Origin: Aureliella helgolandensis
GTDB lineage: Bacteria > Planctomycetota > Planctomycetia > Pirellulales > Pirellulaceae
Assembly (NCBI RefSeq): GCF_007752135.1
Contig: NZ_CP036298.1
Span: 2,480,001-2,544,000 of the forward strand
Reading direction: 5' to 3'
Length of the DNA stretch: 64,000 nucleotides
Below, piece by piece: positions 1-64,000 of this stretch (its first letter is position 1; each line of letters opens with the position of its first letter). The notes beneath the pieces were generated by a model. That model saw nothing but the letters and a program-made list of their open reading frames with translations, was not told the DNA's origin and did not search any database. A program made the translations under genes and the position numbers.

Positions 1-7
1 TGCCTAA

Positions 8-30
8 GTTCGACTTTCGCACTTTTAAGC
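8..30 (+). repeat. Left terminal inverted repeat of the insertion sequence
   Basis: Perfect 23-bp inverted copy of 1426-1448. The transposase stop codon (25-27) lies inside this repeat, so the reading frame runs right into the element end. Confidence 0.85.
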
Positions 31-1335
31 TGCGAGTGACAGCAGAACTTCCAGGGGCTTGATTAATTTCTGAGCCGCTGGCGGTAAACGCCCGGCTGAG
101 AAAATAGATTGTCGTGTTTCCTCGACTGAATCGCGACGCAGCGTCGCGAGCATATCCGCGAACGATGCATGGCGTTTGCCACGCCACATTCGTATGAATG
201 GACCAGGCTCTGGCCGGACGTGTTCGTGCCACAACACAATCAGACCATACAGATAGAACATTGATGGCGTCGTGCGGCGAACCGCTGCGCGGACTCGGTT
301 CTGCGGTTCGCCCAGACCGAGGTGACCCTTGGCTTCTTGGAACGTCGTCTCGACCGGCCAACGAAAAGAGAACCGCTGCAAGATTTCTTCTTCGCTCAAG
401 TTGACATCGGTGCTGTAGAAAACTTCGATTCCCCGCCCGCCGCGAAGGTGCTCCACCGCGACCACTTTGACTTCTCGTTCAGGGGCAAGGTACAACCGGC
501 AGACCACCGACGTGATCCGAACATGAAAGCTCGATTGGCTGTACAGGTTGATCGTGGTGCGACGAAGTCCCTTGGTCGCTAACATCTCGGTCGGCTTGGG
601 CAGCACCGGTCCACGTCGTGGTGGACGGCCTCGCCCGGGTTTCTTGGGTCGTGGACCTTCACAGAGTCTGGCGTCTTTGCCAATGCGACCGGTGACGTGC
701 ATGCCGCTGGGGATTTGCTCCAGCATGCGACCACCGGTGTAAGCTGAGTCACCCAGGAAATGCAGGGATTTCTCGCCCGCATGCTGGGTCAACAGTTGGA
801 TCATCTCGAGCATTAAGTCGGTCTTCTTGCGATGCTTGCGACGTAGCTTTTTGTTGGTCTTGGTGTTCAGATAGAGCCTCATCAAAACCGGGATCGCGTA
901 CTTTCGCGTCGGATCTTTTCGTGAAGGGACTAAGACACACAGTACGACCCAGCAGTGGCCCCAGCGAAACGACGTGAAGCCACTGGAACTTTGGCTGGCA
1001 TCCCGGTGCATCCCTGTGCCGTAGATTTTCAAGCCTGTCTTGTGAATCAGGGTATCGTCGCCGACAAGATAGCAATGTTGCTGATCGGTGAGCTTGACGA
1101 CGAGATCGAACATTGCCAGTCCCACTTGGTCGATTGACCACCTCGCTCCGGCAAAGATACGGTGATAGGCGCTGTGATGTTTGGTGGGATCAATCGCTCG
1201 AAGCGCCCCAGTGATATTCCTGCGAGGTGCGAAGATCCATCCTGCGACGAATTGCTTGAAGGACTGTGCGGTTGGCTCAGTCATCGCGGCAGTAAAGACT
1301 TGCAGAAGTGGCATGAAAGATGTTGTAATGTCCAT
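25..1335 (-). CDS. DDE transposase (IS4/IS701-like superfamily)
   Basis: A 436-residue transposase that would cut and rejoin the ends of its own element. The likely catalytic acidic residues are visible: an Asp in VGDDTLIHKTG (about residues 91-101), an Asp in LGDSAYTGG (D196) and a Glu in the FRWPVETTFQEAKGHLGL region (E329 or E334), a spacing typical of RNase H-fold transposases with a long insertion before the Glu. A basic, proline-rich stretch (about 229-247) lies in that insertion. The frame is uninterrupted from start to the inverted repeat, so the enzyme may be functional. The exact IS family is not certain; the YxxxK-like region of canonical IS4 is not clear, and an IS701-like assignment is equally possible. 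Confidence 0.85.
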   Translation of the reverse strand: MDITTSFMPLLQVFTAAMTEPTAQSFKQFVAGWIFAPRRNITGALRAIDPTKHHSAYHRIFAGARWSIDQVGLAMFDLVVKLTDQQHCYLVGDDTLIHKTGLKIYGTGMHRDASQSSSGFTSFRWGHCWVVLCVLVPSRKDPTRKYAIPVLMRLYLNTKTNKKLRRKHRKKTDLMLEMIQLLTQHAGEKSLHFLGDSAYTGGRMLEQIPSGMHVTGRIGKDARLCEGPRPKKPGRGRPPRRGPVLPKPTEMLATKGLRRTTINLYSQSSFHVRITSVVCRLYLAPEREVKVVAVEHLRGGRGIEVFYSTDVNLSEEEILQRFSFRWPVETTFQEAKGHLGLGEPQNRVRAAVRRTTPSMFYLYGLIVLWHEHVRPEPGPFIRMWRGKRHASFADMLATLRRDSVEETRQSIFSAGRLPPAAQKLIKPLEVLLSLAA

Positions 1336-1425
1336 TGAAAGTGGCCTCCTTGTTTGGGTTAGTTAACACAGGCGAAAGCCTGCAACCCGGGGGCCACTTT
1401 CTTCACAACCATTTGCTAGCAAAGG

Positions 1426-1448
1426 GCTTAAAAGTGCGAAAGTCGAAC
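1426..1448 (-). repeat. Right terminal inverted repeat of the insertion sequence
   Basis: Perfect 23-bp inverted copy of 8-30, located about 90 bp upstream of the transposase start. The stretch between 1336 and 1425 would hold the transposase promoter. Confidence 0.85.
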
Positions 1449-1462
1449 TAAGTAGGAGAGCA

Positions 1463-2983
1463 TCATTGGTTGATGATGACGAAGCGTGAGCCTTGCCCAT
1501 TGCGGACTAGCAACAGAATTGAGCCATCGTCATCTGCAGCAACCATTTTTTCGAACTCCTCAACCGTCGAAACATCTTGACGATTGACTTGAACGATTAC
1601 TAGGCCCGGTTCGAGACCAGCGGATTGTGCTGCACTATCGTTTTGCACCGAAGTGATGACCACGCCGGACTGGTCTTGCAGGCCTAGTTGCTTGGCAACC
1701 TCTTGGGAAAGTGAACTGATTTCCAGGCCTAGCGACTTCAGCTTCACACCTTCCTGAACGGAAGCCTTCGTAGCGACTGCACCAAAGTCCCCTGGAACCG
1801 TTTCAGGCAAGTAGTTCAGCTCCATTGCTTGGCCATCTCGCACAATGTTTACCGTCAAAGACTCGCCCATTGGCGATCGCTCCACGGCGAGTTGTAATTG
1901 CTGAGGTGTGGTGACGGAGATGCCACCGAACTTGGTGATCACATCGCCCGGTTTCAGCCCACTCTTGGCTGCTGGTGTGTCCGGGAAGACGCTCGTCACC
2001 GCCACGCCGCTCTTGGGAGCCACGCCGAGTTGCGTTCCAAGTTCATAGCTTACCGGTTGAATGCTGACACCCAAGTAGGATCGTTGAACCCTCCCGGTGG
2101 AAACCAGTTGGTTGCTGACCCACTGGGCCAGGTTGGATGGAACTGCAAATCCTACGCCGTTGTTTCCACCTCCTTGAGAGTGAATTGCTGTATTGATACC
2201 GATCACCTCGCCGCGAAGATTCACCAGGGGGCCGCCAGAGTTACCGGGGTTGATGGCAGCATCCGTTTGGATAAAGTTCTCACGATCGGTAATTCCGATA
2301 CCACGGTTCTTGGCGCTTACGATCCCTGCCGTCACGGTGCTTTCGAGTCCGAAGGGTTGGCCGAGGGCAACCACCCAGTCGCCAACTTCCATTTGATCGC
2401 TATCGCCGATACTGGCGGCCACTAGGTTTGAATCACCGTCAAATTTGACGACGGCAATATCGGTAGATGGATCGGTCAGAACCTCGGTTGCAATGAATTC
2501 GCGACCGTCTTGAGTTTTGACGATAACCTTTCCCCCTCCGGCAACCACGTGGTTGTTCGTCAACACCACACCGGCGGAATCAATAATGACGCCCGACCCG
2601 ATGCCACCGTGAGACGGTGGAGACTGGTTGGGCCCTCTCCTGGGAGTAGTCCCCCCACGTTCGCGGAACATCTCTTCAAAGGGAGTCCCCTTGAAGGGAT
2701 TACTTCCTTCGAACGCACCCCCTTTCGACTGGTCTTGAGCGGATTGCCAAGTACTGTCGGGGCGGTTTTCAATAGCAACGACTGAGGGGAGCACATGCGA
2801 CGCCACGTTGCGGAATGCGCTTGACAGAGAGTCCGCAACTTCGAGTGTGTTAGCGGGAACAACCGGCATCTTGCTGGACTTTGTCGGTGCCGAAGGTACG
2901 GCGCCGATTGAGAATCCAGCTGCGGCGAGAGTGAGGGGGGCTGCGATTAATGCAGCGCGTAACGCAGAGCGTGAAAGTTTCAT
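1463..2983 (-). CDS. Periplasmic serine endoprotease of the HtrA/DegP/DegQ family
   Basis: A 506-residue secreted protease for quality control of exported proteins. Residues 1-30 look like a signal peptide (basic start, Ala/Leu-rich core). The trypsin-like domain has the full catalytic triad: H145 in LTNNHVV, D175 in STDIAVVKFD and S249 in NPGNSGGPL. Two PDZ domains follow, at about 285-380 (with the SYLGVSIQPV and GLKPGDVITKFGG blocks) and about 400-506. The linker after the signal peptide contains a charged, Gly/Pro-rich segment (about 80-127), as in the loop LA region of DegP-type enzymes. Length and domain order fit the DegP/DegQ class. The gene stands alone on its strand; an insertion sequence ends just after its stop and could separate it from its former terminator. 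Confidence 0.93.
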   Translation of the reverse strand: MKLSRSALRAALIAAPLTLAAAGFSIGAVPSAPTKSSKMPVVPANTLEVADSLSSAFRNVASHVLPSVVAIENRPDSTWQSAQDQSKGGAFEGSNPFKGTPFEEMFRERGGTTPRRGPNQSPPSHGGIGSGVIIDSAGVVLTNNHVVAGGGKVIVKTQDGREFIATEVLTDPSTDIAVVKFDGDSNLVAASIGDSDQMEVGDWVVALGQPFGLESTVTAGIVSAKNRGIGITDRENFIQTDAAINPGNSGGPLVNLRGEVIGINTAIHSQGGGNNGVGFAVPSNLAQWVSNQLVSTGRVQRSYLGVSIQPVSYELGTQLGVAPKSGVAVTSVFPDTPAAKSGLKPGDVITKFGGISVTTPQQLQLAVERSPMGESLTVNIVRDGQAMELNYLPETVPGDFGAVATKASVQEGVKLKSLGLEISSLSQEVAKQLGLQDQSGVVITSVQNDSAAQSAGLEPGLVIVQVNRQDVSTVEEFEKMVAADDDGSILLLVRNGQGSRFVIINQ

Positions 2984-3037
2984 AATCGGTTTCCTATCGT
3001 TAGACTTGGGCTGGAAAGAATATTTTTGGGAACAGCA

Positions 3038-3268
3038 TCAAACCAATTCCTCTGATGCGATACTGGCCATCCAATCATTGAGATGAATCTGAGGAGGCAG
3101 CCATTCGACTTCAGCGGAGACGCGTCTTCGACGTCGCTGGGATGCGCTCCATTGGGACCGAATCGCTGCCGCTCGAATACGAATTTCCTCGTGTGAGGGA
3201 TCTCCGCATTCACGGGAACCGCGCATCGATTGAGAATGCTCGCTATGCTTGACTAGGGCTTGGACCAT
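3038..3268 (-). CDS. Small hypothetical protein, basic, possibly planctomycete-specific
   Basis: A possible 76-residue protein just upstream of the HtrA-type gene on the same strand (54 bp apart). Its middle, PSHEEIRIRAAAIRSQWS followed by a run of arginines, resembles short planctomycete proteins with an 'EIRxRAxxIRxxWS' core that I recall from Pirellulaceae genomes; no function is known to me. The frame stays open upstream to 3331, so the start is uncertain; the ATG at 3268 gives the more compact protein. It could also be a chance frame. Confidence rests on composition and recalled motif only. Confidence 0.45.
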   Translation of the reverse strand: MVQALVKHSEHSQSMRGSRECGDPSHEEIRIRAAAIRSQWSASQRRRRRVSAEVEWLPPQIHLNDWMASIASEELV

Positions 3269-3621
3269 TAGCGGCGCTCCTGAATAGTGTGTTGACGGCG
3301 GCGACAACGGGACGCCGAACATCCGATACACTCCCAGAAAGCACAGACCGTGCCGTTCGCCACAAATCCGTCTTGAGACGCGTATCTACAGTCAAATCGC
3401 GCTGGTTTTGTTGCTAAGTGCCGCAAAAGACGGCGCGGGACCTGGGACGGAAAGTCGCGGCGGGGCAAAATGTCCCGATCTATAGCCGTGGAGGAAAGGT
3501 TAGGTACTGGGCGAGCTCGCGCAAAAATTTTGCAGAGATGCTCGTATTATCAAAGGCATGCACATCTGCGAAAATTGAGGGCTTCCTAGCTACGCCAACC
3601 TTTCCAATAGAAGTACTGAAG
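3269..3621. other. Intergenic region without recognised gene
   Basis: This 353-bp stretch separates a minus-strand small gene from the plus-strand methyltransferase. The frame of the methyltransferase is open upstream to 3418, but the added residues look unlike the family, so I treat it as the divergent promoter/leader region. No tRNA, repeat or clear terminator was seen. Confidence 0.5.
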
Positions 3622-4272
3622 ATGACGAACCATGCTCAGCAGTTTTATGACCGAATCAGTCACGCCTACGACCTCATCGCGGACGGTGGGGAACACATTG
3701 CGCGGGAGCGTGGATTGGAATTGCTCGATGTGCAAGCCGGAGAGGCTGTGCTTGAGATCGGGTTCGGGACTGGCCACTCGCTGGTTGCCTTGGCGGCATC
3801 GGTAGGAGAAACGGGCACCGTTTCGGGGGTCGACATCTCCACGGGGATGCGAGACGTCGCCAAGAAACGTCTTGAGAAGGCTGGTGTGGCCGACCGAGTC
3901 AACCTGTTTGTGCAAGACACGCCTCCTCTGCCCTTGAGCGATCAGACGTGTGATGTGGTTGTGATGAGTTTTACGTTGGAGTTGTTCCCGTTGGATACGA
4001 TCCCAAAAGTGCTGTCAGAGTGCCGCCGCGTGCTTAAGCCAGGTGGGCGTTTGGGGGTTGTCAGTATGGCGACCGTCGACGAAGGGGATTCTGAGAGTTC
4101 GCTCGAGCGCGCCTACGTGTGGATGCATAAGCATTTTCCCCACATTGTCGATTGCCAGCCGATTGCGTTGGAAAGGCTCCTCCAAGAGGCTGGCTTCACG
4201 CTGCAGAAGCAAGAACGCATCGACTTATTCACAATGCCGGTTGCGATCGTGGTAGCCCAAGGGGATTCTTAA
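3622..4272 (+). CDS. Class I SAM-dependent methyltransferase (UbiE/Methyltransf_11-like)
   Basis: A 216-residue cytoplasmic methyltransferase of unknown substrate. The SAM-binding motif I is VLEIGFGTGHSL (about residues 40-51), followed by an acidic residue in GVDISTGM (motif about 65-72) and a DVVVMSFTLELFP block corresponding to motif IV. This arrangement is typical of small-molecule methyltransferases related to UbiE. The ATG at 3622 was chosen because MTNHAQQFYDRISHAYDL matches the usual N-terminus of this family ('FYDRISxxYD'); the open frame upstream is not family-like. It has no co-directional neighbours close by, so no pathway is implied. Confidence 0.82.
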   Translation: MTNHAQQFYDRISHAYDLIADGGEHIARERGLELLDVQAGEAVLEIGFGTGHSLVALAASVGETGTVSGVDISTGMRDVAKKRLEKAGVADRVNLFVQDTPPLPLSDQTCDVVVMSFTLELFPLDTIPKVLSECRRVLKPGGRLGVVSMATVDEGDSESSLERAYVWMHKHFPHIVDCQPIALERLLQEAGFTLQKQERIDLFTMPVAIVVAQGDS

Positions 4273-4523
4273 GACAGAAGTCGCGTCCCGGATCAGCGCG
4301 AAGGAGTTAAGATACGGGCAGAATTCGGTTGCAAGTAATGACAAGTGCTGCCGTTGCGGTGCGTGGGCAGCGAGTGCGTCTCCAGACGTTGGCTGCCGCG
4401 TTGGGGAAGGCAATCGCATTGCCAGGTCCAGGGGGATCAACGCCATTAGTTTTGCAGATCGGGTCGACTGGAATGGAGCTCCCTTAACAAGATTCCTTTT
4501 AGCTCCGCAACTTTCGCTGGATG

Positions 4524-5971
4524 TTACTCTGCCAGATTGTGGCGTTCCTCGTTGTCTTCTCGAATATTGTAGAGTTGGAACAAGTCCTGTTTTCGGTCGA
4601 GTTCCACCAGCTTCCAGCCATCGTTGGCGATGATGGCGGTGGCACCCATTTGATGGAAGAGAGTATTCACGATCACATATTCGTGAGCTTCGGTTTGTGG
4701 TTTACCCAGCAGCGTCGGCAAATAGGAAACGCTGTCTTTGCCGGCTGGTAGTTGGGCCCCTAGGACATCGGCAAGCGTGCCCAGGAAATCGTAGTGCGCG
4801 CTCAATAGATGCGATTCGGTCCCTGGTGCAATCTTGCCAGGCCAACGTACGATCAGAGGGCATTGCATTCCGCCCTGGTAACCGGAACGCTTCAAACCGG
4901 CGCGTCCCCCCCGCTCCGTCAAAGACATCTCCGCATTCGGAGGTGCGCCACTTGTGCTGCTCGAGATCGGCTGGTTCCCCATTGGTGAGCAATTGCCGTT
5001 GGTAGCTTGGCTTGGGGCCGTAGTACAACTCGTGCCCGTTGTCAGAACTGAATACCACCAGCGTGTTGTCGTCGAGTCCGTGTGCCTCCAGTTCCTTCAT
5101 GATCCTGCCAACATGATCATCCAACATCTTGACCATGGAAGCGTATTTTTTTTCGGCGAGGGTCATTGTTGGCTGGTCGGCAAAGTCGGCGTGCAGCTCT
5201 GGGATCGACACTGGGCCGTGGGGGAGTTGAGTGGGATGGTGGAGAAAAAATGGTTCCTGCTTGTGTTCGCGGATGTATCTCAAAATACCGTCCAGGAACA
5301 CGTTCTGCGAATTGGTCTGGCCGCCGTAGCCAATCGGCTCGTCACCCTCCTCGCTCGTCTTCCCGCAGTTGGGCATCGCGTTGCCCTCCAATTCAAATCG
5401 CTCACCATTACGCCACAGGTAGGGTGGATAGTAACCATGGCAACGTTAGTGGTCAAAATACCCCTCATAGAAATCCCAGCCGAACCGTTTGGCGCGTTCA
5501 TGCCAAGTCAGGAAGCCGCGATCGAGTTTTCCGAACTGCGCGGTGCTGTAGCCTGCCGCCTGAGCGACTTGTCCCAAAAAAATCGCGTCTGGCGCAATTG
5601 GGTGGGCATGCTCCTTCAATGCCGCCAGTCGCGTTTGATACTCGGCATCGGTGATTCTTCCTGCGTCACGTTGAATTGGCAATCCGGCTCTGGTTTGTGC
5701 CCAGCCTCCTAGGCGTCCGTCATGCATGCCCGTCAGTAGTGTCCATCGCGAAGGTGCGCAAAATACAGAACCGTAATAATTGTTGAACTTCATCCACTCA
5801 GTGGCTAAGCGGTCGATGTTTGGGGTTTTCACGATTTTTTGGCCGTAGCAGCCCAGCATTCCAGGTCCCAAATCATCAGCAAATATCAGAATCATTGGGA
5901 GAAGTTGGTTCGCTGGCGTCGACGAAGGCAGCCTTGGCGGCAAGGAGAATTCCTAGCAGTAGAGTGCGCAT
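4524..5971 (-). pseudogene. Sulfatase (type I, formylglycine-dependent), disrupted by two frameshifts and one nonsense codon
   Basis: Remains of a secreted arylsulfatase-like gene. The signal peptide (MRTLLLGILLAAKAAF, ATG at 5971) is in one frame and the mature domain (MILIFADDLGPGMLGCYG) in another, with the shift near 5894. The catalytic C-x-P-S-R motif is present as FCAPSRWTLLTG, where the Cys would become formylglycine. A TAA at 5446-5448 interrupts the conserved run YEGYFDH/RCHGYYPPYLW, most simply a CAA to TAA change. A third lesion lies at a run of seven Cs (4906-4912, plus strand): removing one base restores DGAGGRAGLKRSGYQGG. The C-terminus (DLFQLYNIREDNEE) is otherwise complete. 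A sequencing error could explain a frameshift but hardly all three, so I call it a pseudogene. Confidence 0.85.
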
Positions 5972-6217
5972 CGTTCGGACACCTATGGGAGAAGTGTTCG
6001 CTTTGCGGTCGGGAAGCGGAACTAGCTTCGATTCTGGCGTGATCGGGCAGCCAGAGCAATACAGTGGAGCTGCCCATGGGGCTCAAGCTCCGAGGCAGGC
6101 GGGTAAGCTCCGAGATCGCGGCAGACCGTTCGATGTATCAGGGGGGGGAACTCGACAATTCGCGGGCAAACCAGCACCAGGGAGGATTGACGGGGCCCAG
6201 CTTCCGTTTATCCTTTA

Positions 6218-6586
6218 TTGAGACTAAGTTTCATTAAGCCAGATTTGGGTAGATACCTCGTGCACAACGAAACGATCCTGAATGTCTTTCCTGGGGCCAG
6301 CGACCAAAATCGATTGGTGTTGGTGCAGACTCGGACTATTTGCGGCCTGGAGCACCTCGTATTGCGCCAGGAAACGCATTCTCCCGACGTTGGATGGTTT
6401 GTTCAGAACCAAGTTGCTATTGAACCAGGGCAGGTCGCTGCGCTGAAGATGACGCTTTCGCCAAGCGGCACCAAGTTGAATGGGACAGGGAATACGCCGC
6501 GCAGTACGCGCCCCGTTGCCAAGGCTAAAAACGCGAGTCCATCTGCGAATGCTCCAGTCCTGCTGCAGTTTGAAGCAGCGAGCTAA
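6218..6586 (+). CDS. Hypothetical protein, about 122 residues
   Basis: A possible gene with TTG start. Residues 8-75 (DLGRYLVHNETILNVFPGAS onward through QTRTICGLEHLVLRQETH) show alternating hydrophobic and polar residues suggesting a small beta-rich domain, followed by a low-complexity Ser/Thr/Ala/Pro tail. It recalls short planctomycete hypothetical proteins ending in a similar 'VGWFVQxQVxxEPxQVAAL' block, but I cannot name a family. The start is uncertain, and a long open frame on the opposite strand (6224-6655) shows that this region is permissive for chance frames. It stands alone between the sulfatase pseudogene and the ferritin gene. Confidence 0.5.
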   Translation: MRLSFIKPDLGRYLVHNETILNVFPGASDQNRLVLVQTRTICGLEHLVLRQETHSPDVGWFVQNQVAIEPGQVAALKMTLSPSGTKLNGTGNTPRSTRPVAKAKNASPSANAPVLLQFEAAS

Positions 6587-6788
6587 GTTGGCAAGGTCGT
6601 TGAGCCTAGTCGGCGTCTCGATTGTGCGAGCTCTTTGCCCGCGTGTCGCGCCCAAGATCGGCCTGTAGCGGTAATCACTCTTCCTTGCTCACGCGGCGTT
6701 GCAATGGGGAGAGGCCCGGTAGCTCGTGCGGCGGGCTGCGAAACTAACAAATCCTTAAGGGATGGAGATCTCAATCGATACACGGAGA

Positions 6789-6818
6789 GCCTCGGTCTCG
6801 CAGTGGAGGGACCGAGGC
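6789..6818. terminator. Candidate hairpin, possible bidirectional terminator
   Basis: A perfect 9-bp GC-rich stem (6789-6797 with 6810-6818) encloses a 12-base loop. It lies 64 bp beyond the stop of the minus-strand ferritin gene and about 200 bp after the plus-strand hypothetical gene. No strong U-tract follows in either direction, so termination is only inferred from position and structure. Confidence 0.35.
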
Positions 6819-6881
6819 CGTGTTGTTGGCTTCGCGAATTTTGAGCTTGGAGGTGGACGTCATCGCCACCTTCCAATCGTC

Positions 6882-7337
6882 TTAAGCAGACTTCTCTTGC
6901 GTCTTGGTGGCAGCAGAGGAGCCCTCTGTATTGCGAAGGAGCTTAGTGTATTCATCAACTCCATCCTGCTCTTCGATCAGGATGTCTTCGAGGAAGATGA
7001 CAAGTGGGCGGTTGCCTTCGGCCATTTCAAGTGCCTGGGTGTACATTTCGACTGCCTTGGATTCGAAGTCCAGGCTGAATTGCAGGACTTCCTGTAGATT
7101 GCGAGACTGTTTGATTTCGTTTCGCGTTGCCACGGGGACTCCGCCCAGGGCGACGATTTTAGCGCCTACCTTTTGAGCGTGTCCGAACGATTCCTTGGCA
7201 TCGTCGAGGAATTTTTCCGCGTAGACTTCGCGCCAAACACCCTCACAAATGAAGCCAGCTTGGGAGTACTGGGCGACGCCGGTCCACTCATGCTTCAGGA
7301 TTTCATTGAGTTGGTCGATAATAGCTTGATTGCTCAT
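6882..7337 (-). CDS. Ferritin-like / bacterioferritin-family di-iron protein
   Basis: A 151-residue four-helix-bundle protein probably storing or detoxifying iron in the cytoplasm. Candidate metal ligands follow the ferritin pattern: E17 in HEWTGVAQY, E49 and H53 in AKESFGHAQ, E92 in DFESKAVEMY, and an acidic cluster at 117-126 (EDILIEEQD). The helix B motif ESFGHAQKVGAKIVALGGVP resembles bacterioferritin and related Dps-like proteins ('HAxxIAxRIxxLGGxP'). The position of the usual last His of bacterioferritin is taken by Asp, and the heme-ligand Met is not obvious, so a heme-free ferritin-like protein is more likely. The start ATG at 7337 is preceded by GGAAAGAA. It is monocistronic. Confidence 0.85.
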   Translation of the reverse strand: MSNQAIIDQLNEILKHEWTGVAQYSQAGFICEGVWREVYAEKFLDDAKESFGHAQKVGAKIVALGGVPVATRNEIKQSRNLQEVLQFSLDFESKAVEMYTQALEMAEGNRPLVIFLEDILIEEQDGVDEYTKLLRNTEGSSAATKTQEKSA

Positions 7338-7983
7338 GGCAATTCTTTCCGGAAAGTTTGAAAGTCTGATTTTTTAGTGGCTGGGTTTCGGTCCAACTCT
7401 ATCGACCGGGCAAGTGAGTGAGAAGCCCGGAACGCAAGCTTTTCATGGGAAAATCAAAATACACGCCTGGTGAGACCGAGTCTGTACGTAGAGGCCATGG
7501 AAGCCGGCAAGCCCTCCACGCAGCCGCTTGCGATCTGAAATGTCTCACAATCCTGAACGAGTCACTGCTGCGTTTTACAGCATGCCGACTCGTTTGCAAG
7601 AGACGGGGTAGGGGGTGCCTCGAAATGCCTCTGTAGGGTGGCCTGCAGCTTATTGGTTGTGGTGGACGATCTGTTTCTTCAAACGCAAACGCGGCGAGGT
7701 GTTGCATCCCAAGAGTCGTCGAGGATCGAGTTTTCAGTCGAAGAGGCTTGGCTGGCTCCGTCGAGTTGCGGTTGTATCGCATTGGAACGCGTTTTTGCGA
7801 AGCATCCCCGGACGCGATAGTCATTCGGCAGGCTCAGGGGGCCGCACAATTCGACCGGTTGCACGTTGTTAGGATAGAGCAAAACGATATTCTCTAGATT
7901 GCCCCCACTTTTGTTTGCAGTTACGCAAGCGTTGGAGAGGGGGGCTATCCAGTTGGTTTGAGGGATTTACTTGGGGGGCGAGT
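7338..7983. other. Divergent intergenic region
   Basis: This 646-bp stretch separates the ferritin gene (minus) from the LuxR-type regulator (plus) and must contain both promoters. A 12-bp palindrome (7345-7356) overlaps the ferritin ribosome-binding region and could be a protein or RNA regulatory element. Open frames here (for example 7399-7824 minus) have arginine/serine-rich composition unlike real genes, so none is called. Confidence 0.45.
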
Positions 7984-8703
7984 ATGACGGCTGTCGATTT
8001 GGAATGGGTGCCTGAGCTGCCGCTGTGGGAAGCAGAGCTGCTGGACGAAGGGCAACGGTTGCTGAGGAATATTACGGAATGCGTGCGGGGCTCGGTGGAT
8101 ATTCAATCGGAGATCGAACCCAATCCTTTGTGTGTCTACATTAAGTCCTCCGAAGGGCAGATGCTGTATACCAATTCCGCCTATGAGCGGGTTTTTGGTG
8201 GCAAGATGATGTCTGCAGGCAGGCTCTCCATGGCCTATCTGAACGGCGCGCTGCAGAAGGTGGCGCATGACTCCGATATGCTGATACTCAGAGGCAGTAA
8301 CTACGCATTCGCCGATCACGTTGGGGAGAATGCCAGCGGGCGTTCGATGCATTTACAAACCATTAAGCATTCGCTCTTAGGAGTCGGACATCCCAAGCTA
8401 GCGATCTTGGGGATTACCCAAGTTCTGAAGTTTTTCGACGAGCAGCCCCACTCTTCCGTTCGGAATTTAGAGGAGTACTGGACCGCCTTTCGGTTGCTCC
8501 CGGAGCGTGACCAACAATGTGCAGTGATGATCTCGCTGGGAATGAAGTCGAAGGCAATTGCCGAAAAATTGAATGTGAGTGACAAAACGGTCGACAATCG
8601 CCGCGATGCGATTTTGAGGTCGCTCGGTTTGAGCAACCCCATGGAAATGGCATGCTTGTTGTGTCGCTTCCAGGATAACGGATTTGGGCAATTCGGGCTT
8701 TGA
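7984..8703 (+). CDS. PAS-domain LuxR-type transcription regulator
   Basis: A 239-residue DNA-binding regulator. Residues about 43-150 form a PAS-like sensor (PNPLCVYIKSSEGQMLYTNSAYERVFG is partly the classic PAS start). The C-terminal part (about 168-225) is a LuxR/GerE helix-turn-helix, with LLPERDQQCAVMISLGMKSKAIAEKLNVSDKTVDNRRDAI matching the 'LTxREREVxxLxxxGxxxKxIAxxLxxSxxTVxxHR' pattern. No receiver domain is present, so it senses a ligand or signal directly through PAS rather than by phosphotransfer. The ATG at 7984 has a strong purine-rich GGGGGGCGAG ribosome-binding site seven bases upstream. Target genes are unknown; it is divergent from the ferritin gene. Confidence 0.82.
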   Translation: MTAVDLEWVPELPLWEAELLDEGQRLLRNITECVRGSVDIQSEIEPNPLCVYIKSSEGQMLYTNSAYERVFGGKMMSAGRLSMAYLNGALQKVAHDSDMLILRGSNYAFADHVGENASGRSMHLQTIKHSLLGVGHPKLAILGITQVLKFFDEQPHSSVRNLEEYWTAFRLLPERDQQCAVMISLGMKSKAIAEKLNVSDKTVDNRRDAILRSLGLSNPMEMACLLCRFQDNGFGQFGL

Positions 8704-8740
8704 ACTCGAATTGCAACGGCCACGATCGATGGAGACAACG

Positions 8741-10891
8741 CTATTTTGGAACGGGGAGGATGACGGGCGCATTCTCACGGAAGCTGGCTTCGCCGGCATG
8801 CCCGTTGAGTCGATAGCGTACCGTTAATTGCTTGACCTGCCCGGGAGTTGGATCGCCACCGAAACTCGAGTTGTAACTGGAGGACGGCAGGCGAATCAGT
8901 GGCAGATTGCCCGCTTGCTTGCGTAGGATCTGGGTGACGTCCTTGCGCGTTGCACCAGCTCCGTACTCTGCTTTGATGATCTCCAGTTTCACGCCATCCA
9001 GGCCGGCCTGAGTCAACAGCGGGCTGACATCGGTGCCGTCACTGGCTACTTGTGTAGCAATTTGCATCGCTGCCTCCGTCGCATGGGACTTGAGCTCCGA
9101 GTCTTGAAGTGCTTCCAGAGCGAGCTTGAGTCCCTCTGGACTCGGATGAATTTCTAGCACATCCAGGACGAGGTTTTTCTCGGCAGCCTGTTTAGCGATG
9201 CTCATGGCCTTGCGGCACATTTCCACGCGTTGCGATTCCGGCATATCAAATTTGCGGGCCAAGCCGATGTAACCGCGAAGTGCTCGGACTTGGTATTTTT
9301 CGGTCGGCGCGGCTTGTGCAAGGTCCAACAGCACGGGGGCTGCACCGACGCTGTTCCATTTGCCCAGCAAGCGGCTAGCGGTATCCTGCATATTCGCGGA
9401 ATCGCTTTTCGCAGCTGTTGCCAGTGTTTGCAACGCTGTGGGGCCCCCAACTTCGCTGAGTATCTCCAACAACACTGTTTGCTGAGCAGCTTGAGCAGGA
9501 GCTAGAGCCTGAGCTAGTACGGTGGCGCAGGCTTCTCGATCCGGCATGCGGACGCTGGCCGACTTCAGTGCCAATTGGGCGCCCGAGGAGTCTTGCGGAT
9601 GTTGGGGATGGACCACTTGCGAGACGAGTACCGGCAAGTGTTCGAGGGAGATCGTTTCGCCGAGAGCGGTGAGTGCCGCTCCTCGAATCTGCGGATCGGC
9701 ATGCTCTAGTGCGGAGAGCAGATTTGGTACAGCAGCAATACGACGTTGCCCGACCAGCTCGATCAACAATTGATACTGCTTTCCGTCTGAGCTGGTGAGC
9801 AATTTTGCGATGCGATCGTCGATGGCTGGGCTGCTCAGATTGGCCAGTGCTCCCCGGGCTGCTTGGGCGAGATCCGCGTCGGCTTCCAAAGCGGTGTTGA
9901 GTAGTGTTTCCAGGCAGGACACATCGCCGATTCGTCCGAGTGCGCCTAAGGCAACCTCCCTTACTGGTGCCGGCCCTCTCGAGGCTGCTTGCAAGACCGC
10001 CGGAAGCGAAACCGTCTCCGTTCGATCGGCCATCGCAAGGACGATCAAGGCGGCATGTGATGGGATTGCGTCAGCGAGTTCCGAGGCCAGAGCTGCGTCG
10101 ACCGCGGTACCGGGAAACTCCCGGGCGGTGCCCAATGCCAAGTTGAACATGACCTTGTCGTTGGAACGCAATTGCTCGACGAGCAGAGGCAAACCATCTT
10201 GACCGTTGGACAAGATGGCTCCCCGAGTTGCTTCGACAATGCGTTGTTGCGGCACGGCGGCTTGGCGAATTAAGTTGTACAGCTCGACGGCCTGCTCGGT
10301 CTGTCCGGCGTTCCAGAGGCCTTCCGCGCACAGGATGCAGCCCTCTGCAGCGGCAGCCCGTGTCGATTCCGAGTTGTTCGCCAACTGGCTGCGCAGTGCA
10401 TCGATTGCAGTGCTGCCGCCGATCCGCCCTAGGGCCACCGCGGCTGCTGCGACGACTTCACGATCCTCATCGCCCAATCGCTTCGCGAGGGCGTCAGTAG
10501 CGGCGTCGGCTCGACGAACTCCGAGGGAGTTAATCACGCCTACCAATAATTCACCCTCAAGTGTGGCGGCAGCGCGTTGGAGCGCTGCGTCTGATTCCTT
10601 CCCGGGGATGGCTTCGAGCGCGATCCGAGACCATGAGGAAAGCTGGGGATGGGGGAGGAGTTTTTCCAGTTCGGGGACGGCGAGGGGCGAACCTTCAATC
10701 GCCAGTTTCTTGCACGTGATCGCCTTCTCGGCATCCGGGGAGTCCGAGCGAAGGATTTCAAGGAGTTGTTGTTCACGCTGGGAGTCGTGTGGAGGCGCGC
10801 TAACGGCAAGCGACGTCAGGGAGCCTGCAGACAACACGGCCCCAAGGGTAAAGGCAGAGCAGAGCGGCGCGATGAAACGGTAAATTGACAT
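8741..10891 (-). CDS. Secreted HEAT-repeat protein
   Basis: A 716-residue protein with an N-terminal signal peptide (about 1-31, ending near LAVSAPP) followed by many HEAT/armadillo-type helical repeats, seen as recurring 'AAxALGxIG' blocks, for example VVAAAAVALGRIGGSTAIDAL, REVALGALGRIGDVSCLETL and IRGAALTALGETISLEHLPVL. The last 80 residues differ: ARKDVTQILRKQAGNLPLIRL and a beta-rich end with LTVRYRLNGHAGEASFREN. HEAT solenoids are protein-binding scaffolds. It lies 60 bp downstream of the Gfo/Idh/MocA oxidoreductase on the same strand and is probably co-transcribed. Such pairs recur in planctomycetes and are usually linked to polysaccharide or sugar metabolism, but the specific role is unknown. 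Confidence 0.8.
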   Translation of the reverse strand: MSIYRFIAPLCSAFTLGAVLSAGSLTSLAVSAPPHDSQREQQLLEILRSDSPDAEKAITCKKLAIEGSPLAVPELEKLLPHPQLSSWSRIALEAIPGKESDAALQRAAATLEGELLVGVINSLGVRRADAATDALAKRLGDEDREVVAAAAVALGRIGGSTAIDALRSQLANNSESTRAAAAEGCILCAEGLWNAGQTEQAVELYNLIRQAAVPQQRIVEATRGAILSNGQDGLPLLVEQLRSNDKVMFNLALGTAREFPGTAVDAALASELADAIPSHAALIVLAMADRTETVSLPAVLQAASRGPAPVREVALGALGRIGDVSCLETLLNTALEADADLAQAARGALANLSSPAIDDRIAKLLTSSDGKQYQLLIELVGQRRIAAVPNLLSALEHADPQIRGAALTALGETISLEHLPVLVSQVVHPQHPQDSSGAQLALKSASVRMPDREACATVLAQALAPAQAAQQTVLLEILSEVGGPTALQTLATAAKSDSANMQDTASRLLGKWNSVGAAPVLLDLAQAAPTEKYQVRALRGYIGLARKFDMPESQRVEMCRKAMSIAKQAAEKNLVLDVLEIHPSPEGLKLALEALQDSELKSHATEAAMQIATQVASDGTDVSPLLTQAGLDGVKLEIIKAEYGAGATRKDVTQILRKQAGNLPLIRLPSSSYNSSFGGDPTPGQVKQLTVRYRLNGHAGEASFRENAPVILPVPK

Positions 10892-10951
10892 GATGGAGTA
10901 AGTCCGGGAATAGTATTGGTGAAACTAAGCAAACGCAAGCAACTGCTGGAT

Positions 10952-12238
10952 CTAAACTCTCCAGGGTTCCCGCAGTGCTTCGGAACGCAGGCGATTGGCT
11001 TGCTCGTCATCAATGAATTCATGCTTTTGATTGTCGTATTTGACTTGACGCCCAAGGTGCAGGGCGATGTTCGCGGCGTGGCAAGCGATGTGAGCGTTGC
11101 AAGCAGCTTGGGCATTGCCCTTGGGTTGACTGCGGGATTTAACGCAGTCGAGGAAGTCTCGCACATGGAAAGTCGCTGGGTAGCCCCCAATTTCTGCCAC
11201 TGTGCGACCGGCGAGCAGCGCGGGAGAACTGAGAACCAGGCGTCCGCTGTCGCCAGCTTCGACCCAACCAGACTCGCCCTCGAATCGAACCGGGCATGAA
11301 CCGAGCGGAATCCAGCCATCTTCACGGAAGATCAATTCGACACCATCCTCGTAGCGCGCGACGAGCTGGCCATCTTGGGGTGCGTTGTATTCGATCGGGG
11401 GTGCGCAGTCATTAACGGCCCATTGGCAGAGATCAACGCAGTGGGAGCCCCATTCGAGCACACCTCCTCCAACGAGTCCGCCGCCTTTCTCAAAATTGAA
11501 TCCATCGAGTAGCTTGGGGTTGAACGGCCGCCAAGCAGCGGGGCCTAGATACATATTCCAGTCGACGATCTCGGGATCTGGAGCGGCTTCGGCGGGGAGC
11601 CAGCCACTCATCATGGCTTGCATCCCGGCTGGGTGTGCATAGACCTTTTGGAGTTTGCCCAAGCGTCCGGTTCGTGCAAGTTCACAGGCAAAGGCAAAGT
11701 GAGGCAGGTTGCGGCGCTGGGTCCCTGCTTGGAACACCCGCCCAGTGCGTTGCATGGTTTCCGCCAGGATTAGGCTCTGAGAGATGTTCTTGGTGACTGG
11801 CTTCTCACAATACATATCCTTGCCCGCTCTGGCAGCGTTCATCGCTGCAGTCGCATGCCAGTTGGGGCCGGTGGCAATCAACACGGCATCAATGTCACTG
11901 CGGTCCAGTAGTTCGCGGAAGTCACGAAACATGAGGCAATCTTGGTTGCCATATTTTTCGTCGGCCTTTTTCTTGACAGCCACGCGTCGAGCTTCTTTTA
12001 CATCGCAGACTGCAGCGAATTGAACATCAGGTTGCTCCAGGAAGCATCCTAGGTCGTACGTACCTCGGTTGCCAATTCCGATGCCACCCACCACGATGCG
12101 TTCACTTGGCGGTACAGCGCCATCGCGTCCAATGGCGGAACTGGGGATAATCGTTGGTGCTACGAGAGCGGCCGAAGTCGTTGCCAGGGTTGTCTTGAGG
12201 AAACGCCGCCGCGGAAGGCTGGGAAGATTGCTGGACAT
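10952..12238 (-). CDS. Gfo/Idh/MocA-family NAD(P)-dependent oxidoreductase, Tat-exported
   Basis: A 428-residue oxidoreductase probably acting on sugars or inositol-like compounds in the periplasm. The start is a twin-arginine signal (LPRRRFLKTTLATTSAALVAP). The Rossmann fold begins with VVGGIGIGNRG, and the conserved CEKPVTKN motif (Lys-Pro of the Gfo/Idh family) follows at about 145-155. The C-terminal alpha/beta domain contains GGGLVGGGVLEWGSHCVDLCQWA, typical of the planctomycete subfamily. The frame is open far upstream (to 12562), but the ATG at 12238 directly precedes the Tat motif and has AGGA eight bases ahead. It is followed closely by the HEAT-repeat gene and is likely the first gene of that operon. 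Confidence 0.9.
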   Translation of the reverse strand: MSSNLPSLPRRRFLKTTLATTSAALVAPTIIPSSAIGRDGAVPPSERIVVGGIGIGNRGTYDLGCFLEQPDVQFAAVCDVKEARRVAVKKKADEKYGNQDCLMFRDFRELLDRSDIDAVLIATGPNWHATAAMNAARAGKDMYCEKPVTKNISQSLILAETMQRTGRVFQAGTQRRNLPHFAFACELARTGRLGKLQKVYAHPAGMQAMMSGWLPAEAAPDPEIVDWNMYLGPAAWRPFNPKLLDGFNFEKGGGLVGGGVLEWGSHCVDLCQWAVNDCAPPIEYNAPQDGQLVARYEDGVELIFREDGWIPLGSCPVRFEGESGWVEAGDSGRLVLSSPALLAGRTVAEIGGYPATFHVRDFLDCVKSRSQPKGNAQAACNAHIACHAANIALHLGRQVKYDNQKHEFIDDEQANRLRSEALREPWRV

Positions 12239-12605
12239 GCATGAAATCCTGAAGGAGGGAAGCGGGAATCTCGAATTCATTTTCTTCACTCTGGTCCGCG
12301 TCCTGGCTAGGAGGTGCTGGCGGGGAGTGAATTGAATTTGCTGCGAGCCCTGCGGGTAGGAGATTTCACCTAGGCGTAGGGCAACTGCCGATAACACGCC
12401 TGTAGCATACTCTTTTCCGGATCGAATTGCTGTGTAGATTCTGAATTGTCGAAGAATCCTGGGGCTCGGTGAGAGCGGAAATCGACGAAATTTTTTCCGG
12501 CGCGGAACCAACCGGCGGAGGAGAGATAGCGGTAGGCGATCGCCAGCCGAGCGGTCGCCCACCTAGCGGCTTTTTGCACGGAGCTCCGCCACGGCGGGGT
12601 GTTGG
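12239..12605. other. Intergenic region upstream of the oxidoreductase operon
   Basis: A 367-bp stretch between two minus-strand genes. The oxidoreductase frame continues open here but without family-like sequence. A short GC hairpin occurs near 12588-12600, just after the methyltransferase stop, without a U-tract. Promoter elements for the Gfo/HEAT pair should lie here; none is convincing by eye. Confidence 0.4.
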
Positions 12606-13259
12606 TTAGGCTTTCTGGAAAATCGTGGACCGCAGGAAGTGGAGCCGACTGACTTTGTGATGAACTAGCTTGAAACCCTGCCTATGAATTTCAGGGTCTG
12701 GTAGCACGAGTTGTCGCACCTTGAGCCCCGTTTGCCAGCGGAAGAAAAGATGCATCGCCCTCAGCCAAAATTGGGCCCAATGGCGGCTGAGTCCAGATGG
12801 GGGCAGGTTGAAATCGACCAGGTACCATTGGCCGGACTCCGATAGCCACTGCGTCAGCTTGGGAATCAAGATTTGCAGTTCCTGACTACCAAAGCAATCC
12901 AGGAAAAAAGGGGTGACGATCAGGTCGAAATCCCCCTTTCCGAACTGAGCAGCCATCGCGTCTCCCTTAAGCCACTCGGCCCGTTGAGCTTGGCCCGCGG
13001 ATTGCAAACGCTTTTTCTGCAATGCCAGCATCTGGCTGCTGAGATCGATGCTCGTCATGCGTGCTGCCGAGTTCATGCGGGCGAAGGCCTGCAAGAGTCG
13101 TCCATCGCCTTCGCCCAGGAACAGGGCTCGACGTGAATTGCAAAGCTCTGGTAGGAACGCTGTGCGCGCGTTTTGCAATGCTTGGCCAAATCGGAGTCTT
13201 TCGATGCTCTCGTACCAGGGGGCCAAGCGGTCGTAGCCTTTCTCCGCCGCGAGGTTCAT
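12606..13259 (-). CDS. Class I SAM-dependent methyltransferase
   Basis: A 217-residue methyltransferase. Motif I is unusual but recognisable: RALFLGEGDGRLLQAF (about 44-59), followed by an acidic SAM-ribose contact in MTSIDLSSQML and the motif IV block FDLIVTPFFLDCF. The N-terminus GYDRLAPWYESIERLRFG is characteristic of methyltransferases acting on quinone or lipid-like substrates. The ATG (13257-13259) overlaps the TGA of the upstream UbiA-like gene in an ATGA junction, so the two are translationally coupled. That pairing suggests a prenylated substrate, for example a quinone or carotenoid-like compound, but this is inference. The open frame continues upstream through the neighbour and is not part of the protein. 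Confidence 0.8.
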   Translation of the reverse strand: MNLAAEKGYDRLAPWYESIERLRFGQALQNARTAFLPELCNSRRALFLGEGDGRLLQAFARMNSAARMTSIDLSSQMLALQKKRLQSAGQAQRAEWLKGDAMAAQFGKGDFDLIVTPFFLDCFGSQELQILIPKLTQWLSESGQWYLVDFNLPPSGLSRHWAQFWLRAMHLFFRWQTGLKVRQLVLPDPEIHRQGFKLVHHKVSRLHFLRSTIFQKA

Positions 13260-14239
13260 GGTGATGCGAACAATACGATGAGCGGAGTGAGGAGCGCAAA
13301 GTCCGCTAGTTGGCTGGAGCGCATTGCGTTCATCCAGCCGGTGTCCCGACGAATCTGAATCGCCAAAATAGCCAGTGCCATGGCGCTGAGTCCAATGCAT
13401 ACCGCCAATTGTTGCGGCACGATTGCCAGTAGGAACAGAGAGGTTGCTAGAAGGGCTAGAGAAGTCGCGAACAATGGCAAACAGTGCGCCAGTCCGGGGA
13501 ACATTAAGACGGTCGAGGTGCAGCCCTGGGTGGCATCGCTGGGGCGCTGTGCCATGGCAACGCACATGCAATTCAAACTGAACAGTGCAGCCAGCAAGCA
13601 GGTGCTCACGACAAGCCTGGGGCTGAGCTGATTGATACTGGTGGGAAGGCTCGTACCGCACGCAAATACGCAACCGACGATAATCTCTTTGGGAACGCGA
13701 CGCCGGACAGTTCGACTTCCATGAATGGTCCAGTTGTAGGTGAGTACGACCAGCGCTAGCACGCCTCCCGCCAGGATGGTTGGTAGACGTAGGTGGAGCA
13801 GGAGGTTGCAGCCAACAGCGATGAAAATCAGACTCCAGAGAGGCCACAGAACAGCCGACCAGCGATGGGCAAAGCGATGGCGTGGGGAGACGGCCAAGTC
13901 AAAATTCAGCCGGCGACAGTCAAGCAAGCGGTCTGCCATGTAGATGAGCCATACGGAAGCAAACAATGCGATCGTGGTAGGGGCATCGAGGGGAGCGAAG
14001 TGGCTATTGGCGAGAGTCTGTTGGGAGGGCTGGAGCGACGTAAACGAGTTGTGGAATGCAGTCCAAAGGAGCCATTGCCAAGAAATCGCGACCAGCGGTG
14101 CATCCAGGGAGAGCAGGTTGGGGATGGCAACAACGGAGTCCAGCAGACCGGATGTCACTGGCAGGGCAGCAATTCGGCTGCAGGACGCGTCTTGGTGACC
14201 GCTGGAAGCCGTCATTGCGTTGTGAGGGAGAGAAGGCAT
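13256..14239 (-). CDS. Polytopic membrane protein, UbiA-prenyltransferase-like
   Basis: A 327-residue inner-membrane protein with about eight hydrophobic segments. The segment VWLIYMADRLLDCRR has a D-x3-D pair in the position and style of the first Asp-rich motif of UbiA prenyltransferases, and the spacing of helices around it (a following loop with RHRFAHRWSAV, then RRRVPKEIIVG) resembles planctomycete UbiA-like proteins. The second Asp-rich motif is not evident, so enzymatic activity is doubtful. The coupling to a methyltransferase (ATGA overlap at 13256-13259) supports a role in lipid or quinone modification. The start could also be an ATG at 14215; the longer form has no clear ribosome-binding site either. 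Confidence 0.55.
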   Translation of the reverse strand: MPSLPHNAMTASSGHQDASCSRIAALPVTSGLLDSVVAIPNLLSLDAPLVAISWQWLLWTAFHNSFTSLQPSQQTLANSHFAPLDAPTTIALFASVWLIYMADRLLDCRRLNFDLAVSPRHRFAHRWSAVLWPLWSLIFIAVGCNLLLHLRLPTILAGGVLALVVLTYNWTIHGSRTVRRRVPKEIIVGCVFACGTSLPTSINQLSPRLVVSTCLLAALFSLNCMCVAMAQRPSDATQGCTSTVLMFPGLAHCLPLFATSLALLATSLFLLAIVPQQLAVCIGLSAMALAILAIQIRRDTGWMNAMRSSQLADFALLTPLIVLFASP

Positions 14240-14794
14240 GTCATGTCTTGGATCTCTTGGTATTCGTAGAGGGCAAGCACGAATGGTAGGGCGGTTTCTT
14301 GCATTACCTAATGTTTTTCAGGAGCTCTCAGGGTCGGCAGGCTGGAATTTCCTGCGGAACGGTATTTTTGACATCGCACGGAAGGCCCGCAAGGGCACCC
14401 GGATATGCGGGCTGGTCTTCCTCGTGTTTCGCTTGGCCTCCTCTGCGTTATTGCGAGGAATGTTCCTGAGAGGGGCCTCGATTGAGTCCACGACTTCATT
14501 TTGCAGTATTCTTCGCTCTGTGAGAGAGGGCTGAGGCGTGGTGCAGTGCCGCAGCTGAAAGCGCGGGAAGCTGGCGCCGTGCATTGCGAATGTAGGAGGA
14601 GTTTGGTATCAACCGTAGGCAGCCGTCGGGGGGAAGTGCATTGGAGAATTTTGGCAACACACGCTGCCTCTACTGGACGGCGTGGATGCGATGGGGTGCC
14701 ACTTTGCTAGCCAACATTCATTCCATGCACTGGCCTGCCGTTGTTGGGGACGTGGAACCAAGCCGGACTATTCGAACTCAGGAAACCTACGACG
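14240..14794. other. Divergent intergenic region
   Basis: About 555 bp between the minus-strand UbiA-like gene and the plus-strand alcohol dehydrogenase. Several short frames exist (for example 14238-14534) but none has family-like sequence. The last part carries the dehydrogenase ribosome-binding site (CAGGAAACC). No repeat, RNA gene or clear promoter was recognised. Confidence 0.4.
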
Positions 14795-15799
14795 ATGACG
14801 ACAATTCGAGCGTACGCAGCGAAAAAGCCCAAGGGGGAATGGGAGCAATACGAATTCGAGGCAGGGGAGCTTGGCCCGGAGGACGTGGAGATCGAAGTTG
14901 AGTCGTGTGGAATTTGCCACAGCGATCTTTCAATGTTGGACAACGAGTGGCAGATCACTCAGTATCCATTTGTTGGAGGGCATGAGGTCATTGGCCGCGT
15001 CGGTGCGCTGGGGGAGCGGGTCCAGCATCTGAGCCAGGGAGATCGCGTTGGACTAGGGTGGACCAGTCGCAGTTGCATGCACTGCAATCGTTGCATGGCG
15101 GGAGACCACAACCTCTGCCTGGAGGCTCAGGGAACGATTACTCACCAGCAGGGTGGATTCGCGGATCGCGTTCGATGTCACTGGGGATGGGCGAACAAAA
15201 TCCCTTCCGGAGTCGAACTCGCTTCCGCCGGGCCACTGCTATGCGGTGGATTGACCGTGTTCAATCCGCTGATTCAATACGACTTGTCCCCCACTTCACG
15301 CGTGGCAGTGGTGGGCATCGGAGGACTGGGGCACTTGGCGTTGCAATTCCTCAAGGGGTGGGGATGTGAGGTCACGGCCATCTCCCGCAGTCGATCCAAG
15401 GAGGACGAAGCGCGGCAATTGGGAGCGCATGACTACATTGCTACTGGTGAAGCGGGAGCGCTGGAGCAGGCGGTGGGGCGGTTTGATCTGGTCCTGAACA
15501 CCACCGATGCGGAGCTGCCTTGGGACCAATACATCGCCACCTTGGGCCCGCGAGGCAAGCTGCACACGGTGGGAGCAGCACCCCGTATTGAAGCAACGGT
15601 TTTTCCAATGATCATGGGGCAGAAATCGCTCTCGTCGTCGCCGACCGGCAGCATTGCGACCACGCGTACCATGCTTGATTTTGTGGCCCGCCACGACATC
15701 AAACCGATGATCGAGGTTTTTCCCATGTCACAGATCAACGAAGCCTTCGAACTGCTACGAAACGGCTCGCCCCGCTATCGTATCGTGCTGACGCAGTAG
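14795..15799 (+). CDS. Zinc-dependent alcohol dehydrogenase, cinnamyl-alcohol/YahK-like family
   Basis: A 334-residue NAD(P)-dependent medium-chain dehydrogenase reducing aldehydes or oxidising alcohols in the cytoplasm. Catalytic zinc ligands are in ESCGICHSDLS and GGHEVIGRV; the structural zinc site is the four-cysteine cluster CMHCNRCMAGDHNLC. The Rossmann motif VAVVGIGGLGHLALQF has the GxGGLGH signature of the CAD/YahK group. The ATG at 14795 begins the family-like sequence MTTIRAYAAKKPKGEWEQYEF; the frame upstream to 14741 is not family-like. The EamA exporter follows 51 bp downstream on the same strand and may be co-transcribed. The physiological substrate cannot be deduced. Confidence 0.92.
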   Translation: MTTIRAYAAKKPKGEWEQYEFEAGELGPEDVEIEVESCGICHSDLSMLDNEWQITQYPFVGGHEVIGRVGALGERVQHLSQGDRVGLGWTSRSCMHCNRCMAGDHNLCLEAQGTITHQQGGFADRVRCHWGWANKIPSGVELASAGPLLCGGLTVFNPLIQYDLSPTSRVAVVGIGGLGHLALQFLKGWGCEVTAISRSRSKEDEARQLGAHDYIATGEAGALEQAVGRFDLVLNTTDAELPWDQYIATLGPRGKLHTVGAAPRIEATVFPMIMGQKSLSSSPTGSIATTRTMLDFVARHDIKPMIEVFPMSQINEAFELLRNGSPRYRIVLTQ

Positions 15800-15850
15800 A
15801 AAACTCAACCAGCTCCCTCGCTTCCCACACCTTAGAGACGGCCCAACAAC

Positions 15851-16837
15851 GTGACGCGTGCGACTGCCAATTTTCTCCTACTGCTGGCCGGGGCAATTTG
15901 GGGGTTAGGATTTATCGCCCAGCGGACGGTGATGAGCGATATGGGGCCGCTGCTCTTCATTGCGCTTCGCTTTCTGCTGGCGGGTTGCGTCCTATTGCCT
16001 TGGGCGCGACGCGAGCTTAAGGAAGCGGGCGGGAGGCGAGCCAAGGAGGTTGTGCTGCAGGACGGAGAGCAGGGGGCTAGTTCTGCGTTAGGTGGCGCCA
16101 TTACCGGCGCGGCCTGGCGTCAGTTCGTAGTGCTCGGATTCGTTTTCTTTCTAGGGCTCAGTTTTCAGCAGATTGGCCTGCAGTGGACGACGGTCACCAA
16201 TGCCGGTTTCTTAACAGCCCTGTATGTCGTGCTGGTGCCACTAATCCTATTAGTGTTGTTGAGGCAACCTCAGCCGTGGCGAATTTGGCCCGCGGCAGGG
16301 CTGTGCACGCTGGGCGTTTACTGCCTGAGTTTTGGAGCGTTCAGCGCGTGGACGCTAGGAGATTATTTGATCCTGGTGGGGGCGGTCGCATGGGCCGTGC
16401 ATGTCATCTTGGTGGGCCGGTTCGGGCAGCAATCGACCCTGCCCGTAGCGATGACCTGCGTGCAATTTTTTGTCTGTAGTCTGCTGGGGTTCCTCGGCCA
16501 TGCTGTGGCTGCCGGGATGGGCTATGAAGAATGGTTTATTTCGTCCGCAGGATTGCTTCGCGGCTTGCCAGAGATCGTCTACACGGGAGTCTTTTCGGGA
16601 GCGCTGGCGTTCACGTTGCAGTCGATTGGGTTGCGCTATACGAGCGCCAGTGTAGGAGCAATCCTAATGGCCTCGGAAAGTCTCTTCGCGGCATTGCTGG
16701 GAGCACTCCTGTTGGGCGAACGCCTGCAGCCGGTTGGCTATCTTGGCTGTGGGATGATCATGGCAGCCATCGTGTTGGTCGAATTGCGAACTAAAGAATC
16801 GAAGCTTCGACAATGCTCGAGTCTGAGGGAGGGATAG
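15851..16837 (+). CDS. EamA/DMT-family transporter
   Basis: A 328-residue inner-membrane transporter of the drug/metabolite transporter superfamily with about ten transmembrane helices in two EamA halves. The N-terminus LLLLAGAIWGLGFIAQR and the end of the second half (GLRYTSASVGAILMASESLFAALLGALLLGERL) are the standard EamA landmarks. Substrates in this family are usually small metabolites, and export is common. A charged loop of about 30 residues (ARRELKEAGGRR and beyond) separates helices 2 and 3 and is longer than usual. The start is a GTG with no clear Shine-Dalgarno site. Its last 47 bp overlap the convergent DUF4013 gene, so the two 3' ends share sequence. Confidence 0.88.
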   Translation: MTRATANFLLLLAGAIWGLGFIAQRTVMSDMGPLLFIALRFLLAGCVLLPWARRELKEAGGRRAKEVVLQDGEQGASSALGGAITGAAWRQFVVLGFVFFLGLSFQQIGLQWTTVTNAGFLTALYVVLVPLILLVLLRQPQPWRIWPAAGLCTLGVYCLSFGAFSAWTLGDYLILVGAVAWAVHVILVGRFGQQSTLPVAMTCVQFFVCSLLGFLGHAVAAGMGYEEWFISSAGLLRGLPEIVYTGVFSGALAFTLQSIGLRYTSASVGAILMASESLFAALLGALLLGERLQPVGYLGCGMIMAAIVLVELRTKESKLRQCSSLREG

Positions 16838-17546
16838 GCGTGCCTCCGCGAGAAAGGAAGATCTCATACCACTGGGCAAGCATGTGCATGGCACCGGCGA
16901 GCACAATGCCGCAAGCGGGGAAGTAGCCCACGCCGCAGAGGAGCAGCCCTGCGAAGAGAATCGCCATCGAGAGGATACCGAAGATAATGCCGGAGACTAG
17001 GATCTCCCAGAACATCTTGCTGACAAACTCCAACGCCCAGCCGACGTCAAAAGCGGGAAGAAAGTCCTGACAGACCATACTGCGCAGGATGAACGGAATG
17101 GACGCGATACTCAGCACGGTAGAGATGGCCAAAGCGATGGGGATAAAGAATAGTGGGGCAAAAGCAATTCCTGCTTCACCCGCGGCGGCCCCTAGGCCCA
17201 ATGCGCCAAACACGAAAATTCCTGCAAGCGGTAAAGCGAGCAGGATGCTGAACAGGAAGCCTATGGCGAGATGCACTAGATAGGGCCAAATTCCCTTGGA
17301 GATGTAGTCGCCGAGTCGATCGATATCGACGTCCATCGATTCGGATCGTCGGAAGGCTGCATTGCGCTGAATGAGTTCTGTGCCGTATCCGAGAGCTGCG
17401 ATTTGACCAACGAAGATACCGCTAGACAGTGCTGCTAGCGACATCCACACGACATTCATGATCCAGTTCGGAGAGTTAAAAATATAGCGCAGGGCTGCGA
17501 CGGGAGAACTGCTGGTAGGAACACTGGAATTATCCGCGTTGATCAT
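16791..17546 (-). CDS. DUF4013-like membrane protein
   Basis: A 251-residue inner-membrane protein with about five or six hydrophobic segments. Near the N-terminus AALRYIFNSPNWIMNVVWMSLAAL gives the DUF4013-type start (a 'P-W' or 'P-x-W' amphipathic region before the first helix), followed by GYGTELIQRNAAFR and a short acidic segment, then paired helices. Function of the family is not established; members in planctomycetes typically accompany zinc-ribbon membrane proteins, as here. It lies 117 bp downstream of the zinc-ribbon gene on the same strand and probably belongs to its operon. The 3' end overlaps the convergent EamA transporter gene by 47 bp. Confidence 0.72.
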   Translation of the reverse strand: MINADNSSVPTSSSPVAALRYIFNSPNWIMNVVWMSLAALSSGIFVGQIAALGYGTELIQRNAAFRRSESMDVDIDRLGDYISKGIWPYLVHLAIGFLFSILLALPLAGIFVFGALGLGAAAGEAGIAFAPLFFIPIALAISTVLSIASIPFILRSMVCQDFLPAFDVGWALEFVSKMFWEILVSGIIFGILSMAILFAGLLLCGVGYFPACGIVLAGAMHMLAQWYEIFLSRGGTPIPPSDSSIVEASIL

Positions 17547-17663
17547 AGCGACCGGCTGCCTTGCATGGGGTGGACTGAATTCTCAATCGGGCGTTGTCAG
17601 GGCTATTCGGCGGGGAAGTCGTCTTCTTGCCATTTCGGTGGGCTTCAACGCACCAATATTGGC

Positions 17664-18578
17664 TTAAAACAGTGCTTGGATCTTTCCAAATCCGCCACCT
17701 TGCATGATGAGAAAGGCTCCAAAGCTGATGATGGCTACCGCCATCATCATGGCTTTGACTGGCGCCTTGTTGTCGGTCCAGTTCATAATCCCGTAAATGG
17801 TGGAATAGAGAAATGGGAGGAAGAAGCAGGCGAGCGCTTGCACGACACTCCTTCCAAACGCAAATGCGCAGATGCTCAAGTGCGCGAACAAGAGGATGGA
17901 GGCTCCCGTTATACCCGCGGTAATTCCCAGAGTTGCAAAGACTGGCAATCGTTGGATTTTGCCGATGAAGGTTGTATCCGAAGCCGGTTCGCCAAAAACT
18001 CCATCGACGATAATCACGCCAGCGGCGCACAGGGTGATCGCTCCGATCAAGAAGGACATCAATACCCACCACGGCATTTGCGCTTTGTCGCGCCGACTAT
18101 CCATGGCGGAGTTGCGAATCATGTTGTCCGAGGCGAGTTGCAAATGCTCATTGGTGAACTCGGGGCCTTTCACTTCGGCCAAGTCGTAGCCAGAGACTTT
18201 TTCACCCGTTTCGAGATTTGTGCCACAGGCCGTGCAGACCACGGTGCCAGGTTTTATTTCAGCCGAGCAGTTGCTGCAGCGAGGTCCTCGTTTTTCCACA
18301 AGTCCCGCGTCATCGAACAGTGAATCGAGCAATCCGGCCGGGGCGGCAATGGGCTTGGAGCTGGCCGCGGGACGGCTGGCTGGTTTGCCTGCGGGCGGTT
18401 TACTTGCAGGGCGAGCAGCCGGCGAGCCCGACGCCGTCTTGGCGGCACCGGCTGTCTGCGATTTAGGTACGGGGACCTTCAGCGAGGTCTTGCATTTAGG
18501 GCATTTACCCTGTTTCCCGGCCATTGCGTCCGGAACACTGAGGATTTGACCACAATTGCATTTGAATTTGATCGGCAT
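17664..18578 (-). CDS. Zinc-ribbon membrane protein
   Basis: A 304-residue protein. An N-terminal zinc ribbon (C7, C9, C26, C29 in FKCNCGQ...KCPKCKTSLKVP) is followed by an Ala/Pro/Lys-rich linker (about 38-80), a second CxxC pair set (CSNCSAEI and CTACGTNLETGE, about 98-120) and four to five transmembrane helices in the C-terminal half. The planctomycete-type 'KFxCxCGxxLxVPDxxAGKxxKCPxC' ribbon is common in this phylum and of unknown function. The soluble ribbons would face the cytoplasm. It is upstream of the DUF4013 gene on the same strand and probably forms a two-gene unit with it. Confidence 0.75.
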   Translation of the reverse strand: MPIKFKCNCGQILSVPDAMAGKQGKCPKCKTSLKVPVPKSQTAGAAKTASGSPAARPASKPPAGKPASRPAASSKPIAAPAGLLDSLFDDAGLVEKRGPRCSNCSAEIKPGTVVCTACGTNLETGEKVSGYDLAEVKGPEFTNEHLQLASDNMIRNSAMDSRRDKAQMPWWVLMSFLIGAITLCAAGVIIVDGVFGEPASDTTFIGKIQRLPVFATLGITAGITGASILLFAHLSICAFAFGRSVVQALACFFLPFLYSTIYGIMNWTDNKAPVKAMMMAVAIISFGAFLIMQGGGFGKIQALF

Positions 18579-18778
18579 CTTGAGGTTGTCCCAAAGCTGG
18601 CAGCGGGTCGGCAGGTAACGTCCCTATTTTGCTTTCCCAGGTAACTTTTCACAACATCCGTCTGGAGTGGAGCTGTTTCTTTCCCTTCGAAAAGCCATTC
18701 GGATTATGTGGATTGTTGGGAAGCACACGAGAGTTGGTGCCATTCGCTCGAATTACGGGGGTGGTTTAGCGCAACCGA

Positions 18779-20152
18779 TTAGGGGCGGGGCAGGAGATCC
18801 ATTGTAGCAGTCGCCATGGTCAGGATTCCAACTTTCAACGCCTCCTGCGGGTCTGGAAAGAAGTTGGGAGAGTGCAATGAAGGGGGATTTACCCCGAGTG
18901 ATTCGTATCTCGACAAGCGTTCCGGCGAGATGACCCCTAAGCGATACATGACGATGGGGACCCCTGCCAAACCATACTGGCTAAAATCCTCTCCCCCCAT
19001 TACTGGAGGCATGGGAAGGACGTTTGAGGAGCCGAGTACCTTTCGAAAACTCTCCGAGACGAGGCTAGTCAACGCGGCATCGTTTTCTAGGGCTGGTGTG
19101 CCTTCGGATTGAGTGATCTCCGGCGGTGGAGCGGCGAAGCTCTCCGCAACCGCCAACGCCTTGCGTTTGATGGCAGACAGGAGTTGTTGGCGAACTTCGG
19201 CAGAGTAGCTGCGTACGGTGAGTTGAAGGTGGCAGCGGTCGCCGATGATATTGTGTTTCGTGCCACCATGGATGGAGCCGACGGTTACGACCGCTGGTTC
19301 GCTGGGCTTGATTTCGCGGGAGACGATAGTTTGCAAGTCCATGACCAGCTGGGCTGCTTGGACAATGGGGTCAATCGTGGACTCGGGGGCCGAGCCATGC
19401 CCACCGCGGCCGTGCACCACGATATCGACGGAGTCGACGTTGGCGAGTGAAAAACCAGGGCTAAGGGCGACCGTTCCGGCGGCGCCCGCTGCATCGCAAT
19501 GGAGGGCGAGGGCGAAATCTGGTTTGGGGAAGTGTTCGAACAAACCCGCTTCGAGCATCGCTCGCGCTCCGGCGCCACGCTCCTCTGCGGGCTGCCCCAC
19601 CAACATGAGAGTGCCCGACCACGCTTGGCGGTGCGACCCCAGGAATCTGGCGACGCCGATGAGGTTCGTCATGTGGATATCATGCCCGCAGGCATGCATC
19701 ACGCCAGTGGTGGCTCCACTCTCGGTCGTGACGGTGGCCTGGGATGCATAGGCTAGACCAGTCACTTCGGTGACGGGCAGGGCGTCCAAATCGGTTCGCA
19801 GCATGACCGTGGAACCAGGGCCGTTTCGCAGAATGGCCACGACACCTGTGCCTCCGAATTGCTCGGTTACTTCAAAACCGGCTTCCCGCCACGCTTGGGC
19901 AACGTACTTGGCGGTGGCGATCTCTTGGAATGAGACTTCGGGATTCCTGTGCAAGTGGTAGTAGGTCTCCAGAAGACTCGGAAGTTGGTCCTGAATCCAA
20001 TTCTGTGTCGGCTCAACGAATCTCTCGTTAACTTGGGCTTGGGATGTGGTCGATATGCAACTGATGCAGGCCAAGATGAAGAGGGGGACCCTGTGTAGGC
20101 TGGATAAGTTGGAGAGACGATCTAGACTGTTGGGACGCTCGGGTGGGCTCAT
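18779..20152 (-). CDS. M20-family amidohydrolase/peptidase, secreted
   Basis: A metallo-hydrolase of about 457 residues resembling hippurate hydrolase and N-acyl-amino-acid amidohydrolases. The core starts with ETYYHLHRNPEVSFQE, the classic M20D entry. Metal-binding residues are seen in MHACGHDIHMT, then GQPAEERGAGARAML (the catalytic Glu pair) and HGRGGHGSAPEST, ending with PPVMGGEDFSQY. A hydrophobic segment (RVPLFILACISCISTTSQAQ) before the domain suggests export or a lipoprotein-like anchor. The ATG at 20152 is chosen; a TTG at 20218 extends the frame and neither has a clear ribosome-binding site. It is divergent from the epimerase gene. The physiological substrate is unknown. Confidence 0.88.
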   Translation of the reverse strand: MSPPERPNSLDRLSNLSSLHRVPLFILACISCISTTSQAQVNERFVEPTQNWIQDQLPSLLETYYHLHRNPEVSFQEIATAKYVAQAWREAGFEVTEQFGGTGVVAILRNGPGSTVMLRTDLDALPVTEVTGLAYASQATVTTESGATTGVMHACGHDIHMTNLIGVARFLGSHRQAWSGTLMLVGQPAEERGAGARAMLEAGLFEHFPKPDFALALHCDAAGAAGTVALSPGFSLANVDSVDIVVHGRGGHGSAPESTIDPIVQAAQLVMDLQTIVSREIKPSEPAVVTVGSIHGGTKHNIIGDRCHLQLTVRSYSAEVRQQLLSAIKRKALAVAESFAAPPPEITQSEGTPALENDAALTSLVSESFRKVLGSSNVLPMPPVMGGEDFSQYGLAGVPIVMYRLGVISPERLSRYESLGVNPPSLHSPNFFPDPQEALKVGILTMATATMDLLPRP

Positions 20153-20236
20153 GTTCGGGCTCAATTTTTCGGACTCAATTGCGGTGGAACAAGCTGATGT
20201 TTTCAGCTCAATGCTCAAGGTTCAGGAGGATAGCTA

Positions 20237-21214
20237 GTGATTTTTGTAACGGGCGGCACTGGATTGCTAGGAAACAATATAGTGCGAGAACTCTGTCAGC
20301 GTGGACTGCCGGTCCGGGCACTGGTGAGAAAGGGCTCGGACATGCGCCCCTTGGCCGGCCTCGACGTGGAGTTGATCGAGGGGGAGTTGGCTGATCGGGA
20401 GCAGTTGCAGCGTGGGATTGAAGGGTGCAACGCAGCGATTCATTGCGCGGCGTACATCCATTTGGGTTGGAAGAATCTGGAGAAGTCGCGGCAAATTAAC
20501 GTCGAGGGAACGAGGGGCGTAGCGGAGGTTTGTGCGGCGCAAGGGGCGCGATTGTTGCACGTTTCCAGTGTCGACGCCCTGCCCACGGCTTGCGATGCGG
20601 AGCATCCCATCGACGAAAGCGGGGAGCGAGGTGTCCCCAACACCCCCTGCTCGTACGTTATCAGCAAGCGGGAGTCGGAGGCGATGGTGGACGCCTACGT
20701 GCGAGAAAAAGACTTGGATGCCGTCATCTTTCAACCTGGATTCATGTTGGGCCCTCATGACTGGAAGCCCTCGAGTGGCAAAATGATTCAGGAGGTGGCA
20801 AGACTCAAGCTAGTGGCGGCCCCACCGGGTGGTTGCAGTGTTTGTGACGTGCGAGATGTTGCCAATGCGATTGTCGACGGCATCGGCTTAGCCAGGAAGG
20901 GAGAGCATTATATCCTAGGCGGGGCGAATATGACCTACCAGGCACTATGGCATCTAATGCGGGAAGCGGTGGGGCGACCGACCAAGGTTTATCGCTTAGG
21001 GCCATCCTTGCGTTGGTTCGCTCGAGCGGTTGACATAGGGCTGGGCATCCTGCCGGTGCGAGAAGGTGACGTCAACGGAGCGTCCATCGCTATGGGATGC
21101 TTGTTTCACTACTACGATTCCAGCAAGGCTGCGCGGGAGTTGAACTACCACAGCCGAGAACCGCAGGTCTCGCTCAACGATGCTTGGCAGTGGATGGCTG
21201 AGCAGCGTTCGTAG
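20237..21214 (+). CDS. NAD(P)-dependent epimerase/dehydratase (extended SDR)
   Basis: A 325-residue short-chain dehydrogenase/reductase. The N-terminal nucleotide-binding loop is VTGGTGLLGNNIVREL, the mid-region has CAAYIHLGWKN and HVSSVDALP, and the catalytic Tyr-Lys pair is in SYVISKRESE. Overall it resembles dihydroflavonol-reductase/HpnA-like extended SDRs that act on sugar or isoprenoid ketones. The GTG start at 20237 is fixed by a strong CAGGAGGA site six bases upstream. It runs divergently from the M20 hydrolase; the bases between the two genes are few, so they share a promoter region. The substrate is not known. Confidence 0.85.
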   Translation: MIFVTGGTGLLGNNIVRELCQRGLPVRALVRKGSDMRPLAGLDVELIEGELADREQLQRGIEGCNAAIHCAAYIHLGWKNLEKSRQINVEGTRGVAEVCAAQGARLLHVSSVDALPTACDAEHPIDESGERGVPNTPCSYVISKRESEAMVDAYVREKDLDAVIFQPGFMLGPHDWKPSSGKMIQEVARLKLVAAPPGGCSVCDVRDVANAIVDGIGLARKGEHYILGGANMTYQALWHLMREAVGRPTKVYRLGPSLRWFARAVDIGLGILPVREGDVNGASIAMGCLFHYYDSSKAARELNYHSREPQVSLNDAWQWMAEQRS

Positions 21215-21277
21215 ATTCCCGAGTTGGACTCCTCAGTGGAGTCGATGGGGCGGCGGGCCGCATGTCCGTCCCCTGCA

Positions 21278-21307
21278 GCCAATCGTTCTCCGAGGAGAAC
21301 GATTGGC
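21278..21307. terminator. Hairpin between convergent genes, possible bidirectional terminator
   Basis: A perfect 14-bp stem (21278-21291 with 21294-21307) with a tiny loop lies between the ends of the plus-strand epimerase gene and the minus-strand SEC-C gene. Its symmetry and place suggest a shared terminator, but neither side has a U-tract, so it may act through Rho or simply block read-through. Confidence 0.5.
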
Positions 21308-21350
21308 CCACGGTCGGTCACTGGAGCGGCTTGCAAGACCGGAGCTTTCG

Positions 21351-23489
21351 TTAGCTGGGCAGCCAAAGTTTCGATTCACCCGCAGCTGGGGACTGTGTTG
21401 GCTCGGCTTCGCCCCGCGTCGCGGAACGCGAGATTCCATTCTGGAGCAGCCGGCTGGTCAGATCCATGCCTGGGGTGCCACCGCCCATGGAAGCGGGGCC
21501 CTCGCCCATGGGGCCCTGCCCCTGGGCCTTCATCAGGTACTGCATAAAGCTGAAAAGGTAGGGATCCGACGGGTACTTTTGCATCGCTGCTGAAAATTCA
21601 GCCTGCGCGTCGTCCATTCGACCGGCAGAGTGCAACATGCTGACGAGATTGATTACGGCTCGCCCGGTTTCTGCCCCGGCGGCTTCGAGGGCGGCGATCA
21701 ATCCGCGAGACTTCTCGATCTTGCCTTCGAGCGTAGGCTCGACGGCGATGAAGCCTGAGTAGGCAGCCACGCGCAAGCGAGGGTCGAGCCGCGATGGATC
21801 GCGGGCCAGCAAATTCTTGGATGCATTGTAGTAGGCTCGCGAAGCGCCATAATTCATGGTCGCAAACAGCAGGCTGCTAATTTGCTCATCGTTGAGCTCA
21901 TCGATCGGCAGGCGATCAAGGTCCAGGATCTGTGTTACGCGAAGATTATCTTCACTCAAGTCACAGGCTGGAGCTGGGCGTTGAATTCCCAGTTCCTGAT
22001 AAATGCCTTGCACGGTCCCGTCATTGAGAATCAGCCCCTGGGCACCTTCGAGGTGATACAGCAGGCCCATCAATGGTTGGCGTTTCGATTCGTCCTTGGC
22101 AGCCTCTCGCGGCGAGAGGTTTCCGAGTACAGGAAACGGCAGCGCCAAGAAGTCTTCCTGGAGAGCTTGGCTGGATTCATCGAGGTTGGGGGGCTCTTGT
22201 TGCGTGCCTGCAATCCAGCGGGGCCGCTGCAAGTAGTCGAGGTACGTGCAATCGGCTGGAATCTGTTTTTCCATCTCGCGAATGGGCTGGATTATCGCGA
22301 GCAAGTCATCGACGATTTTTCCGTAGTTCGATTGACGATGCGCGGTGATGTAGACGCGCGCCGGTTTGTCCGTTTGCTTTCCGAACAGAACGACGGTGGC
22401 TACGGTGCTCGCAATTTCCCGTTGTGTGTCTTCGCCACCTCTCAGAGGCTTATCGAAGATGTTGTAAATGCGTTTCGCCGGAACTTCATCTTCCACGATG
22501 CTCGCGTAGAAATGCCGGGCCGTTTCGAAGTGCTCGCCCGTGTAGCAGTAGGCAGCTGCATTGTCGGCAAGTACTTCCGAAATTCGGTCGTCAGAATCGA
22601 CTTCATAGTAGTGGCTGAAGAGTTCGACATTTAGCGAAGTCCGCTTCGGTTCGATCTCAAAGCCGAGGGCTGTGAAGTAGTAACGCTCTTCCGCGCTGAT
22701 GTCGGGATGATTGGCAAGTTTCAGGCAGGTCGCATGCGCGCCGGATTGGTCGAGCTGAGCTAACTGAGCGCGCAACAGGTGGCTCAAGGGACCAGGTGCA
22801 TCGGGAAAATCTCGCAGAATGGAGCGAAGCTTAGCCTCCCCCTGGGCAAAGCGGAAGCTGCGGGTCAGGGAATGGACTTCGGCCAACCGTTCCTTCCAGC
22901 CAGCATCTGCTGGGTCGGCCAGGATGAGCGTCGACGCTTTCGCCAGCAGGTTTAGGGCAGGATCCAACAGCGGCGAATCTTCTTGTGGCCCTTTTTCTGC
23001 GAGTAGACCCGCTAGCAAGCTTGCCCAGTAGCCTGAGAGCGACGGCTTTTCCACGGCAACCAAGCGTTGCAAAAGATAGCGGACCGCGAGCAGAGTGAGT
23101 GGCGGCAAGCCCTCGCGCGCTTCGGAAATGCCCTCCAAGAGATAGCGTGCGGTGACCTCGGGTGGTTCCTCTTCCATCGAGGATAGGACCGACTTCATGA
23201 TCAATGCGAGTGGATTGTCGGGCTTCAGCTTGAGGAAACGATTGGCCGTGTCATGAAACGCGGGCAGGTCTTGCTGAGCTAGAACCAGCTCTCCCTTGAG
23301 TGCTAAGAGCCAGGCCGTGTTGGGGGTTTTGCTGAGTTGTTTGTTGATGCGCTCAATGGCGGCAACTTCTTGTTCGCCATCCATGAGCTTGATGATTTTC
23401 TCTAGCTCCTGGAGGTTGTCGACACACTTGCAGAACTTGAGCTTCTTTCCGCTTCCGCATGGGCATGGAGCGTAGTGATCTAAGGCCAT
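21351..23489 (-). CDS. SEC-C zinc-binding protein with TPR-like helical region
   Basis: A 712-residue cytoplasmic protein that opens with a SEC-C motif (C9, C11, C20, C22 in APCPCGSGKKLKFCKC), the small zinc-binding module found at the SecA C-terminus and in other proteins binding SecB or ribosomes. The rest is alpha-helical and TPR-like, for example TAWLLALKGELVLAQQDLP and DNPLALIMKSVLSSMEEEP, and ends in a Gly/Met/Pro-rich tail. Known SEC-C proteins with such long helical tails in planctomycetes have no assigned function; a role as an adaptor for protein export or quality control is a guess. The start ATG at 23489 places the zinc motif at the very N-terminus, as in the family. Confidence 0.75.
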   Translation of the reverse strand: MALDHYAPCPCGSGKKLKFCKCVDNLQELEKIIKLMDGEQEVAAIERINKQLSKTPNTAWLLALKGELVLAQQDLPAFHDTANRFLKLKPDNPLALIMKSVLSSMEEEPPEVTARYLLEGISEAREGLPPLTLLAVRYLLQRLVAVEKPSLSGYWASLLAGLLAEKGPQEDSPLLDPALNLLAKASTLILADPADAGWKERLAEVHSLTRSFRFAQGEAKLRSILRDFPDAPGPLSHLLRAQLAQLDQSGAHATCLKLANHPDISAEERYYFTALGFEIEPKRTSLNVELFSHYYEVDSDDRISEVLADNAAAYCYTGEHFETARHFYASIVEDEVPAKRIYNIFDKPLRGGEDTQREIASTVATVVLFGKQTDKPARVYITAHRQSNYGKIVDDLLAIIQPIREMEKQIPADCTYLDYLQRPRWIAGTQQEPPNLDESSQALQEDFLALPFPVLGNLSPREAAKDESKRQPLMGLLYHLEGAQGLILNDGTVQGIYQELGIQRPAPACDLSEDNLRVTQILDLDRLPIDELNDEQISSLLFATMNYGASRAYYNASKNLLARDPSRLDPRLRVAAYSGFIAVEPTLEGKIEKSRGLIAALEAAGAETGRAVINLVSMLHSAGRMDDAQAEFSAAMQKYPSDPYLFSFMQYLMKAQGQGPMGEGPASMGGGTPGMDLTSRLLQNGISRSATRGEAEPTQSPAAGESKLWLPS

Positions 23490-24032
23490 GATATCCGTTT
23501 CTTTCGGTGAACACTGTACATTTTCAATACAGTACTTTTACACGATACTGTTAGGAGTGAATTGGTGAGCCGCGCGCCCCTCGATCGGAAAGGGGGCGAT
23601 CGCGCAATTAGCACCTTGATGGTTAGGGTGGCGATGCAGCACTGGCGGCTTCTTGGAGTTGTGGGAACCACTGAGATTGCAGCACTGAGTTTGCAGCACG
23701 AAATCCGTTCTTGCTTCCTTGGAACTGATTTCATCAGTAGCCCGTCGTGAGTACGAACTGCGAGACGAGGGCTCGCGGGCGCTCTTGGGTATTCCAAACG
23801 CAACATTCTATCAGAGTTACTTAGCGGTGGCGACGGGAAACACCTGCCGTTCCCGTCACTTGTAGAATCTGCAACAATCGCGTTAGGGAGCCCTCGTTGA
23901 ACCCTGTAGGTGCCGCCGACAAAAAACAGGGCATCGCGAGGGGCACCCTGGGCATCGCAACCGGGACGCATCGTAGAGCCTGGGCCTCGTGAGTCCTGTG
24001 ACGACAATCCTATCCTCTGTAGGTACTTTGCT
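23490..24032. other. Divergent intergenic region
   Basis: About 540 bp between the minus-strand SEC-C gene and the plus-strand lgt. Several short open frames exist, none convincing. The stretch contains related short words around 23510-23560 (ACTGTA, TACAGTA, ATACTGTT) that hint at an operator but are too degenerate to call. The true lgt start lies at its end. Confidence 0.4.
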
Positions 24033-25292
24033 TTGCGTAGCACACTTTTTTATGTTCCCCATGAAATCGCAGGTTTTCCCCTGTTTGGTGTGGGGCTGCT
24101 CTTGGGATGCTTAGTGCTTGCGTGCCTGGCTTGGATCGCTTGGAGGTTGGCAACGAAAACGCCCATCGCCGAGCTGTTATCCGCCCTGCCTGTCTGGTGC
24201 GTGGCTGCTGCCATCATCGCCTTTGTACTACCAAGTATCGAGCAGGTGACCGGAACGGGGGAACCGATTGGCTTGCCCATCCGTGGGTATGGCGTGATGG
24301 TTCTGCTGGGCTTCCTGTCAGGAATCGCCATTTCCGTGTACCGAGGCCGGCAAATTGGACTACCAGATGATACCGTAATTGGCCTGGGGTTCCTCATGAT
24401 GCTTGGAGGTGTGCTGGGAGCACGTATTTTTTATGTGGTGCAAAAGTGGCAGGAATTCGAAGGTGAAGGGCTAGCAAAGCTGGCAGAGGCCTTCAAGTTG
24501 ACCGAGGGAGGGTTGGTAATCTACGGTGGGGTCATTGGTGGCTTAGTTGCCGGTGCCTTCTATTGCTATCGCCATCGATTGTATGTGCCGGCCGTGGCTG
24601 ACTTGGTAGCCCCTGGCTTCCTCCTAGGACTCTCCTTTGGCCGGGTGGGCTGCCTCTTGCATGGATGCTGTTTTGGGGGGATTTGCACCGCGGATCTACC
24701 GCGTATCCCATTTCCCCAAGGTAGCGGGCCCTACCAAATGCAATTGCTGGACGGAAGCGTGCTGGGGATTGAATTTGCGCAGACTCGACATCCGCCAGGC
24801 CGGGTAGACCACGTTGCAACCGACAGCGCCGCCGCGCAGGCTGGAGTGAAAGCGGGAGATTGGGTCGACGGTATCCTCTTGAGTGAAATGGAGCCCACGC
24901 CAGAACGTGACCCAGCCTTGCCACCGCCTTTGATGACGCAGATCGAATTGCCTGGCAAGCATCTGAGGATTGCCAGTGAGGCCACTCCCGACTGGAGTCT
25001 GCCATTGCATCCCACGCAGATCTATGCCTCGTTGAACGCGTTGCTGCTGTGCCTGTTGATTTGGCATCTGCAGCCCCTTCCCAGTCGAGACGGCGTCGCA
25101 TTCTGCATCGCTATTTTGCTCTACGCGCTGTCGCGATTTTTGCTGGAGTGGGTCCGCAGCGATGAGGCTGGGCAGCTAGGGACGAGCTTGACGATCTCTC
25201 AATGGGTTTCGCTCGCCACCGCTTGCTTGGCTACGGTGGGATTGATCTTGCTGTTTAGATCCCCTCGCAAGAGGGTGTTCGTGTGGCGTTGA
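24033..25292 (+). CDS. lgt: Prolipoprotein diacylglyceryl transferase with embedded PDZ-like domain
   Basis: Transfers diacylglycerol from phosphatidylglycerol to the lipobox Cys of prelipoproteins at the inner membrane. About seven hydrophobic segments are seen; the catalytic signature is FGRVGCLLHGCCFGG (about residues 202-216), with LPLHPTQIYASLNALLL (about 323-340) and RFLLEWVRSDEAG (about 368-380) as later landmarks. Between them lies an insert of about 100 residues not found in the E. coli enzyme: VDHVATDSAAAQAGVKAGD and the VDGILL that follows have the core of a PDZ domain. At about 419 residues it exceeds the usual 260-300. The TTG at 24033, with AGGT upstream, is preferred because RSTLFYVPHEIAG matches the family start; the frame is open further upstream to 23910. 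Confidence 0.85.
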   Translation: MRSTLFYVPHEIAGFPLFGVGLLLGCLVLACLAWIAWRLATKTPIAELLSALPVWCVAAAIIAFVLPSIEQVTGTGEPIGLPIRGYGVMVLLGFLSGIAISVYRGRQIGLPDDTVIGLGFLMMLGGVLGARIFYVVQKWQEFEGEGLAKLAEAFKLTEGGLVIYGGVIGGLVAGAFYCYRHRLYVPAVADLVAPGFLLGLSFGRVGCLLHGCCFGGICTADLPRIPFPQGSGPYQMQLLDGSVLGIEFAQTRHPPGRVDHVATDSAAAQAGVKAGDWVDGILLSEMEPTPERDPALPPPLMTQIELPGKHLRIASEATPDWSLPLHPTQIYASLNALLLCLLIWHLQPLPSRDGVAFCIAILLYALSRFLLEWVRSDEAGQLGTSLTISQWVSLATACLATVGLILLFRSPRKRVFVWR

Positions 25293-25298
25293 ATGGAG

Positions 25299-25337
25299 GG
25301 CTTTTCCGATTATCCCGTTCTTAACGGGGGAAAAGCC
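25299..25337 (+). terminator. Candidate hairpin after lgt
   Basis: Nested stem: an outer 9-bp arm (25299-25307 with 25329-25337) and an inner 6-bp arm (25314-25319 with 25323-25328) with a six-base bulge on the left. It starts seven bases after the lgt stop. There is no U-run after it, so it may be an attenuator, mRNA stabiliser or weak terminator. Confidence 0.4.
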
Positions 25338-25518
25338 GACCAGAACTGTGTGATTCCTGCGGTTGGGTTTGCCATCGGCCAAATATCCGCTGTTATGCCC
25401 CAGAAGGGGGTGTTTTGTTCTGGCTCTCACCGGTAGATTGATTGACGTTGTTAGGAGGTCATTCCTGCAATCTCCCTCCTTAATCATCAAGTTACTCGTA
25501 GAGAGAAACCCCATATCG

Positions 25519-26295
25519 ATGTGTCTACTGGCTGTTCTCTACCGTCTCGTTCCAGAGAGCCCGATTCTAGTTGCTGCAAATAGGGAAGAGTACTACGACC
25601 GACCATCACAACCACCGTCAATTCAATCTGGTAAACCTCGAGTGTTGTGTGGCTTAGACCAACGCGCTGGTGGAACCTGGTTAGGTGTTAATCAACACGG
25701 CATGTTTGTCGGAGTTAGTAGTCGGCGTGGAAACACCGATCCACTGGGCGCGAGAAGTCGCGGTCTATTGGCTCGCGAAGTTCTTCGCACTGGCAACGCT
25801 CGCAAGGGTGTCGACAAAGCGATGGAGGAATTAATGACTCATCGCTATGAAGGTTTGAACCTAATCGTGTGCGATGCGGAGAGTGGTTGGGTAGTCCATG
25901 CTGATCAAGAGCCTGACGTTGTTCCACTCGAAGAAGGGTTGAACATAATCGGCAATCAAAATGTTAATGATCCGACGGATGAGCGTGTTCAGTTGGCCCA
26001 TCGCCTGCTTACGCTACAACTGTTGGATTCACCTGTGAAGTTTTTGGCGGTTGCCAGCAAAGTCTTTGCTCGCAGTCCGACGCCGCAAGGCCGTCCCACG
26101 ATGGTTTCACGCGGAAGCGACTATGGGACGATCAGCAGTAGTTTGATTGCCCTGAGTCCGAAGCCGCGCGATGCGATTTTTCAGTTCTCGGCAGGTGCGC
26201 CAGATCAGGCGAAATACGAAGATTATTCACCCATGTTGCGAGACATACTCAGTCGAGGATTGCGTGAAGCGCGGTCCAAGACAAAGGTCAACTGA
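25519..26295 (+). CDS. NRDE-domain protein (TANGO2 family)
   Basis: A 258-residue protein of the NRDE (DUF833/TANGO2) family. The N-terminus MCLLAVLYRLVPESPILVAANREEYYDRPS carries the conserved Cys at position 2 and the NRDE-type box (here NREE). Following this GGTWLGVNQHGMFVGVSSRRG is the second conserved block of the family. Eukaryotic relatives are linked to heme or lipid handling; the bacterial role is unclear. The ATG at 25519 was chosen because it yields the family N-terminus with Cys2; the frame extends upstream to 25363 without relevant similarity. A strong intrinsic terminator follows, so the transcript probably ends here. Confidence 0.82.
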   Translation: MCLLAVLYRLVPESPILVAANREEYYDRPSQPPSIQSGKPRVLCGLDQRAGGTWLGVNQHGMFVGVSSRRGNTDPLGARSRGLLAREVLRTGNARKGVDKAMEELMTHRYEGLNLIVCDAESGWVVHADQEPDVVPLEEGLNIIGNQNVNDPTDERVQLAHRLLTLQLLDSPVKFLAVASKVFARSPTPQGRPTMVSRGSDYGTISSSLIALSPKPRDAIFQFSAGAPDQAKYEDYSPMLRDILSRGLREARSKTKVN

Positions 26296-26323
26296 GTTTT
26301 TCCGTAGCAGGACTAATATTTCA

Positions 26324-26361
26324 ACACTCGGGGCAATCAGATTGCCTCGAGTGTTTTTTTT
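26324..26361 (+). terminator. Rho-independent terminator after the NRDE gene
   Basis: A near-perfect inverted repeat of 15 bases (26324-26338 with 26340-26354, one mismatch) is followed by eight thymines (26354-26361). It lies 28 bp after the stop codon. This is the clearest intrinsic terminator in the window. Confidence 0.88.
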
Positions 26362-26437
26362 GTGGGGCAGTTTTTTGGGGGGGCAGAGCGAATGCCACCC
26401 TGGCAGAGAGGGGAAGCTGTGCTAGTGGCCGGCGCTG

Positions 26438-28075
26438 CTATGGCTTGCCATCGCGAATCGAGTCGTAGTAGTTGCGAGTATGCTCCGCTTGCAATTTAGG
26501 CAGCGGGGTGTCATCCAGTGGATCGGGTTGTTCTGCGATGGCGGTCAAGACCGCTTCCTGGACTTCCACTTGCGTCTGTCCCTTACGGTTTTCTCCACCC
26601 ACTTTTCCGCCATAGACGGTTTCTCCGACCTTCATGGGGTCGCGAACTCTGGAATCGAAGAAGTCGGTGTCGGTTTCTTCTTCGGGGCGATCTCCCTCCC
26701 CGCGACCTTCGCCCAGTCCTTTACCTGGAGTTTGTCCTGAAGACGAGCCCATGCATGCGGAGCAGCCATCACCGCTGCAGGCTTTGCACATCATTTGGGA
26801 TTTGCTTTGAGCGAGGCTATCCATCAATTCATCGAGATCTTGCAGTTCCGCGTCGGATTGGTTCATGGCTTGCATTTGGCTGGCCATTTCTTGCAGGGCA
26901 TCCTGGGCGGCTTGCATGTCGCCCGATTGCATCGACTGCGAAGCCTGGGATAGCATTTCGGCCATCTCTTGCATCTGCGCCCGATTGGCGTCTTGAGCCT
27001 GCGCCTGTTCCAGTGTGCGTTGCAGTTGCGCGACCTGTTGCATGTCGCCAGCGGCAGTGGCTTGTTCGATTTGCTGCTGAAGAGCCTGCTTGCCAGCCTC
27101 ATTCGTAGCGGCAGCCTCATTCATGGCTTTTTGCAATTGTTCGAGTTGCTTCTGAAGTTGCTTTTGTTCCGTGGGGCTCATCTGTCCAGCTTGCATTTTC
27201 TGGGCTAGCTGCTCCAAGGCCTCTTGGGCTTTATTGAAATCGCCCTGTTGCATGGCGTCGGCCAGTTTCTCACCCGGCCCAGAGTCGAGTTTTTCCAGAT
27301 TCTTCAAGTTCTTTCTGAGGTTCTCCGCGGAGCCCAGTTCCCGGCGTCGGTCGCTGATCTGCTGCTTAATGTCATTGAGTTTGGCCAGGGACTGTTTGGT
27401 ATCCAGTTTGGTGTTCTTCTGGAGTTCCGCCAGTTCGCCTTCCAGTTTCTTGTAGGTGTCGACAGCTGATTCTAGCCCTTCCTTTTCCGCTTGCGTGCGT
27501 TTCTTCTGGACTTGTTCCAGCAGCGATTGGGTCGATTTTTTGACTTGCGTCAGCGAAATTTCCGTAGAACTCACTAGGGGCGTGGGGGGCTCCCGGTTGG
27601 GCAGATAGCACAGCAGTCCGACGAGCAGTGCGGGGAGGACAGGGAGCAGTAATTGGCGACGGAAGCCCCAGGAAAAGCGGTCGCGAATGTCAATTTTCTC
27701 GGCGTGCTGGTTGGCGTCTTTGAGCAGTGCTTGTCCAAGTTGCGTGGATTGATCTTTTGTCGGGAGTGCCACGGCACTTGAGATTCGCTCGCGCAGCGCA
27801 AATCGCGTATCGATTTCAGCAGCCGCTTCGGAGAGGCTGGGGCGTCCTAGGTAGGTCAGAATGGCGGTGGTGATGAACGCCATCGTTATGCAGGTGCCGC
27901 ACCAAATTCCCAACCAAAGATTGGAATCGACGGGCAAGTACATGAGTTTGGGAAGTGCTAAGCCACCGCACACCACACAAGCGGCAATCAGCATTGTCCA
28001 GGGGAGAAAGCCGAGGAAGCGAGTGACGGTTAAGCGACGTTTGGCCAAGCGTGCCTGTTGTCGAATCATATCCAT
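26438..28075 (-). CDS. Membrane-anchored long coiled-coil protein with a cysteine cluster
   Basis: A protein of about 545 residues. Two N-terminal transmembrane helices (LPWTMLIAACVVCGGLALP and WLGIWCGTCITMAFITTAIL) are followed by a cytoplasmic basic stretch and a third hydrophobic segment (LLLPVLPALLVGLLCYLP). The main body, about 230-440, is a Gln/Ala/Lys-rich coiled coil with heptad-like runs. A CKACSGDGCSAC cluster (DnaJ-like CxxC pairs) and an acidic/Gly-rich segment follow. The C-terminal 60 residues are conserved-looking (YGGKVGGENRKGQTQVEVQEAVLTAIAEQPDP). Function unknown; similar proteins occur near MoxR/DUF58 genes in planctomycetes. The ATG at 28075 is preferred because it precedes the basic MIRQQARLAKRRL entry; the frame is open to 28198. 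Confidence 0.72.
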   Translation of the reverse strand: MDMIRQQARLAKRRLTVTRFLGFLPWTMLIAACVVCGGLALPKLMYLPVDSNLWLGIWCGTCITMAFITTAILTYLGRPSLSEAAAEIDTRFALRERISSAVALPTKDQSTQLGQALLKDANQHAEKIDIRDRFSWGFRRQLLLPVLPALLVGLLCYLPNREPPTPLVSSTEISLTQVKKSTQSLLEQVQKKRTQAEKEGLESAVDTYKKLEGELAELQKNTKLDTKQSLAKLNDIKQQISDRRRELGSAENLRKNLKNLEKLDSGPGEKLADAMQQGDFNKAQEALEQLAQKMQAGQMSPTEQKQLQKQLEQLQKAMNEAAATNEAGKQALQQQIEQATAAGDMQQVAQLQRTLEQAQAQDANRAQMQEMAEMLSQASQSMQSGDMQAAQDALQEMASQMQAMNQSDAELQDLDELMDSLAQSKSQMMCKACSGDGCSACMGSSSGQTPGKGLGEGRGEGDRPEEETDTDFFDSRVRDPMKVGETVYGGKVGGENRKGQTQVEVQEAVLTAIAEQPDPLDDTPLPKLQAEHTRNYYDSIRDGKP

Positions 28076-28367
28076 CGGTCGTACCCAATCCAATAAATGA
28101 CGAGTTTCGTGGGGAATGGACTGACTAGAGTGCGCGAACTGAGGGGCGAGTGGCGAAGCATGTTGCGTAGTGGCGACTCCAGCTTGGATGCTAGTCACAA
28201 GCGGTGTAATCCACGCTCAAGTATATCGTCTACAGCGAATCTGGTGCAAACTCAACCCACAATTCGAGCGATTCTGCAGACATCTAGACGATTGTTCGAT
28301 AATTTGCCACCATGTGGTGAGAGGGTACAGGACCGATTTATCACGCTTGGCAACAGAAAAGCAACCA

Positions 28368-29138
28368 ATGGAAGAAGCATCCGAAACCACACCTCGCTAT
28401 CGCCGCGTCATCCTAAAGCTGTCCGGGGAAAGCCTATGTCGCCCCGGAGAACGCGGGATCAGCATGGAGGAAGTCGGCGTGATTGCCAGCCAAATTGTGC
28501 AGGCGCACGCCTTGGGCTGTCAGATCGGTGTTGTCGTTGGGGGGGGGAACATTCTGCGGGGAGCCCAGTTCACCTCGACGAGTGGTTCGAAGATCGAAGA
28601 GGCGACGGCCCACTACATGGGCATGTTGGCCACCGTTATCAATGCCATGGCCCTCCAAGCGGGATTGGAGTCCTTGGGGTGCAATACCCGCGTGATGTCT
28701 GCCATAAAAATGGACGGGGTCTGCGAGCAGTTTATCCGTCGTCGAGCGATCCGCCATATGGAGAAGGGGCGAATTGTCGTGTTAGCGGCTGGTACGGGTA
28801 GCCCCTTCGTAACGACCGATACGGCAGCGGCCCAACGGGCTCTAGAACTGGGGGCCGACATCGTGTTGAAAGCCACGCGTGTCGATGGTGTTTACAGCGA
28901 AGATCCCGAGAAGAATCCGCACGCAGTGCTCTACCGCGAGCTCGATTATGAAACGGTGATTGGACAGAATTTGAGGGTGATGGACGGGACCGCAATATCG
29001 CAATGTCGCGAGCACGGCATGCCCGTTCTCGTCTTCAATTTCAAGAAAGACGGAAATATCGTCAAGGCCGTCTCCGGTGGTCGCGTGGGAACACGCATTG
29101 TAGCTCGGGTCGAAGGGGGAAGTTTTCCCAAAACCTAA
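28368..29138 (+). CDS. pyrH: UMP kinase
   Basis: A 256-residue cytoplasmic kinase converting UMP to UDP in pyrimidine nucleotide synthesis. The amino-acid-kinase fold is evident: [11 protein letters not shown] at the start, [11 protein letters not shown] in the phosphate-binding region, [18 protein letters not shown] (UMP site) and [18 protein letters not shown] near the end, all textbook PyrH motifs. The ATG at 28368 was chosen because it precedes the conserved start with a short acidic leader; the frame is open upstream to 28170. frr follows 252 bp downstream, reflecting the common pyrH-frr order but with an unusually long gap that may hold its own promoter. Confidence 0.95.
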
Positions 29139-29390
29139 GCTGTTGTTCTTCAGAGCAGCTTTCAGCGATGCCTAACCAGAGCGATTCGGGCTTGCCGTTT
29201 GCTTAGTAGAGCATCTTGCCCATGGCGAGAAAATCTGCTTTATGGTCGGTGTAAACCAACCCGGAGAGGGAAATAGCGTAGTATTTAGGGGTGCTGCGAT
29301 GTTCCATCGACGGCCACCCGTCCAACCATGGAGAAGATTTTGAAGGTCGCTTCCAGGACACTTGTTTACTCACTAGAGGATTAAGGTCAT

Positions 29391-29951
29391 ATGAGTGTAG
29401 ACGTAGTATTAGTCGATGCAGAAGAGCGTATGGAAAAGGCTACTAGCGTACTGAAACATTCGCTGAGTGGCATTCGAACGGGTCGGGCAACGCCCGGATT
29501 AGTGGATAGTGTGCGCGTTGAAGCTTACGGATCGCAGAGCCCCTTGAAGCAACTGGCTTCCATCGGTGCTCCGGAGCCTAACCAACTGGTCATCCGGCCC
29601 TTTGACGCGACCACGATCAAAGATATTGAAAAAGCGATTGTGGCCAGCGATTTAGGGCTAAACCCTCAAAATGATGGTAAGATTATTCGCATCAACATTC
29701 CTCCGCTCAGCACCGATGTGCGGAAGAAGATGGTCGCGCGAATCAAGGAATTGGCCGAAGAGTGTAAGATCGCCATTCGCAGTATTCGCCGCGATGCTAA
29801 TAAGGTGATTGATACTGCCGAGAAAGATAAGGCGATTAGCGAAGACGATCGCGACAAGCTCAAGGAAGAAGTCCAAGAGCTGACCAAAAAGTTCGAAGCG
29901 GAAGCTACCGAATCCGCCAAACATCGTGAAGCGGATGTGATGGAAGAGTAG
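29391..29951 (+). CDS. frr: Ribosome recycling factor
   Basis: A 186-residue factor that, with EF-G, splits post-termination ribosomes. The sequence has the RRF helical bundle and the diagnostic block LSGIRTGRATPGLVDSVRVEAYGS, followed by IRINIPPLSTDVRKKMVARIKEL, both near invariant in the family. Length is typical. The ATG at 29391 has a GAGG/AAGG-rich leader. A clear rho-independent terminator follows 40 bp after the stop, so the pyrH/frr transcript ends here. Confidence 0.96.
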   Translation: MSVDVVLVDAEERMEKATSVLKHSLSGIRTGRATPGLVDSVRVEAYGSQSPLKQLASIGAPEPNQLVIRPFDATTIKDIEKAIVASDLGLNPQNDGKIIRINIPPLSTDVRKKMVARIKELAEECKIAIRSIRRDANKVIDTAEKDKAISEDDRDKLKEEVQELTKKFEAEATESAKHREADVMEE

Positions 29952-29990
29952 GAATCGGTATTTGGATTGACAATCAGCGTGGTTTAGGTG

Positions 29991-30029
29991 GGGCTCTGCG
30001 GCATTCTGTGAACCGCAGGGCCCTTTTTT
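29991..30029 (+). terminator. Rho-independent terminator after frr
   Basis: An 11-bp stem (29991-30001 with 30013-30023, one G-U-type mismatch) is closed by an 11-base loop and followed by six thymines. It starts 40 bp after the frr stop and precedes the next plus-strand gene. Confidence 0.85.
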
Positions 30030-30128
30030 AAGTTCGGTTGGTGCTTGCTATCGCAAAAAAGGTTGAGGACATCTCCCTGGTTTCGGTCGCCTGAGAAGCA
30101 GCCCACCTGGCTTTCGGAGGTTTTCTCA

Positions 30129-31955
30129 GTGCCAGATCCAAGCGATGCAATCCTTGAGTTCAAGTGTCCCAAGTGTGACAAACGCCTCAAGGCGGGGAGT
30201 CATGTTGCGGGGCGTCGCGTTAAGTGCCCGAGTTGTAATCAGCCGGTGATGGTGCCTGGGGCCCAGCCCAAGGCGGCGGTCAGTGATGATCAATGGCTGA
30301 CCTTGGATGAACCGGCGATCTCCGATCTTCCCGAACGCCAAAAGCATGTGGAGGAAGTCCGTGCCGCCCGCCCAACCGAGGGAAAGGTGCTGGCCTCCAA
30401 GCGCGCTGAGCAGTCCCTCGGAGAGTCTCGCGGGGCGACAGTCACGCCCCCAGCCAAATCTGCAATGAGTCCGTCTGGCGACAGGCTGGCCGCGGTCGAC
30501 CGGTCAGCTAGCGGTGACTCCGATGAGTATTCCCTGCAGCCGGAAATGGCGAATTCCCCCCCGTCGCAGCCCTCGCCACCCGCGGCCGGGGCGAAGTCTC
30601 CCGCCGGAGCGCCTCCACCAGCCTCCATCTTTGACGAGGATCTACCCGAGCTGGCCGCGATTGATCCACATCCTGTGAGACACTCGAGAGCGGAGCGTTC
30701 GAGCGCGAAAAGCGGGCCGTCCACCGAGCCGGAGGGTGATTTGTTTGGCCTGGGGAGCGAGCTCGATGCGCTGTTGCCAAAAGCGTTGCCCCCGGCAGCT
30801 GCGCCGCCACGGCACGCTGAAAACGGTTTAGAGCCTCTGTATGCGGAGGAGGCAGCCGTCGCCGATCCCGAATACCGCATCAAATGCGGTCACTGCGATA
30901 CGGCCCAATACGTTCGGCTTTCTAGCAAAGGCAAGAAGATCAAATGCCCAGACTGTTTTGCGGTGTTTAGGATCCCCGGGCCACCGCCCGGTTGGAAGCC
31001 TCGGAAGGCCCATCTTGAGACTCCGCAGTGGGGCGGCGGCACTGAAATGGGGTTGGCCCCGGCTGCAGTGGTTCCGGCCGGTACCGCCCCCACGCACCAG
31101 CAGCAGGCTGCCAACATTCTGCGAAAAGCGGAGGCGGAGATGCATGAGCTGTCTGACGACGAGGTGGACAGCTTATACCGAGGCGACTTTGACAACGCTA
31201 ATTTCGTTCAACGGACTTTCGGGTTTCTGAAAGATCCGGTCGCGGTGGGACAAATCGTGGGCTATGGAATCATCTTCGCGATGTTGTTTGGAGTAGCCCA
31301 GTTCGCCTTGAATTCCGAGGATTTATTCATGCAGCGAGGAATGCTGCTGCTGGTGAGTGTGGGTGGTGGGGCTATCGGAGTGCTGTTCGCGCTGCCGATG
31401 TTGAGCGGTGGACTGGCGCTGATTGAATCGGTGGCCAACGGGCAACGCAGGGTGAGCGAATGGCCTGGTTTTAATCTTTTCGACAACATCGGCGACGTTT
31501 TAGCCATTGCCGGTGCGCTCGCTGCCTCGTTGGTACCCGGCTTTTTCGTCGGATACCTGCTCGGCGGCAATGGCGAGGGTGGGGGGAGGATCATGATTAC
31601 CGGCATGATGGTTACCTGTTTTGTCCTATTCCCCGTGGTGCTCATGTCGATGCTCGACAATGGCAGCCTCTTCCAACCCATTTCCCAATCGGTATTGCGG
31701 TCGTTTCGAGCGGCAGCGGATGCTTGGGGTGGTTATTTTCTAAAGTGCCTGTTTGCTTATTTCTTTGTCATGCTTCTGTGGTTGCTGTTGTTGGGAGAAG
31801 GTAAGTCGCCAATACTGGCTGCGATTGCCGGATTCTTACTCCCTCTGTTGGTCTTCTATACTTGCCAACAGATTGGGGCTTTGGCGGAATCGATTAGTGA
31901 CCAGCTGAGTTTTGAATTTGCTCCCAGTGATGAATCGGAAACGGAAGATTCCTGA
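30129..31955 (+). CDS. Zinc-ribbon protein with DUF4013-like membrane tail
   Basis: A 608-residue membrane protein. An N-terminal zinc ribbon (ILEFKCPKCDKRLKAG with a second CxxC in VKCPSCNQPV) is followed by a long Pro/Ala/Ser-rich low-complexity linker, a second ribbon (IKCGHCDTAQYVRLSSKGKK with IKCPDCFAVF), and five or six transmembrane helices. The region RTFGFLKDPVAVGQIVGYG onward resembles DUF4013. The GTG at 30129 is the start: it sits eight bases after a perfect GGAGG and directly precedes the ribbon, while the open frame to 30045 upstream is unrelated. It looks like a fused version of the zinc-ribbon plus DUF4013 pair at 16791-18578. Function unknown. Confidence 0.75.
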   Translation: MPDPSDAILEFKCPKCDKRLKAGSHVAGRRVKCPSCNQPVMVPGAQPKAAVSDDQWLTLDEPAISDLPERQKHVEEVRAARPTEGKVLASKRAEQSLGESRGATVTPPAKSAMSPSGDRLAAVDRSASGDSDEYSLQPEMANSPPSQPSPPAAGAKSPAGAPPPASIFDEDLPELAAIDPHPVRHSRAERSSAKSGPSTEPEGDLFGLGSELDALLPKALPPAAAPPRHAENGLEPLYAEEAAVADPEYRIKCGHCDTAQYVRLSSKGKKIKCPDCFAVFRIPGPPPGWKPRKAHLETPQWGGGTEMGLAPAAVVPAGTAPTHQQQAANILRKAEAEMHELSDDEVDSLYRGDFDNANFVQRTFGFLKDPVAVGQIVGYGIIFAMLFGVAQFALNSEDLFMQRGMLLLVSVGGGAIGVLFALPMLSGGLALIESVANGQRRVSEWPGFNLFDNIGDVLAIAGALAASLVPGFFVGYLLGGNGEGGGRIMITGMMVTCFVLFPVVLMSMLDNGSLFQPISQSVLRSFRAAADAWGGYFLKCLFAYFFVMLLWLLLLGEGKSPILAAIAGFLLPLLVFYTCQQIGALAESISDQLSFEFAPSDESETEDS

Positions 31956-32215
31956 GAAGCCAGGAGTGGACGACAAGTTGCGTTGGGAATCGGGCCATGA
32001 ACCAAAGAGGCCGAAGTTAAGGGCCGCTTTTCAGATCGCCCAGCTTGGGTGACCATGCGACGTGTTCGCTTGGCGGCGGGTTGGCTTTGCAATTGTGGAA
32101 TGGCATTTGCTCAGGTCCCATGGGGACTGCCAAAGCGGTAGACTACGAATGCCGTGAATTCATTGGGGAATCAAGCAGATTTCGACAATGGAGAGCTTGC
32201 GTGGAAGGAGATCCC

Positions 32216-34489
32216 GTGCATTTAGGTCCGAATCACGAACAGAAAAGATCCTTGGTGAAGCCCGTCAATCAACTCTCTGCCCTATTGAAATTCATCGTCA
32301 CGATGGGTCTGTCGATCGCGTTGGGGCTGTTGGGCCTCGCTGCACCAGCCCAGGCACAGTCCGTGGATGATCAGGGAGGCGTTGCCCCCGCCGCTCCAGA
32401 GGAGCTGCGGCAGGGATATGTCGTGCCCGTGGACTTGCCCTTAATTGGTCAGCGCGATGAGCAGATTCGACGGCAAATTACGCAGATTTCGGACTCGCAT
32501 CCGGGAGCTGAACAGCGGCCGGTTGTCGTGTTGCAGTTTCGAGCTAGTACCGCCCAAGGGGCAGCAAACGCCGATGAGTCGGGTGGGCTAGGGACCCGTG
32601 GGAGTCAATTTGAGCGTTGTTTGGCATTAGCCCGATTTTTGACGAGTCCTGAAGCGTCGCGCGTAAGGCTGATCGCCTATCTCAGCGAGTCGGTGGAGGG
32701 CCATGCCGTTTTACCCGTCTTGGCCTGCGAGGAAATTTTGGCGGCGCCCTCTGCTGAATTGGGGAAAGCGGCTATCGATGAGCCACTCGACGCAACCATC
32801 GAAGGCGCGTACCGCGATGTCGTAGCCCGCCGCGCCACGCTGCCCGAGGCGGTCGTCCTGTCCATGCTCGACGCGCGGGCAGAAGTCTACAACGTCACGT
32901 TGTCCGATGGTACGACCCAAGTCGCCACACGCGACGAATTGGCCGAGTTGAGAGCGGCTGGCGAGGTGCAACGGGAAGAGACGCTATGGGCCGGGGGAGC
33001 TCTCGCGCTCTATAGCGGCAATCAGCTGCGATCGCGACGTTGGATTTCTCGGACCGTTACCGATACCACCGAGTTGATGGCAGCACTCGATCTCAAAGGT
33101 ACGCTGCGGACCGCCCGGCAGCTGCCGCGCCAGTGGCGACCAGTAATGCTGACTCTATCGGGGGCAATGTCCAATAGTCGTGTCAGCCAGGTGATTCGAT
33201 CGGTCAGTGAGCAAGTGGATCAACAGCAAGTTAATCTGCTGGTCGTGCGTCTGGAGCCGACCGAGTGCGATTTCACGACGGCCGCCCGACTGGCGAGCTA
33301 CATCGCATCGCAGGAGTCGGAGACTCTGTACAGCTTGGCCTTAGTGAATGGCGATGTGCGAGGCCCAATCGGTCTAGTGGCGACAGCCTGTGATGAAACC
33401 GTGCTGATGGCCACTGCCACGCTTGGCATGGATGCGGAGCGACCAATTGTGTTGAGCGACTCTCCCGCCGTACAACGAGAATTGGGAGATCTGGCGTCCA
33501 CCTCCGAACGTCCTCTACCGCTGCTCTCGCTGCTGGTCGATCGCGATGTGCGGGTCCACGAATACATCCAGCAAGAGAGCGGACAGCGAGCGATTTTTGC
33601 AGATTGGCAAGTCGCATTGCAAGCGGATGCTCAGTTGTGGCTGGCTAAAGATCAAGTCGCAGGCGGAGAGGAGATTCCCAAAGACATCGCTCTCCGCTAT
33701 CGATTGATTGACTCGGTGGATGACTCGGAGGCAATTGCGCTCTCCCGGCTAGGGGTCGACCAGATGCCGCGCGAGCTGAAAATGCCTTGGCTCGACGCAT
33801 CGATCGAAATGATCCTGTCCCAAGGGTGGTTGCCACGCCTGTTGCTCACCATAGGGTTTTTGGCATTGATGGCCGAGCTGGGGAATCCCGGTATTGGAGT
33901 CGGTGGACTCTTGGCAAGCGTCTGCTTCATGGGCTTCTTCTGGATCGAAGGACTCAATGGCAACGTCGAAGCTTTGGAGGTCTTGCTGTTCATCGGTGGG
34001 CTGGTTGCCCTGGCAATTGAGTTGTTCGTCATTCCTGGATTCGGCATGTTTGGGATTGGGGGGCTGCTCATGCTCTTGATTTCAGTCGTGCTCGCCAGTC
34101 AAACCTTTATATGGCCAACGACTTCCGCGCAACTGGGCGAGTTTGCTGAGAACCTGTTTTGGGTGGCCTGCATGGCGTTAGGGGGAATGATTGGCCTACT
34201 GGTGATGCACAAGCAACTCGAACGCTCCCCCTTATTGAAATGGATTTCACTCGAGCCGACGGTAGATAGTGATCTAGACGAATTGGAAGATCGCGAGTCC
34301 TTGGCACATCGCGAGCATCTGCTGGGGCAGTCTGGTCTGACGACCACGCGGCTGAACCCCTCGGGAAAAGCACAGTTTGGCAACGACATCGTAGCTGTGG
34401 TGGGAGCGGGCGGAATGATCGCCGCCGGTGTTCCGGTGCGCGTGGTTGAAGTCCGTGGACCGTTGGTTATTGTCACCTCATTGGAATAG
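32216..34489 (+). CDS. NfeD-like membrane protein with two degenerate ClpP-like domains
   Basis: A 757-residue envelope protein. A signal peptide (about 21-48, ending APAQAQS) is followed by two ClpP/SppA-fold units at about 100-200 and 305-410. In both, the strand-helix pattern is kept (AYLSESVEGHAVLPVLACEE and ALVNGDVRGPIGLVATACDE) but the family's nucleophile motif 'SAG' is absent, so protease activity is doubtful. The C-terminal third is a standard NfeD region: ILSQGWLPRLLLTIGFLAL and FVIPGFGMFGIGGLL span the membrane, and the end is an OB-fold (SGKAQFGNDIVAVVGAGG). The GTG at 32216 has AAGGAG five bases upstream. The M50 gene begins six bases after its stop; the pair is likely an operon. 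Confidence 0.82.
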   Translation: MHLGPNHEQKRSLVKPVNQLSALLKFIVTMGLSIALGLLGLAAPAQAQSVDDQGGVAPAAPEELRQGYVVPVDLPLIGQRDEQIRRQITQISDSHPGAEQRPVVVLQFRASTAQGAANADESGGLGTRGSQFERCLALARFLTSPEASRVRLIAYLSESVEGHAVLPVLACEEILAAPSAELGKAAIDEPLDATIEGAYRDVVARRATLPEAVVLSMLDARAEVYNVTLSDGTTQVATRDELAELRAAGEVQREETLWAGGALALYSGNQLRSRRWISRTVTDTTELMAALDLKGTLRTARQLPRQWRPVMLTLSGAMSNSRVSQVIRSVSEQVDQQQVNLLVVRLEPTECDFTTAARLASYIASQESETLYSLALVNGDVRGPIGLVATACDETVLMATATLGMDAERPIVLSDSPAVQRELGDLASTSERPLPLLSLLVDRDVRVHEYIQQESGQRAIFADWQVALQADAQLWLAKDQVAGGEEIPKDIALRYRLIDSVDDSEAIALSRLGVDQMPRELKMPWLDASIEMILSQGWLPRLLLTIGFLALMAELGNPGIGVGGLLASVCFMGFFWIEGLNGNVEALEVLLFIGGLVALAIELFVIPGFGMFGIGGLLMLLISVVLASQTFIWPTTSAQLGEFAENLFWVACMALGGMIGLLVMHKQLERSPLLKWISLEPTVDSDLDELEDRESLAHREHLLGQSGLTTTRLNPSGKAQFGNDIVAVVGAGGMIAAGVPVRVVEVRGPLVIVTSLE

Positions 34490-34495
34490 TTTGCT

Positions 34496-35338
34496 ATGAA
34501 GATCGGTACCGCTGGAGGAATTGGGGTCTACATCCATTGGTCTTTTTGGATGTTGATCGCCTTTTATTTGATAAATGAAACGAGGCACGGAGGATTCGCC
34601 GCGGGACTCTTTGCGGTGGCGTTTGTGCTCAGTATCTTTGCTTGTGTGGTAGCCCATGAATTTGGGCATGCCGGTGCGGCAGCTTTGTTTGGCATCCGCA
34701 CTCGGGATATCACTTTGCTTCCGATAGGAGGTGTTGCGCGGCTGGAGCGCATGCCCGAGAAACCGATGCAGGAGTTGGTCATCGCCGTAGCGGGGCCAGC
34801 GGTCAATGTTGTCATCGCGGGGCTGCTCCTGGTGGCGATTCTAGTCCGGGCAGAAACCGTCGATCCGGCGCATTTGGAGACGATGCAGTTTAGCTACATG
34901 GAGGGCTTGTTCGCCGCCAATGTGTTCTTAGTACTGTTCAACATGCTGCCGGTATTCCCCATGGATGGCGGACGTGTGCTGCGTAGCATTTTAGCCATGT
35001 GGACCACTCACCTCCGAGCGACGGAGATTGCCGCGCGCATCGGACGCTGGATGGCACTGGCGCTGGCGATCTACGCGATCTACACGCTGCAGTTCACCCT
35101 GCTGCTGCTAGCGGGCTTTGTATTCGTGGCGGGAACCGCCGAGTTGATGGCTGCTCGAGTTCGAGCGATGGGGGCGGCCGCTCAAGGTGGAGCTCCCAAC
35201 CCGTTTGGTAAGATGTGGCCCAACCAGCAAGCTGAGGGGAGTTGGAGCTACAGTGGTGGGCAGGTACAGCGCTCCTCGCAGGGGCAAAATGACCCGGGAG
35301 TGATTGACGCGGTCAGCGTTCGCGAGGTCCGTGAGTGA
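34496..35338 (+). CDS. M50-family intramembrane metalloprotease (site-2 protease type)
   Basis: A 280-residue zinc protease cutting within or near the membrane. The zinc site is VVAHEFGHAG (HExxH), and the third ligand region is NMLPVFPMDGGRVLR, with the DG motif of this family. About six transmembrane helices surround them, and the protein ends in a Gly/Gln/Ser-rich cytoplasmic tail. No PDZ or CBS domain is seen, which puts it in the minimal SpoIVFB-like class. Its start follows the NfeD-like stop by six bases, so the two are probably coupled. The substrate is unknown. Confidence 0.85.
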   Translation: MKIGTAGGIGVYIHWSFWMLIAFYLINETRHGGFAAGLFAVAFVLSIFACVVAHEFGHAGAAALFGIRTRDITLLPIGGVARLERMPEKPMQELVIAVAGPAVNVVIAGLLLVAILVRAETVDPAHLETMQFSYMEGLFAANVFLVLFNMLPVFPMDGGRVLRSILAMWTTHLRATEIAARIGRWMALALAIYAIYTLQFTLLLLAGFVFVAGTAELMAARVRAMGAAAQGGAPNPFGKMWPNQQAEGSWSYSGGQVQRSSQGQNDPGVIDAVSVREVRE

Positions 35339-35430
35339 GCTGAGAAAAGCTGCAAACGCGAAGTTACTCTCCGCGGAAAACCTCCCAGGGGAGGCGGCGA
35401 GCGGAAAGGCGGATTTCGGCGGGTTGCTGG

Positions 35431-38157
35431 TTAGCTGCCAAGCGGTGGAATAATCTGCAAGCCATTGATGGAGGTCAAATTCTGCTGCAGTTTGGCGATC
35501 GTTTGTTCCATGTTGTAGAACTGAGTCAACAGGCGGGTGCGCTGTTTATCAAGTCGCGTGTTGAACGATTCAATCCGCTTATTGTTCTGTTCGATTTGAG
35601 ATTGCAGGGAATTGGAGCGATTGAGCAATGAGCCGGTTTCGACACTTGCCAAGCTATCTGCCAGTGCTTTTGCTTTCGCGGCAAAGCCCGAATCTTCCGT
35701 AGTGAAGAATTCTTTGACGGCCCCGGGATCCTTGGCTATTGCAGAGGAGAATTTTTCCTTATCAAAATCGAGTTTGCCATTTTCGTTGAGCTGGATACCA
35801 ACTTCGCGTAATGAGCTGATATCACCAGCTCCGCGGAACGCGCCGGAGAGTAGCCTGCCATAGCCAAGATCGACTCTCAAGGCGGAGCTGGAGCCGAACA
35901 GAACTCCAACGCTGTTGGTGTCCACGTCGAAGACGGTTAGCGAATCAAGCTTGTCACGCATCTTGTTGAATTGGGTGACGAAGGCCTCGACTTGTTTCGA
36001 AATGGTTTCCGTATTTTCGGATACCGTCACCGTCACTGGACTGGTGGAAGTGTCCGCGATGGTGAATTGCACATCCTCCACAATACCGTCGAAGGTGTTG
36101 GTCGCTGAAGACACGAGAACGCCGCCACTGGTACCATTCGCTCCGAATGCCAGCAGTGCGTTTTGCCCCCGTGTTGTTTCCGAGAACGTGATGCCGATAT
36201 CGGAATCGAGAGCAACTCTACCTTGAGCACCCGAGGAAGTGCTGTTCAGCATCAGACGCACGCCGCCAGAGCTGTTGAGGTTGAGGATGTTGGCATTGAC
36301 GGGACTGCTTCCGAGTGCATTGATCTGTTCTGCTAAGTTGGCAAGGGTCGTTTCGGAGTCGGTCTTGATGCGGATCGTTTGTGCGCCGTCAATCCCAACG
36401 GCGGCCGTTCCACCAACGGTCAATGCCGAACTGGTGCCAGCGATTCCGAGAGTTTTCGCGGACGAGCTATTGCCCACGTCACTGACCGTGAGACTGCCGG
36501 AGCCGTTGGCCGTGTCTAGCAGTAGCAAACCATCTCCGGTTTCGTTCAATCGGGCTTCGACGCCAATTCCGAGCTTATTGATCTCATCGATGACATTACC
36601 AATCGTCTCTGGCTGTCGCGTACTCAGATTTAGGGAAACCGATTTGCCTGCGGAGTCCGTTATCTTGAACGCACCTAAGGGGAATTCCTGGCCGTGGTTG
36701 AAATCCTGTAGGCTCGTACTGCGGGTCACGTATTTCTTGTTCAGCGATCCGCTATCTACGGAACTCTTCGCAAACGCGCCTTCGATCTGAAGCTTGCTGG
36801 CCGAATCGGTCGCATCGCCGTCCGCAATGACAAGATCATGGGAGGTTGAGCCGGTCGTGTCGAGAATTTCAATACCGGTCTTGGTGCGATTCAGTTGGGC
36901 GGTGACACCGGCGGATGCATCGTTGATGGTGTCAATCACATCGTGCAGGGTTCTCGCACCGGATAGGTCGATGGTCGTAGTGCTACCAGCCCGATTGGTA
37001 ATGTCCAGGTCGCCGAGGCTCGGGTAGCCGCCTCCCACACTGAGGCTATCGAGGAGTGTGTCGCTCAGGCCTGCGATCAAATGGTCGCCAGTGATCGTGC
37101 CACCGCTGGCTGCGACATCCAGGCCTAGTTGGGCTGCGAGGTCGCCCTGCGGGCTAGATATCGTGAAGCTTGCCGAACCGCTTGTTAAATCGTTGATTGC
37201 AACCGATTTTCCGTCGGTGCTGATCTGGGCCTCAACTTTGCCGTTTCCAGCAGCATTGATTTCGTCCAGCAATTGTCCGACACTGCCCGTTTGCGTGTCA
37301 ATTTCTGAGGTGAGCGAGAAAGAAGTGCCGTCTTTCAGACTGAATTTGAGGGCGGCCCCAGAACTTGGAAGATCGATTCCACGCCCGTCGAGCAGAGACC
37401 GGAGTGAAGTGTTCACAGCCAGTGTTTGAACGCTTCTACCCTCAGCTGTAGTGTCTGTCGTCGAGATGCCGCTGAGTCCCAGGTCGCGAGCGGTTGTGCC
37501 GCCATCAACGTCTTCGACTTTCAAGTTGCTGAGCGTAGCGCCCGATATATCTTTGAGAACAAAATGGTCTCCTTCCAGGCTGGCGACAATCCCCAATGCG
37601 TCATTGGAATTGATCGCATCAACCACATCGTTTGCATTTTCGGCAAACCGGAGATCGATTTTTTGGCTTGCACCGCTACGATCTGTGATGCGTATGGCGC
37701 CGCGCGAGACGCCAGCGCCTCCGTTGAGCTCATCGAGGCTGACCGATTCATCTAAAAAGCCACCTTGGTGGATGACGATTTCACCTTCGGTCAACTTTTG
37801 AGCGCTGGAGGAGTAGAGTGAGCTGGTGAGTTGTTGGCTTTGAGCCTGCCGAACAGGGATGAAACTGTAGGATCCAAGCTTGGCAGAGCCGGTGTTCTTC
37901 GCCGTCAGTACATCGGATTTGCTACTGGTTACGGAGGTGGCCGAATAGAGTGAATCCTGCCCAAGTCGGTCGGTGGAAAGTTGCAAACCGACAATTTGGG
38001 TCATCAGTTCGGTGACGGCAGTTTGCTCTTGTTGGAGCTGAGTTGTGCGGCTCACCAAACGGTCACGAGGGACCGCATTGAGCCCCATTAGCTGATCGAC
38101 CGTATCGTCGATGGCTACACCGGTCACGAGTCCTACACTGGATTGTATTCGTCCCAT
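35431..38157 (-). CDS. fliD: Flagellar hook-associated protein 2 (filament cap), greatly enlarged
   Basis: Cap protein that folds flagellin monomers at the growing filament tip. The N-terminus SSVGLVTGVAIDDTVDQLM matches FliD_N, and the C-terminal 200 residues (SKQVEAFVTQFNKMRDKLDSL... and coiled-coil end) match FliD_C. Between them, about 153-660, lie five related modules of roughly 80 residues, each with a beta strand pair (for example GAIRITDRSGASQKIDLR) then a short helix ending in an 'IN' motif (DAINSN, DEINAAG, DTINDAS, DEINKLG, EQINALG), as in flagellin IN repeats. Total length is 908 residues against about 450-650 usually. An AGAGGAAAG ribosome site precedes the ATG. It is 240 bp downstream of the flagellin gene. 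Confidence 0.9.
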   Translation of the reverse strand: MGRIQSSVGLVTGVAIDDTVDQLMGLNAVPRDRLVSRTTQLQQEQTAVTELMTQIVGLQLSTDRLGQDSLYSATSVTSSKSDVLTAKNTGSAKLGSYSFIPVRQAQSQQLTSSLYSSSAQKLTEGEIVIHQGGFLDESVSLDELNGGAGVSRGAIRITDRSGASQKIDLRFAENANDVVDAINSNDALGIVASLEGDHFVLKDISGATLSNLKVEDVDGGTTARDLGLSGISTTDTTAEGRSVQTLAVNTSLRSLLDGRGIDLPSSGAALKFSLKDGTSFSLTSEIDTQTGSVGQLLDEINAAGNGKVEAQISTDGKSVAINDLTSGSASFTISSPQGDLAAQLGLDVAASGGTITGDHLIAGLSDTLLDSLSVGGGYPSLGDLDITNRAGSTTTIDLSGARTLHDVIDTINDASAGVTAQLNRTKTGIEILDTTGSTSHDLVIADGDATDSASKLQIEGAFAKSSVDSGSLNKKYVTRSTSLQDFNHGQEFPLGAFKITDSAGKSVSLNLSTRQPETIGNVIDEINKLGIGVEARLNETGDGLLLLDTANGSGSLTVSDVGNSSSAKTLGIAGTSSALTVGGTAAVGIDGAQTIRIKTDSETTLANLAEQINALGSSPVNANILNLNSSGGVRLMLNSTSSGAQGRVALDSDIGITFSETTRGQNALLAFGANGTSGGVLVSSATNTFDGIVEDVQFTIADTSTSPVTVTVSENTETISKQVEAFVTQFNKMRDKLDSLTVFDVDTNSVGVLFGSSSALRVDLGYGRLLSGAFRGAGDISSLREVGIQLNENGKLDFDKEKFSSAIAKDPGAVKEFFTTEDSGFAAKAKALADSLASVETGSLLNRSNSLQSQIEQNNKRIESFNTRLDKQRTRLLTQFYNMEQTIAKLQQNLTSINGLQIIPPLGS
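36178..37701 (-). repeat. Five tandem flagellin-IN-like modules within fliD
   Basis: Protein-level repeats of about 80-110 residues (approximately 153-230, 268-346, 382-460, 495-574, 593-660). They share strand-strand-helix order and the helix-end IN motif but little DNA identity, so they are old duplications. Confidence 0.7.
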
Positions 38158-38331
38158 TGACTTTCCTCTGTTCGTGCACCGAGCGATGGGTGCCTTGGGC
38201 CTACTAGGGCTTTACGGCAGGCGTTGGCGCGCCCTGCGCATCATATTTGGCATCGTCCTTCCGTGGATAGAACTTGACTTTTACCGACGGAACCGCATCG
38301 AAGTACGGTGTCTGTCAAAAGTGAACAGCAA

Positions 38332-38368
38332 GATAGCCGCGTCAGACTATCTGCCTGACGCGGCTATC
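38332..38368 (-). terminator. Candidate terminator of the flagellin gene
   Basis: A perfect 14-bp stem (38332-38345 with 38355-38368) with a nine-base loop begins 31 bp beyond the flagellin stop. In the minus direction the stem is followed by a moderately U-rich stretch (TTTGCTGTTCACTTTT), which supports termination between flagellin and fliD. Confidence 0.65.
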
Positions 38369-38398
38369 ATTGAATCTTCTCAAGTTAAACGAAACGTT

Positions 38399-41188
38399 TT
38401 ATCGTAGAAGACTGAGTACGTTTTGAGGATTCTGGTTGGCGATCCCCAGTACTGATGTACCGGATTGAACCAGGATTTGTGCTCGAGTCAACGCGGCAGA
38501 CTCCTTCGCGAAGTCGGCATCCCGAATCGAGCTTTCGGCTTCTGTTAGGTTCGCGACTGTTTCGCCCAGCGAAACCAAGTTGCTCTCCAGCGTCGTGGCT
38601 TGGAAGGCACCGAGTCGACCACGAAGGTTGGTAACCTTATTGATCACATCGTCGATCACCTGTGATGCTCCGGTGGCATCGGTGGCCAGTGCTTTTGCAC
38701 CGCCTGAGGCCAGTTCGTAGAGACGGCCGTTGGCACTGCCTAATTTAGCAGTATTGAGGCTGCCGATTCCCAATCGAGCTTGCTGATTGCTGACCACGTC
38801 TGGGCCGAGTTGGAACTGTGCACCACCTCCGGTAACCGTGAAGGCAACACTGGTGGATGAACCATCAGCAACGGTCAGGCTAAGGTCCAGCGTGGCTGAG
38901 TTCAAGGACAGGGTGTTGCCCTTGCCGTCCGCCAGAGTTCCATTGACGGTCGCGACGATATCCGTTCCCTTCGCACGGGAAGTGCTGAGGCCGCTAGCGA
39001 ACGTTCCACCTTCTCCTTCCTTGATGACTTCAACAGCCACCAAGGAGTCTGAACCGTAGGACGTACTATCCAGCTTGAGATTTCCACCATCGTTTGAGGC
39101 CTTGATGCCAGTCGCGTCAGAAACCAAGTTGACCGATTGAATGATGCTTTCGATGTCAGCACCCTTCTGGAACTGCAGTACTTCAGAACCGTTTGCACCA
39201 GTCAGCTGAACAACTAGATCAGCGTTGAGGCCACCACCGAAGAGCCCACCGCTGAGTGCTGTAGTTGCGGCTGCAGTGTCGTTGTCAATATCGTAGGAAC
39301 CGTCGCCGTCAGTGGCGGTGACCGTCGCGCCGAAGCCCTCGAGTTCATCGATCGCAGTAGCGATGGTGCCGACGTTGACCCCACCATTGCTGCTCACATT
39401 GACAACGATATTCCCATCATCGTCCAGCGAAGCATTCGCGGTGCCGCTGGCCAGGGAGTTGTCCGCATTGAGCGTGATGGTTCGACCGTCGAAGCTTGGC
39501 GATCCTTCATCGGCTGTTACCGTAATCACGTCCGAGGCGACCGCATCGGTGCCGCCAGCCAGAGCGGCCGCATTGACGCCGTAATCCGAGTCGCTGAAGA
39601 TGGCGTTGCCGTTCAGGACATTCTTGGTAACGAACGTACCTTCAGCATCGATCGCATCGGTCACGTCTTGGACGGTAGCTCCCTCTGCGACGGTGATGTT
39701 CAGGACGTTGTTTTCTGCATCGTAAATTGCTTCAGTGGTTGCACCAGCAGCAAAGCTAAGCGTTCCACCGATGCCCGCAGCACCATCCGCAGCCTCACCG
39801 TTGACTGCTTCGATATCGAAGTTACCGGCCAAAGTGGGGCTGAGACCACCGCTCAATAGCGAGCCCGTGGAGGCGTTGTCCGCGGAAGAGTACTTATAGC
39901 TGCCATTGACCTTGTTCGACGCTTGGAAAGTGCCTGCCAAGTCGGTGTTGATGGCATTGACCAAGTCATCGATCGTAGCGTCCGCGGCTGCGGTGAGGGT
40001 TAGCGTATCGGTGTCCGCGTCGTAGGTTGCACCCGTCGTTGTACCCGAAGTGGTAACGATCGTGGTATCATTACCCTTGGCTCCATCGGCTGCACCATTG
40101 TTCAGGGCGGAGAGGGTAAAGCCGGTCAGAGGGTCTACCGCATCAGTCCCTGTCGACAAGACGCTCGTTTGAATGCCGGCATCGCCAGCCACAACCGTAC
40201 CCGATCCCGCACCGACCGCGAAGGTGAAGTTGGCATCGGACAAGGCTGCAGCAACCGTTGCCTCGTCATCACCTTCCTTGAGGTCAAGGACCAGAGTTTG
40301 GGTCGTATCATCGTAGGTTGCGGTGGACGCGGTTGTATTGGTCCGAACTTCGACGATTGTGCCGTTTCCTCGCGCTCCGTCAGCTAGTCCGCCGTCGGCT
40401 GCCGTGATTGTCAACTCGACACCACTGCCCAAGGTGAGTACGCCAGTTGCTTCAGTATCTGGCGTCGTGGCGGCTCCGAAAGTTACCGCTCCGGAAGCTT
40501 CGGCACCAACCGTGAACGAGTTGGTCAAGGTGACATTGGCAGTGGATTCCGTATCAGGCGATGGAGCATCAAACGTGATGGTGCCAGTCGACTTGGCGGA
40601 TGTTGTGGCGGCAGGAACGCCGGTAGTGCTGGCAGTGGCGCGTGTGGCGGCCGAGCTGATTTTTACATCAACACCGATCGATCCAATGGCACCCAGGTTG
40701 GCTTGATCAATTTTGAGGTCGGCGACCGTATTGAAGCCGCTACCGGCTTTGGTCACGAAATCAAGACTGCCATCTAGCAAACGGCGACCTTGGAACGTGG
40801 TCGTTTGAGCAATCCGGTTGATGGCTTCGAGCGAGCTGTCAATCTGCAACTGATTAGCTGCGATTTCGTCGTCGCTGAGCGCTCCGTTGTTCGCAGCTTC
40901 TACGACGAGACCACGGACATCGTTCAGCAGCGAGCTAACTTGTCCGAGGGCGCTATCCGCAGTTGCAATGATCTGCGTGGCGCGTTGTGTATTGGAGATA
41001 GCCTTGTTGAGGCTCGTGATGTCACTTCGCAGTGCTTCACTTGCAATCAGACCAGCAGGGTCATCTTTACCGGTGTTAATTCGCAAACCAGTGCTCAAGC
41101 GCGTGAGCGAAGTTTGCAAGTCGCCGTTGGTTTTGTTCAATCGGTTTTGAGCAACAAGTGAACTAACGTTGGTGTTGATTCGAGTCAT
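38399..41188 (-). CDS. fliC: Flagellin, very large (929 residues)
   Basis: Main filament subunit. The N-terminal D0/D1 part (TRINTNVSSLVAQNRLNKTN through about residue 145, with GLRINTGKDDPAGLIASEAL) and the C-terminal 85 residues (ANLTEAESSIRDADFAKESA to QNPQNVLSLLR) match flagellin_N and flagellin_C. The surface-exposed middle is expanded to about 650 residues by four tandem modules of about 85-90 residues, plus Thr/Ala-rich strands. Modules contain 'ATYDxxxxTLxL...xDLVNAINTD' type units. This is nearly twice the length of common flagellins. GGGAG ten bases upstream of the ATG is the ribosome site and contains a GGA, a candidate CsrA contact. fliW and csrA lie upstream on the same strand. 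Confidence 0.94.
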   Translation of the reverse strand: MTRINTNVSSLVAQNRLNKTNGDLQTSLTRLSTGLRINTGKDDPAGLIASEALRSDITSLNKAISNTQRATQIIATADSALGQVSSLLNDVRGLVVEAANNGALSDDEIAANQLQIDSSLEAINRIAQTTTFQGRRLLDGSLDFVTKAGSGFNTVADLKIDQANLGAIGSIGVDVKISSAATRATASTTGVPAATTSAKSTGTITFDAPSPDTESTANVTLTNSFTVGAEASGAVTFGAATTPDTEATGVLTLGSGVELTITAADGGLADGARGNGTIVEVRTNTTASTATYDDTTQTLVLDLKEGDDEATVAAALSDANFTFAVGAGSGTVVAGDAGIQTSVLSTGTDAVDPLTGFTLSALNNGAADGAKGNDTTIVTTSGTTTGATYDADTDTLTLTAAADATIDDLVNAINTDLAGTFQASNKVNGSYKYSSADNASTGSLLSGGLSPTLAGNFDIEAVNGEAADGAAGIGGTLSFAAGATTEAIYDAENNVLNITVAEGATVQDVTDAIDAEGTFVTKNVLNGNAIFSDSDYGVNAAALAGGTDAVASDVITVTADEGSPSFDGRTITLNADNSLASGTANASLDDDGNIVVNVSSNGGVNVGTIATAIDELEGFGATVTATDGDGSYDIDNDTAAATTALSGGLFGGGLNADLVVQLTGANGSEVLQFQKGADIESIIQSVNLVSDATGIKASNDGGNLKLDSTSYGSDSLVAVEVIKEGEGGTFASGLSTSRAKGTDIVATVNGTLADGKGNTLSLNSATLDLSLTVADGSSTSVAFTVTGGGAQFQLGPDVVSNQQARLGIGSLNTAKLGSANGRLYELASGGAKALATDATGASQVIDDVINKVTNLRGRLGAFQATTLESNLVSLGETVANLTEAESSIRDADFAKESAALTRAQILVQSGTSVLGIANQNPQNVLSLLR
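39239..40387 (-). repeat. Four tandem 85-90-residue modules in flagellin
   Basis: Protein-level repeats at about residues 268-350, 365-450, 465-549 and 561-650. Each starts with a Gly/Asp-rich turn ('ADGAxG'), has a beta strand block with ATYD or its variants, an amphipathic helix (for example DDLVNAINTD) and ends with 'LSGG' or 'TGTDA'. Divergence is high; the copies are not recent. Confidence 0.72.
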
Positions 41189-41867
41189 CTGTAAATTACT
41201 CCCAAGGATCGGTTCGGGTTACGTGAAACACGCTGCCCAAGTCGGATGCTTTGTCAGGGCTGAGTTTTAACTTCACGGTTTTATTGGTGAATTGGATTGC
41301 TGACAGCTGAAAAGTCGGACTTGGTGGCGCCTACGCGACCCGATTTATTTGAACCTTTAGCGTGTCGGTCGACTCGACCTACAACGCCCAGCGAACTTTC
41401 TTCGGAATCGCACTGCTTCTGTGGAACTTGTGGAAGGGAACGTCCCTCCTGTATTCAAGTTCGTGAGAAGAGTAGCATTGAAAACCTGCGCATGCGGTTT
41501 GAGTATGTGCATAGCTTTCGTAGAATCTGCTAACTAGGTCACCCTCTACTCTGTACACGTGGTACATTCCGTCTGATCGGTACTTTTTGGGCAGTCTGCC
41601 CAGCTTGCAGGTTTCCCTGCAGAGCACTTCACAACACAGGACCGGGCGCAAGGTCTTGAGTGTCGTTTCATGCCTCTATCGGATTCGCAGCTTGTATCGG
41701 GCGTCTACAGGCAACGAATGGATCAACTGTACGAACAAATTCGCAGCAGTCGTTGATGGGTTGTAGTTTGTATCGACAATGGGAAGGCAAAAAAGTTAGA
41801 GGTGAGTGCCCAAGCCCTCACCTCCACTTATTCTGCATATATTGTCTTGGGTCACCAAGATCGGTAT
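41189..41867. other. Leader of the flagellin gene and region downstream of csrA
   Basis: A 679-bp stretch without a convincing gene. The part next to the flagellin gene should contain its promoter and leader; I looked for a sigma-28 box (TAAA-N15-GCCGATAA) and found no acceptable match. A short perfect hairpin (TCTTGG-TGAC-CCAAGA) lies just past the csrA stop on the minus strand and may end that transcript. Confidence 0.4.
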
Positions 41868-42092
41868 CTATCGGTGTCGATTGCCAAGCGAACGAGTTTC
41901 ACCAGGCTGAATATGTCCAGCCTTTTGATTTTCTCGTTTGATCGCTTCGTAAACTTCTTGACGATGGACTGGGATGTCTTGCGGGGCTTCGATCCCCAGC
42001 CGTACTTTATCGCCTCGAATATCGACTATTGTGATGACTACGTCATCACCGATCATGATGCTCTCGTCTCTGTGTCGCGACAGCACCAACAT
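41868..42092 (-). CDS. csrA: Carbon storage regulator / translational repressor
   Basis: A 74-residue RNA-binding protein that blocks translation of target mRNAs by covering GGA motifs near their start sites. [25 protein letters not shown] is the standard CsrA beginning, and residues [24 protein letters not shown] complete the conserved core. The ATG at 42092 with GAAGGAG upstream is chosen; the frame is open for eight residues more. Its neighbours are fliW (upstream) and flagellin (downstream), the arrangement known from Bacillus where FliW sequesters CsrA and flagellin binding to FliW releases it to repress flagellin synthesis. GGA motifs occur in its own leader, so autoregulation is possible. 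Confidence 0.94.
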
Positions 42093-42472
42093 GTACTCGC
42101 TCCTTCTCCGAATCAAATACTATGAGTCATTCCGTTGAGATCTAACTAGTCATTCAAGTAGTTGTTGAGACTACTGATGGGGAAACTATCGTCCCCTTAA
42201 TGCCATCTAAATCAGAACGTCCTGTAGCATTCACATTACATCGGAGGTGCAGGCTAGGTATAGCTGCGGGGCGCGGTGCTGGGGCCGTGGGCTCACCGAC
42301 AAACATTCGCAAAGCATGAGCAGGCGAGAAGGTCCGGTTCCTTTCAAGGGCCATGCGTGCCATTTTGCGATCTGAGAGACCGTTTCGCGAGGCCACGCCT
42401 TACCGCCAACGGTCTATCCTCTATTTTTCGAACCGATTCATCCAACACCAGGATTGCATGTCGGTCGAAACG
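42093..42472. other. Intergenic region between fliW and csrA
   Basis: A 380-bp gap, long for two genes that usually overlap or abut. It holds the csrA ribosome-binding site and possibly an internal promoter. Nothing else was recognised. Confidence 0.4.
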
Positions 42473-42916
42473 CTAAGCGGCCATTCGTATCGCTGGGGTG
42501 CTTCCCAAACTGATCGGCAAGGCAAGTGGCAGAGCGTCGGAGGTGATGACCTGACACGCCAGTCGCGCGGTGAGATTGATCACGATGGGGCTGCGCAAAT
42601 TCGCGGTAAGCGTCTTGCCCGATTTGCTGACAACATTGAAGATAAACACCCGGTCGGTATTCCGCAGTTTCAGCGGTGCCAATTGGCGTTTGCCGATATT
42701 GACCTTATAGTCCGTGGCAAATTTTCGAGGGCTCACCAAGGGAAGGGCGACTTGGGTTTGGGCTACCGACTGTAGCCATGCCACTTCCTGATTCTCCGGA
42801 TCTGGCAAGATCAGCCACTGGCGACTCGACTCGAAGCCAATCAGCCCTTGCGGAAAAATCAATATGTCTTCGTGGCTCGCTTCCACATTTCCGAATCGGC
42901 TTGTCTGAACCAGCAT
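42473..42916 (-). CDS. fliW: Flagellar assembly factor FliW
   Basis: A protein of about 147 residues that binds CsrA and flagellin and so couples filament growth to flagellin synthesis. The beginning MLVQTSRFGNVEASHEDILIFPQGLIGFESSRQW corresponds to the FliW family ('FGxxExxxxxIxxFPxGLxGFExxxxF'), followed by DPENQEVAWLQSV and the C-terminal INLTARLACQVI block. The start could also be the ATG at 42925. It is the first visible gene of the fliW, csrA, flagellin, fliD series, all on one strand. Confidence 0.9.
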   Translation of the reverse strand: MLVQTSRFGNVEASHEDILIFPQGLIGFESSRQWLILPDPENQEVAWLQSVAQTQVALPLVSPRKFATDYKVNIGKRQLAPLKLRNTDRVFIFNVVSKSGKTLTANLRSPIVINLTARLACQVITSDALPLALPISLGSTPAIRMAA

Positions 42917-43031
42917 GGCGTCCATCCCGTAACTTGTGCGAACGATCGTTTCTAGGAAATGGTATCGGCACAATCCCACGCAGAGAGCAAGCGTATTGCA
43001 GATTATTAGGAAATAGGCTGCAGTTCTTTAA

Positions 43032-44501
43032 CTAGGAACTTGGGCGGGGGCTTTGTGGTGTTGCATCTTGGGGGGGCTCTAGTCCGAGTTGCTCGATGCG
43101 CCGCAGCAGGCGTGGCCGGCTGATTCCCAACAGTCTTGCGACTTGGGCTCGATTGCGTGGAGAGAGTTTGAGGGCGCGCTTCAACATGAGCGTCTCCAAT
43201 TCCAGCAAGACAGTGTCCATCTCGATGGGCTGGACCCTGGCATGGGGCTGTCCGGCAGAACTGGCGAAAGTCCGGATAGCCGTGGGGAGATGTTCTACTT
43301 GAAGGGTTGGGACAAGCACGGCTCGTTCCACCGCACTCTCAATGGCCTCGCGCAAGCCGATGAGATTTCGGTGCCAGGTGTAGGCACTCAGCAGATCTAG
43401 GGCGTCCAAAGAGAATCGCATTTGTGGCTTCTGCTGCCGACTGCAGAAATCGGACAGGATTTGGGTTGCTAGGGGCGCGATGTCCTCTCGGCGTTCGCTG
43501 AGTGGCGGGAGATGGATGTCAATTTGTCCCAAGATGGATAGCAATTTGGGCCATTTTCCTCCCCGCTGGCTGAATTCGTTCGTCACCGAATGCAATGGAT
43601 TGGCGGCCGGACGGTGCGACGTCTGCAACGTGGCGGCGAGGCTGCACGTGTTTTGCTGGGAACTGTACCAGTCGGTTAATACTTCCACGCAATCGAGGTC
43701 CAACAGCTGAAGATTGTCCAGGAGCAGTTGTTGACTGCCTCGAGGTACGCCCTCCAGACGGCGGCCGCTGAAGACTTCCAACATGCCTGAAAGCAATTCG
43801 GCATCGACCACACCACATTCAATGGGGAACAAACGCCCGGAATGGACTGGTGTGGAGGCCAATCGCAGGCGCCGGGCAAAGATGGCTTCCACCACCTCCT
43901 GCTTGCCGGTCTGTGCTGCCCCAGAGATCAATACATTGCAGTCGTTCTGAATCGCTAATTGGGCCCGAGTCATCGCCAAGTCAATGGCCGGACTCTCGCC
44001 AATCAATGGCGTGAAAGGCGCAAGGGTCTTCCATCGGCTGCGCAGATTGGCCAGCACCTGCTCCTCGGAACGCCGCCCCAAGGCTGGCGTGCCTTGCACA
44101 GAGAGCATTTGCCCTTTGATCTGCTCCCATTCCCCCAAATAGACGATAGTGAGCCAAACCTCACCGGAGTCTCCCAATAGGGGGGTGAAGAGTTGGCCGG
44201 AGATCGAAGAGCCGAAGACGGGGGGAGTGGTGAGCTGTCTCCAGGCAAATTGTCCTTGGCGGGCGTTGGCCGGTGGTGCCAGGAGGCTCAGAAGGTTAGC
44301 CAGCGGCTCCTCATCGCTGCCAATGTTTCCCAAGCATTGTTTACCGACCAACTGCGTGGCCTCGACTTTGGCGAGTCGGCACAGCGAGGAATTCGCAAAC
44401 AGAATCGTTGCTTTCTGATCGAGGATAGCGACGCAATGGCTGGATTGGTCTAGCTTTTTTGCCAAGCTACGGCTGTTGCCGCCTCGATATTCTGCAGTCA
44501 T
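43032..44501 (-). CDS. PAS-AAA+-Fis transcription regulator resembling sigma-54 activators but lacking the GAFTGA loop
   Basis: A 489-residue regulator. A PAS-like domain spans about 17-125 (SHCVAILDQKATILFANSSL). The AAA+ core follows: Walker A is the altered GAAQTGKQ (194-201), Walker B is LLLDNLQLLD (about 259-268), and the region where true sigma-54 activators carry GAFTGA reads ELLSGMLEVFSGRRL, so that contact loop appears missing. A Fis-type helix-turn-helix (KRALKLSPRNRAQVARLLGISRPRLLRRIEQL) ends the protein. By the rules of the family it should not activate sigma-54 polymerase and may instead repress, or act on sigma-70. It lies 115 bp upstream of fliW and may control the flagellar genes. 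Divergent from dapL. Confidence 0.8.
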   Translation of the reverse strand: MTAEYRGGNSRSLAKKLDQSSHCVAILDQKATILFANSSLCRLAKVEATQLVGKQCLGNIGSDEEPLANLLSLLAPPANARQGQFAWRQLTTPPVFGSSISGQLFTPLLGDSGEVWLTIVYLGEWEQIKGQMLSVQGTPALGRRSEEQVLANLRSRWKTLAPFTPLIGESPAIDLAMTRAQLAIQNDCNVLISGAAQTGKQEVVEAIFARRLRLASTPVHSGRLFPIECGVVDAELLSGMLEVFSGRRLEGVPRGSQQLLLDNLQLLDLDCVEVLTDWYSSQQNTCSLAATLQTSHRPAANPLHSVTNEFSQRGGKWPKLLSILGQIDIHLPPLSERREDIAPLATQILSDFCSRQQKPQMRFSLDALDLLSAYTWHRNLIGLREAIESAVERAVLVPTLQVEHLPTAIRTFASSAGQPHARVQPIEMDTVLLELETLMLKRALKLSPRNRAQVARLLGISRPRLLRRIEQLGLEPPQDATPQSPRPSS

Positions 44502-44663
44502 GTGTCCCGCGTTTCAAAAGCCATCGAGTGTGCGTGGTTGTCGGCTGAGTCCTTCTCGGGTAGCTTTGAACAGCCCAAAACTGTTGCCAACAAGCCTTGT
44601 TGAGCCTGCAGGGTGTTTCCCGCAACTTCCCCATTCGACCTCTAGAATTTTAGCCTTTTGACT

Positions 44664-45911
44664 ATGAGTACTGGTATAGCAACCGACCCCTATTTTCAGC
44701 AGTTGTTTTCTGACCGTATCGGCGGATCGAACTATGGCAAGGGGACTGCCATTTACAAGTTCGAAAAGATCAAGCGCGCCAAACGCAAGGCCCTCGCCGA
44801 TTATCCGCACCGCGAGCTTATCGACTTCGGGATTGGCGAGAATGATAGCATGGCCGCTGAATCGGTTCGCCAGCGGATGGCGGAAGAGATCAATAAACCA
44901 GAGAACCGTGGCTATGCTGACAATGGAATTGCAAGTTTCAAAGAGGCAGCGGCTCGCTTTATGCAGCGTCGTTTGGGAGTCCAATTGGATCCCGTCACGG
45001 AGATCAATCATTGTATCGGCAGCAAGACAGCGCTCTCCATGTTGCCTGCCTGCCTGATCAATCCGGGGGACGTCACGCTCATGACGGCTCCTGGCTATCC
45101 CGTCGCTGGGACCCATACCAAATACTATGGCGGCAGCGTTGTCGCTTTGCCGCTGCTCGCTGAGAACCAGTTCTTCCCCGATTTCAGTAAAATTTCGGCA
45201 GAGACATGGGAACGCACTAAGTTGTTGGTGCTCAACTACCCCAATAGCCCCACCGGGAAGACGGCGACGCGCGAGTTCTACCAAGAGGTCGTGGAACTGG
45301 CGCATCGGCATCAATTTGTGGTCGCCCAAGATGCTGCCCACATGGTGCTCTCATTCGATCAGGAGCCCCTGAGCTTCCTGTCCATCGATGGTGCTCGGGA
45401 AGTGGGGGTTGAGATTCATTCGATGAGCAAAGGGTTTGACATGATTGGCTGGCGGATTGGTTGGGTGTGTGGGCACTCCCGGTTAATCCAAGCGTTCGCC
45501 GATGTTAAGGACAATTGTGATAGTGGGCAATTTGCAGCAATCCAACAAGCGGCCGCGTTTGCACTGGATTCTGATGATATTCCCAACGCAGTGCGTGAAA
45601 AGTACCGTCGTCGTTTGCAGAAGTTGGTCGCGATGCTCAAGAGCGTGGGATTTCAGTGCGAAATGCCCGGCGGGACCTACTTCCTATACACACCGACACC
45701 GGCTGGTACCGTAGGTGGGCTGGAATTCGCCAATGCGGAAGAGGCTAGCCAACACCTCATCACCGAGCAGTCCATCGTAACAGTGCCTTGGGACGACGCG
45801 GGGCCATTTCTGCGATTTTCCGTCACCTATGTGGCGGCAGATGAAGCTGCTGAGGACGCGCTCATGGCCGAGACCGCCCAGCGATTGAAGAGCCTCGGGT
45901 TGCAGTTTTAG
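44664..45911 (+). CDS. dapL: LL-diaminopimelate aminotransferase
   Basis: A 415-residue PLP enzyme that makes LL-diaminopimelate directly from tetrahydrodipicolinate for lysine and peptidoglycan synthesis, as in planctomycetes, chlamydiae and plants. DPYFQQLFSDRIGGSNYGKG at the N-terminus and ELIDFGIGENDSMA are DapL hallmarks; the PLP lysine is in SMSKGFDMIGWRIGW, and NYPNSPTGKTAT and VVAQDAAHMVLSF hold other cofactor contacts. Length matches DapL (about 410). The ATG at 44664 is preferred over a TTG six bases earlier. It is read divergently from the regulator and precedes lepB. Confidence 0.93.
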   Translation: MSTGIATDPYFQQLFSDRIGGSNYGKGTAIYKFEKIKRAKRKALADYPHRELIDFGIGENDSMAAESVRQRMAEEINKPENRGYADNGIASFKEAAARFMQRRLGVQLDPVTEINHCIGSKTALSMLPACLINPGDVTLMTAPGYPVAGTHTKYYGGSVVALPLLAENQFFPDFSKISAETWERTKLLVLNYPNSPTGKTATREFYQEVVELAHRHQFVVAQDAAHMVLSFDQEPLSFLSIDGAREVGVEIHSMSKGFDMIGWRIGWVCGHSRLIQAFADVKDNCDSGQFAAIQQAAAFALDSDDIPNAVREKYRRRLQKLVAMLKSVGFQCEMPGGTYFLYTPTPAGTVGGLEFANAEEASQHLITEQSIVTVPWDDAGPFLRFSVTYVAADEAAEDALMAETAQRLKSLGLQF

Positions 45912-46155
45912 GCGGAAACTCCAAGACCGGCTAATTTTGCACGAAATAGTCGGGAGGGAATAGAGAAGTAGGGGGATGTTCGCATTTCGCCCCTTACTTC
46001 CCTTGGGCTATAATCCTGGCCTTCGCTCCCAACCCTCGCGAGGTTTCTCGAGTTTTGAAATCTCCGTTCGATTGGCAACGGGTGCATTCTCGTTCCGGGT
46101 TTCCCAAGTAGGCGTCGGCACACTCCACTTTTTGACCGTCTTCAGAGTTTTTTGC

Positions 46156-48045
46156 ATGTCCGCAGCTTCCGCCGCTCCATCGGCCAAATCGAGTGCAAAC
46201 CGTCATGTCACAACAGGTTCCGCGGTGCAAAGTGGCCGCGAAACGGTGGAGTCGATTGTTGTCGCCTTCATCCTGGCATTTCTCTTTCGGGCTTTTGTCG
46301 CCGAAGCATTCGTGATTCCCACCGGTTCTATGGCTCCCACCCTGATGGGGGCGCACAAGGATGTTGTGTGCGAATACTGTGGTGAGGCCTATCAGGCTAG
46401 TGCGAGTGAAGAGTTCGATTCGAGCACTGGGCAACTGGTGGGTCGCGTCACGCTGGCTAGTACTTGCTCCACCTGCCGTGGGCTCAACGCCTACGATTTC
46501 GTGCAGAACCCGAATGCCGTCAGCTTTGATGGAGATCGGATCCTGGTTAGCAAATTTGATTACGTGCTGAGCCAGCCCAAACGCTGGGATGTGTTCGTAT
46601 TTAAGTATCCCGATGAAGCCCGGATGAACTACATCAAACGATTGATTGGTCTGCCTGGTGAAAAGCTGCAGATTCAGGACGGAGATATTTACGCACAGAG
46701 TACCGGTCAACTGGAGATTGCCCGCAAGCCGCCGCATAAAGTGCGAGCGATGCGGCAGATCGTTTCGGATACGGATCACCGAGGGGGGATCTTGGTCGAG
46801 AAGGGCTGGCCCAGTTTATGGCAACCCTGGACCTCTCAGGCTTCCCCTACAGGGGCAGCAAATGGCTGGGAATTAGAGCATACGCCAGAGGTTTGGTCGG
46901 CCAAACTGGCCTCCTCCACCGACCGGCAGTGGTTGCGCTACTATCATAAAGTCGTCGATGGTGTGACCTGGGAGGGGATTCGGCAGGGAGGTGACTTGCC
47001 ACCAGTGTCCCCAACATCCTCACAGCTCGTGACCGACTTCCTCGCTTACAACAGTTCGTTCTACGTGGAGTCGGGGTTGGTTTACACCGACCGGAGCAAC
47101 GATAAATTGCAGGAGGGAATTTCAGCCGAACGACGCGCCTACGACTTCGTGGCGGAGCGTGGGCGTGGCGGACTGAGCGCCCACGAGCTGAACGGCGGTT
47201 TCCATTGGGTTGGAGACTTGATCGGCGAGTTCGACATGGAAGTCCAGTCGTCCAGCGGGAAACTACTGTTGGACTTAGTCGAGTTTGGGATTCATTATGA
47301 ATGCTCGATCGACGTAGCCACAGGAGAGGCATCGCTGACGGCTAAAGGCCAAGATTTGCCTCAGCCTGTCTTTGTCGGTGAAGTCTTGAAAGGCCAGACC
47401 GGAGTAAAGGGGCCAGGCCGCTATCGCCTCGAATATGCGAATGTGGACGATCAAATTACCTTGTGGGTCGACGGTTCGGTCGTCTCCTTCGATGGAAGTT
47501 CCGCGTTCGATTCGAAGCGGGTCCGGACCGCCAAAGATCGGCGTCCCTACTGGACGGAAGCTGACCCGCTCGATGCGGCGCCCGTCGGCATCGGAGGAGA
47601 GCAATTGGAAATGACGGTCCGTCGGGCCCAAGTCTTCCGGGACTTGTACTACATTGCCCCGCAAATCATGCGTCGTGGTACGCCTTATTGCGATTACAAT
47701 TTGGACCATGGTTCCGCTATTTTGGCCTCCATTCCTGCCCCGGAAGAACGCCGACAGCTGAGTGACCAAGAAGCGATTTTGAAAGTTTACTCGCATCCCC
47801 AATGGTGGTCGCAGACCAATTTGTTCAATTTGCGAGGACGCCTGAACTTTGAACTTGAAGCTGACCAGTTTTTTCCAATGGGCGACAACAGTGCAGCCAG
47901 TTCCGACGCCCGTGCCTGGAGCGGTCATCATTTCGTGGAGCAAAAGTTCCTGCTGGGTAAGGCCTTGCTGGTTTTTTGGCCCCATACCTGGAATACACCT
48001 GTACCTTACACTCCCAATATTGCGCGCATGGGACGAATTCAATAG
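46156..48045 (+). CDS. lepB: Signal peptidase I, 629 residues, with large insertions
   Basis: Cleaves signal peptides of exported proteins at the inner membrane. After one transmembrane helix (about 33-52, VESIVVAFILAFLFRAFVAE), the catalytic Ser is S58 in IPTGSMAPTL and the general-base Lys is K161 in MNYIKRLIGLPGEK; box E, FPMGDNSAASSDARAW, appears near residue 575. Between the Ser and Lys boxes is a CxxC...CxxC pair (C72/C75 and C104/C107), possibly a zinc site. Between Lys and box E about 400 residues are inserted, including a beta-rich stretch (about 330-480, HYECSIDVATGEASL and GRYRLEYANVDDQITLWVDG) resembling a concanavalin-like fold. The ATG at 46156 follows a hydrophobic, unrelated frame starting at 45976. 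Confidence 0.88.
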   Translation: MSAASAAPSAKSSANRHVTTGSAVQSGRETVESIVVAFILAFLFRAFVAEAFVIPTGSMAPTLMGAHKDVVCEYCGEAYQASASEEFDSSTGQLVGRVTLASTCSTCRGLNAYDFVQNPNAVSFDGDRILVSKFDYVLSQPKRWDVFVFKYPDEARMNYIKRLIGLPGEKLQIQDGDIYAQSTGQLEIARKPPHKVRAMRQIVSDTDHRGGILVEKGWPSLWQPWTSQASPTGAANGWELEHTPEVWSAKLASSTDRQWLRYYHKVVDGVTWEGIRQGGDLPPVSPTSSQLVTDFLAYNSSFYVESGLVYTDRSNDKLQEGISAERRAYDFVAERGRGGLSAHELNGGFHWVGDLIGEFDMEVQSSSGKLLLDLVEFGIHYECSIDVATGEASLTAKGQDLPQPVFVGEVLKGQTGVKGPGRYRLEYANVDDQITLWVDGSVVSFDGSSAFDSKRVRTAKDRRPYWTEADPLDAAPVGIGGEQLEMTVRRAQVFRDLYYIAPQIMRRGTPYCDYNLDHGSAILASIPAPEERRQLSDQEAILKVYSHPQWWSQTNLFNLRGRLNFELEADQFFPMGDNSAASSDARAWSGHHFVEQKFLLGKALLVFWPHTWNTPVPYTPNIARMGRIQ

Positions 48046-48138
48046 TCTTTCAACTGCGACCGATTGGGGCAGCGATGTCCGCCGAGCGCTTGTCAGACCA
48101 CTGCTCGCTCCAGAACGCTTTGTCATGGATGGCATACG

Positions 48139-49041
48139 ATGAATGTACTTGAAGTCCAAGGACTCGAGAAAAGCTACGGCCGCCGCAAGGTGGTCAATGG
48201 CGTAAGCCTGACGGTTGGTGAAGCGGAGATCGTGGGGCTGTTGGGACCCAATGGAGCAGGCAAGTCGACGAGCTTTAAAATGACATGCGGGATCGTGCGA
48301 CCCGACCGCGGAAAAGTCATTTTAGGAGGGATCGATGTGACCGATTGGCCTCTGTTTCGTCGCGCCAAGGAAGGGCAGATGGGCTATCTGGCGCAAGAAT
48401 CGAGCGTCTTTCGGAAGTTGACCGTAGAGCAAAATATCTTAGCGGTATTCGAGCTGCTGGGGGTTGGGTCGCGCGAACGCAAGGCCCGAACCCAGAAGTT
48501 GCTTGAGGAGTTCGAGATCACCCATATTCGCCGGTCGAAGGCTGGCCGGCTCTCTGGCGGAGAACGCCGCCGTTTGGAGATCGCCCGGTGCCTAGTATCC
48601 AATCCCCAGATCATCATGCTCGATGAGCCGTTTGCTGGTATTGATCCAGTCACAGTGCAGAACATTCAGGAAATCATCAAGAAGCTGAGAGAGCGTGGCA
48701 TTGCGATTCTGATTACTGACCATGCCGCGCGTGAAATACTCCAAACCGTCGATCGCTGCTATGTGATCAGCAAAGGGGCGGTTTTGTGTGAGGGACCGCC
48801 TGAAACGGTTCGGCAGCATCCCGTGGTTCGCAAGGAGTACCTGGGGGATATCGGTGACGAGTTTTCCGTTCCAGCAGCCGATTTACGAACGGCTACCAAG
48901 GCTCCCGCGACCTTCGAGGAACAAGCAGCTCGATCGGCCGTTGCATCCAATCGCTCGACCAGCATCCGCGTTGAACACATCGCACCCAAGGCCGAGAACG
49001 CAATGACGCGACCAACTCGCCGTCGCCGTACCGACGTCTAG
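48139..49041 (+). CDS. lptB: LptB-like ABC transporter ATPase
   Basis: A 300-residue ATPase of the LptB/LivF-like group that energises lipopolysaccharide export in the Lpt system. Walker A is GPNGAGKSTS, the signature is LSGGERRRLEIARCL, Walker B is IIMLDEPFAGIDPVT and the switch His is in ITDHAAREIL, with LTVEQNILAVFELLG as the Q-loop neighbourhood. The first 240 residues match LptB; a basic, low-complexity tail of about 60 residues (from about 240 on, ending RPTRRRRTDV) is additional. The ATG at 48139 starts the conserved LEVQGLEKSYG block. It lies 93 bp after lepB and may be co-transcribed. LptC/LptA partners are not in the window. Confidence 0.88.
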   Translation: MNVLEVQGLEKSYGRRKVVNGVSLTVGEAEIVGLLGPNGAGKSTSFKMTCGIVRPDRGKVILGGIDVTDWPLFRRAKEGQMGYLAQESSVFRKLTVEQNILAVFELLGVGSRERKARTQKLLEEFEITHIRRSKAGRLSGGERRRLEIARCLVSNPQIIMLDEPFAGIDPVTVQNIQEIIKKLRERGIAILITDHAAREILQTVDRCYVISKGAVLCEGPPETVRQHPVVRKEYLGDIGDEFSVPAADLRTATKAPATFEEQAARSAVASNRSTSIRVEHIAPKAENAMTRPTRRRRTDV

Positions 49042-49140
49042 AGCCTTGTTCTTTTTACAAGCTTGGATTCTAGGAACTGGCGACGCGGCTTGAGGCTGTA
49101 CCGAATACTGCGTCAGCAGTGGTGGCGTCGTGGCGAACCG

Positions 49141-52100
49141 CTAAGGCGCCTGAACCGGGAGAGTGCCATCAACCGTCCCGGTCATCGATCCGGTTGGTAG
49201 CGGCAGTGCACTGGGGCAAGGGATCGTGCCTTCGGTCAAGTCTGAGGTGTCCATTGCGGAGGGATCTGTGGAAGTCTCCTCGGGCACCGCCAACAGTTCG
49301 AGCAGCCCAGAGACGGGGGCCCATTCGACGTCAACGCGCGTGTGCAAACGTTCCGCCAAGCGTAGTGTATCGCTAGAGGGACGCCACAGCGTAGCAATCA
49401 GCGCCGGCAGGTTTACATGGGTTGCTTCGCTGAATAGATGCAATCCAAGGCGGCAGGATGTGGGTAGCAGGGTCGTGGATTTATGGAGTGAATTCCGCTG
49501 GAGAAACGGTTGGATCAGCTCCAGCTGATCGGCTGGTCCGATCACGATGCGATCGGCATCTCCTCCCACCATGGATAGATTCGAAACGAAGGACGAGATC
49601 TCTTTGAGCTGCGTGGTAAACTCTTCCTCGATGTCCTGGTTCTGAAAGACTGCGTCCGAAATATCACCTTCGCGAGAGTACCGATTCAGTAGATCGGAAG
49701 CCAAGTTGAGCATGTATTTCAGATTGATCTCTGCAACGGTACCTTCGTGCATGTGTGCGTTGCCTACTCCCAATTCTGTTGGCTCTGCGATACTTTCAAT
49801 TATTGGAGTGATAAGCTTTTGGAGCTTTGCGTTCAACGCATTGTTGACTCGCTCTGCAACTCGCTGCAATGGGATCGGCAAGGTATTGAAGCTAACCTCT
49901 TGCTCGGATTCATTGAGGACCGTTTCGGCAACAATCGAATCGCACCACTTTTCCAACTTCTGAGCGATTTGCTTGCCATGAGCTTGGTACCGCTTTAGCC
50001 GTTCCATGTAGGCTACCGTGAGCGTCTGACAGTATTGGCTAGCAGCGGCCTGTAGATCATCCGGAGGGTTTTGCAGTTTCAGCTTGGGCTGAATGTGCTG
50101 CATGAGTGCGCTCAGGTGAATTTCGCTGAAGTCCAGTATCTGTTCAATGGCATGGAGTTGTAATTGTTCGATCTGTTTCCAGTTAAACAATCGGAGCCCT
50201 ATTTGTTTAGAAACGGCAGCCTGCCAGATTCGGAGATCTTCGGCAATAAGTAGTTTGGCTGCGTCGGGACGCTGCTCGAGTCGTTTCCTCCAGAGCTCCA
50301 AACTGTGTTCTTCGGAATCCTGCGAAATAGGGGATTCGTTAAAATCATCGCTGGTGCAAAACCCCAATTCTCTGAGTAAGAACGTCGAGAATCTCTGATG
50401 CCGTGCAGGCGATAATGGCAATTCGCTCTGCAAGGAATCTTGGGCAGAGCAGAGAGGATCTTGTTGGGCAGAGGCGGGGGGCGTCTGGACGGCTGACCAT
50501 CTGTCCGATTTGAGTCCTGTTCCGGTCAAGAAGCAAAGGGTATTGGCCAGCGAGGTTGAACAACACCAGCGAGCTAATTTGACCGGCGAAATCGAATTGG
50601 CAATGTTGAGTTTCCCGGTACGCACGGTGCGTAACCAGCCGAGTGGTTGCTGACAATCGTCTCGACGGACTGGATCTAGCGTAGCACCGCACAGCGATTG
50701 TGAGTCCAGGAAAACCGCTTGCGCTAACGCATTTACACATTCGATTGCATCATCATTATCGCCATACAATCCGCCGTCCAGCAACGCGAGGGAGGTCACC
50801 GGCTTAACGCGCACTGGGCCTTCCAAAGCGTTCTCCGGGTGAATGGATGGATACATGTGTTCACCGGACATCATGAACTGCAGTTCGGCCAGGGAGGCCA
50901 ATCCAGCGGCAGATGCCAGGCTAGCGCCGGTGCCATTTAGAGTCGCAGCTGCGGTGCAGAATCCATAGGTGTGGAAATCGCGAATGCCTTTGGACTGGAG
51001 AAGCGAGTTGACTAGCAAACCGACTTCCGACATTAATGCACTACCGGTACCGCCATGGAGTGACGCTATCAGATAGATCCGTACCGGATCGGAAGTTCTT
51101 TCGGACGTGCCCTGTTGTTGCGTAAGGTTGTCGAGGGCCGCATCTAGTGACTTCTTGAGGTGTGCGTAATGATGGAGGAAGGCGAGGATCGCCAGTGGCC
51201 GGACACCCTCTGTCTTCAACGATCGTGGGATGTTGTAGAGCCAGCGTCTGGACAGCGCGGAAAATAGTGTTGAATCGATCTTGCGGTATTCGCTAGGTGA
51301 GAAAATCGGTAGGGCACAGGTTTCTTCGAGCGTTAGGGCACAATCCTCTTCTACGTTGACCAATTTTTCCAGTGCATCTACGTTTGTATCGATTGCGCGC
51401 CAGCAGTGGTCTTGCACGGTGAATGGATTTTCACTGTCTTTGGCAATGCGTCTGCGTAGGTTGAGCAAAACGTCACCCGCGATGCCCCCCATACCGATGA
51501 ACAGACAACGAGCTGGGTTCCATTGATGGTCCGGTGTTTGATGTGCGATTGGCGAGCGGAAGTTGATTCTTGCATTGAATGCAGGAGACGTTACTGTATT
51601 TTGTATCTCTGTGTTTGAAGCGGCTACTGAATCTTGCCCCGCGATCGACTTGACGGGATGCGTCGCGACCATGATAGGGTTTTTGACTTTGGCTAGCTGC
51701 TCGATAAACTGTCGGCAGCTAGCGTATCGATCAACGGGGTTTTTGCTAAGAGAGCGTCCCACGATCGCGCGATCTGCGGGAGGCAGTGCCTCTAGATTGG
51801 GTGCTTTGGCAATATGTTGTCGCGCGATTTCGCCGGTCGTTTTTCCATCAAACGGAAGTTTTCCGGTGAGCATCTCCATGTAGAGAACAGCGAGCGAATA
51901 TTGGTCACTGCGGTGGTCCGGACGGCCATCAAAGATTTCAGGCGCGGAGTAGCTGGGAGTGAGCCCGCTGATCATCGACTGCGTGTGGGAGTGCAGATCC
52001 TTGACCAGGCCAAAATCGGCGACCTTGATTCGATCGGCGATTAGCAGCAAGTTCCCAGGTTTGACGTCCAAGTGCTGCAAGGAATGTTTCTGGGATAAGA

Positions 52101-52494
52101 AGTCCAAGGCATCCGCTGCATCTCGCAGGAATTCTAGCAAGGTGCCACGGTGAATACCTGGAGCCCCTTTGCGTCGAAACTGTTCAAAACGGTCGAGCAG
52201 ACTGCATTCCGCCAACTCGGTCACAATGACGACTTGCTCGTCAACAATTTCGATTCTCTCGATCGACAGCAGGAAAGGGTGGTAGACCTGCGAAATGCGC
52301 CGCAGACTTTTCAGCTCTCCACTAGCTTGGGCTTGTTCCAATGTTCCGAAGACAAGCTTGACCGCCTTCTGAAGCCCACCAGGAGCATCTGCCATCCAGA
52401 CTTCACCGTACCCGCCAGCTCCGAGACGGTGGCGCAATTGATACCCTGGGATCGGTTCGTAGCCAGCGATTACGGAGGCTGGATTGAGAGTCAT
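49141..52494 (-). CDS. Ser/Thr protein kinase fused to a tubulin-like domain
   Basis: A 1117-residue protein with no transmembrane helix. Residues 18-270 are a eukaryotic-type kinase: Gly-loop GAGGYGEVW (25-33), Lys K46 in KAVKLVF, catalytic loop HLDVKPGN (141-148, Leu where Arg is usual in HRD), VADFG (158-162) and SAPE (183-186). From about 327 to the end lies a tubulin/FtsZ-superfamily unit resembling Tubulin_2: FIGMGGIAGDVLLNLRRR (332-349) is the nucleotide-binding start and IASLHGGTGSALMSEVGLL (477-493) the tubulin signature. The rest (about 750-1117) is mostly helical. The kinase probably works in the cytoplasm. It lies 45 bp downstream of the AAA+ gene. HRD-to-HLD loss may affect regulation but not catalysis. 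Confidence 0.83.
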   Translation of the reverse strand: MTLNPASVIAGYEPIPGYQLRHRLGAGGYGEVWMADAPGGLQKAVKLVFGTLEQAQASGELKSLRRISQVYHPFLLSIERIEIVDEQVVIVTELAECSLLDRFEQFRRKGAPGIHRGTLLEFLRDAADALDFLSQKHSLQHLDVKPGNLLLIADRIKVADFGLVKDLHSHTQSMISGLTPSYSAPEIFDGRPDHRSDQYSLAVLYMEMLTGKLPFDGKTTGEIARQHIAKAPNLEALPPADRAIVGRSLSKNPVDRYASCRQFIEQLAKVKNPIMVATHPVKSIAGQDSVAASNTEIQNTVTSPAFNARINFRSPIAHQTPDHQWNPARCLFIGMGGIAGDVLLNLRRRIAKDSENPFTVQDHCWRAIDTNVDALEKLVNVEEDCALTLEETCALPIFSPSEYRKIDSTLFSALSRRWLYNIPRSLKTEGVRPLAILAFLHHYAHLKKSLDAALDNLTQQQGTSERTSDPVRIYLIASLHGGTGSALMSEVGLLVNSLLQSKGIRDFHTYGFCTAAATLNGTGASLASAAGLASLAELQFMMSGEHMYPSIHPENALEGPVRVKPVTSLALLDGGLYGDNDDAIECVNALAQAVFLDSQSLCGATLDPVRRDDCQQPLGWLRTVRTGKLNIANSISPVKLARWCCSTSLANTLCFLTGTGLKSDRWSAVQTPPASAQQDPLCSAQDSLQSELPLSPARHQRFSTFLLRELGFCTSDDFNESPISQDSEEHSLELWRKRLEQRPDAAKLLIAEDLRIWQAAVSKQIGLRLFNWKQIEQLQLHAIEQILDFSEIHLSALMQHIQPKLKLQNPPDDLQAAASQYCQTLTVAYMERLKRYQAHGKQIAQKLEKWCDSIVAETVLNESEQEVSFNTLPIPLQRVAERVNNALNAKLQKLITPIIESIAEPTELGVGNAHMHEGTVAEINLKYMLNLASDLLNRYSREGDISDAVFQNQDIEEEFTTQLKEISSFVSNLSMVGGDADRIVIGPADQLELIQPFLQRNSLHKSTTLLPTSCRLGLHLFSEATHVNLPALIATLWRPSSDTLRLAERLHTRVDVEWAPVSGLLELLAVPEETSTDPSAMDTSDLTEGTIPCPSALPLPTGSMTGTVDGTLPVQAP

Positions 52495-52539
52495 AGATGG
52501 TGGTCTTTAAAACGACGAACTTAAAGGCCCCGCTGATTG

Positions 52540-54051
52540 CTAAGCATTCATGCAGGCGACTTGCTGGGTGGCTTCTATGGGAACAGGTAGTGGCAGGCTT
52601 GGAGCAGGAGCCTGTACGGGCGTGGCTTGAGCGGAACTCTTGTTCTCCCTAGTCTCTGGTCGCGCCACTGGGGGCTGCTTGGCGACTGCAGCGGTTGCCG
52701 CAGGTATTCCACCGAGCGTACCAAAGTAATTTCTGCAGGCGTGTTGCAGGTAGTCGATTCGAAGATCGAGCGGTTCTCGGCGATAGACGCAGTAGGCGCG
52801 GACTTGGTTCAACAGGTCGCGTGGGTAGCAACGTCTTAGGGGAAGTTTGTTGGCCTGGAAGAAACACGTGATGAGCTGCTTCACGACATCGGGTCTCCAG
52901 GGAAATCCCATTGCTCCACACGCGCGTTGGAACAACGCCAGGAATTCCTCTGGCCGTGGATCCTTGATTTCGATTTTAAACGGAACGCGACGGAGGAAGG
53001 CTTCGTCCACTAAATCTTGGGGTTGAAGGTTCGTTGAGAAGAGAACGATTTGTTCGAAGGGAACGCTGATCTTCTTGCCGGTGGGGAGCGTCAGGAAATC
53101 CTGCTTGCTTTCCAAGGGGACGATCCAACGATTGAGAAGCTCCTCGGGAGCAACGCGTTGGCGTCCGAAGTCGTCGATCAACAAGCTACCGCAGTTGCTC
53201 TTAAGTTGAAGTGGAGCTTCGCAAGTATTAGTCCTCGGATCATGCCGAATCTCCAAATTGTCCAGAGTGAGTTCTCCTCCGACTACTACCGTGGGTCTTG
53301 ATATGCGAATCCAGCGGCGATCGAAATTCTGCATATTGACCAGGCCCGAATCGTTTTCGACCTGTTTGGGTTGATGATAGGCTGCATCGAAAATCTTGAT
53401 GATCATGCCGTCATCGATGATTGCGTGCGGGATCCAGATGCTCTCGCCGCGGAGGACGGTCAAGCATTTGGCGAGCGTCGTCTTTCCATTGCCCGGCGGT
53501 CCATACAGAAATATCCCGCCGTTGCTGTTCACCGCCGGACCGATAAAGTCAAGCCAACTTGGATCGACGGAGATGTCCGTAAAGGCCTCCAGCAAGCGAT
53601 CGCGTTCGACGGGCTCGTACTGATTGGCTTGAGCTTCGACCGATAGGACATAATCGGACAAGGGAACCGGCGCGGGGCCGGTATACGTGAACGACTTCTG
53701 GTGTCGAATAGCTCTCTGCTGCCCGTTTTCGGTCAGGCTGTAGTAGTAGTCGTTGAGTGGTGCTGAGCGCGCGTGTGCGATGATTTGACGTGTTCGCAGT
53801 ATCGCAAGGTTTTCGTCAATAATGCCGAAAGGAAGGCCTGCCGATTCTGCAATACGTCGACCGCTGAGCGTTCCTGAAGCCATGAGAATCTGGCAAATCA
53901 GCGACTCCACAAACGATTGGCTGAGTCCGGCATCTGCTAGAGAGACCGGTTCTGCAGGCCAATAGTGGTCTTCATGCAATACACTCGGTAATTCCGCATT
54001 GGGAATCGATGCGGTATCGCGGGAGTGGAATTGACTGGATGTATTGGACAT
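52540..54051 (-). CDS. AAA+ ATPase with N-terminal winged-helix-like domain
   Basis: A 503-residue cytoplasmic ATPase. An N-terminal helical unit of about 40-117 looks like a winged helix (LICQILMASGTLSGRRIAESAG... LTENGQQRA), suggesting DNA or protein recognition. The ATPase core has Walker A GPPGNGKT (184-191), Walker B LLIDD (290-294), sensor FSTN (338-341) and an arginine-finger-like LRRV (353-356), a complete set. A Pro/Ala-rich tail ends the protein. The ATG at 54051 was selected because preceding residues to 54222 are not domain-like, though no ribosome site is obvious. It is directly upstream of the kinase-tubulin gene and likely the first gene of a two-gene operon; it is divergent from the FHA-EAL gene. 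Confidence 0.8.
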   Translation of the reverse strand: MSNTSSQFHSRDTASIPNAELPSVLHEDHYWPAEPVSLADAGLSQSFVESLICQILMASGTLSGRRIAESAGLPFGIIDENLAILRTRQIIAHARSAPLNDYYYSLTENGQQRAIRHQKSFTYTGPAPVPLSDYVLSVEAQANQYEPVERDRLLEAFTDISVDPSWLDFIGPAVNSNGGIFLYGPPGNGKTTLAKCLTVLRGESIWIPHAIIDDGMIIKIFDAAYHQPKQVENDSGLVNMQNFDRRWIRISRPTVVVGGELTLDNLEIRHDPRTNTCEAPLQLKSNCGSLLIDDFGRQRVAPEELLNRWIVPLESKQDFLTLPTGKKISVPFEQIVLFSTNLQPQDLVDEAFLRRVPFKIEIKDPRPEEFLALFQRACGAMGFPWRPDVVKQLITCFFQANKLPLRRCYPRDLLNQVRAYCVYRREPLDLRIDYLQHACRNYFGTLGGIPAATAAVAKQPPVARPETRENKSSAQATPVQAPAPSLPLPVPIEATQQVACMNA

Positions 54052-54541
54052 ATCACACCGTTTTTTTACTTCAGCGTCGTGGCTGAGTAACCATAGCAGG
54101 GCAAGCGCATTGGACTCCCAACGCATGCACGTAAATTCGGAAGCCGCGGAAGCGTAGCCCACGCAGAACGGGAAGGAGGCCCTGAGGTCATCCACGAGCG
54201 AAAGCAATTCGCAAAGTGTCATTGAGTTTTAGGGATCTAGCGATTGTTCCAGCAAACTGGGCTCCTCGCGCTCGGCAGTCGGAGTGGATAGGCAAGGGGG
54301 GGCGGGGCTGGTTGGAGCTACCGCGTCTGCCGCGAGCACACCCAGAACCGTACGCGTCAGCCCGAATGGGTGTTCTCGATGAAGCTGTAATGCATACGAT
54401 CGTTAAGTAACTCAGCCAATAGTCGAGAAATAGGCAGTCGAGTGGAGACACTTGTCATTTTTGTGTTCTAGAGTTTTGGGTGTTGAATTTTCGCGCCATC
54501 ATCATCGCCCAAAACGATGGTTCGTAGTTTGAAAGTAAGTC
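54052..54541. other. Divergent promoter region of the AAA/kinase pair and the FHA-EAL gene
   Basis: About 490 bp between two divergent genes. The AAA frame is open to 54222 but lacks domain-like sequence there. Both promoters should be located here. No palindrome or repeat stood out. Confidence 0.4.
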
Positions 54542-55678
54542 ATGGACTCAAATCATTGCCCCACAACCATTGAGAGTGCTTTGCAGGAAACTGCTGAGGT
54601 CTCCCAAGCTGGAGTTACGTGGACGCTCGTCCGCGGCACGGACGGGGCAGATGAGCAGCACATCCAAGTCGTGCCACCCTTTCCATTTTCGATTGGTCGA
54701 CGCCCTGGATGTTCACTGCAGCTCAATTACAAGACAATTTCGGGAACGCACGCAGAACTGAGACTCGAAGGCGAGCAGCTGTGGGTGTCCGATCTGAATA
54801 GTACCAATGGTACCTATGTAAATGGGCGGCGGATTAACGCCCGTGTCCCACTCCGCGAAGAGGATTTGCTGCAATTCGCTGACATGGCATTCCGAGTTCG
54901 AAGCGAGAGTCGTCAGAACACCTGTTTGACGATGGCTGAGGATGTGTGCGATCAAGCATTGGCTTTAGTGCAATTTGATCGCTTGATGGAAAATCGACTG
55001 GTCACCCCCTACTTTCAACCAATTGTTGATATGGCTACGGGGGCATTTCGTGGATACGAGATACTTGCCCGCAGCCGATTGTTTGGGCTCGAGTCATGCT
55101 CAGCCATGTTTGATGCAGCCGCCAGATTGAACATGGAAGTCGAATTGAGTCGCATGTTGCGTTGGGAGGGAGTACGGGAGGGGTTGAACCTGAACGGAAA
55201 CGCGACCCTGTTTGTCAATACGCACCCACTTGAGATTCGACGTGAGGGATTGATTGCGTCTATGGGAGCAGCTCGACAACTGTCCCAAGATGTTCCGATT
55301 ATTCTTGAAGTGCATGAGGCAGCCATTACTGATCCGCGTGAAATGCAATTGCTGCGTTCACAGCTCAAGGAGCTCAATATCGGCCTCGCCTACGACGATT
55401 TTGGAGCTGGGCAGACTCGACTTTCAGAACTAGTCGAAGCTCCGCCGGATTACCTCAAGTTCGATATTTCTCTGATTCACGAGATTGATAGAGCAACTCC
55501 AGAGCGGCAGAAGATGCTCGCGTCCCTGGTCCAAATCGTACTGGAGCTGGGGGTCAACCCGTTGGCCGAAGGTGTCGAGACTGAGGCCGAAGCAGAGGTT
55601 TGTCGCAATATGGGGTTCTTAACTGCACAAGGCTTCTATTTTGGTCGTCCGGCACCCGTTCGTGACTATCAGCTGTAG
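54542..55678 (+). CDS. FHA domain fused to EAL c-di-GMP phosphodiesterase
   Basis: A 378-residue protein. The FHA domain (about 28-118) shows the phosphothreonine-binding positions SIGRRPGC (50-57), ISGTHAE (66-72) and NSTNGTYVNG (86-95). The EAL domain (about 140-378) begins with RGYEILARSR, an E-I-L variant of EAL, and retains FVNTHP, ILEVHE, YDDFGAG, LKFDISLI and EGVET, so all core catalytic residues (Glu, Asn, Glu, Asp-Asp, Lys, Glu) are present and activity is expected. This is a cytoplasmic enzyme that would degrade cyclic di-GMP under phosphorylation-dependent control. It is divergent from the AAA/kinase-tubulin genes; the kinase is the obvious candidate to supply the phosphothreonine. 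Confidence 0.87.
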   Translation: MDSNHCPTTIESALQETAEVSQAGVTWTLVRGTDGADEQHIQVVPPFPFSIGRRPGCSLQLNYKTISGTHAELRLEGEQLWVSDLNSTNGTYVNGRRINARVPLREEDLLQFADMAFRVRSESRQNTCLTMAEDVCDQALALVQFDRLMENRLVTPYFQPIVDMATGAFRGYEILARSRLFGLESCSAMFDAAARLNMEVELSRMLRWEGVREGLNLNGNATLFVNTHPLEIRREGLIASMGAARQLSQDVPIILEVHEAAITDPREMQLLRSQLKELNIGLAYDDFGAGQTRLSELVEAPPDYLKFDISLIHEIDRATPERQKMLASLVQIVLELGVNPLAEGVETEAEAEVCRNMGFLTAQGFYFGRPAPVRDYQL

Positions 55679-55775
55679 TAATTCGACTCAAATTCTGCCT
55701 GCCAGCTCTCCGGCAACGCGTTCCGAGACTGCGATGATTGCAGTTAAGCGGTAGATGGCGAGGGACACGTGTTGG

Positions 55776-58700
55776 CTAACCGCGCGAGGCCGATTGCTGT
55801 CGGCGACGCCTATCGGAAAAATGGGCGACGAACAGCACCGCGGCTGTGGAAAGCAAAACCATGCTTGGCCAATAGATGGGCAACAGCAGCCCCGTGATCA
55901 GGCCGAGTTGGCACCAATACAGGTAGGGATGGGCTGAGAGCAATTCGGCATACCATGGGGTGAATTTGCGAAAAAGAAATCCGGCTAGTACTGCTACCGC
56001 TAGAATAAGGAAGGCAGCGACAAACCGCGGTGTGGCTGATACGAAATCCTCTTGCGATTCGACCACGATTTGCTGGCCGCTGTGGATTCGCGTCAAATCC
56101 GAGCGTGCGACCAGCCATTCGTTTCCGTCTAGTTGGGGAATCGGAATCGTATTCTGGGCGGAAAACTCAGGGAGGGCCGACTGTGGTGGACTTTGACTGG
56201 CTATGTCGCTCGCACCCAAGAACTCGCACGTCGCTGTCCAAAAATCTTCAACTGTGAGCGGAGTCTGCGACTCATCTCTGCGAATGGCAGGTGAGCTGGG
56301 GGCTAGCTCTGGTAGCAAAAGCTTACCGCTGATTCCAACGGTGCTGGGATGCCAACTCAACAACCAGGCTTCCATTTCGGTGTTCGAGAGTCGGCTGACA
56401 TTTGCGGTCGCCAGCACAATGACCTCTGCCCAACGCTCCGCATTCTCCAATTGAATTTGCGGACTTGCCAACTCCGCTTCTGTCGGAGAATTGTCTTCGC
56501 TGTCCGTTCCTGAATCGAGGGAAGCGGTGGGGGGCGTCAGCCGACCCGTTGGGGTTCCCGAGCCGGAGGTTGCTGCCAGCTCTGCACCTAGAGAGGCTCT
56601 CCCGTCGCTGCTGGTAAAATGCTCGGGAACTAGGCGTAAGCGAGATTCCTGCAACTGATCCAAAATGGAAATTTCGTCAGTTGCTTGGAGCGCGTTGGGG
56701 AATGTTGGTAGCTGGATTGCGAGAGCGCCAGTATCCTGCTTTTCCCACTGCAATAAGACTCTGAGATTCATCGGCAGATAATTGGGTTGCAACAACACGT
56801 TCACACTGCCATCCTTGCGAGCTTGCCATGTCGCCGGTTGGACTCCGTTTTCGATGCCGATGATGCGACAGGCATCGGGAAGAGCAATGGTGAGATTCAC
56901 CTGACCATTGGGGGCGATCCAGTACTGGGTGTATCCCGAAATTACACCGCTGGTTTCCGAGGCGAGCGTGACACGCTGAAACAGAATCTCAGCTTGCTTT
57001 TTTGATTTGCCCTCGGAACGCCAGACCGCTAGAGTCTGGTTGCGACTGAAATTAAAGCAAAAGTAATTGCTCCAATCCTCATTGTTTAGATTGGTCGATT
57101 GCTGATCCGAAATCGGAGCTCCTAGCCTAGTCCATCGCACTGATTGACCATCGAGCTGCTTAGGCAGGGCGACCACGGTTGAATTCACCCCTTCATTTAA
57201 AACGCGAATGCTAGGAATCGAAATGGATTGCCCCGCTGGTGAATCCTGGAGGGGAAACTGCAATTGTAGTTCGACCACTCCGTCGACTGGATTCGGTGGC
57301 ACGACGCATAGGTTTAGTCGAGAGGGATCGCCGGTAGGGATTAGGCGACGCGTCAATTTGCCAATTTCAAGAGAGTCACGAATGGCAAGTGGTATTTCAA
57401 AGCTTGCGATATCCAATGGAGATTGCAGTTGTTCCCACCGTATCTCGAATCGACAATTCCAACCGGAAGGGCCTCGATCGAGGAATAGTGTAGAGCTGGG
57501 ATTCGCATCTCTAGTCTGTTTTGTTAATTGGTATTCAATCGGTAGTTGGGCCTGACGGTAATCCCCGCCCAATTCCGCATCGCCTACCAAGGCTTCTAAG
57601 TTTTCAAGCAGCTCGGCACTTCGGACATTACTTGGTTCCCAAGCAATGTCGGCATTAGAGTCGTCAAACAATTCGCATTCCATGCCAGCCGCGCGCATCA
57701 GGCGATAGCTTGAGCTCTCAGCCTCGACTTCCTCCATGGTGATTCTGGGCAGGGGGTGGCGAGAACCGGTTTGGGCCGTTGCAGTTAGGTCCAGTTCCAC
57801 GATCTCGATAGCCGCGGCAGTCTGTTGCGCGGACACCAAGAGAATGTTCGAGTCCCGTTCGACTCCAAGCGTGTAAGTTGCCGGATTCCCATCGATAACG
57901 ACTCGGGTAGGATGCATGTTCTTAGGCAGCCGCAAACGAATTGGCACTCGCGTAGATCTCGCTTGCTTAAACTGGGCTCGGTAGTTCATGCGAACGTTGG
58001 ACGCGGCCAAATGAACTCTCGTCACCTCATTGACAATTACTTCGGAAGCCTCTGACAACCTGCGTATGCTGGTGGCAATGGCTCCATCACTCACGATATA
58101 GAGCGTGGGAGATAGGGTGGATAGACTCAAGCCACCCCAGCTGACTTGCTGTTGATCCGCAGCACGCTGCCAGAAATCGATGTCTTCCAGTCGCCACCGA
58201 GCGTTGGGCTCGCTGGACCAACCCAAAGTACGTTTGGGTTGGGTCATTCCCTGCAGGGTCAGAAACGGCAGCTTGAGTGAGCTAGATAGGTTGGCGTTCT
58301 TAGGGAGCATCAAGACCCGAATGACTCGGGAAGTGTTGGAGGCTGTTTCTGCACGCAACCGCATGGAGTAGCTCTTCTGACTGCCCATCGAAGTCAAAGC
58401 TTCGCCCGTCAATTCACCGTCGCCCCAACTAGCGCCGACCGGTTCCCAGCCCGCATCACAGAGTATTCGAAATTCGTTGGGGAAGCTCTCGTCTTCTGGG
58501 AGCTGTAGTTGGCACGCAGCAATCACTTGGCTACCGGTGGAATGAATCCAGGTAGCAGCCGTGAAAGTGGCGGTCGGGCCCACAAAGGAACTAGCGGCAT
58601 TTTCCGCTGGCCAGGCGATGTCAATTTCATCAATCGCTCCAAGTTTGGCGAACAAACTGGACATTGATTTCTGAACTTGCCCAATGGACTCGACATCAAA

Positions 58701-61700
58701 ATTCTGCTGGTTGTCGGACAGGAGACGAAGCGTGGCATTCGGTAGCGGAGGTATGGAGAATTTGACGTGCAGTTTGTCCTGGATCAAGGTCGGTTCAATA
58801 TCGTCGAACCTCAGCTGCAATTGGATGGTGCCTGCGGCTAGCGGACGGTAGAAGACGGAATTGGTCTCCGCATCCTGCGAGATGCGGCCTCCTAGCGCCA
58901 ATTCCTGTCCGCCAACTTGGCTGCCCACGAGACGCAGCGGAGAAGCGGCCAGAGGTAGTTCAAAATCGGCGTTGGTGTGGTGGAAACGCAATTGGAGGGT
59001 CAGGCTAATTTCCTGAGCGCGGTACGTACCAGACAAGCTGTGCCGAATCCGCATTTTGTACTCTGCAGATAGCACTTGAGGGGGTAACCCTTGGGTACCG
59101 CTGGACGACGGGTTCTGCAGCAACTGAAGGAGTTTTGTAGGCGCGTAAATGTAGCTTCCCGCCACCTCGTTCTTGCTGTCGACGGGGATAAGGACACCGT
59201 AGATAGTTGGGCTTTCTTCGGAATTGGAGCTGGAAGTCGTGGTTCGTTCCGGAACGCCTTGCGCCCCGACATTGGCGATTGGAAAAGTTGCCAGGATCAA
59301 GAGTGCTGGCAGCGTCCCTCGAAGCAGACGGGACCCGCTGCGCACGCCATTTGAAGCTTGGCTACAAAGGTTTAGAACGGGAGCGACGAGCTGAAGCAGC
59401 GCGGCGGCCAATGTGGCCAATAGCAGAATTTGCGCTACGGGGAGTAACCAACTGGGAACGGCAACAACGAAAGCGGCGCTGAGCATGATGGCATACCAGC
59501 CAATCAGTGGATGTCGCTTGCTGACGATCCTCAGGAGAGATGTGCAAAGTAGGACGCTGGCCAAGACCATGGTTGCAAAGGCAGTTCGATGGACAATCCA
59601 AACTCTTGCGACGGCTGGCGTAATCGGGCCGCTGCTGACATCAGGTTGTTCTACCAGGAGTGGCATCGAAGTCCACCCCGATGAAAAAGGGGCATCACTG
59701 GGACGTGTTTCTTGGAGCTGGCTGGGAGCTAACCAATGCCACAGATTGCTGGTCTTCAGTCGGTCGATAAGTCGAATTGTGACTTGGGATTGACGTAGTA
59801 GGGTTAGTGGAATGTGTGACGGAGAAATCATCACGCGTGCCCGACTGCTCAGCGTGGGCACCGAAACTTGAGGAATTGGCAGGGCTGCGTTTTCGAGCCA
59901 TGACAATGGATCGGACTTACTGGTGCAGCGGAGAGTTACCGTCGATTGGCCTGCGGGCAGTTTGATGGTGAGTGTCTTGAATTGCTCCGTCTTACTAGTC
60001 GAGGGGGCCATTTCAATGATTTGCTCATCGACTTTAACGTTGTCGACTCGCCAATCCTTGGGCAAGCAGATGTCGCATGAGGAATCGGCTATGGACTCCA
60101 TCGTCCAGCTGATTTCATGCAAACGCGAGCCGTCGTCTCGTATGGTATGTTCGACGAATTGCTGCCAAGCCCAGAGGCGAGAGTTGGTCGATTGAGGGAC
60201 CATCTCGAATTCCAGCCACTGACTACTGCTGGTGTCCAGTCTGGCTGCAATGGAGTTCTTCGCCTGTTTTTGGCTCATGCTTTCAATCGCTTGAACGATG
60301 TCATCGTCCGAGCAACACAAGCCTGTCGACAGCAATTCAATACTCTGCTCATTGGACGGAGCGGCAAACTGCTTCGGCAAAATCAGCAGGGAACCACTCG
60401 ACGCGGCCCGGGGAACATTGACTATGGGAACTCGCAAAGTTTGTGCGGATAGGGGCCGAGTGCCCAAGACCGCTTGCAACTTGAAAGCCTCCTGCATGCT
60501 TTGCGGTAGCTTCAACTCGATCGATACGTCTCTATTGCCTAAGGTCTCCTGCCGAACCGCGGTGATGGGACTGGGACTGGAGTTTCCATCATCGGAAATG
60601 AAATGCCACTCAAGGAGATCCGCATCGGTCTCAGGTGGAAAGTTCAGCTGAAGGCTGTCAACGGCGCCCGACATGGGCTGGCATTGAATCCACACATCGG
60701 TCTGCCAATGTTGGTTGGTAGCATGGACGATGGTCGTCACGTTGGAGACGAAAGTGCCTCCAGACGCGACCATCTGGATGGATGGCATTGCTCCCTGAGG
60801 TGCATGGAAGAGCCAGACATTGCCCGCCTGGGGCAGTAGTTCTCGCTGCCAGTCAGGCAGGTTGCTTGGCTGTATTTGGTAAGGTACCAAAGTAGCCGTG
60901 GGACGAACTTCGAACGGCCCCAGTGCATCGACAGCGTAGTTGTCAACTTGGAATGCATCGGGAAGGGTGACAATGCTATCTGCGATCAATTTAAATTGTT
61001 CGGATTCCTGAGATCTCGGACTGTGTGCGATCGCTTCGATCTCAAAGCTAACGTTTTGTGGAGTTCCATCCCAGTCCGCAGTAATTAAGGCATCGGCAGT
61101 ATCAACTGAGTCGCCTAGCTCTACACGCAGATTGGCTTCGCTTGCCTGAACGACTCGCACGCTATCCACGAACCAACCGTCGCCAACACGCATCTTGAGT
61201 TCATTGACCGTGGGGGATTTTCCGGTGATCCTTAAACGGCAACTGGCAGACAACCATTCGGCTTGAATCGAGAATCGTGTTAGTCCATAGACTTGCCATT
61301 GACGGGTTTGTTGGGCGATGTGTGCTGTGATCGCTGGTGATGTATTCAACCACCGTGCAGTCCACACGGGGCGAGTGTTGTCCGATGGGGAGTTGGTCGA
61401 CTCCACAATGCTGTCTGCGGCATCCAGTCGGGTGACTAGCAGGTTGTCTAGAGCTTGAACCGTTGTTGTTCCATTGATCGTAGCAGCTTGGGATAGTTGG
61501 ATTTGCGGCAACACAGTTGGAGAGGCTGTGGACGGTCCATGCTCACCCGCCGGAAGATTGTCTGTGCTGGTTTGCGGCGGTGCAAGAAAGTCTTCCTCCG
61601 CTAAGGCTTGTACGATCAGGCTGCGGCGTGGCAAAGATTCTGTGTCGGTTTCCAACTCAATCAAAAAATCGGTGGTGCTCGGAGTGGGGACAATTCGCCA

Positions 61701-62747
61701 TTCGACCGGTTGCGCATCCAACGTCAGATTGCGTATTTTGAGACGTTGATCAACCAGCAATTGCAAGGGAGTGCTGTCATCGTTGGGCTCTAGCTCAAAC
61801 TGGGTCGTCAACTCCAGGAGGTTCCTCCGCAGTTGGTAGTCGGCGCGAGTTGAACGGACCACATGCTTGAGACCGAAAGTGTTGGTGACGGCAGCGTCTG
61901 CGATCACCAGTTCAAACTTGGCAACTGCCGAACAATAGACGGTCCACCATTGAAGAGGGGCTCCCCCTGAGGACATGGGGAGCGTGTCGTCGTTCCAGTA
62001 GTCTGGAAGCTGCTGTTCGGGGGTGGGAGTCAATTCAACGACAACATCTGGACTCGACGGCTGTAAATGCGCCGGAAGCGCAAGAAGCAATCGGCCGCGA
62101 GTGGCGGCTGGTAGGTCCAGTGCAAAAGTTCGCGTTGAACCGACGGTTTTTCCTCTAGCGGTGAAGCCAAACCAGTAGACTGGGGTCTCACTTTGGTAGG
62201 GGATGTAGAGGTTGCCCGCAACATCGCAGCTTAGAAAATCAACCAGCTGGCGTTGTGTGGGGTCGAGCTGACGGGCATTTCCCAATGCTAAGGAAGTCGG
62301 CCCTAACTGGATCGGCTGGCTCTCCTCAATTCCATTGGTAACCCAGGCCGATTTCTCGGAGACCAAGCGATCTCCTTCGAGGACAACCACATAGCTCGCA
62401 TCCGATATGCCGCTACCCTCCAGGCTGAATGCACGACGACGCTGGGCCTCTTCGGCTAACAATTCGTCGAGCAATTCAATCTTGATCGGGGAGTAATCAT
62501 CGGTAGCAAGTTTAAGAATTAGATCGGGGTCGTCCTCGAGATAGACGCGCATTACATCCCAACCGGCCGGAGGAGCAGCGGGCAGGAGGGAGGGCGCAAG
62601 GCTGACGAACTGAAACAGGAGGCAAGCGACCCAAAACACGACTCGGACGGGGAGCGAGAAAACGCTAGGCCCAGCCAGTTGGCATTGCGGCGGAGATGGA
62701 CGCTTGATCTCCACGGCGATGTAGGGCTTAAGTGGACCGTACGGCAT
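55776..62747 (-). CDS. Giant secreted/membrane protein, 2323 residues, unknown family
   Basis: A protein of unknown function. An N-terminal hydrophobic segment (about 33-57, VRVVFWVACLLFQFVSLAP) is a signal or anchor. Two long beta-rich halves (about 60-1040 and 1165-2240) are each followed by hydrophobic helices: about 1045-1130 (TAFATMVLASVLLCTSLLRIV, IMLSAAFVVAVPSWLLP) and about 2240-2323 (FVAAFLILAVAVLAGFLF). A second signal-like stretch (LRGTLPALLILATFPIANVGAQG, about 1142-1165) lies between halves, so the gene looks like a fusion of two related units. A Ser/Thr/Pro-rich spacer occurs near 2030-2060. The ATG (62745-62747) follows the TAG of the upstream gene with no spacing. No enzyme motif seen. 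Confidence 0.62.
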   Translation of the reverse strand: MPYGPLKPYIAVEIKRPSPPQCQLAGPSVFSLPVRVVFWVACLLFQFVSLAPSLLPAAPPAGWDVMRVYLEDDPDLILKLATDDYSPIKIELLDELLAEEAQRRRAFSLEGSGISDASYVVVLEGDRLVSEKSAWVTNGIEESQPIQLGPTSLALGNARQLDPTQRQLVDFLSCDVAGNLYIPYQSETPVYWFGFTARGKTVGSTRTFALDLPAATRGRLLLALPAHLQPSSPDVVVELTPTPEQQLPDYWNDDTLPMSSGGAPLQWWTVYCSAVAKFELVIADAAVTNTFGLKHVVRSTRADYQLRRNLLELTTQFELEPNDDSTPLQLLVDQRLKIRNLTLDAQPVEWRIVPTPSTTDFLIELETDTESLPRRSLIVQALAEEDFLAPPQTSTDNLPAGEHGPSTASPTVLPQIQLSQAATINGTTTVQALDNLLVTRLDAADSIVESTNSPSDNTRPVWTARWLNTSPAITAHIAQQTRQWQVYGLTRFSIQAEWLSASCRLRITGKSPTVNELKMRVGDGWFVDSVRVVQASEANLRVELGDSVDTADALITADWDGTPQNVSFEIEAIAHSPRSQESEQFKLIADSIVTLPDAFQVDNYAVDALGPFEVRPTATLVPYQIQPSNLPDWQRELLPQAGNVWLFHAPQGAMPSIQMVASGGTFVSNVTTIVHATNQHWQTDVWIQCQPMSGAVDSLQLNFPPETDADLLEWHFISDDGNSSPSPITAVRQETLGNRDVSIELKLPQSMQEAFKLQAVLGTRPLSAQTLRVPIVNVPRAASSGSLLILPKQFAAPSNEQSIELLSTGLCCSDDDIVQAIESMSQKQAKNSIAARLDTSSSQWLEFEMVPQSTNSRLWAWQQFVEHTIRDDGSRLHEISWTMESIADSSCDICLPKDWRVDNVKVDEQIIEMAPSTSKTEQFKTLTIKLPAGQSTVTLRCTSKSDPLSWLENAALPIPQVSVPTLSSRARVMISPSHIPLTLLRQSQVTIRLIDRLKTSNLWHWLAPSQLQETRPSDAPFSSGWTSMPLLVEQPDVSSGPITPAVARVWIVHRTAFATMVLASVLLCTSLLRIVSKRHPLIGWYAIMLSAAFVVAVPSWLLPVAQILLLATLAAALLQLVAPVLNLCSQASNGVRSGSRLLRGTLPALLILATFPIANVGAQGVPERTTTSSSNSEESPTIYGVLIPVDSKNEVAGSYIYAPTKLLQLLQNPSSSGTQGLPPQVLSAEYKMRIRHSLSGTYRAQEISLTLQLRFHHTNADFELPLAASPLRLVGSQVGGQELALGGRISQDAETNSVFYRPLAAGTIQLQLRFDDIEPTLIQDKLHVKFSIPPLPNATLRLLSDNQQNFDVESIGQVQKSMSSLFAKLGAIDEIDIAWPAENAASSFVGPTATFTAATWIHSTGSQVIAACQLQLPEDESFPNEFRILCDAGWEPVGASWGDGELTGEALTSMGSQKSYSMRLRAETASNTSRVIRVLMLPKNANLSSSLKLPFLTLQGMTQPKRTLGWSSEPNARWRLEDIDFWQRAADQQQVSWGGLSLSTLSPTLYIVSDGAIATSIRRLSEASEVIVNEVTRVHLAASNVRMNYRAQFKQARSTRVPIRLRLPKNMHPTRVVIDGNPATYTLGVERDSNILLVSAQQTAAAIEIVELDLTATAQTGSRHPLPRITMEEVEAESSSYRLMRAAGMECELFDDSNADIAWEPSNVRSAELLENLEALVGDAELGGDYRQAQLPIEYQLTKQTRDANPSSTLFLDRGPSGWNCRFEIRWEQLQSPLDIASFEIPLAIRDSLEIGKLTRRLIPTGDPSRLNLCVVPPNPVDGVVELQLQFPLQDSPAGQSISIPSIRVLNEGVNSTVVALPKQLDGQSVRWTRLGAPISDQQSTNLNNEDWSNYFCFNFSRNQTLAVWRSEGKSKKQAEILFQRVTLASETSGVISGYTQYWIAPNGQVNLTIALPDACRIIGIENGVQPATWQARKDGSVNVLLQPNYLPMNLRVLLQWEKQDTGALAIQLPTFPNALQATDEISILDQLQESRLRLVPEHFTSSDGRASLGAELAATSGSGTPTGRLTPPTASLDSGTDSEDNSPTEAELASPQIQLENAERWAEVIVLATANVSRLSNTEMEAWLLSWHPSTVGISGKLLLPELAPSSPAIRRDESQTPLTVEDFWTATCEFLGASDIASQSPPQSALPEFSAQNTIPIPQLDGNEWLVARSDLTRIHSGQQIVVESQEDFVSATPRFVAAFLILAVAVLAGFLFRKFTPWYAELLSAHPYLYWCQLGLITGLLLPIYWPSMVLLSTAAVLFVAHFSDRRRRQQSASRG

Positions 62748-64000
62748 CTAATTCCCTCCGTTGGCTGCAACGGAGGAGCCGCCATGGGTTGTCGAAGGTG
62801 AGGCCGGTGCGGCAAAAGCGGGGCCCGAGTTTCGCGTTCCCGAATAGTGAGCATTGGAATCGACATGGGAAGCGGGACGGTGCGTAAAGACACTTCGCCG
62901 ACGGACCCGAGAATCGATCGCGATTTGCGTCGACCACACGAGCCCAACCAGACTCAAGGCAATCACGGACGTCTGCCCGAGGACCATTGCCAAATCGGGG
63001 ACGATCGTGGCCAACCCACCTAGGCCTACCGCATACACCATGAGCGACACGGGGCGGCGGAATACCGAATAATTCAGCAGCAAGTACGACATGGCAATTG
63101 CGAAGACACCGACTGGAAACCAAAGTGCGAAACGGGAGACGATCCAAGTGTGCATAGCACCACTCGCGTTGGGGCCGCCACTCAATCGGCTACTCATCAG
63201 ATAGCGGTTCATCGCCGGTGGCAAGTTGGCCTGTTTGGTGGCGCCAATGGAACGCTCTAGGTCGGTATCCCCGCTGCTTCGAAACCACCAGAGACCACTC
63301 CATTGCCAGAGCCATTCCGCAGTCAGTTGTTCGGGCGGCCATAGAAGGTGTTGTACCTGGGGCGTGACCAATTGCCAGTAGAAGACGTCTAGGTACTCGG
63401 CGCCTGTGATTTGCGGAGCCTTGATATCAATTCTGGTGAACCAAGAGAGGTTTTCCTGCAAGAAATAGGAGACTTCGATGACGTGCAACTGCTTGGTGCC
63501 ACTAGGCGATTGGATAACAAGTGTGTCGGACGTGTTGTCGTAGCGATAGGTTAAATCCGTCTGTTGGACTCCATCCACGTAAACCATTAGCTTTCGAATA
63601 AACTTAGGCAATTGCAGCCGCAGCTCACTGGCGGTCGTTGAGACCTGGGCGACGTAGCGATCGCGCCGCTCGTCTCCGGTGATTGCAGTTTGAAGCCAGC
63701 TTCGTTCAACGCGGATGGAAGCTGCCTCTCGTTGCTGGTGGATGGTCAGCTCCAATTCGATGTCGGTTTGCAGGGGAGGCAGTTGCCGAATTGTATTCCC
63801 CTCGTCGTCCAAGCTGAAGCTGGGCTGATTTTGTCCCGTTACTGGTTGGACGCCGAGTTGTTGATTGTGCAGCAACACCCACTGCTCTTTGAGCCGCAGT
63901 GTATTGGCGGGGATCAGCAGGCGAGCCAGCGGCACGTGTACACGCTTCGTTTGGCGTTCTGGAGCGACTGCTTTGTCCGGTGACTCCGCTGAGTTACCGG
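62748..64000 (-). CDS. Partial membrane protein related to the giant protein, runs off the window
   Basis: The 3' part of a gene whose frame stays open to the window end, so at least 417 codons are present and the start is missing. The visible part has a beta-rich region (for example LRLQLPKFIRKLMVYVDGVQQ) then TWIVSRFALWFPVGVFAIAM and two to three more transmembrane helices, the same 'beta region, W-I-V, helices' order seen at WIVHRTAFATMVLASVLL in the giant protein. A low-complexity tail (Ala/Ser/Pro/Gly) ends at a TAG immediately followed by the ATG of the giant gene, so the two are probably co-translated. Function unknown. Confidence 0.62.
   Translation of the reverse strand, partial: GNSAESPDKAVAPERQTKRVHVPLARLLIPANTLRLKEQWVLLHNQQLGVQPVTGQNQPSFSLDDEGNTIRQLPPLQTDIELELTIHQQREAASIRVERSWLQTAITGDERRDRYVAQVSTTASELRLQLPKFIRKLMVYVDGVQQTDLTYRYDNTSDTLVIQSPSGTKQLHVIEVSYFLQENLSWFTRIDIKAPQITGAEYLDVFYWQLVTPQVQHLLWPPEQLTAEWLWQWSGLWWFRSSGDTDLERSIGATKQANLPPAMNRYLMSSRLSGGPNASGAMHTWIVSRFALWFPVGVFAIAMSYLLLNYSVFRRPVSLMVYAVGLGGLATIVPDLAMVLGQTSVIALSLVGLVWSTQIAIDSRVRRRSVFTHRPASHVDSNAHYSGTRNSGPAFAAPASPSTTHGGSSVAANGGN

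Follow-up and report, generated by a model that had tools for sequence, protein, structure and literature searches.

A protein that fuses a Ser/Thr kinase to a tubulin-like domain has been on record since 2010 and, in many planctomycete bacteria, now appears to be central to a signalling module. In the window, that is, the whole 64,000-nucleotide stretch of Aureliella helgolandensis DNA that was analysed, the fusion gene is accompanied by genes for a AAA+ ATPase and an FHA-EAL protein (Table 1), and both partners are co-inherited with it among relatives. The constancy of the FHA-EAL gene and the co-inheritance of the AAA+ gene make the planctomycete fusion a concrete and testable circuit, the parts of which would be a kinase, a phosphothreonine reader, c-di-GMP, a GTPase assembly and an ATPase reset, in a genome without canonical FtsZ. 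The fusion itself, which the initial annotation had considered its best candidate for an undescribed system, is not new, having been reported in four Planctomycetes by Makarova and Koonin in 2010 (PMC2875224) and mentioned again in 2023 (PMC9871819). A reviewer's remark in PMC2875224 also places a diguanylate phosphodiesterase next to the fusion in Pirellula staleyi.

Table 1. Features of the kinase-tubulin locus, in window coordinates
Feature	Position	Strand	Evidence or remark
Kinase-tubulin fusion (Hanks-type Ser/Thr kinase + Tubulin_2/FtsZl1)	49141..52494	-	single uninterrupted ORF, 1117 aa
Kinase domain, residues 18-267	51694..52443	-	PF00069 E 1.2e-27; conserved catalytic residues
GTPase half of tubulin fold, residues 331-602	50689..51504	-	PF13809 E 1.1e-18; GxGG 334-337, D369, GGTGS 481-485
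Lineage motif SRRWLYNIPRS..TEGVRP, residues 415-433	51196..51252	-	scan made with the RRW[LI]YNIP core
Long helical region (predicted), residues about 686-968	49591..50439	-	model of residues 327-1117
Conserved C-terminal motif, residues 1049-1058 (R1049, R1053, D1055, W1058)	49321..49350	-	homologue alignment
AAA+ ATPase	52540..54051	-	frame open to 54222; homologues begin near 54051, the likely start
Walker A GPPGNGKT of AAA+ protein	53479..53502	-	invariant residues in homologues
Gap between divergent AAA+ and FHA-EAL genes	54052..54541	.	490 bp; promoter-like matches at chance level
FHA-EAL protein, predicted c-di-GMP phosphodiesterase with phosphothreonine-reading domain	54542..55678	+	PF00498 8.2e-19; PF00563 1.8e-39
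FHA domain, residues 50-112	54689..54877	+	presumed GR/S/H/NG positions intact
EAL domain, residues 146-370	54977..55651	+	eight of eight presumed catalytic residues

The kinase-tubulin fusion protein

As the initial annotation had claimed, a Ser/Thr kinase and a tubulin-like domain are encoded in one ORF, the PF13809 match (68.1 bits; cut-off: 27) lying in the same frame as that of PF00069. The catalytic Lys (K46), HxD Asp (D143) and DFG Asp (D160) that define a Hanks-type kinase are all present. Among 23 aligned homologues, K46, N148, D160, G162, P185 and E186 of the kinase and R1049 and R1053 of the C-terminal motif are invariant, while E60, D143, D1055 and W1058 are nearly so. In the 8.44 Mb genome Tubulin_2 matches nothing but the fusion, and PF00091 (FtsZ/tubulin) has no match; the PF00091 search was positive in 13 of 14 control genomes. 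In 95 of 100 distinct tubulin-half loci the kinase is encoded within the same ORF; four of the others begin at the edge of a contig and the fifth, L071, is without a kinase. The linkers contain 9.1% threonine and 10.9% proline, against 5.4% each overall, and inspection by eye and by composition found no phosphosite motif common to the linkers or to the FHA-EAL tails. Within the genus, amino acid identity is 66% for the kinase, 69% for the AAA+ protein and 65% for the FHA-EAL protein, as opposed to 40% for the tubulin core and an average of 25% for the tubulin C-terminal part (residues 621-1090).

In a sample of the phylum, PF13809 was matched in 14 of 294 genomes (11 above the cut-off), apparently with no f112 genome among them. 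The notion that Pfam undercounts the family was dropped, since all six fusion proteins of families f112, f115 and f21 exceed the PF13809 cut-off and the sample apparently lacks f112.

Fold and nucleotide site of the tubulin half

Residues 327-1117 were modelled (mean pLDDT: 85.3; pTM: 0.75), and a fold search with this model against PDB structures gave 470 matches at E<=10, nine of them at E<=0.001. The tubulin/FtsZ fold expected of this half was borne out, as every one of the best 50 of the 470 matches is an FtsZ, CetZ, TubZ, tubulin or microtubule assembly, the matched chain in large assemblies being deduced from chain length rather than given by the tool. The best match is CetZ2 (4b45_A; e-value: 2e-5; TM on target: 0.50), and B. 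subtilis FtsZ is likewise matched (4u39_C; e-value: 1.3e-3; TM on target: 0.53). Calculated on the query, TM is only about 0.2, because a large share of the model consists of the added helical region. A PDB sequence search with a tubulin-half profile returned mostly helical-bundle matches to that region without any tubulin; it was the fold search that resolved the matter.

The GTP-site residues G334, G336, D369, G481, G482 and G484 are each retained in 61 to 67 of 67 aligned tubulin halves, G336, G481 and G482 being invariant and D369 present in 66. Within the G-box, GGTG(S/T), T483 is found in 49 and G484 in 61 of the 67. From these residues we infer that the FtsZ-like half binds GTP.

Conservation and co-inheritance of the gene set

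At the level of the order the fusion is present in 109 of 296 genomes, and at that of the class in 163 of 347. Its most constant neighbour is a relative of the FHA-EAL gene, located within 7 kb in 73 of the 76 loci whose upstream flank measures 6 kb or more, followed by the AAA+ gene (54/76) and a REC-GGDEF-CBS gene (31/76), as detected with neighbour profiles derived from the first loci and then applied to those loci as well. Beyond these four families no gene cluster, on partly annotated clusters, occurs in more than five of 44 clustered stretches, and, in respect of the vWA, GTPase and OmpA neighbours of FtsZl1, gene clustering (with no vWA profile) revealed no further widely recurrent family. 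Scans for promoters and terminators gave counts no higher than in shuffled sequence.

Of the sixty relatives compared, 25 are scored as lacking the tubulin half, since nothing better than kinase-level matches was obtained for them; 12 of these are also unmatched in the order or class listings. The FHA-EAL gene is present in 32 of the 35 relatives with the tubulin half versus two of the 25 without (G026 and G030). G040 has the tubulin half and the AAA+ gene without kinase or FHA-EAL, and G018 has the fusion with the other partners absent. The pairing of kinase and AAA+ ATPase advanced in the initial annotation proved stronger than guessed, as the partner AAA+ clade is found in 34 of the 35 relatives with the tubulin half versus none of the 25 without (one short G014 fragment being unplaced in the tree). 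Fisher values for such comparisons take no account of shared ancestry. The genes are not always close together, the partner AAA+ lying beyond the flanking sequence retrieved with the fusion in nine of the 34, one of which is G033, where it is 3.5 Mb away on the single contig. The first AAA+ tree omitted 29 of 103 AAA+ sites, of which 27 were later placed, all outside the partner clade; the remaining two are fragments at one G014 contig edge, too short for placement. The G014 assembly is 73% complete and this contig has no kinase-tubulin or FHA-EAL match; the fusion may possibly have been overlooked in this genome. At seven further AAA+ paralogue loci (L072-L078), FHA-EAL and the tubulin half are absent in 7/7. 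To judge from the distribution of its clade, the partner AAA+ is a paralogue dedicated to the fusion. Association of the genes does not show contact between their products.

Pfam AAA models match the ORF at 52540-54222 (minus strand) only below their cut-offs, and the best 60 of 136 matches in a AAA+ profile search lie mainly over the P-loop stretch. The protein model nevertheless has a AAA+ fold, ahead of which the N-terminal part appears winged-helix-like, and both its Walker A (GxPGNGK) and its Walker B (DDFG) motif are invariant across 49 homologues.

At loci beyond the order, which were hand-picked from the listing and mostly belong to well-assembled genomes, the trio is found at all seven fusion loci examined from families f21 and f113, with the EAL and FHA residue sets intact in each. 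In f112 and f115 the fusion occurs without FHA-EAL or AAA+ in 14/14 loci; in the 11 genomes concerned, FHA-EAL is absent at E<=1e-20 and AAA+ matches do not exceed 487 bits. As these fusions stand alone, the putative hub can exist without FHA-EAL and AAA+.

Two variants of the FHA-EAL gene

The conserved third gene (54542-55678, plus strand) lies outside the stretch delimited in the initial annotation, which also overlooked the REC-GGDEF-CBS gene of variant II. The eight EAL catalytic positions, and the GR, S, H and NG positions of FHA, are those which we take to be diagnostic. On this assignment, 46 of 84 untruncated FHA-EAL neighbours retain seven or eight of the eight catalytic residues (variant I) and 38 retain five or fewer (variant II, 0-5 of 8). 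By contrast, the FHA residues are complete (6/6) in 46/46 variant-I and 38/41 variant-II proteins; variant counts were also made without three truncated proteins. Truncation made the variant label of L037 wrong and possibly that of L093, and in L159 a frame-wise search found FHA-EAL to be present. Because FHA is retained in both variants and the EAL set only in variant I, the phospho-reader appears to be the constant part.

Variant II has a REC-degenerate-GGDEF-CBS gene nearby in 34 of 38 cases. None of 34 neighbouring GGDEF domains carries the GG(D/E)EF motif, and two pass a looser pattern. On the kinase tree, in which six rows cover under 30% of the columns, loci of the same variant group together (13 changes of label versus 36.9 when shuffled). 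The catalytic and degenerate variants constitute a natural experiment on the EAL domain as enzyme or receptor.

Proposed function and alternative explanations

We tentatively suggest that the fusion is a GTPase hub gated by phosphorylation, which draws in a c-di-GMP protein via FHA and is reset by the AAA+ ATPase, a plausible reading which we stop somewhat short of calling probable. The three proteins would form a cytoplasmic signalling module with the kinase-tubulin protein as hub. GTP binding by the FtsZ-like half, and its probable self-association, would bring the fused kinases together, and the gathered kinases may phosphorylate their own threonines, such as those in the Thr/Ser/Pro-rich linker, or those of partners. 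In the FHA-EAL protein, the FHA domain would then read the phosphothreonine, bringing the EAL domain to the hub. As this EAL domain retains the full catalytic set in the window variant, local c-di-GMP hydrolysis is proposed there. In variant II, where catalytic motifs are lost, EAL and the GGDEF of the third protein may be c-di-GMP sensors or pure scaffolds. The dedicated AAA+ ATPase would dismantle or reset the assembly, and the output would most likely be a choice of cell state under c-di-GMP control.

It is somewhat less credible, although a serious contender, that c-di-GMP is instead the input, with FHA-held EAL (and GGDEF) receptors controlling assembly of the tubulin half for membrane or cell-shape remodelling. 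The degenerate EAL and GGDEF domains of variant II fit receptors, while FtsZl1 is elsewhere tied to membrane genes and such a remodelling role was proposed for it in 2010 (PMC2875224). However, EAL catalysis looks ancestral, because more than half of the FHA-EAL neighbours retain the catalytic residues in near-complete or complete form and the intact form is also found beyond the order, and no transmembrane segments are predicted in the window fusion, AAA+ and FHA-EAL proteins.

The hub reading could be extended to a second-messenger compartment on a GTP-driven tubulin-like scaffold in planctomycetes without canonical FtsZ, with a kinase on each subunit, a phosphothreonine-recruited c-di-GMP phosphodiesterase or dead EAL/GGDEF pair, and disassembly by AAA+; in this full form it is unlikely.

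Still less likely is a flagellum-linked switch of motility or attachment, in which the module would set local c-di-GMP for the change from swimmer to sessile cell. Of the 35 genomes with the tubulin half, 32 encode flagellin (PF00669), versus 12 of the 25 others (Fisher: 2.7e-4, ignoring shared ancestry and genome size), and in the window the genes for flagellin and FliD are situated 8-14 kb from the locus. Flagellin is, however, absent in G018, G049 and G054, the latter two having the full gene set nonetheless, and just one further genome was found to have it close to the fusion (L041 and L084, same contig).

A biological-conflict system (anti-phage or kin-conflict), in which the fast-evolving tubulin C-terminal half would meet the invader and the kinase and AAA+ trigger the response, would accord with the low within-genus identity of the tubulin half, with kinase matches to the PD-T4-6 (1.9e-38) and MAD6 (4.3e-38) models, which here have no cut-off, and with the tubulins of GTPase-centred conflict systems in Firmicutes and Actinobacteria (PMC7159879), but is improbable given that the best 25 of 28 PADLOC matches fall on the kinase domain and may reflect any Hanks kinase, that the AAA+ defence-model matches are to the P-loop with nothing matched outside these two regions, and that the fusion is widespread, lacks further recurrent clusters and has variants clustered on the kinase tree.

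Comparison with known systems

The predicted fold of the tubulin half is shared with CetZ, FtsZ and TubZ, from which the fusion differs in the long helical region following the GTPase half and in that no FtsZ T7 loop is assignable. To our knowledge, none of these proteins carries a fused kinase.

The FtsZl1 family (PF13809; PMC2875224) belongs to the same superfamily and has the same N-terminal kinase fused in Planctomycetes; a literature search found no tested function for any FtsZl1 protein. That account stresses vWA, GTPase, kinase and OmpA neighbours, and in its main text the terms FHA and GGDEF are absent and AAA occurs once, on chelatases, whereas the constant neighbours here comprise FHA-EAL and a dedicated AAA+, joined in one variant by REC-GGDEF-CBS. 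The GAP1-N2 GTPase-centric conflict systems, as described in PMC7159879, likewise combine a tubulin-family protein bearing a coiled-coil or helical extension with a multi-gene set; they occur in Firmicutes and Actinobacteria alongside vWA, FNIII and GTPase genes, none of which recurred here by gene clustering (no profile search). A precedent for an FHA domain gating a c-di-GMP enzyme via a phosphopeptide is provided by Bdellovibrio DgcB (FHA-GGDEF; PMC6733907). DgcB differs in being a cyclase whose FHA domain binds the protein's own N-terminal region, whereas in the present system the FHA domain is joined to EAL and the kinase is encoded next door.

The kinase-tubulin fusion

The initial annotation had placed a kinase and a tubulin-like domain in one frame, and Pfam comparison bears this out, with residues 18-267 matching the protein kinase family (PF00069; e-value: 1.2e-27) and residues 331-602 matching Tubulin_2 (PF13809; e-value: 1.1e-18, exceeding the cut-off). 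The genome (8.44 Mb) contains no other Tubulin_2 match, and no match to the FtsZ/tubulin profile PF00091 was found there, a profile that is positive in 13/14 control genomes. The fusion itself is, however, not undescribed. Makarova & Koonin (2010; PMC2875224) report an additional N-terminal kinase domain on four FtsZ-like proteins of Planctomycetes, and a 2023 paper (PMC9871819) restates the fusion; a c-di-GMP neighbour has been remarked upon once in print. The literature searched, which included few subscription papers, yielded no account of the FHA domain, of the dedicated AAA+ protein or of the two locus variants.

Features of the module, its surroundings and related loci (bare positions refer to the window; L-numbers denote fetched loci, G-numbers genomes, f-numbers families outside the order)
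Feature	Position	Strand	Remarks
Kinase-tubulin fusion ORF	49141-52494	-	1117 aa, uninterrupted
AAA+ ORF	52540-54222	-	Upstream of fusion; homologues begin near 54051
FHA-EAL gene	54542-55678	+	Divergent
ABC ATPase gene	48064-49041	+	Our reading; downstream of fusion
Signal-peptidase-like gene	45976-48045	+	Our reading; downstream of fusion
Large flagellin gene	38399-41188	-	929 aa; 8-14 kb from module, with FliD-like gene
FliD-like gene	35431-38157	-	908 aa
Sigma-54-activator-like gene	43032-44501	-	Same region as flagellin and FliD-like genes
ORF adjoining module	55776-62747	-	2323 aa; hydrophobic stretches; no Pfam/NCBIfam match
Kinase, no adjoining tubulin half	L168:4583-5734		G021; 383 aa, 54% identity to fused kinase
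Kinase and tubulin half in separate frames	L047:6739-9869		G010; may be a true split, a frameshift or a misassembly
Fusion, tubulin half over two frames or stop-interrupted near end	L217:6731-10363		G612, f113
Tandem kinase-tubulin genes	L215:3435-10750		f112
Tandem kinase-tubulin genes	L223:4633-12105		f112
Second AAA+ paralogue	L076:9269-10897		Similar length
Second AAA+ paralogue	genome C1, near 6495271		Similar length
Broken AAA+ fragments	L229 (contig C325, first 334 bases)		G014; contig edge
REC-GGDEF-CBS protein	L065:12331-13836		Adjoins variant II
REC-GGDEF-CBS pair, tandem	L063:11850-15200		Adjoins variant II; second fits PF00990 much better (3.6e-43 vs 7.8e-17)

A model of residues 327-1117, for which 67 sequences of the window and the named loci were used, attained a pLDDT of 85.3 and a pTM of 0.75. 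Foldseek comparison against the PDB gave 470 matches at E<=10, nine of them at E<=0.001, and every entry among the best 50 of the 470 is a tubulin, microtubule, FtsZ, CetZ or TubZ structure. Target-normalised TM-scores of up to 0.50 (CetZ2) and 0.53 (FtsZ; 4u39_C) lie at the threshold of about 0.5 which the initial annotation had set for a tubulin/FtsZ fold, while the query-normalised score is ~0.2 because residues 686-968 or thereabouts form a long helical region of the chain. C-terminal to this region, the model contains a strand-helix-strand-strand stretch (about residues 979-1025), which we infer to correspond to the second domain of the tubulin fold in a displaced position. D369 and the nucleotide-site glycines are conserved in the tubulin halves. 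No T7 loop could be assigned in that of the fusion, and as such no claim can be made that this protein hydrolyses GTP in a polymer.

Within the genus, the tubulin half changes more quickly than its partners, with mean identities of 40% for the tubulin core and 25% for the C-terminal part vs 66%, 69% and 65% for the kinase, AAA+ and FHA-EAL proteins, respectively. An arms race would also fit this rapid change.

Conservation of the gene neighbourhood

By our count, 35 of the 60 relatives, including the window genome, carry the tubulin half; for the other 25, absence is read from best matches at kinase level, 12 of them also lacking a match in the scans of the order or class. Of 36 neighbourhoods fetched, 35 contain the tubulin half and one (L069 of G021) the kinase alone. 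From named genomes, scanned by a profile of 25 rows together with the motif RRW[LI]YNIP, 80 of 97 confirmed loci were retained, including those of Blastopirellula marina DSM 3645, Lacipirellula, Botrimarina, Bythopirellula, Adhaeretor and Aeoliella. Once duplicates were dropped, 100 distinct loci remained. The kinase shares an ORF with the tubulin half in 95 of these, and four of the five exceptions begin at a contig end; the fifth (L071 of G040) encodes a tubulin half without a kinase. FHA-EAL, AAA+ and REC-GGDEF-CBS genes are located within 7 kb of the fusion at 73, 54 and 31, respectively, of the 76 loci that have 6 kb or more of upstream sequence. The 8.44 Mb window genome contains a single FHA-EAL match at E<=1e-20, and its proximity to the fusion is therefore very unlikely to be due to chance. 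The ABC ATPase and signal-peptidase-like genes also adjoin the fusion in two further genomes of the genus (L036, L043). The 2323-aa ORF is not among the recurrent neighbours of the surveyed loci.

The AAA+ partner and its co-inheritance

Pfam AAA models match the AAA+ ORF, but solely below their cut-offs. All 49 homologues compared share the Walker A and B residues, and the model (pLDDT 77.5) adopts an AAA+ fold whose top structural matches include 8p49, Lon, BchI, RuvB and NorQ. Its N-terminal part follows the order helix-helix-helix-strand-strand, which we read as a putative winged helix. AAA+ paralogues are present in genomes with and without the fusion, and none of seven fetched paralogue neighbourhoods contains an FHA-EAL gene or a tubulin half.

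The AAA+ tree comprised 100 sequences over the 60 relatives, covering all AAA+ sites except two short fragments that could be assigned to neither the partner nor the paralogue group and that belong to G014, a member of the genus whose genome is 73% complete. One clade (SH-aLRT 99), recovered likewise in a 73-row tree, unites 35 sequences and represents 34/35 tubulin-half genomes, the exception being G018. The 25 genomes lacking the tubulin half contribute 26 rows, all outside this clade; four of these genomes show no AAA+ match whatsoever. The remaining 65 rows are paralogues from both kinds of genome. FHA-EAL, scored at E<=1e-20 with the addition of G034 and G042, where a profile located it adjoining the fusion, occurs in 32/35 tubulin-half genomes vs 2/25 others. 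Fisher tests, which ignore ancestry, gave 5e-16 for the AAA+ clade and 2.8e-11 for FHA-EAL. The pairing of the fusion with an AAA+ protein, as initially annotated, stands for genome content and not always for adjacency. In nine of the 34 genomes the partner lies beyond the fetched fusion flanks (G017, G022, G033, G034, G039, G044, G046, G050 and G058); location on separate contigs is no proof of distance, but in G033 the two genes are 3.5 Mb apart on a single contig. Flagellin is found in 32/35 tubulin-half genomes vs 12/25 others, an association with exceptions and uncorrected for ancestry.

Two locus variants

Among 87 neighbouring FHA-EAL proteins, 46 retain seven or eight of the eight EAL catalytic residues (variant I, including the window) and 41 retain five or fewer (variant II); exclusion of three truncated proteins leaves 46 vs 38. 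An alignment-free check agrees, with D(D/E)FG and ExLxR both present in 40/46 variant I proteins and both missing from 37/38 of variant II. REC-GGDEF-CBS is nearby in 0/46 variant I and 34/38 variant II loci, AAA+ in 44/46 and 15/38, respectively, and the variant II FHA-EAL gene shares the direction of the fusion in 38/38. The Pfam EAL profile still matches all seven variant II proteins tested (1.1e-14 to 1.9e-34). None of 34 neighbouring GGDEF proteins carries GG(D/E)EF, and two fit a looser pattern. On the kinase tree the variants cluster, with 13 changes vs 36.9 in shuffles, in a tree with six rows cut to under 30% of columns, L037 mislabelled and L093 perhaps so. All six phosphothreonine-reading FHA residues are present in 46/46 variant I and 38/41 variant II proteins; judged from these residues, their retention despite loss of the EAL catalytic set is the strongest sign suggesting a phospho-link.

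Distribution beyond the order

Matches to the tubulin-half profile occur in 109/296 genomes of the order and 163/347 of the class, in overlapping samples. Twenty-one fusion loci outside the order were examined (L159 and 20 more). All seven in families f21 and f113 include FHA-EAL and AAA+, which at L217 lie on the other strand, 3.8-4.9 kb away, and their FHA-EAL proteins retain 8/8 EAL and 6/6 FHA residues in all cases. Neither gene is found at any of the 14 loci of families f112 and f115, and the 11 genomes that carry these loci contain no FHA-EAL at E<=1e-20 and no AAA+ above 487 bits, the partner type scoring at least 669 and second-best copies in f21/f113 575-611. In this set, FHA-EAL and the partner AAA+ thus occur or are missing jointly, and the fusion can persist alone, as two copies in several genomes. 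The f112 genomes G636 and G802 each contain two widely separated copies. At seven further Tubulin_2 loci from the phylum (L160-L165 and L167, one in f21), the called ORFs include no fused kinase, FHA-EAL or partner AAA+, and those of L165 and L167 also lack a tubulin-half match.

A possible signalling circuit

A fused kinase/GTPase, its dedicated AAA+ protein and a phosphothreonine reader that bears a c-di-GMP domain are compatible with one circuit. Self-association of the tubulin half would gather the fused kinases, phosphorylation by the fusion would draw in FHA-EAL, which may alter c-di-GMP in variant I and sense it in variant II, and the AAA+ protein would reset the assembly. Counter to such a circuit, the fusion occurs alone in f112/f115 and in G018, while G040 encodes the tubulin half and AAA+ without kinase or FHA-EAL; no phosphosite could be named in the module. 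A precedent for the gating step is provided by DgcB of Bdellovibrio, where an FHA domain is reported to gate a c-di-GMP enzyme (PMC6733907).
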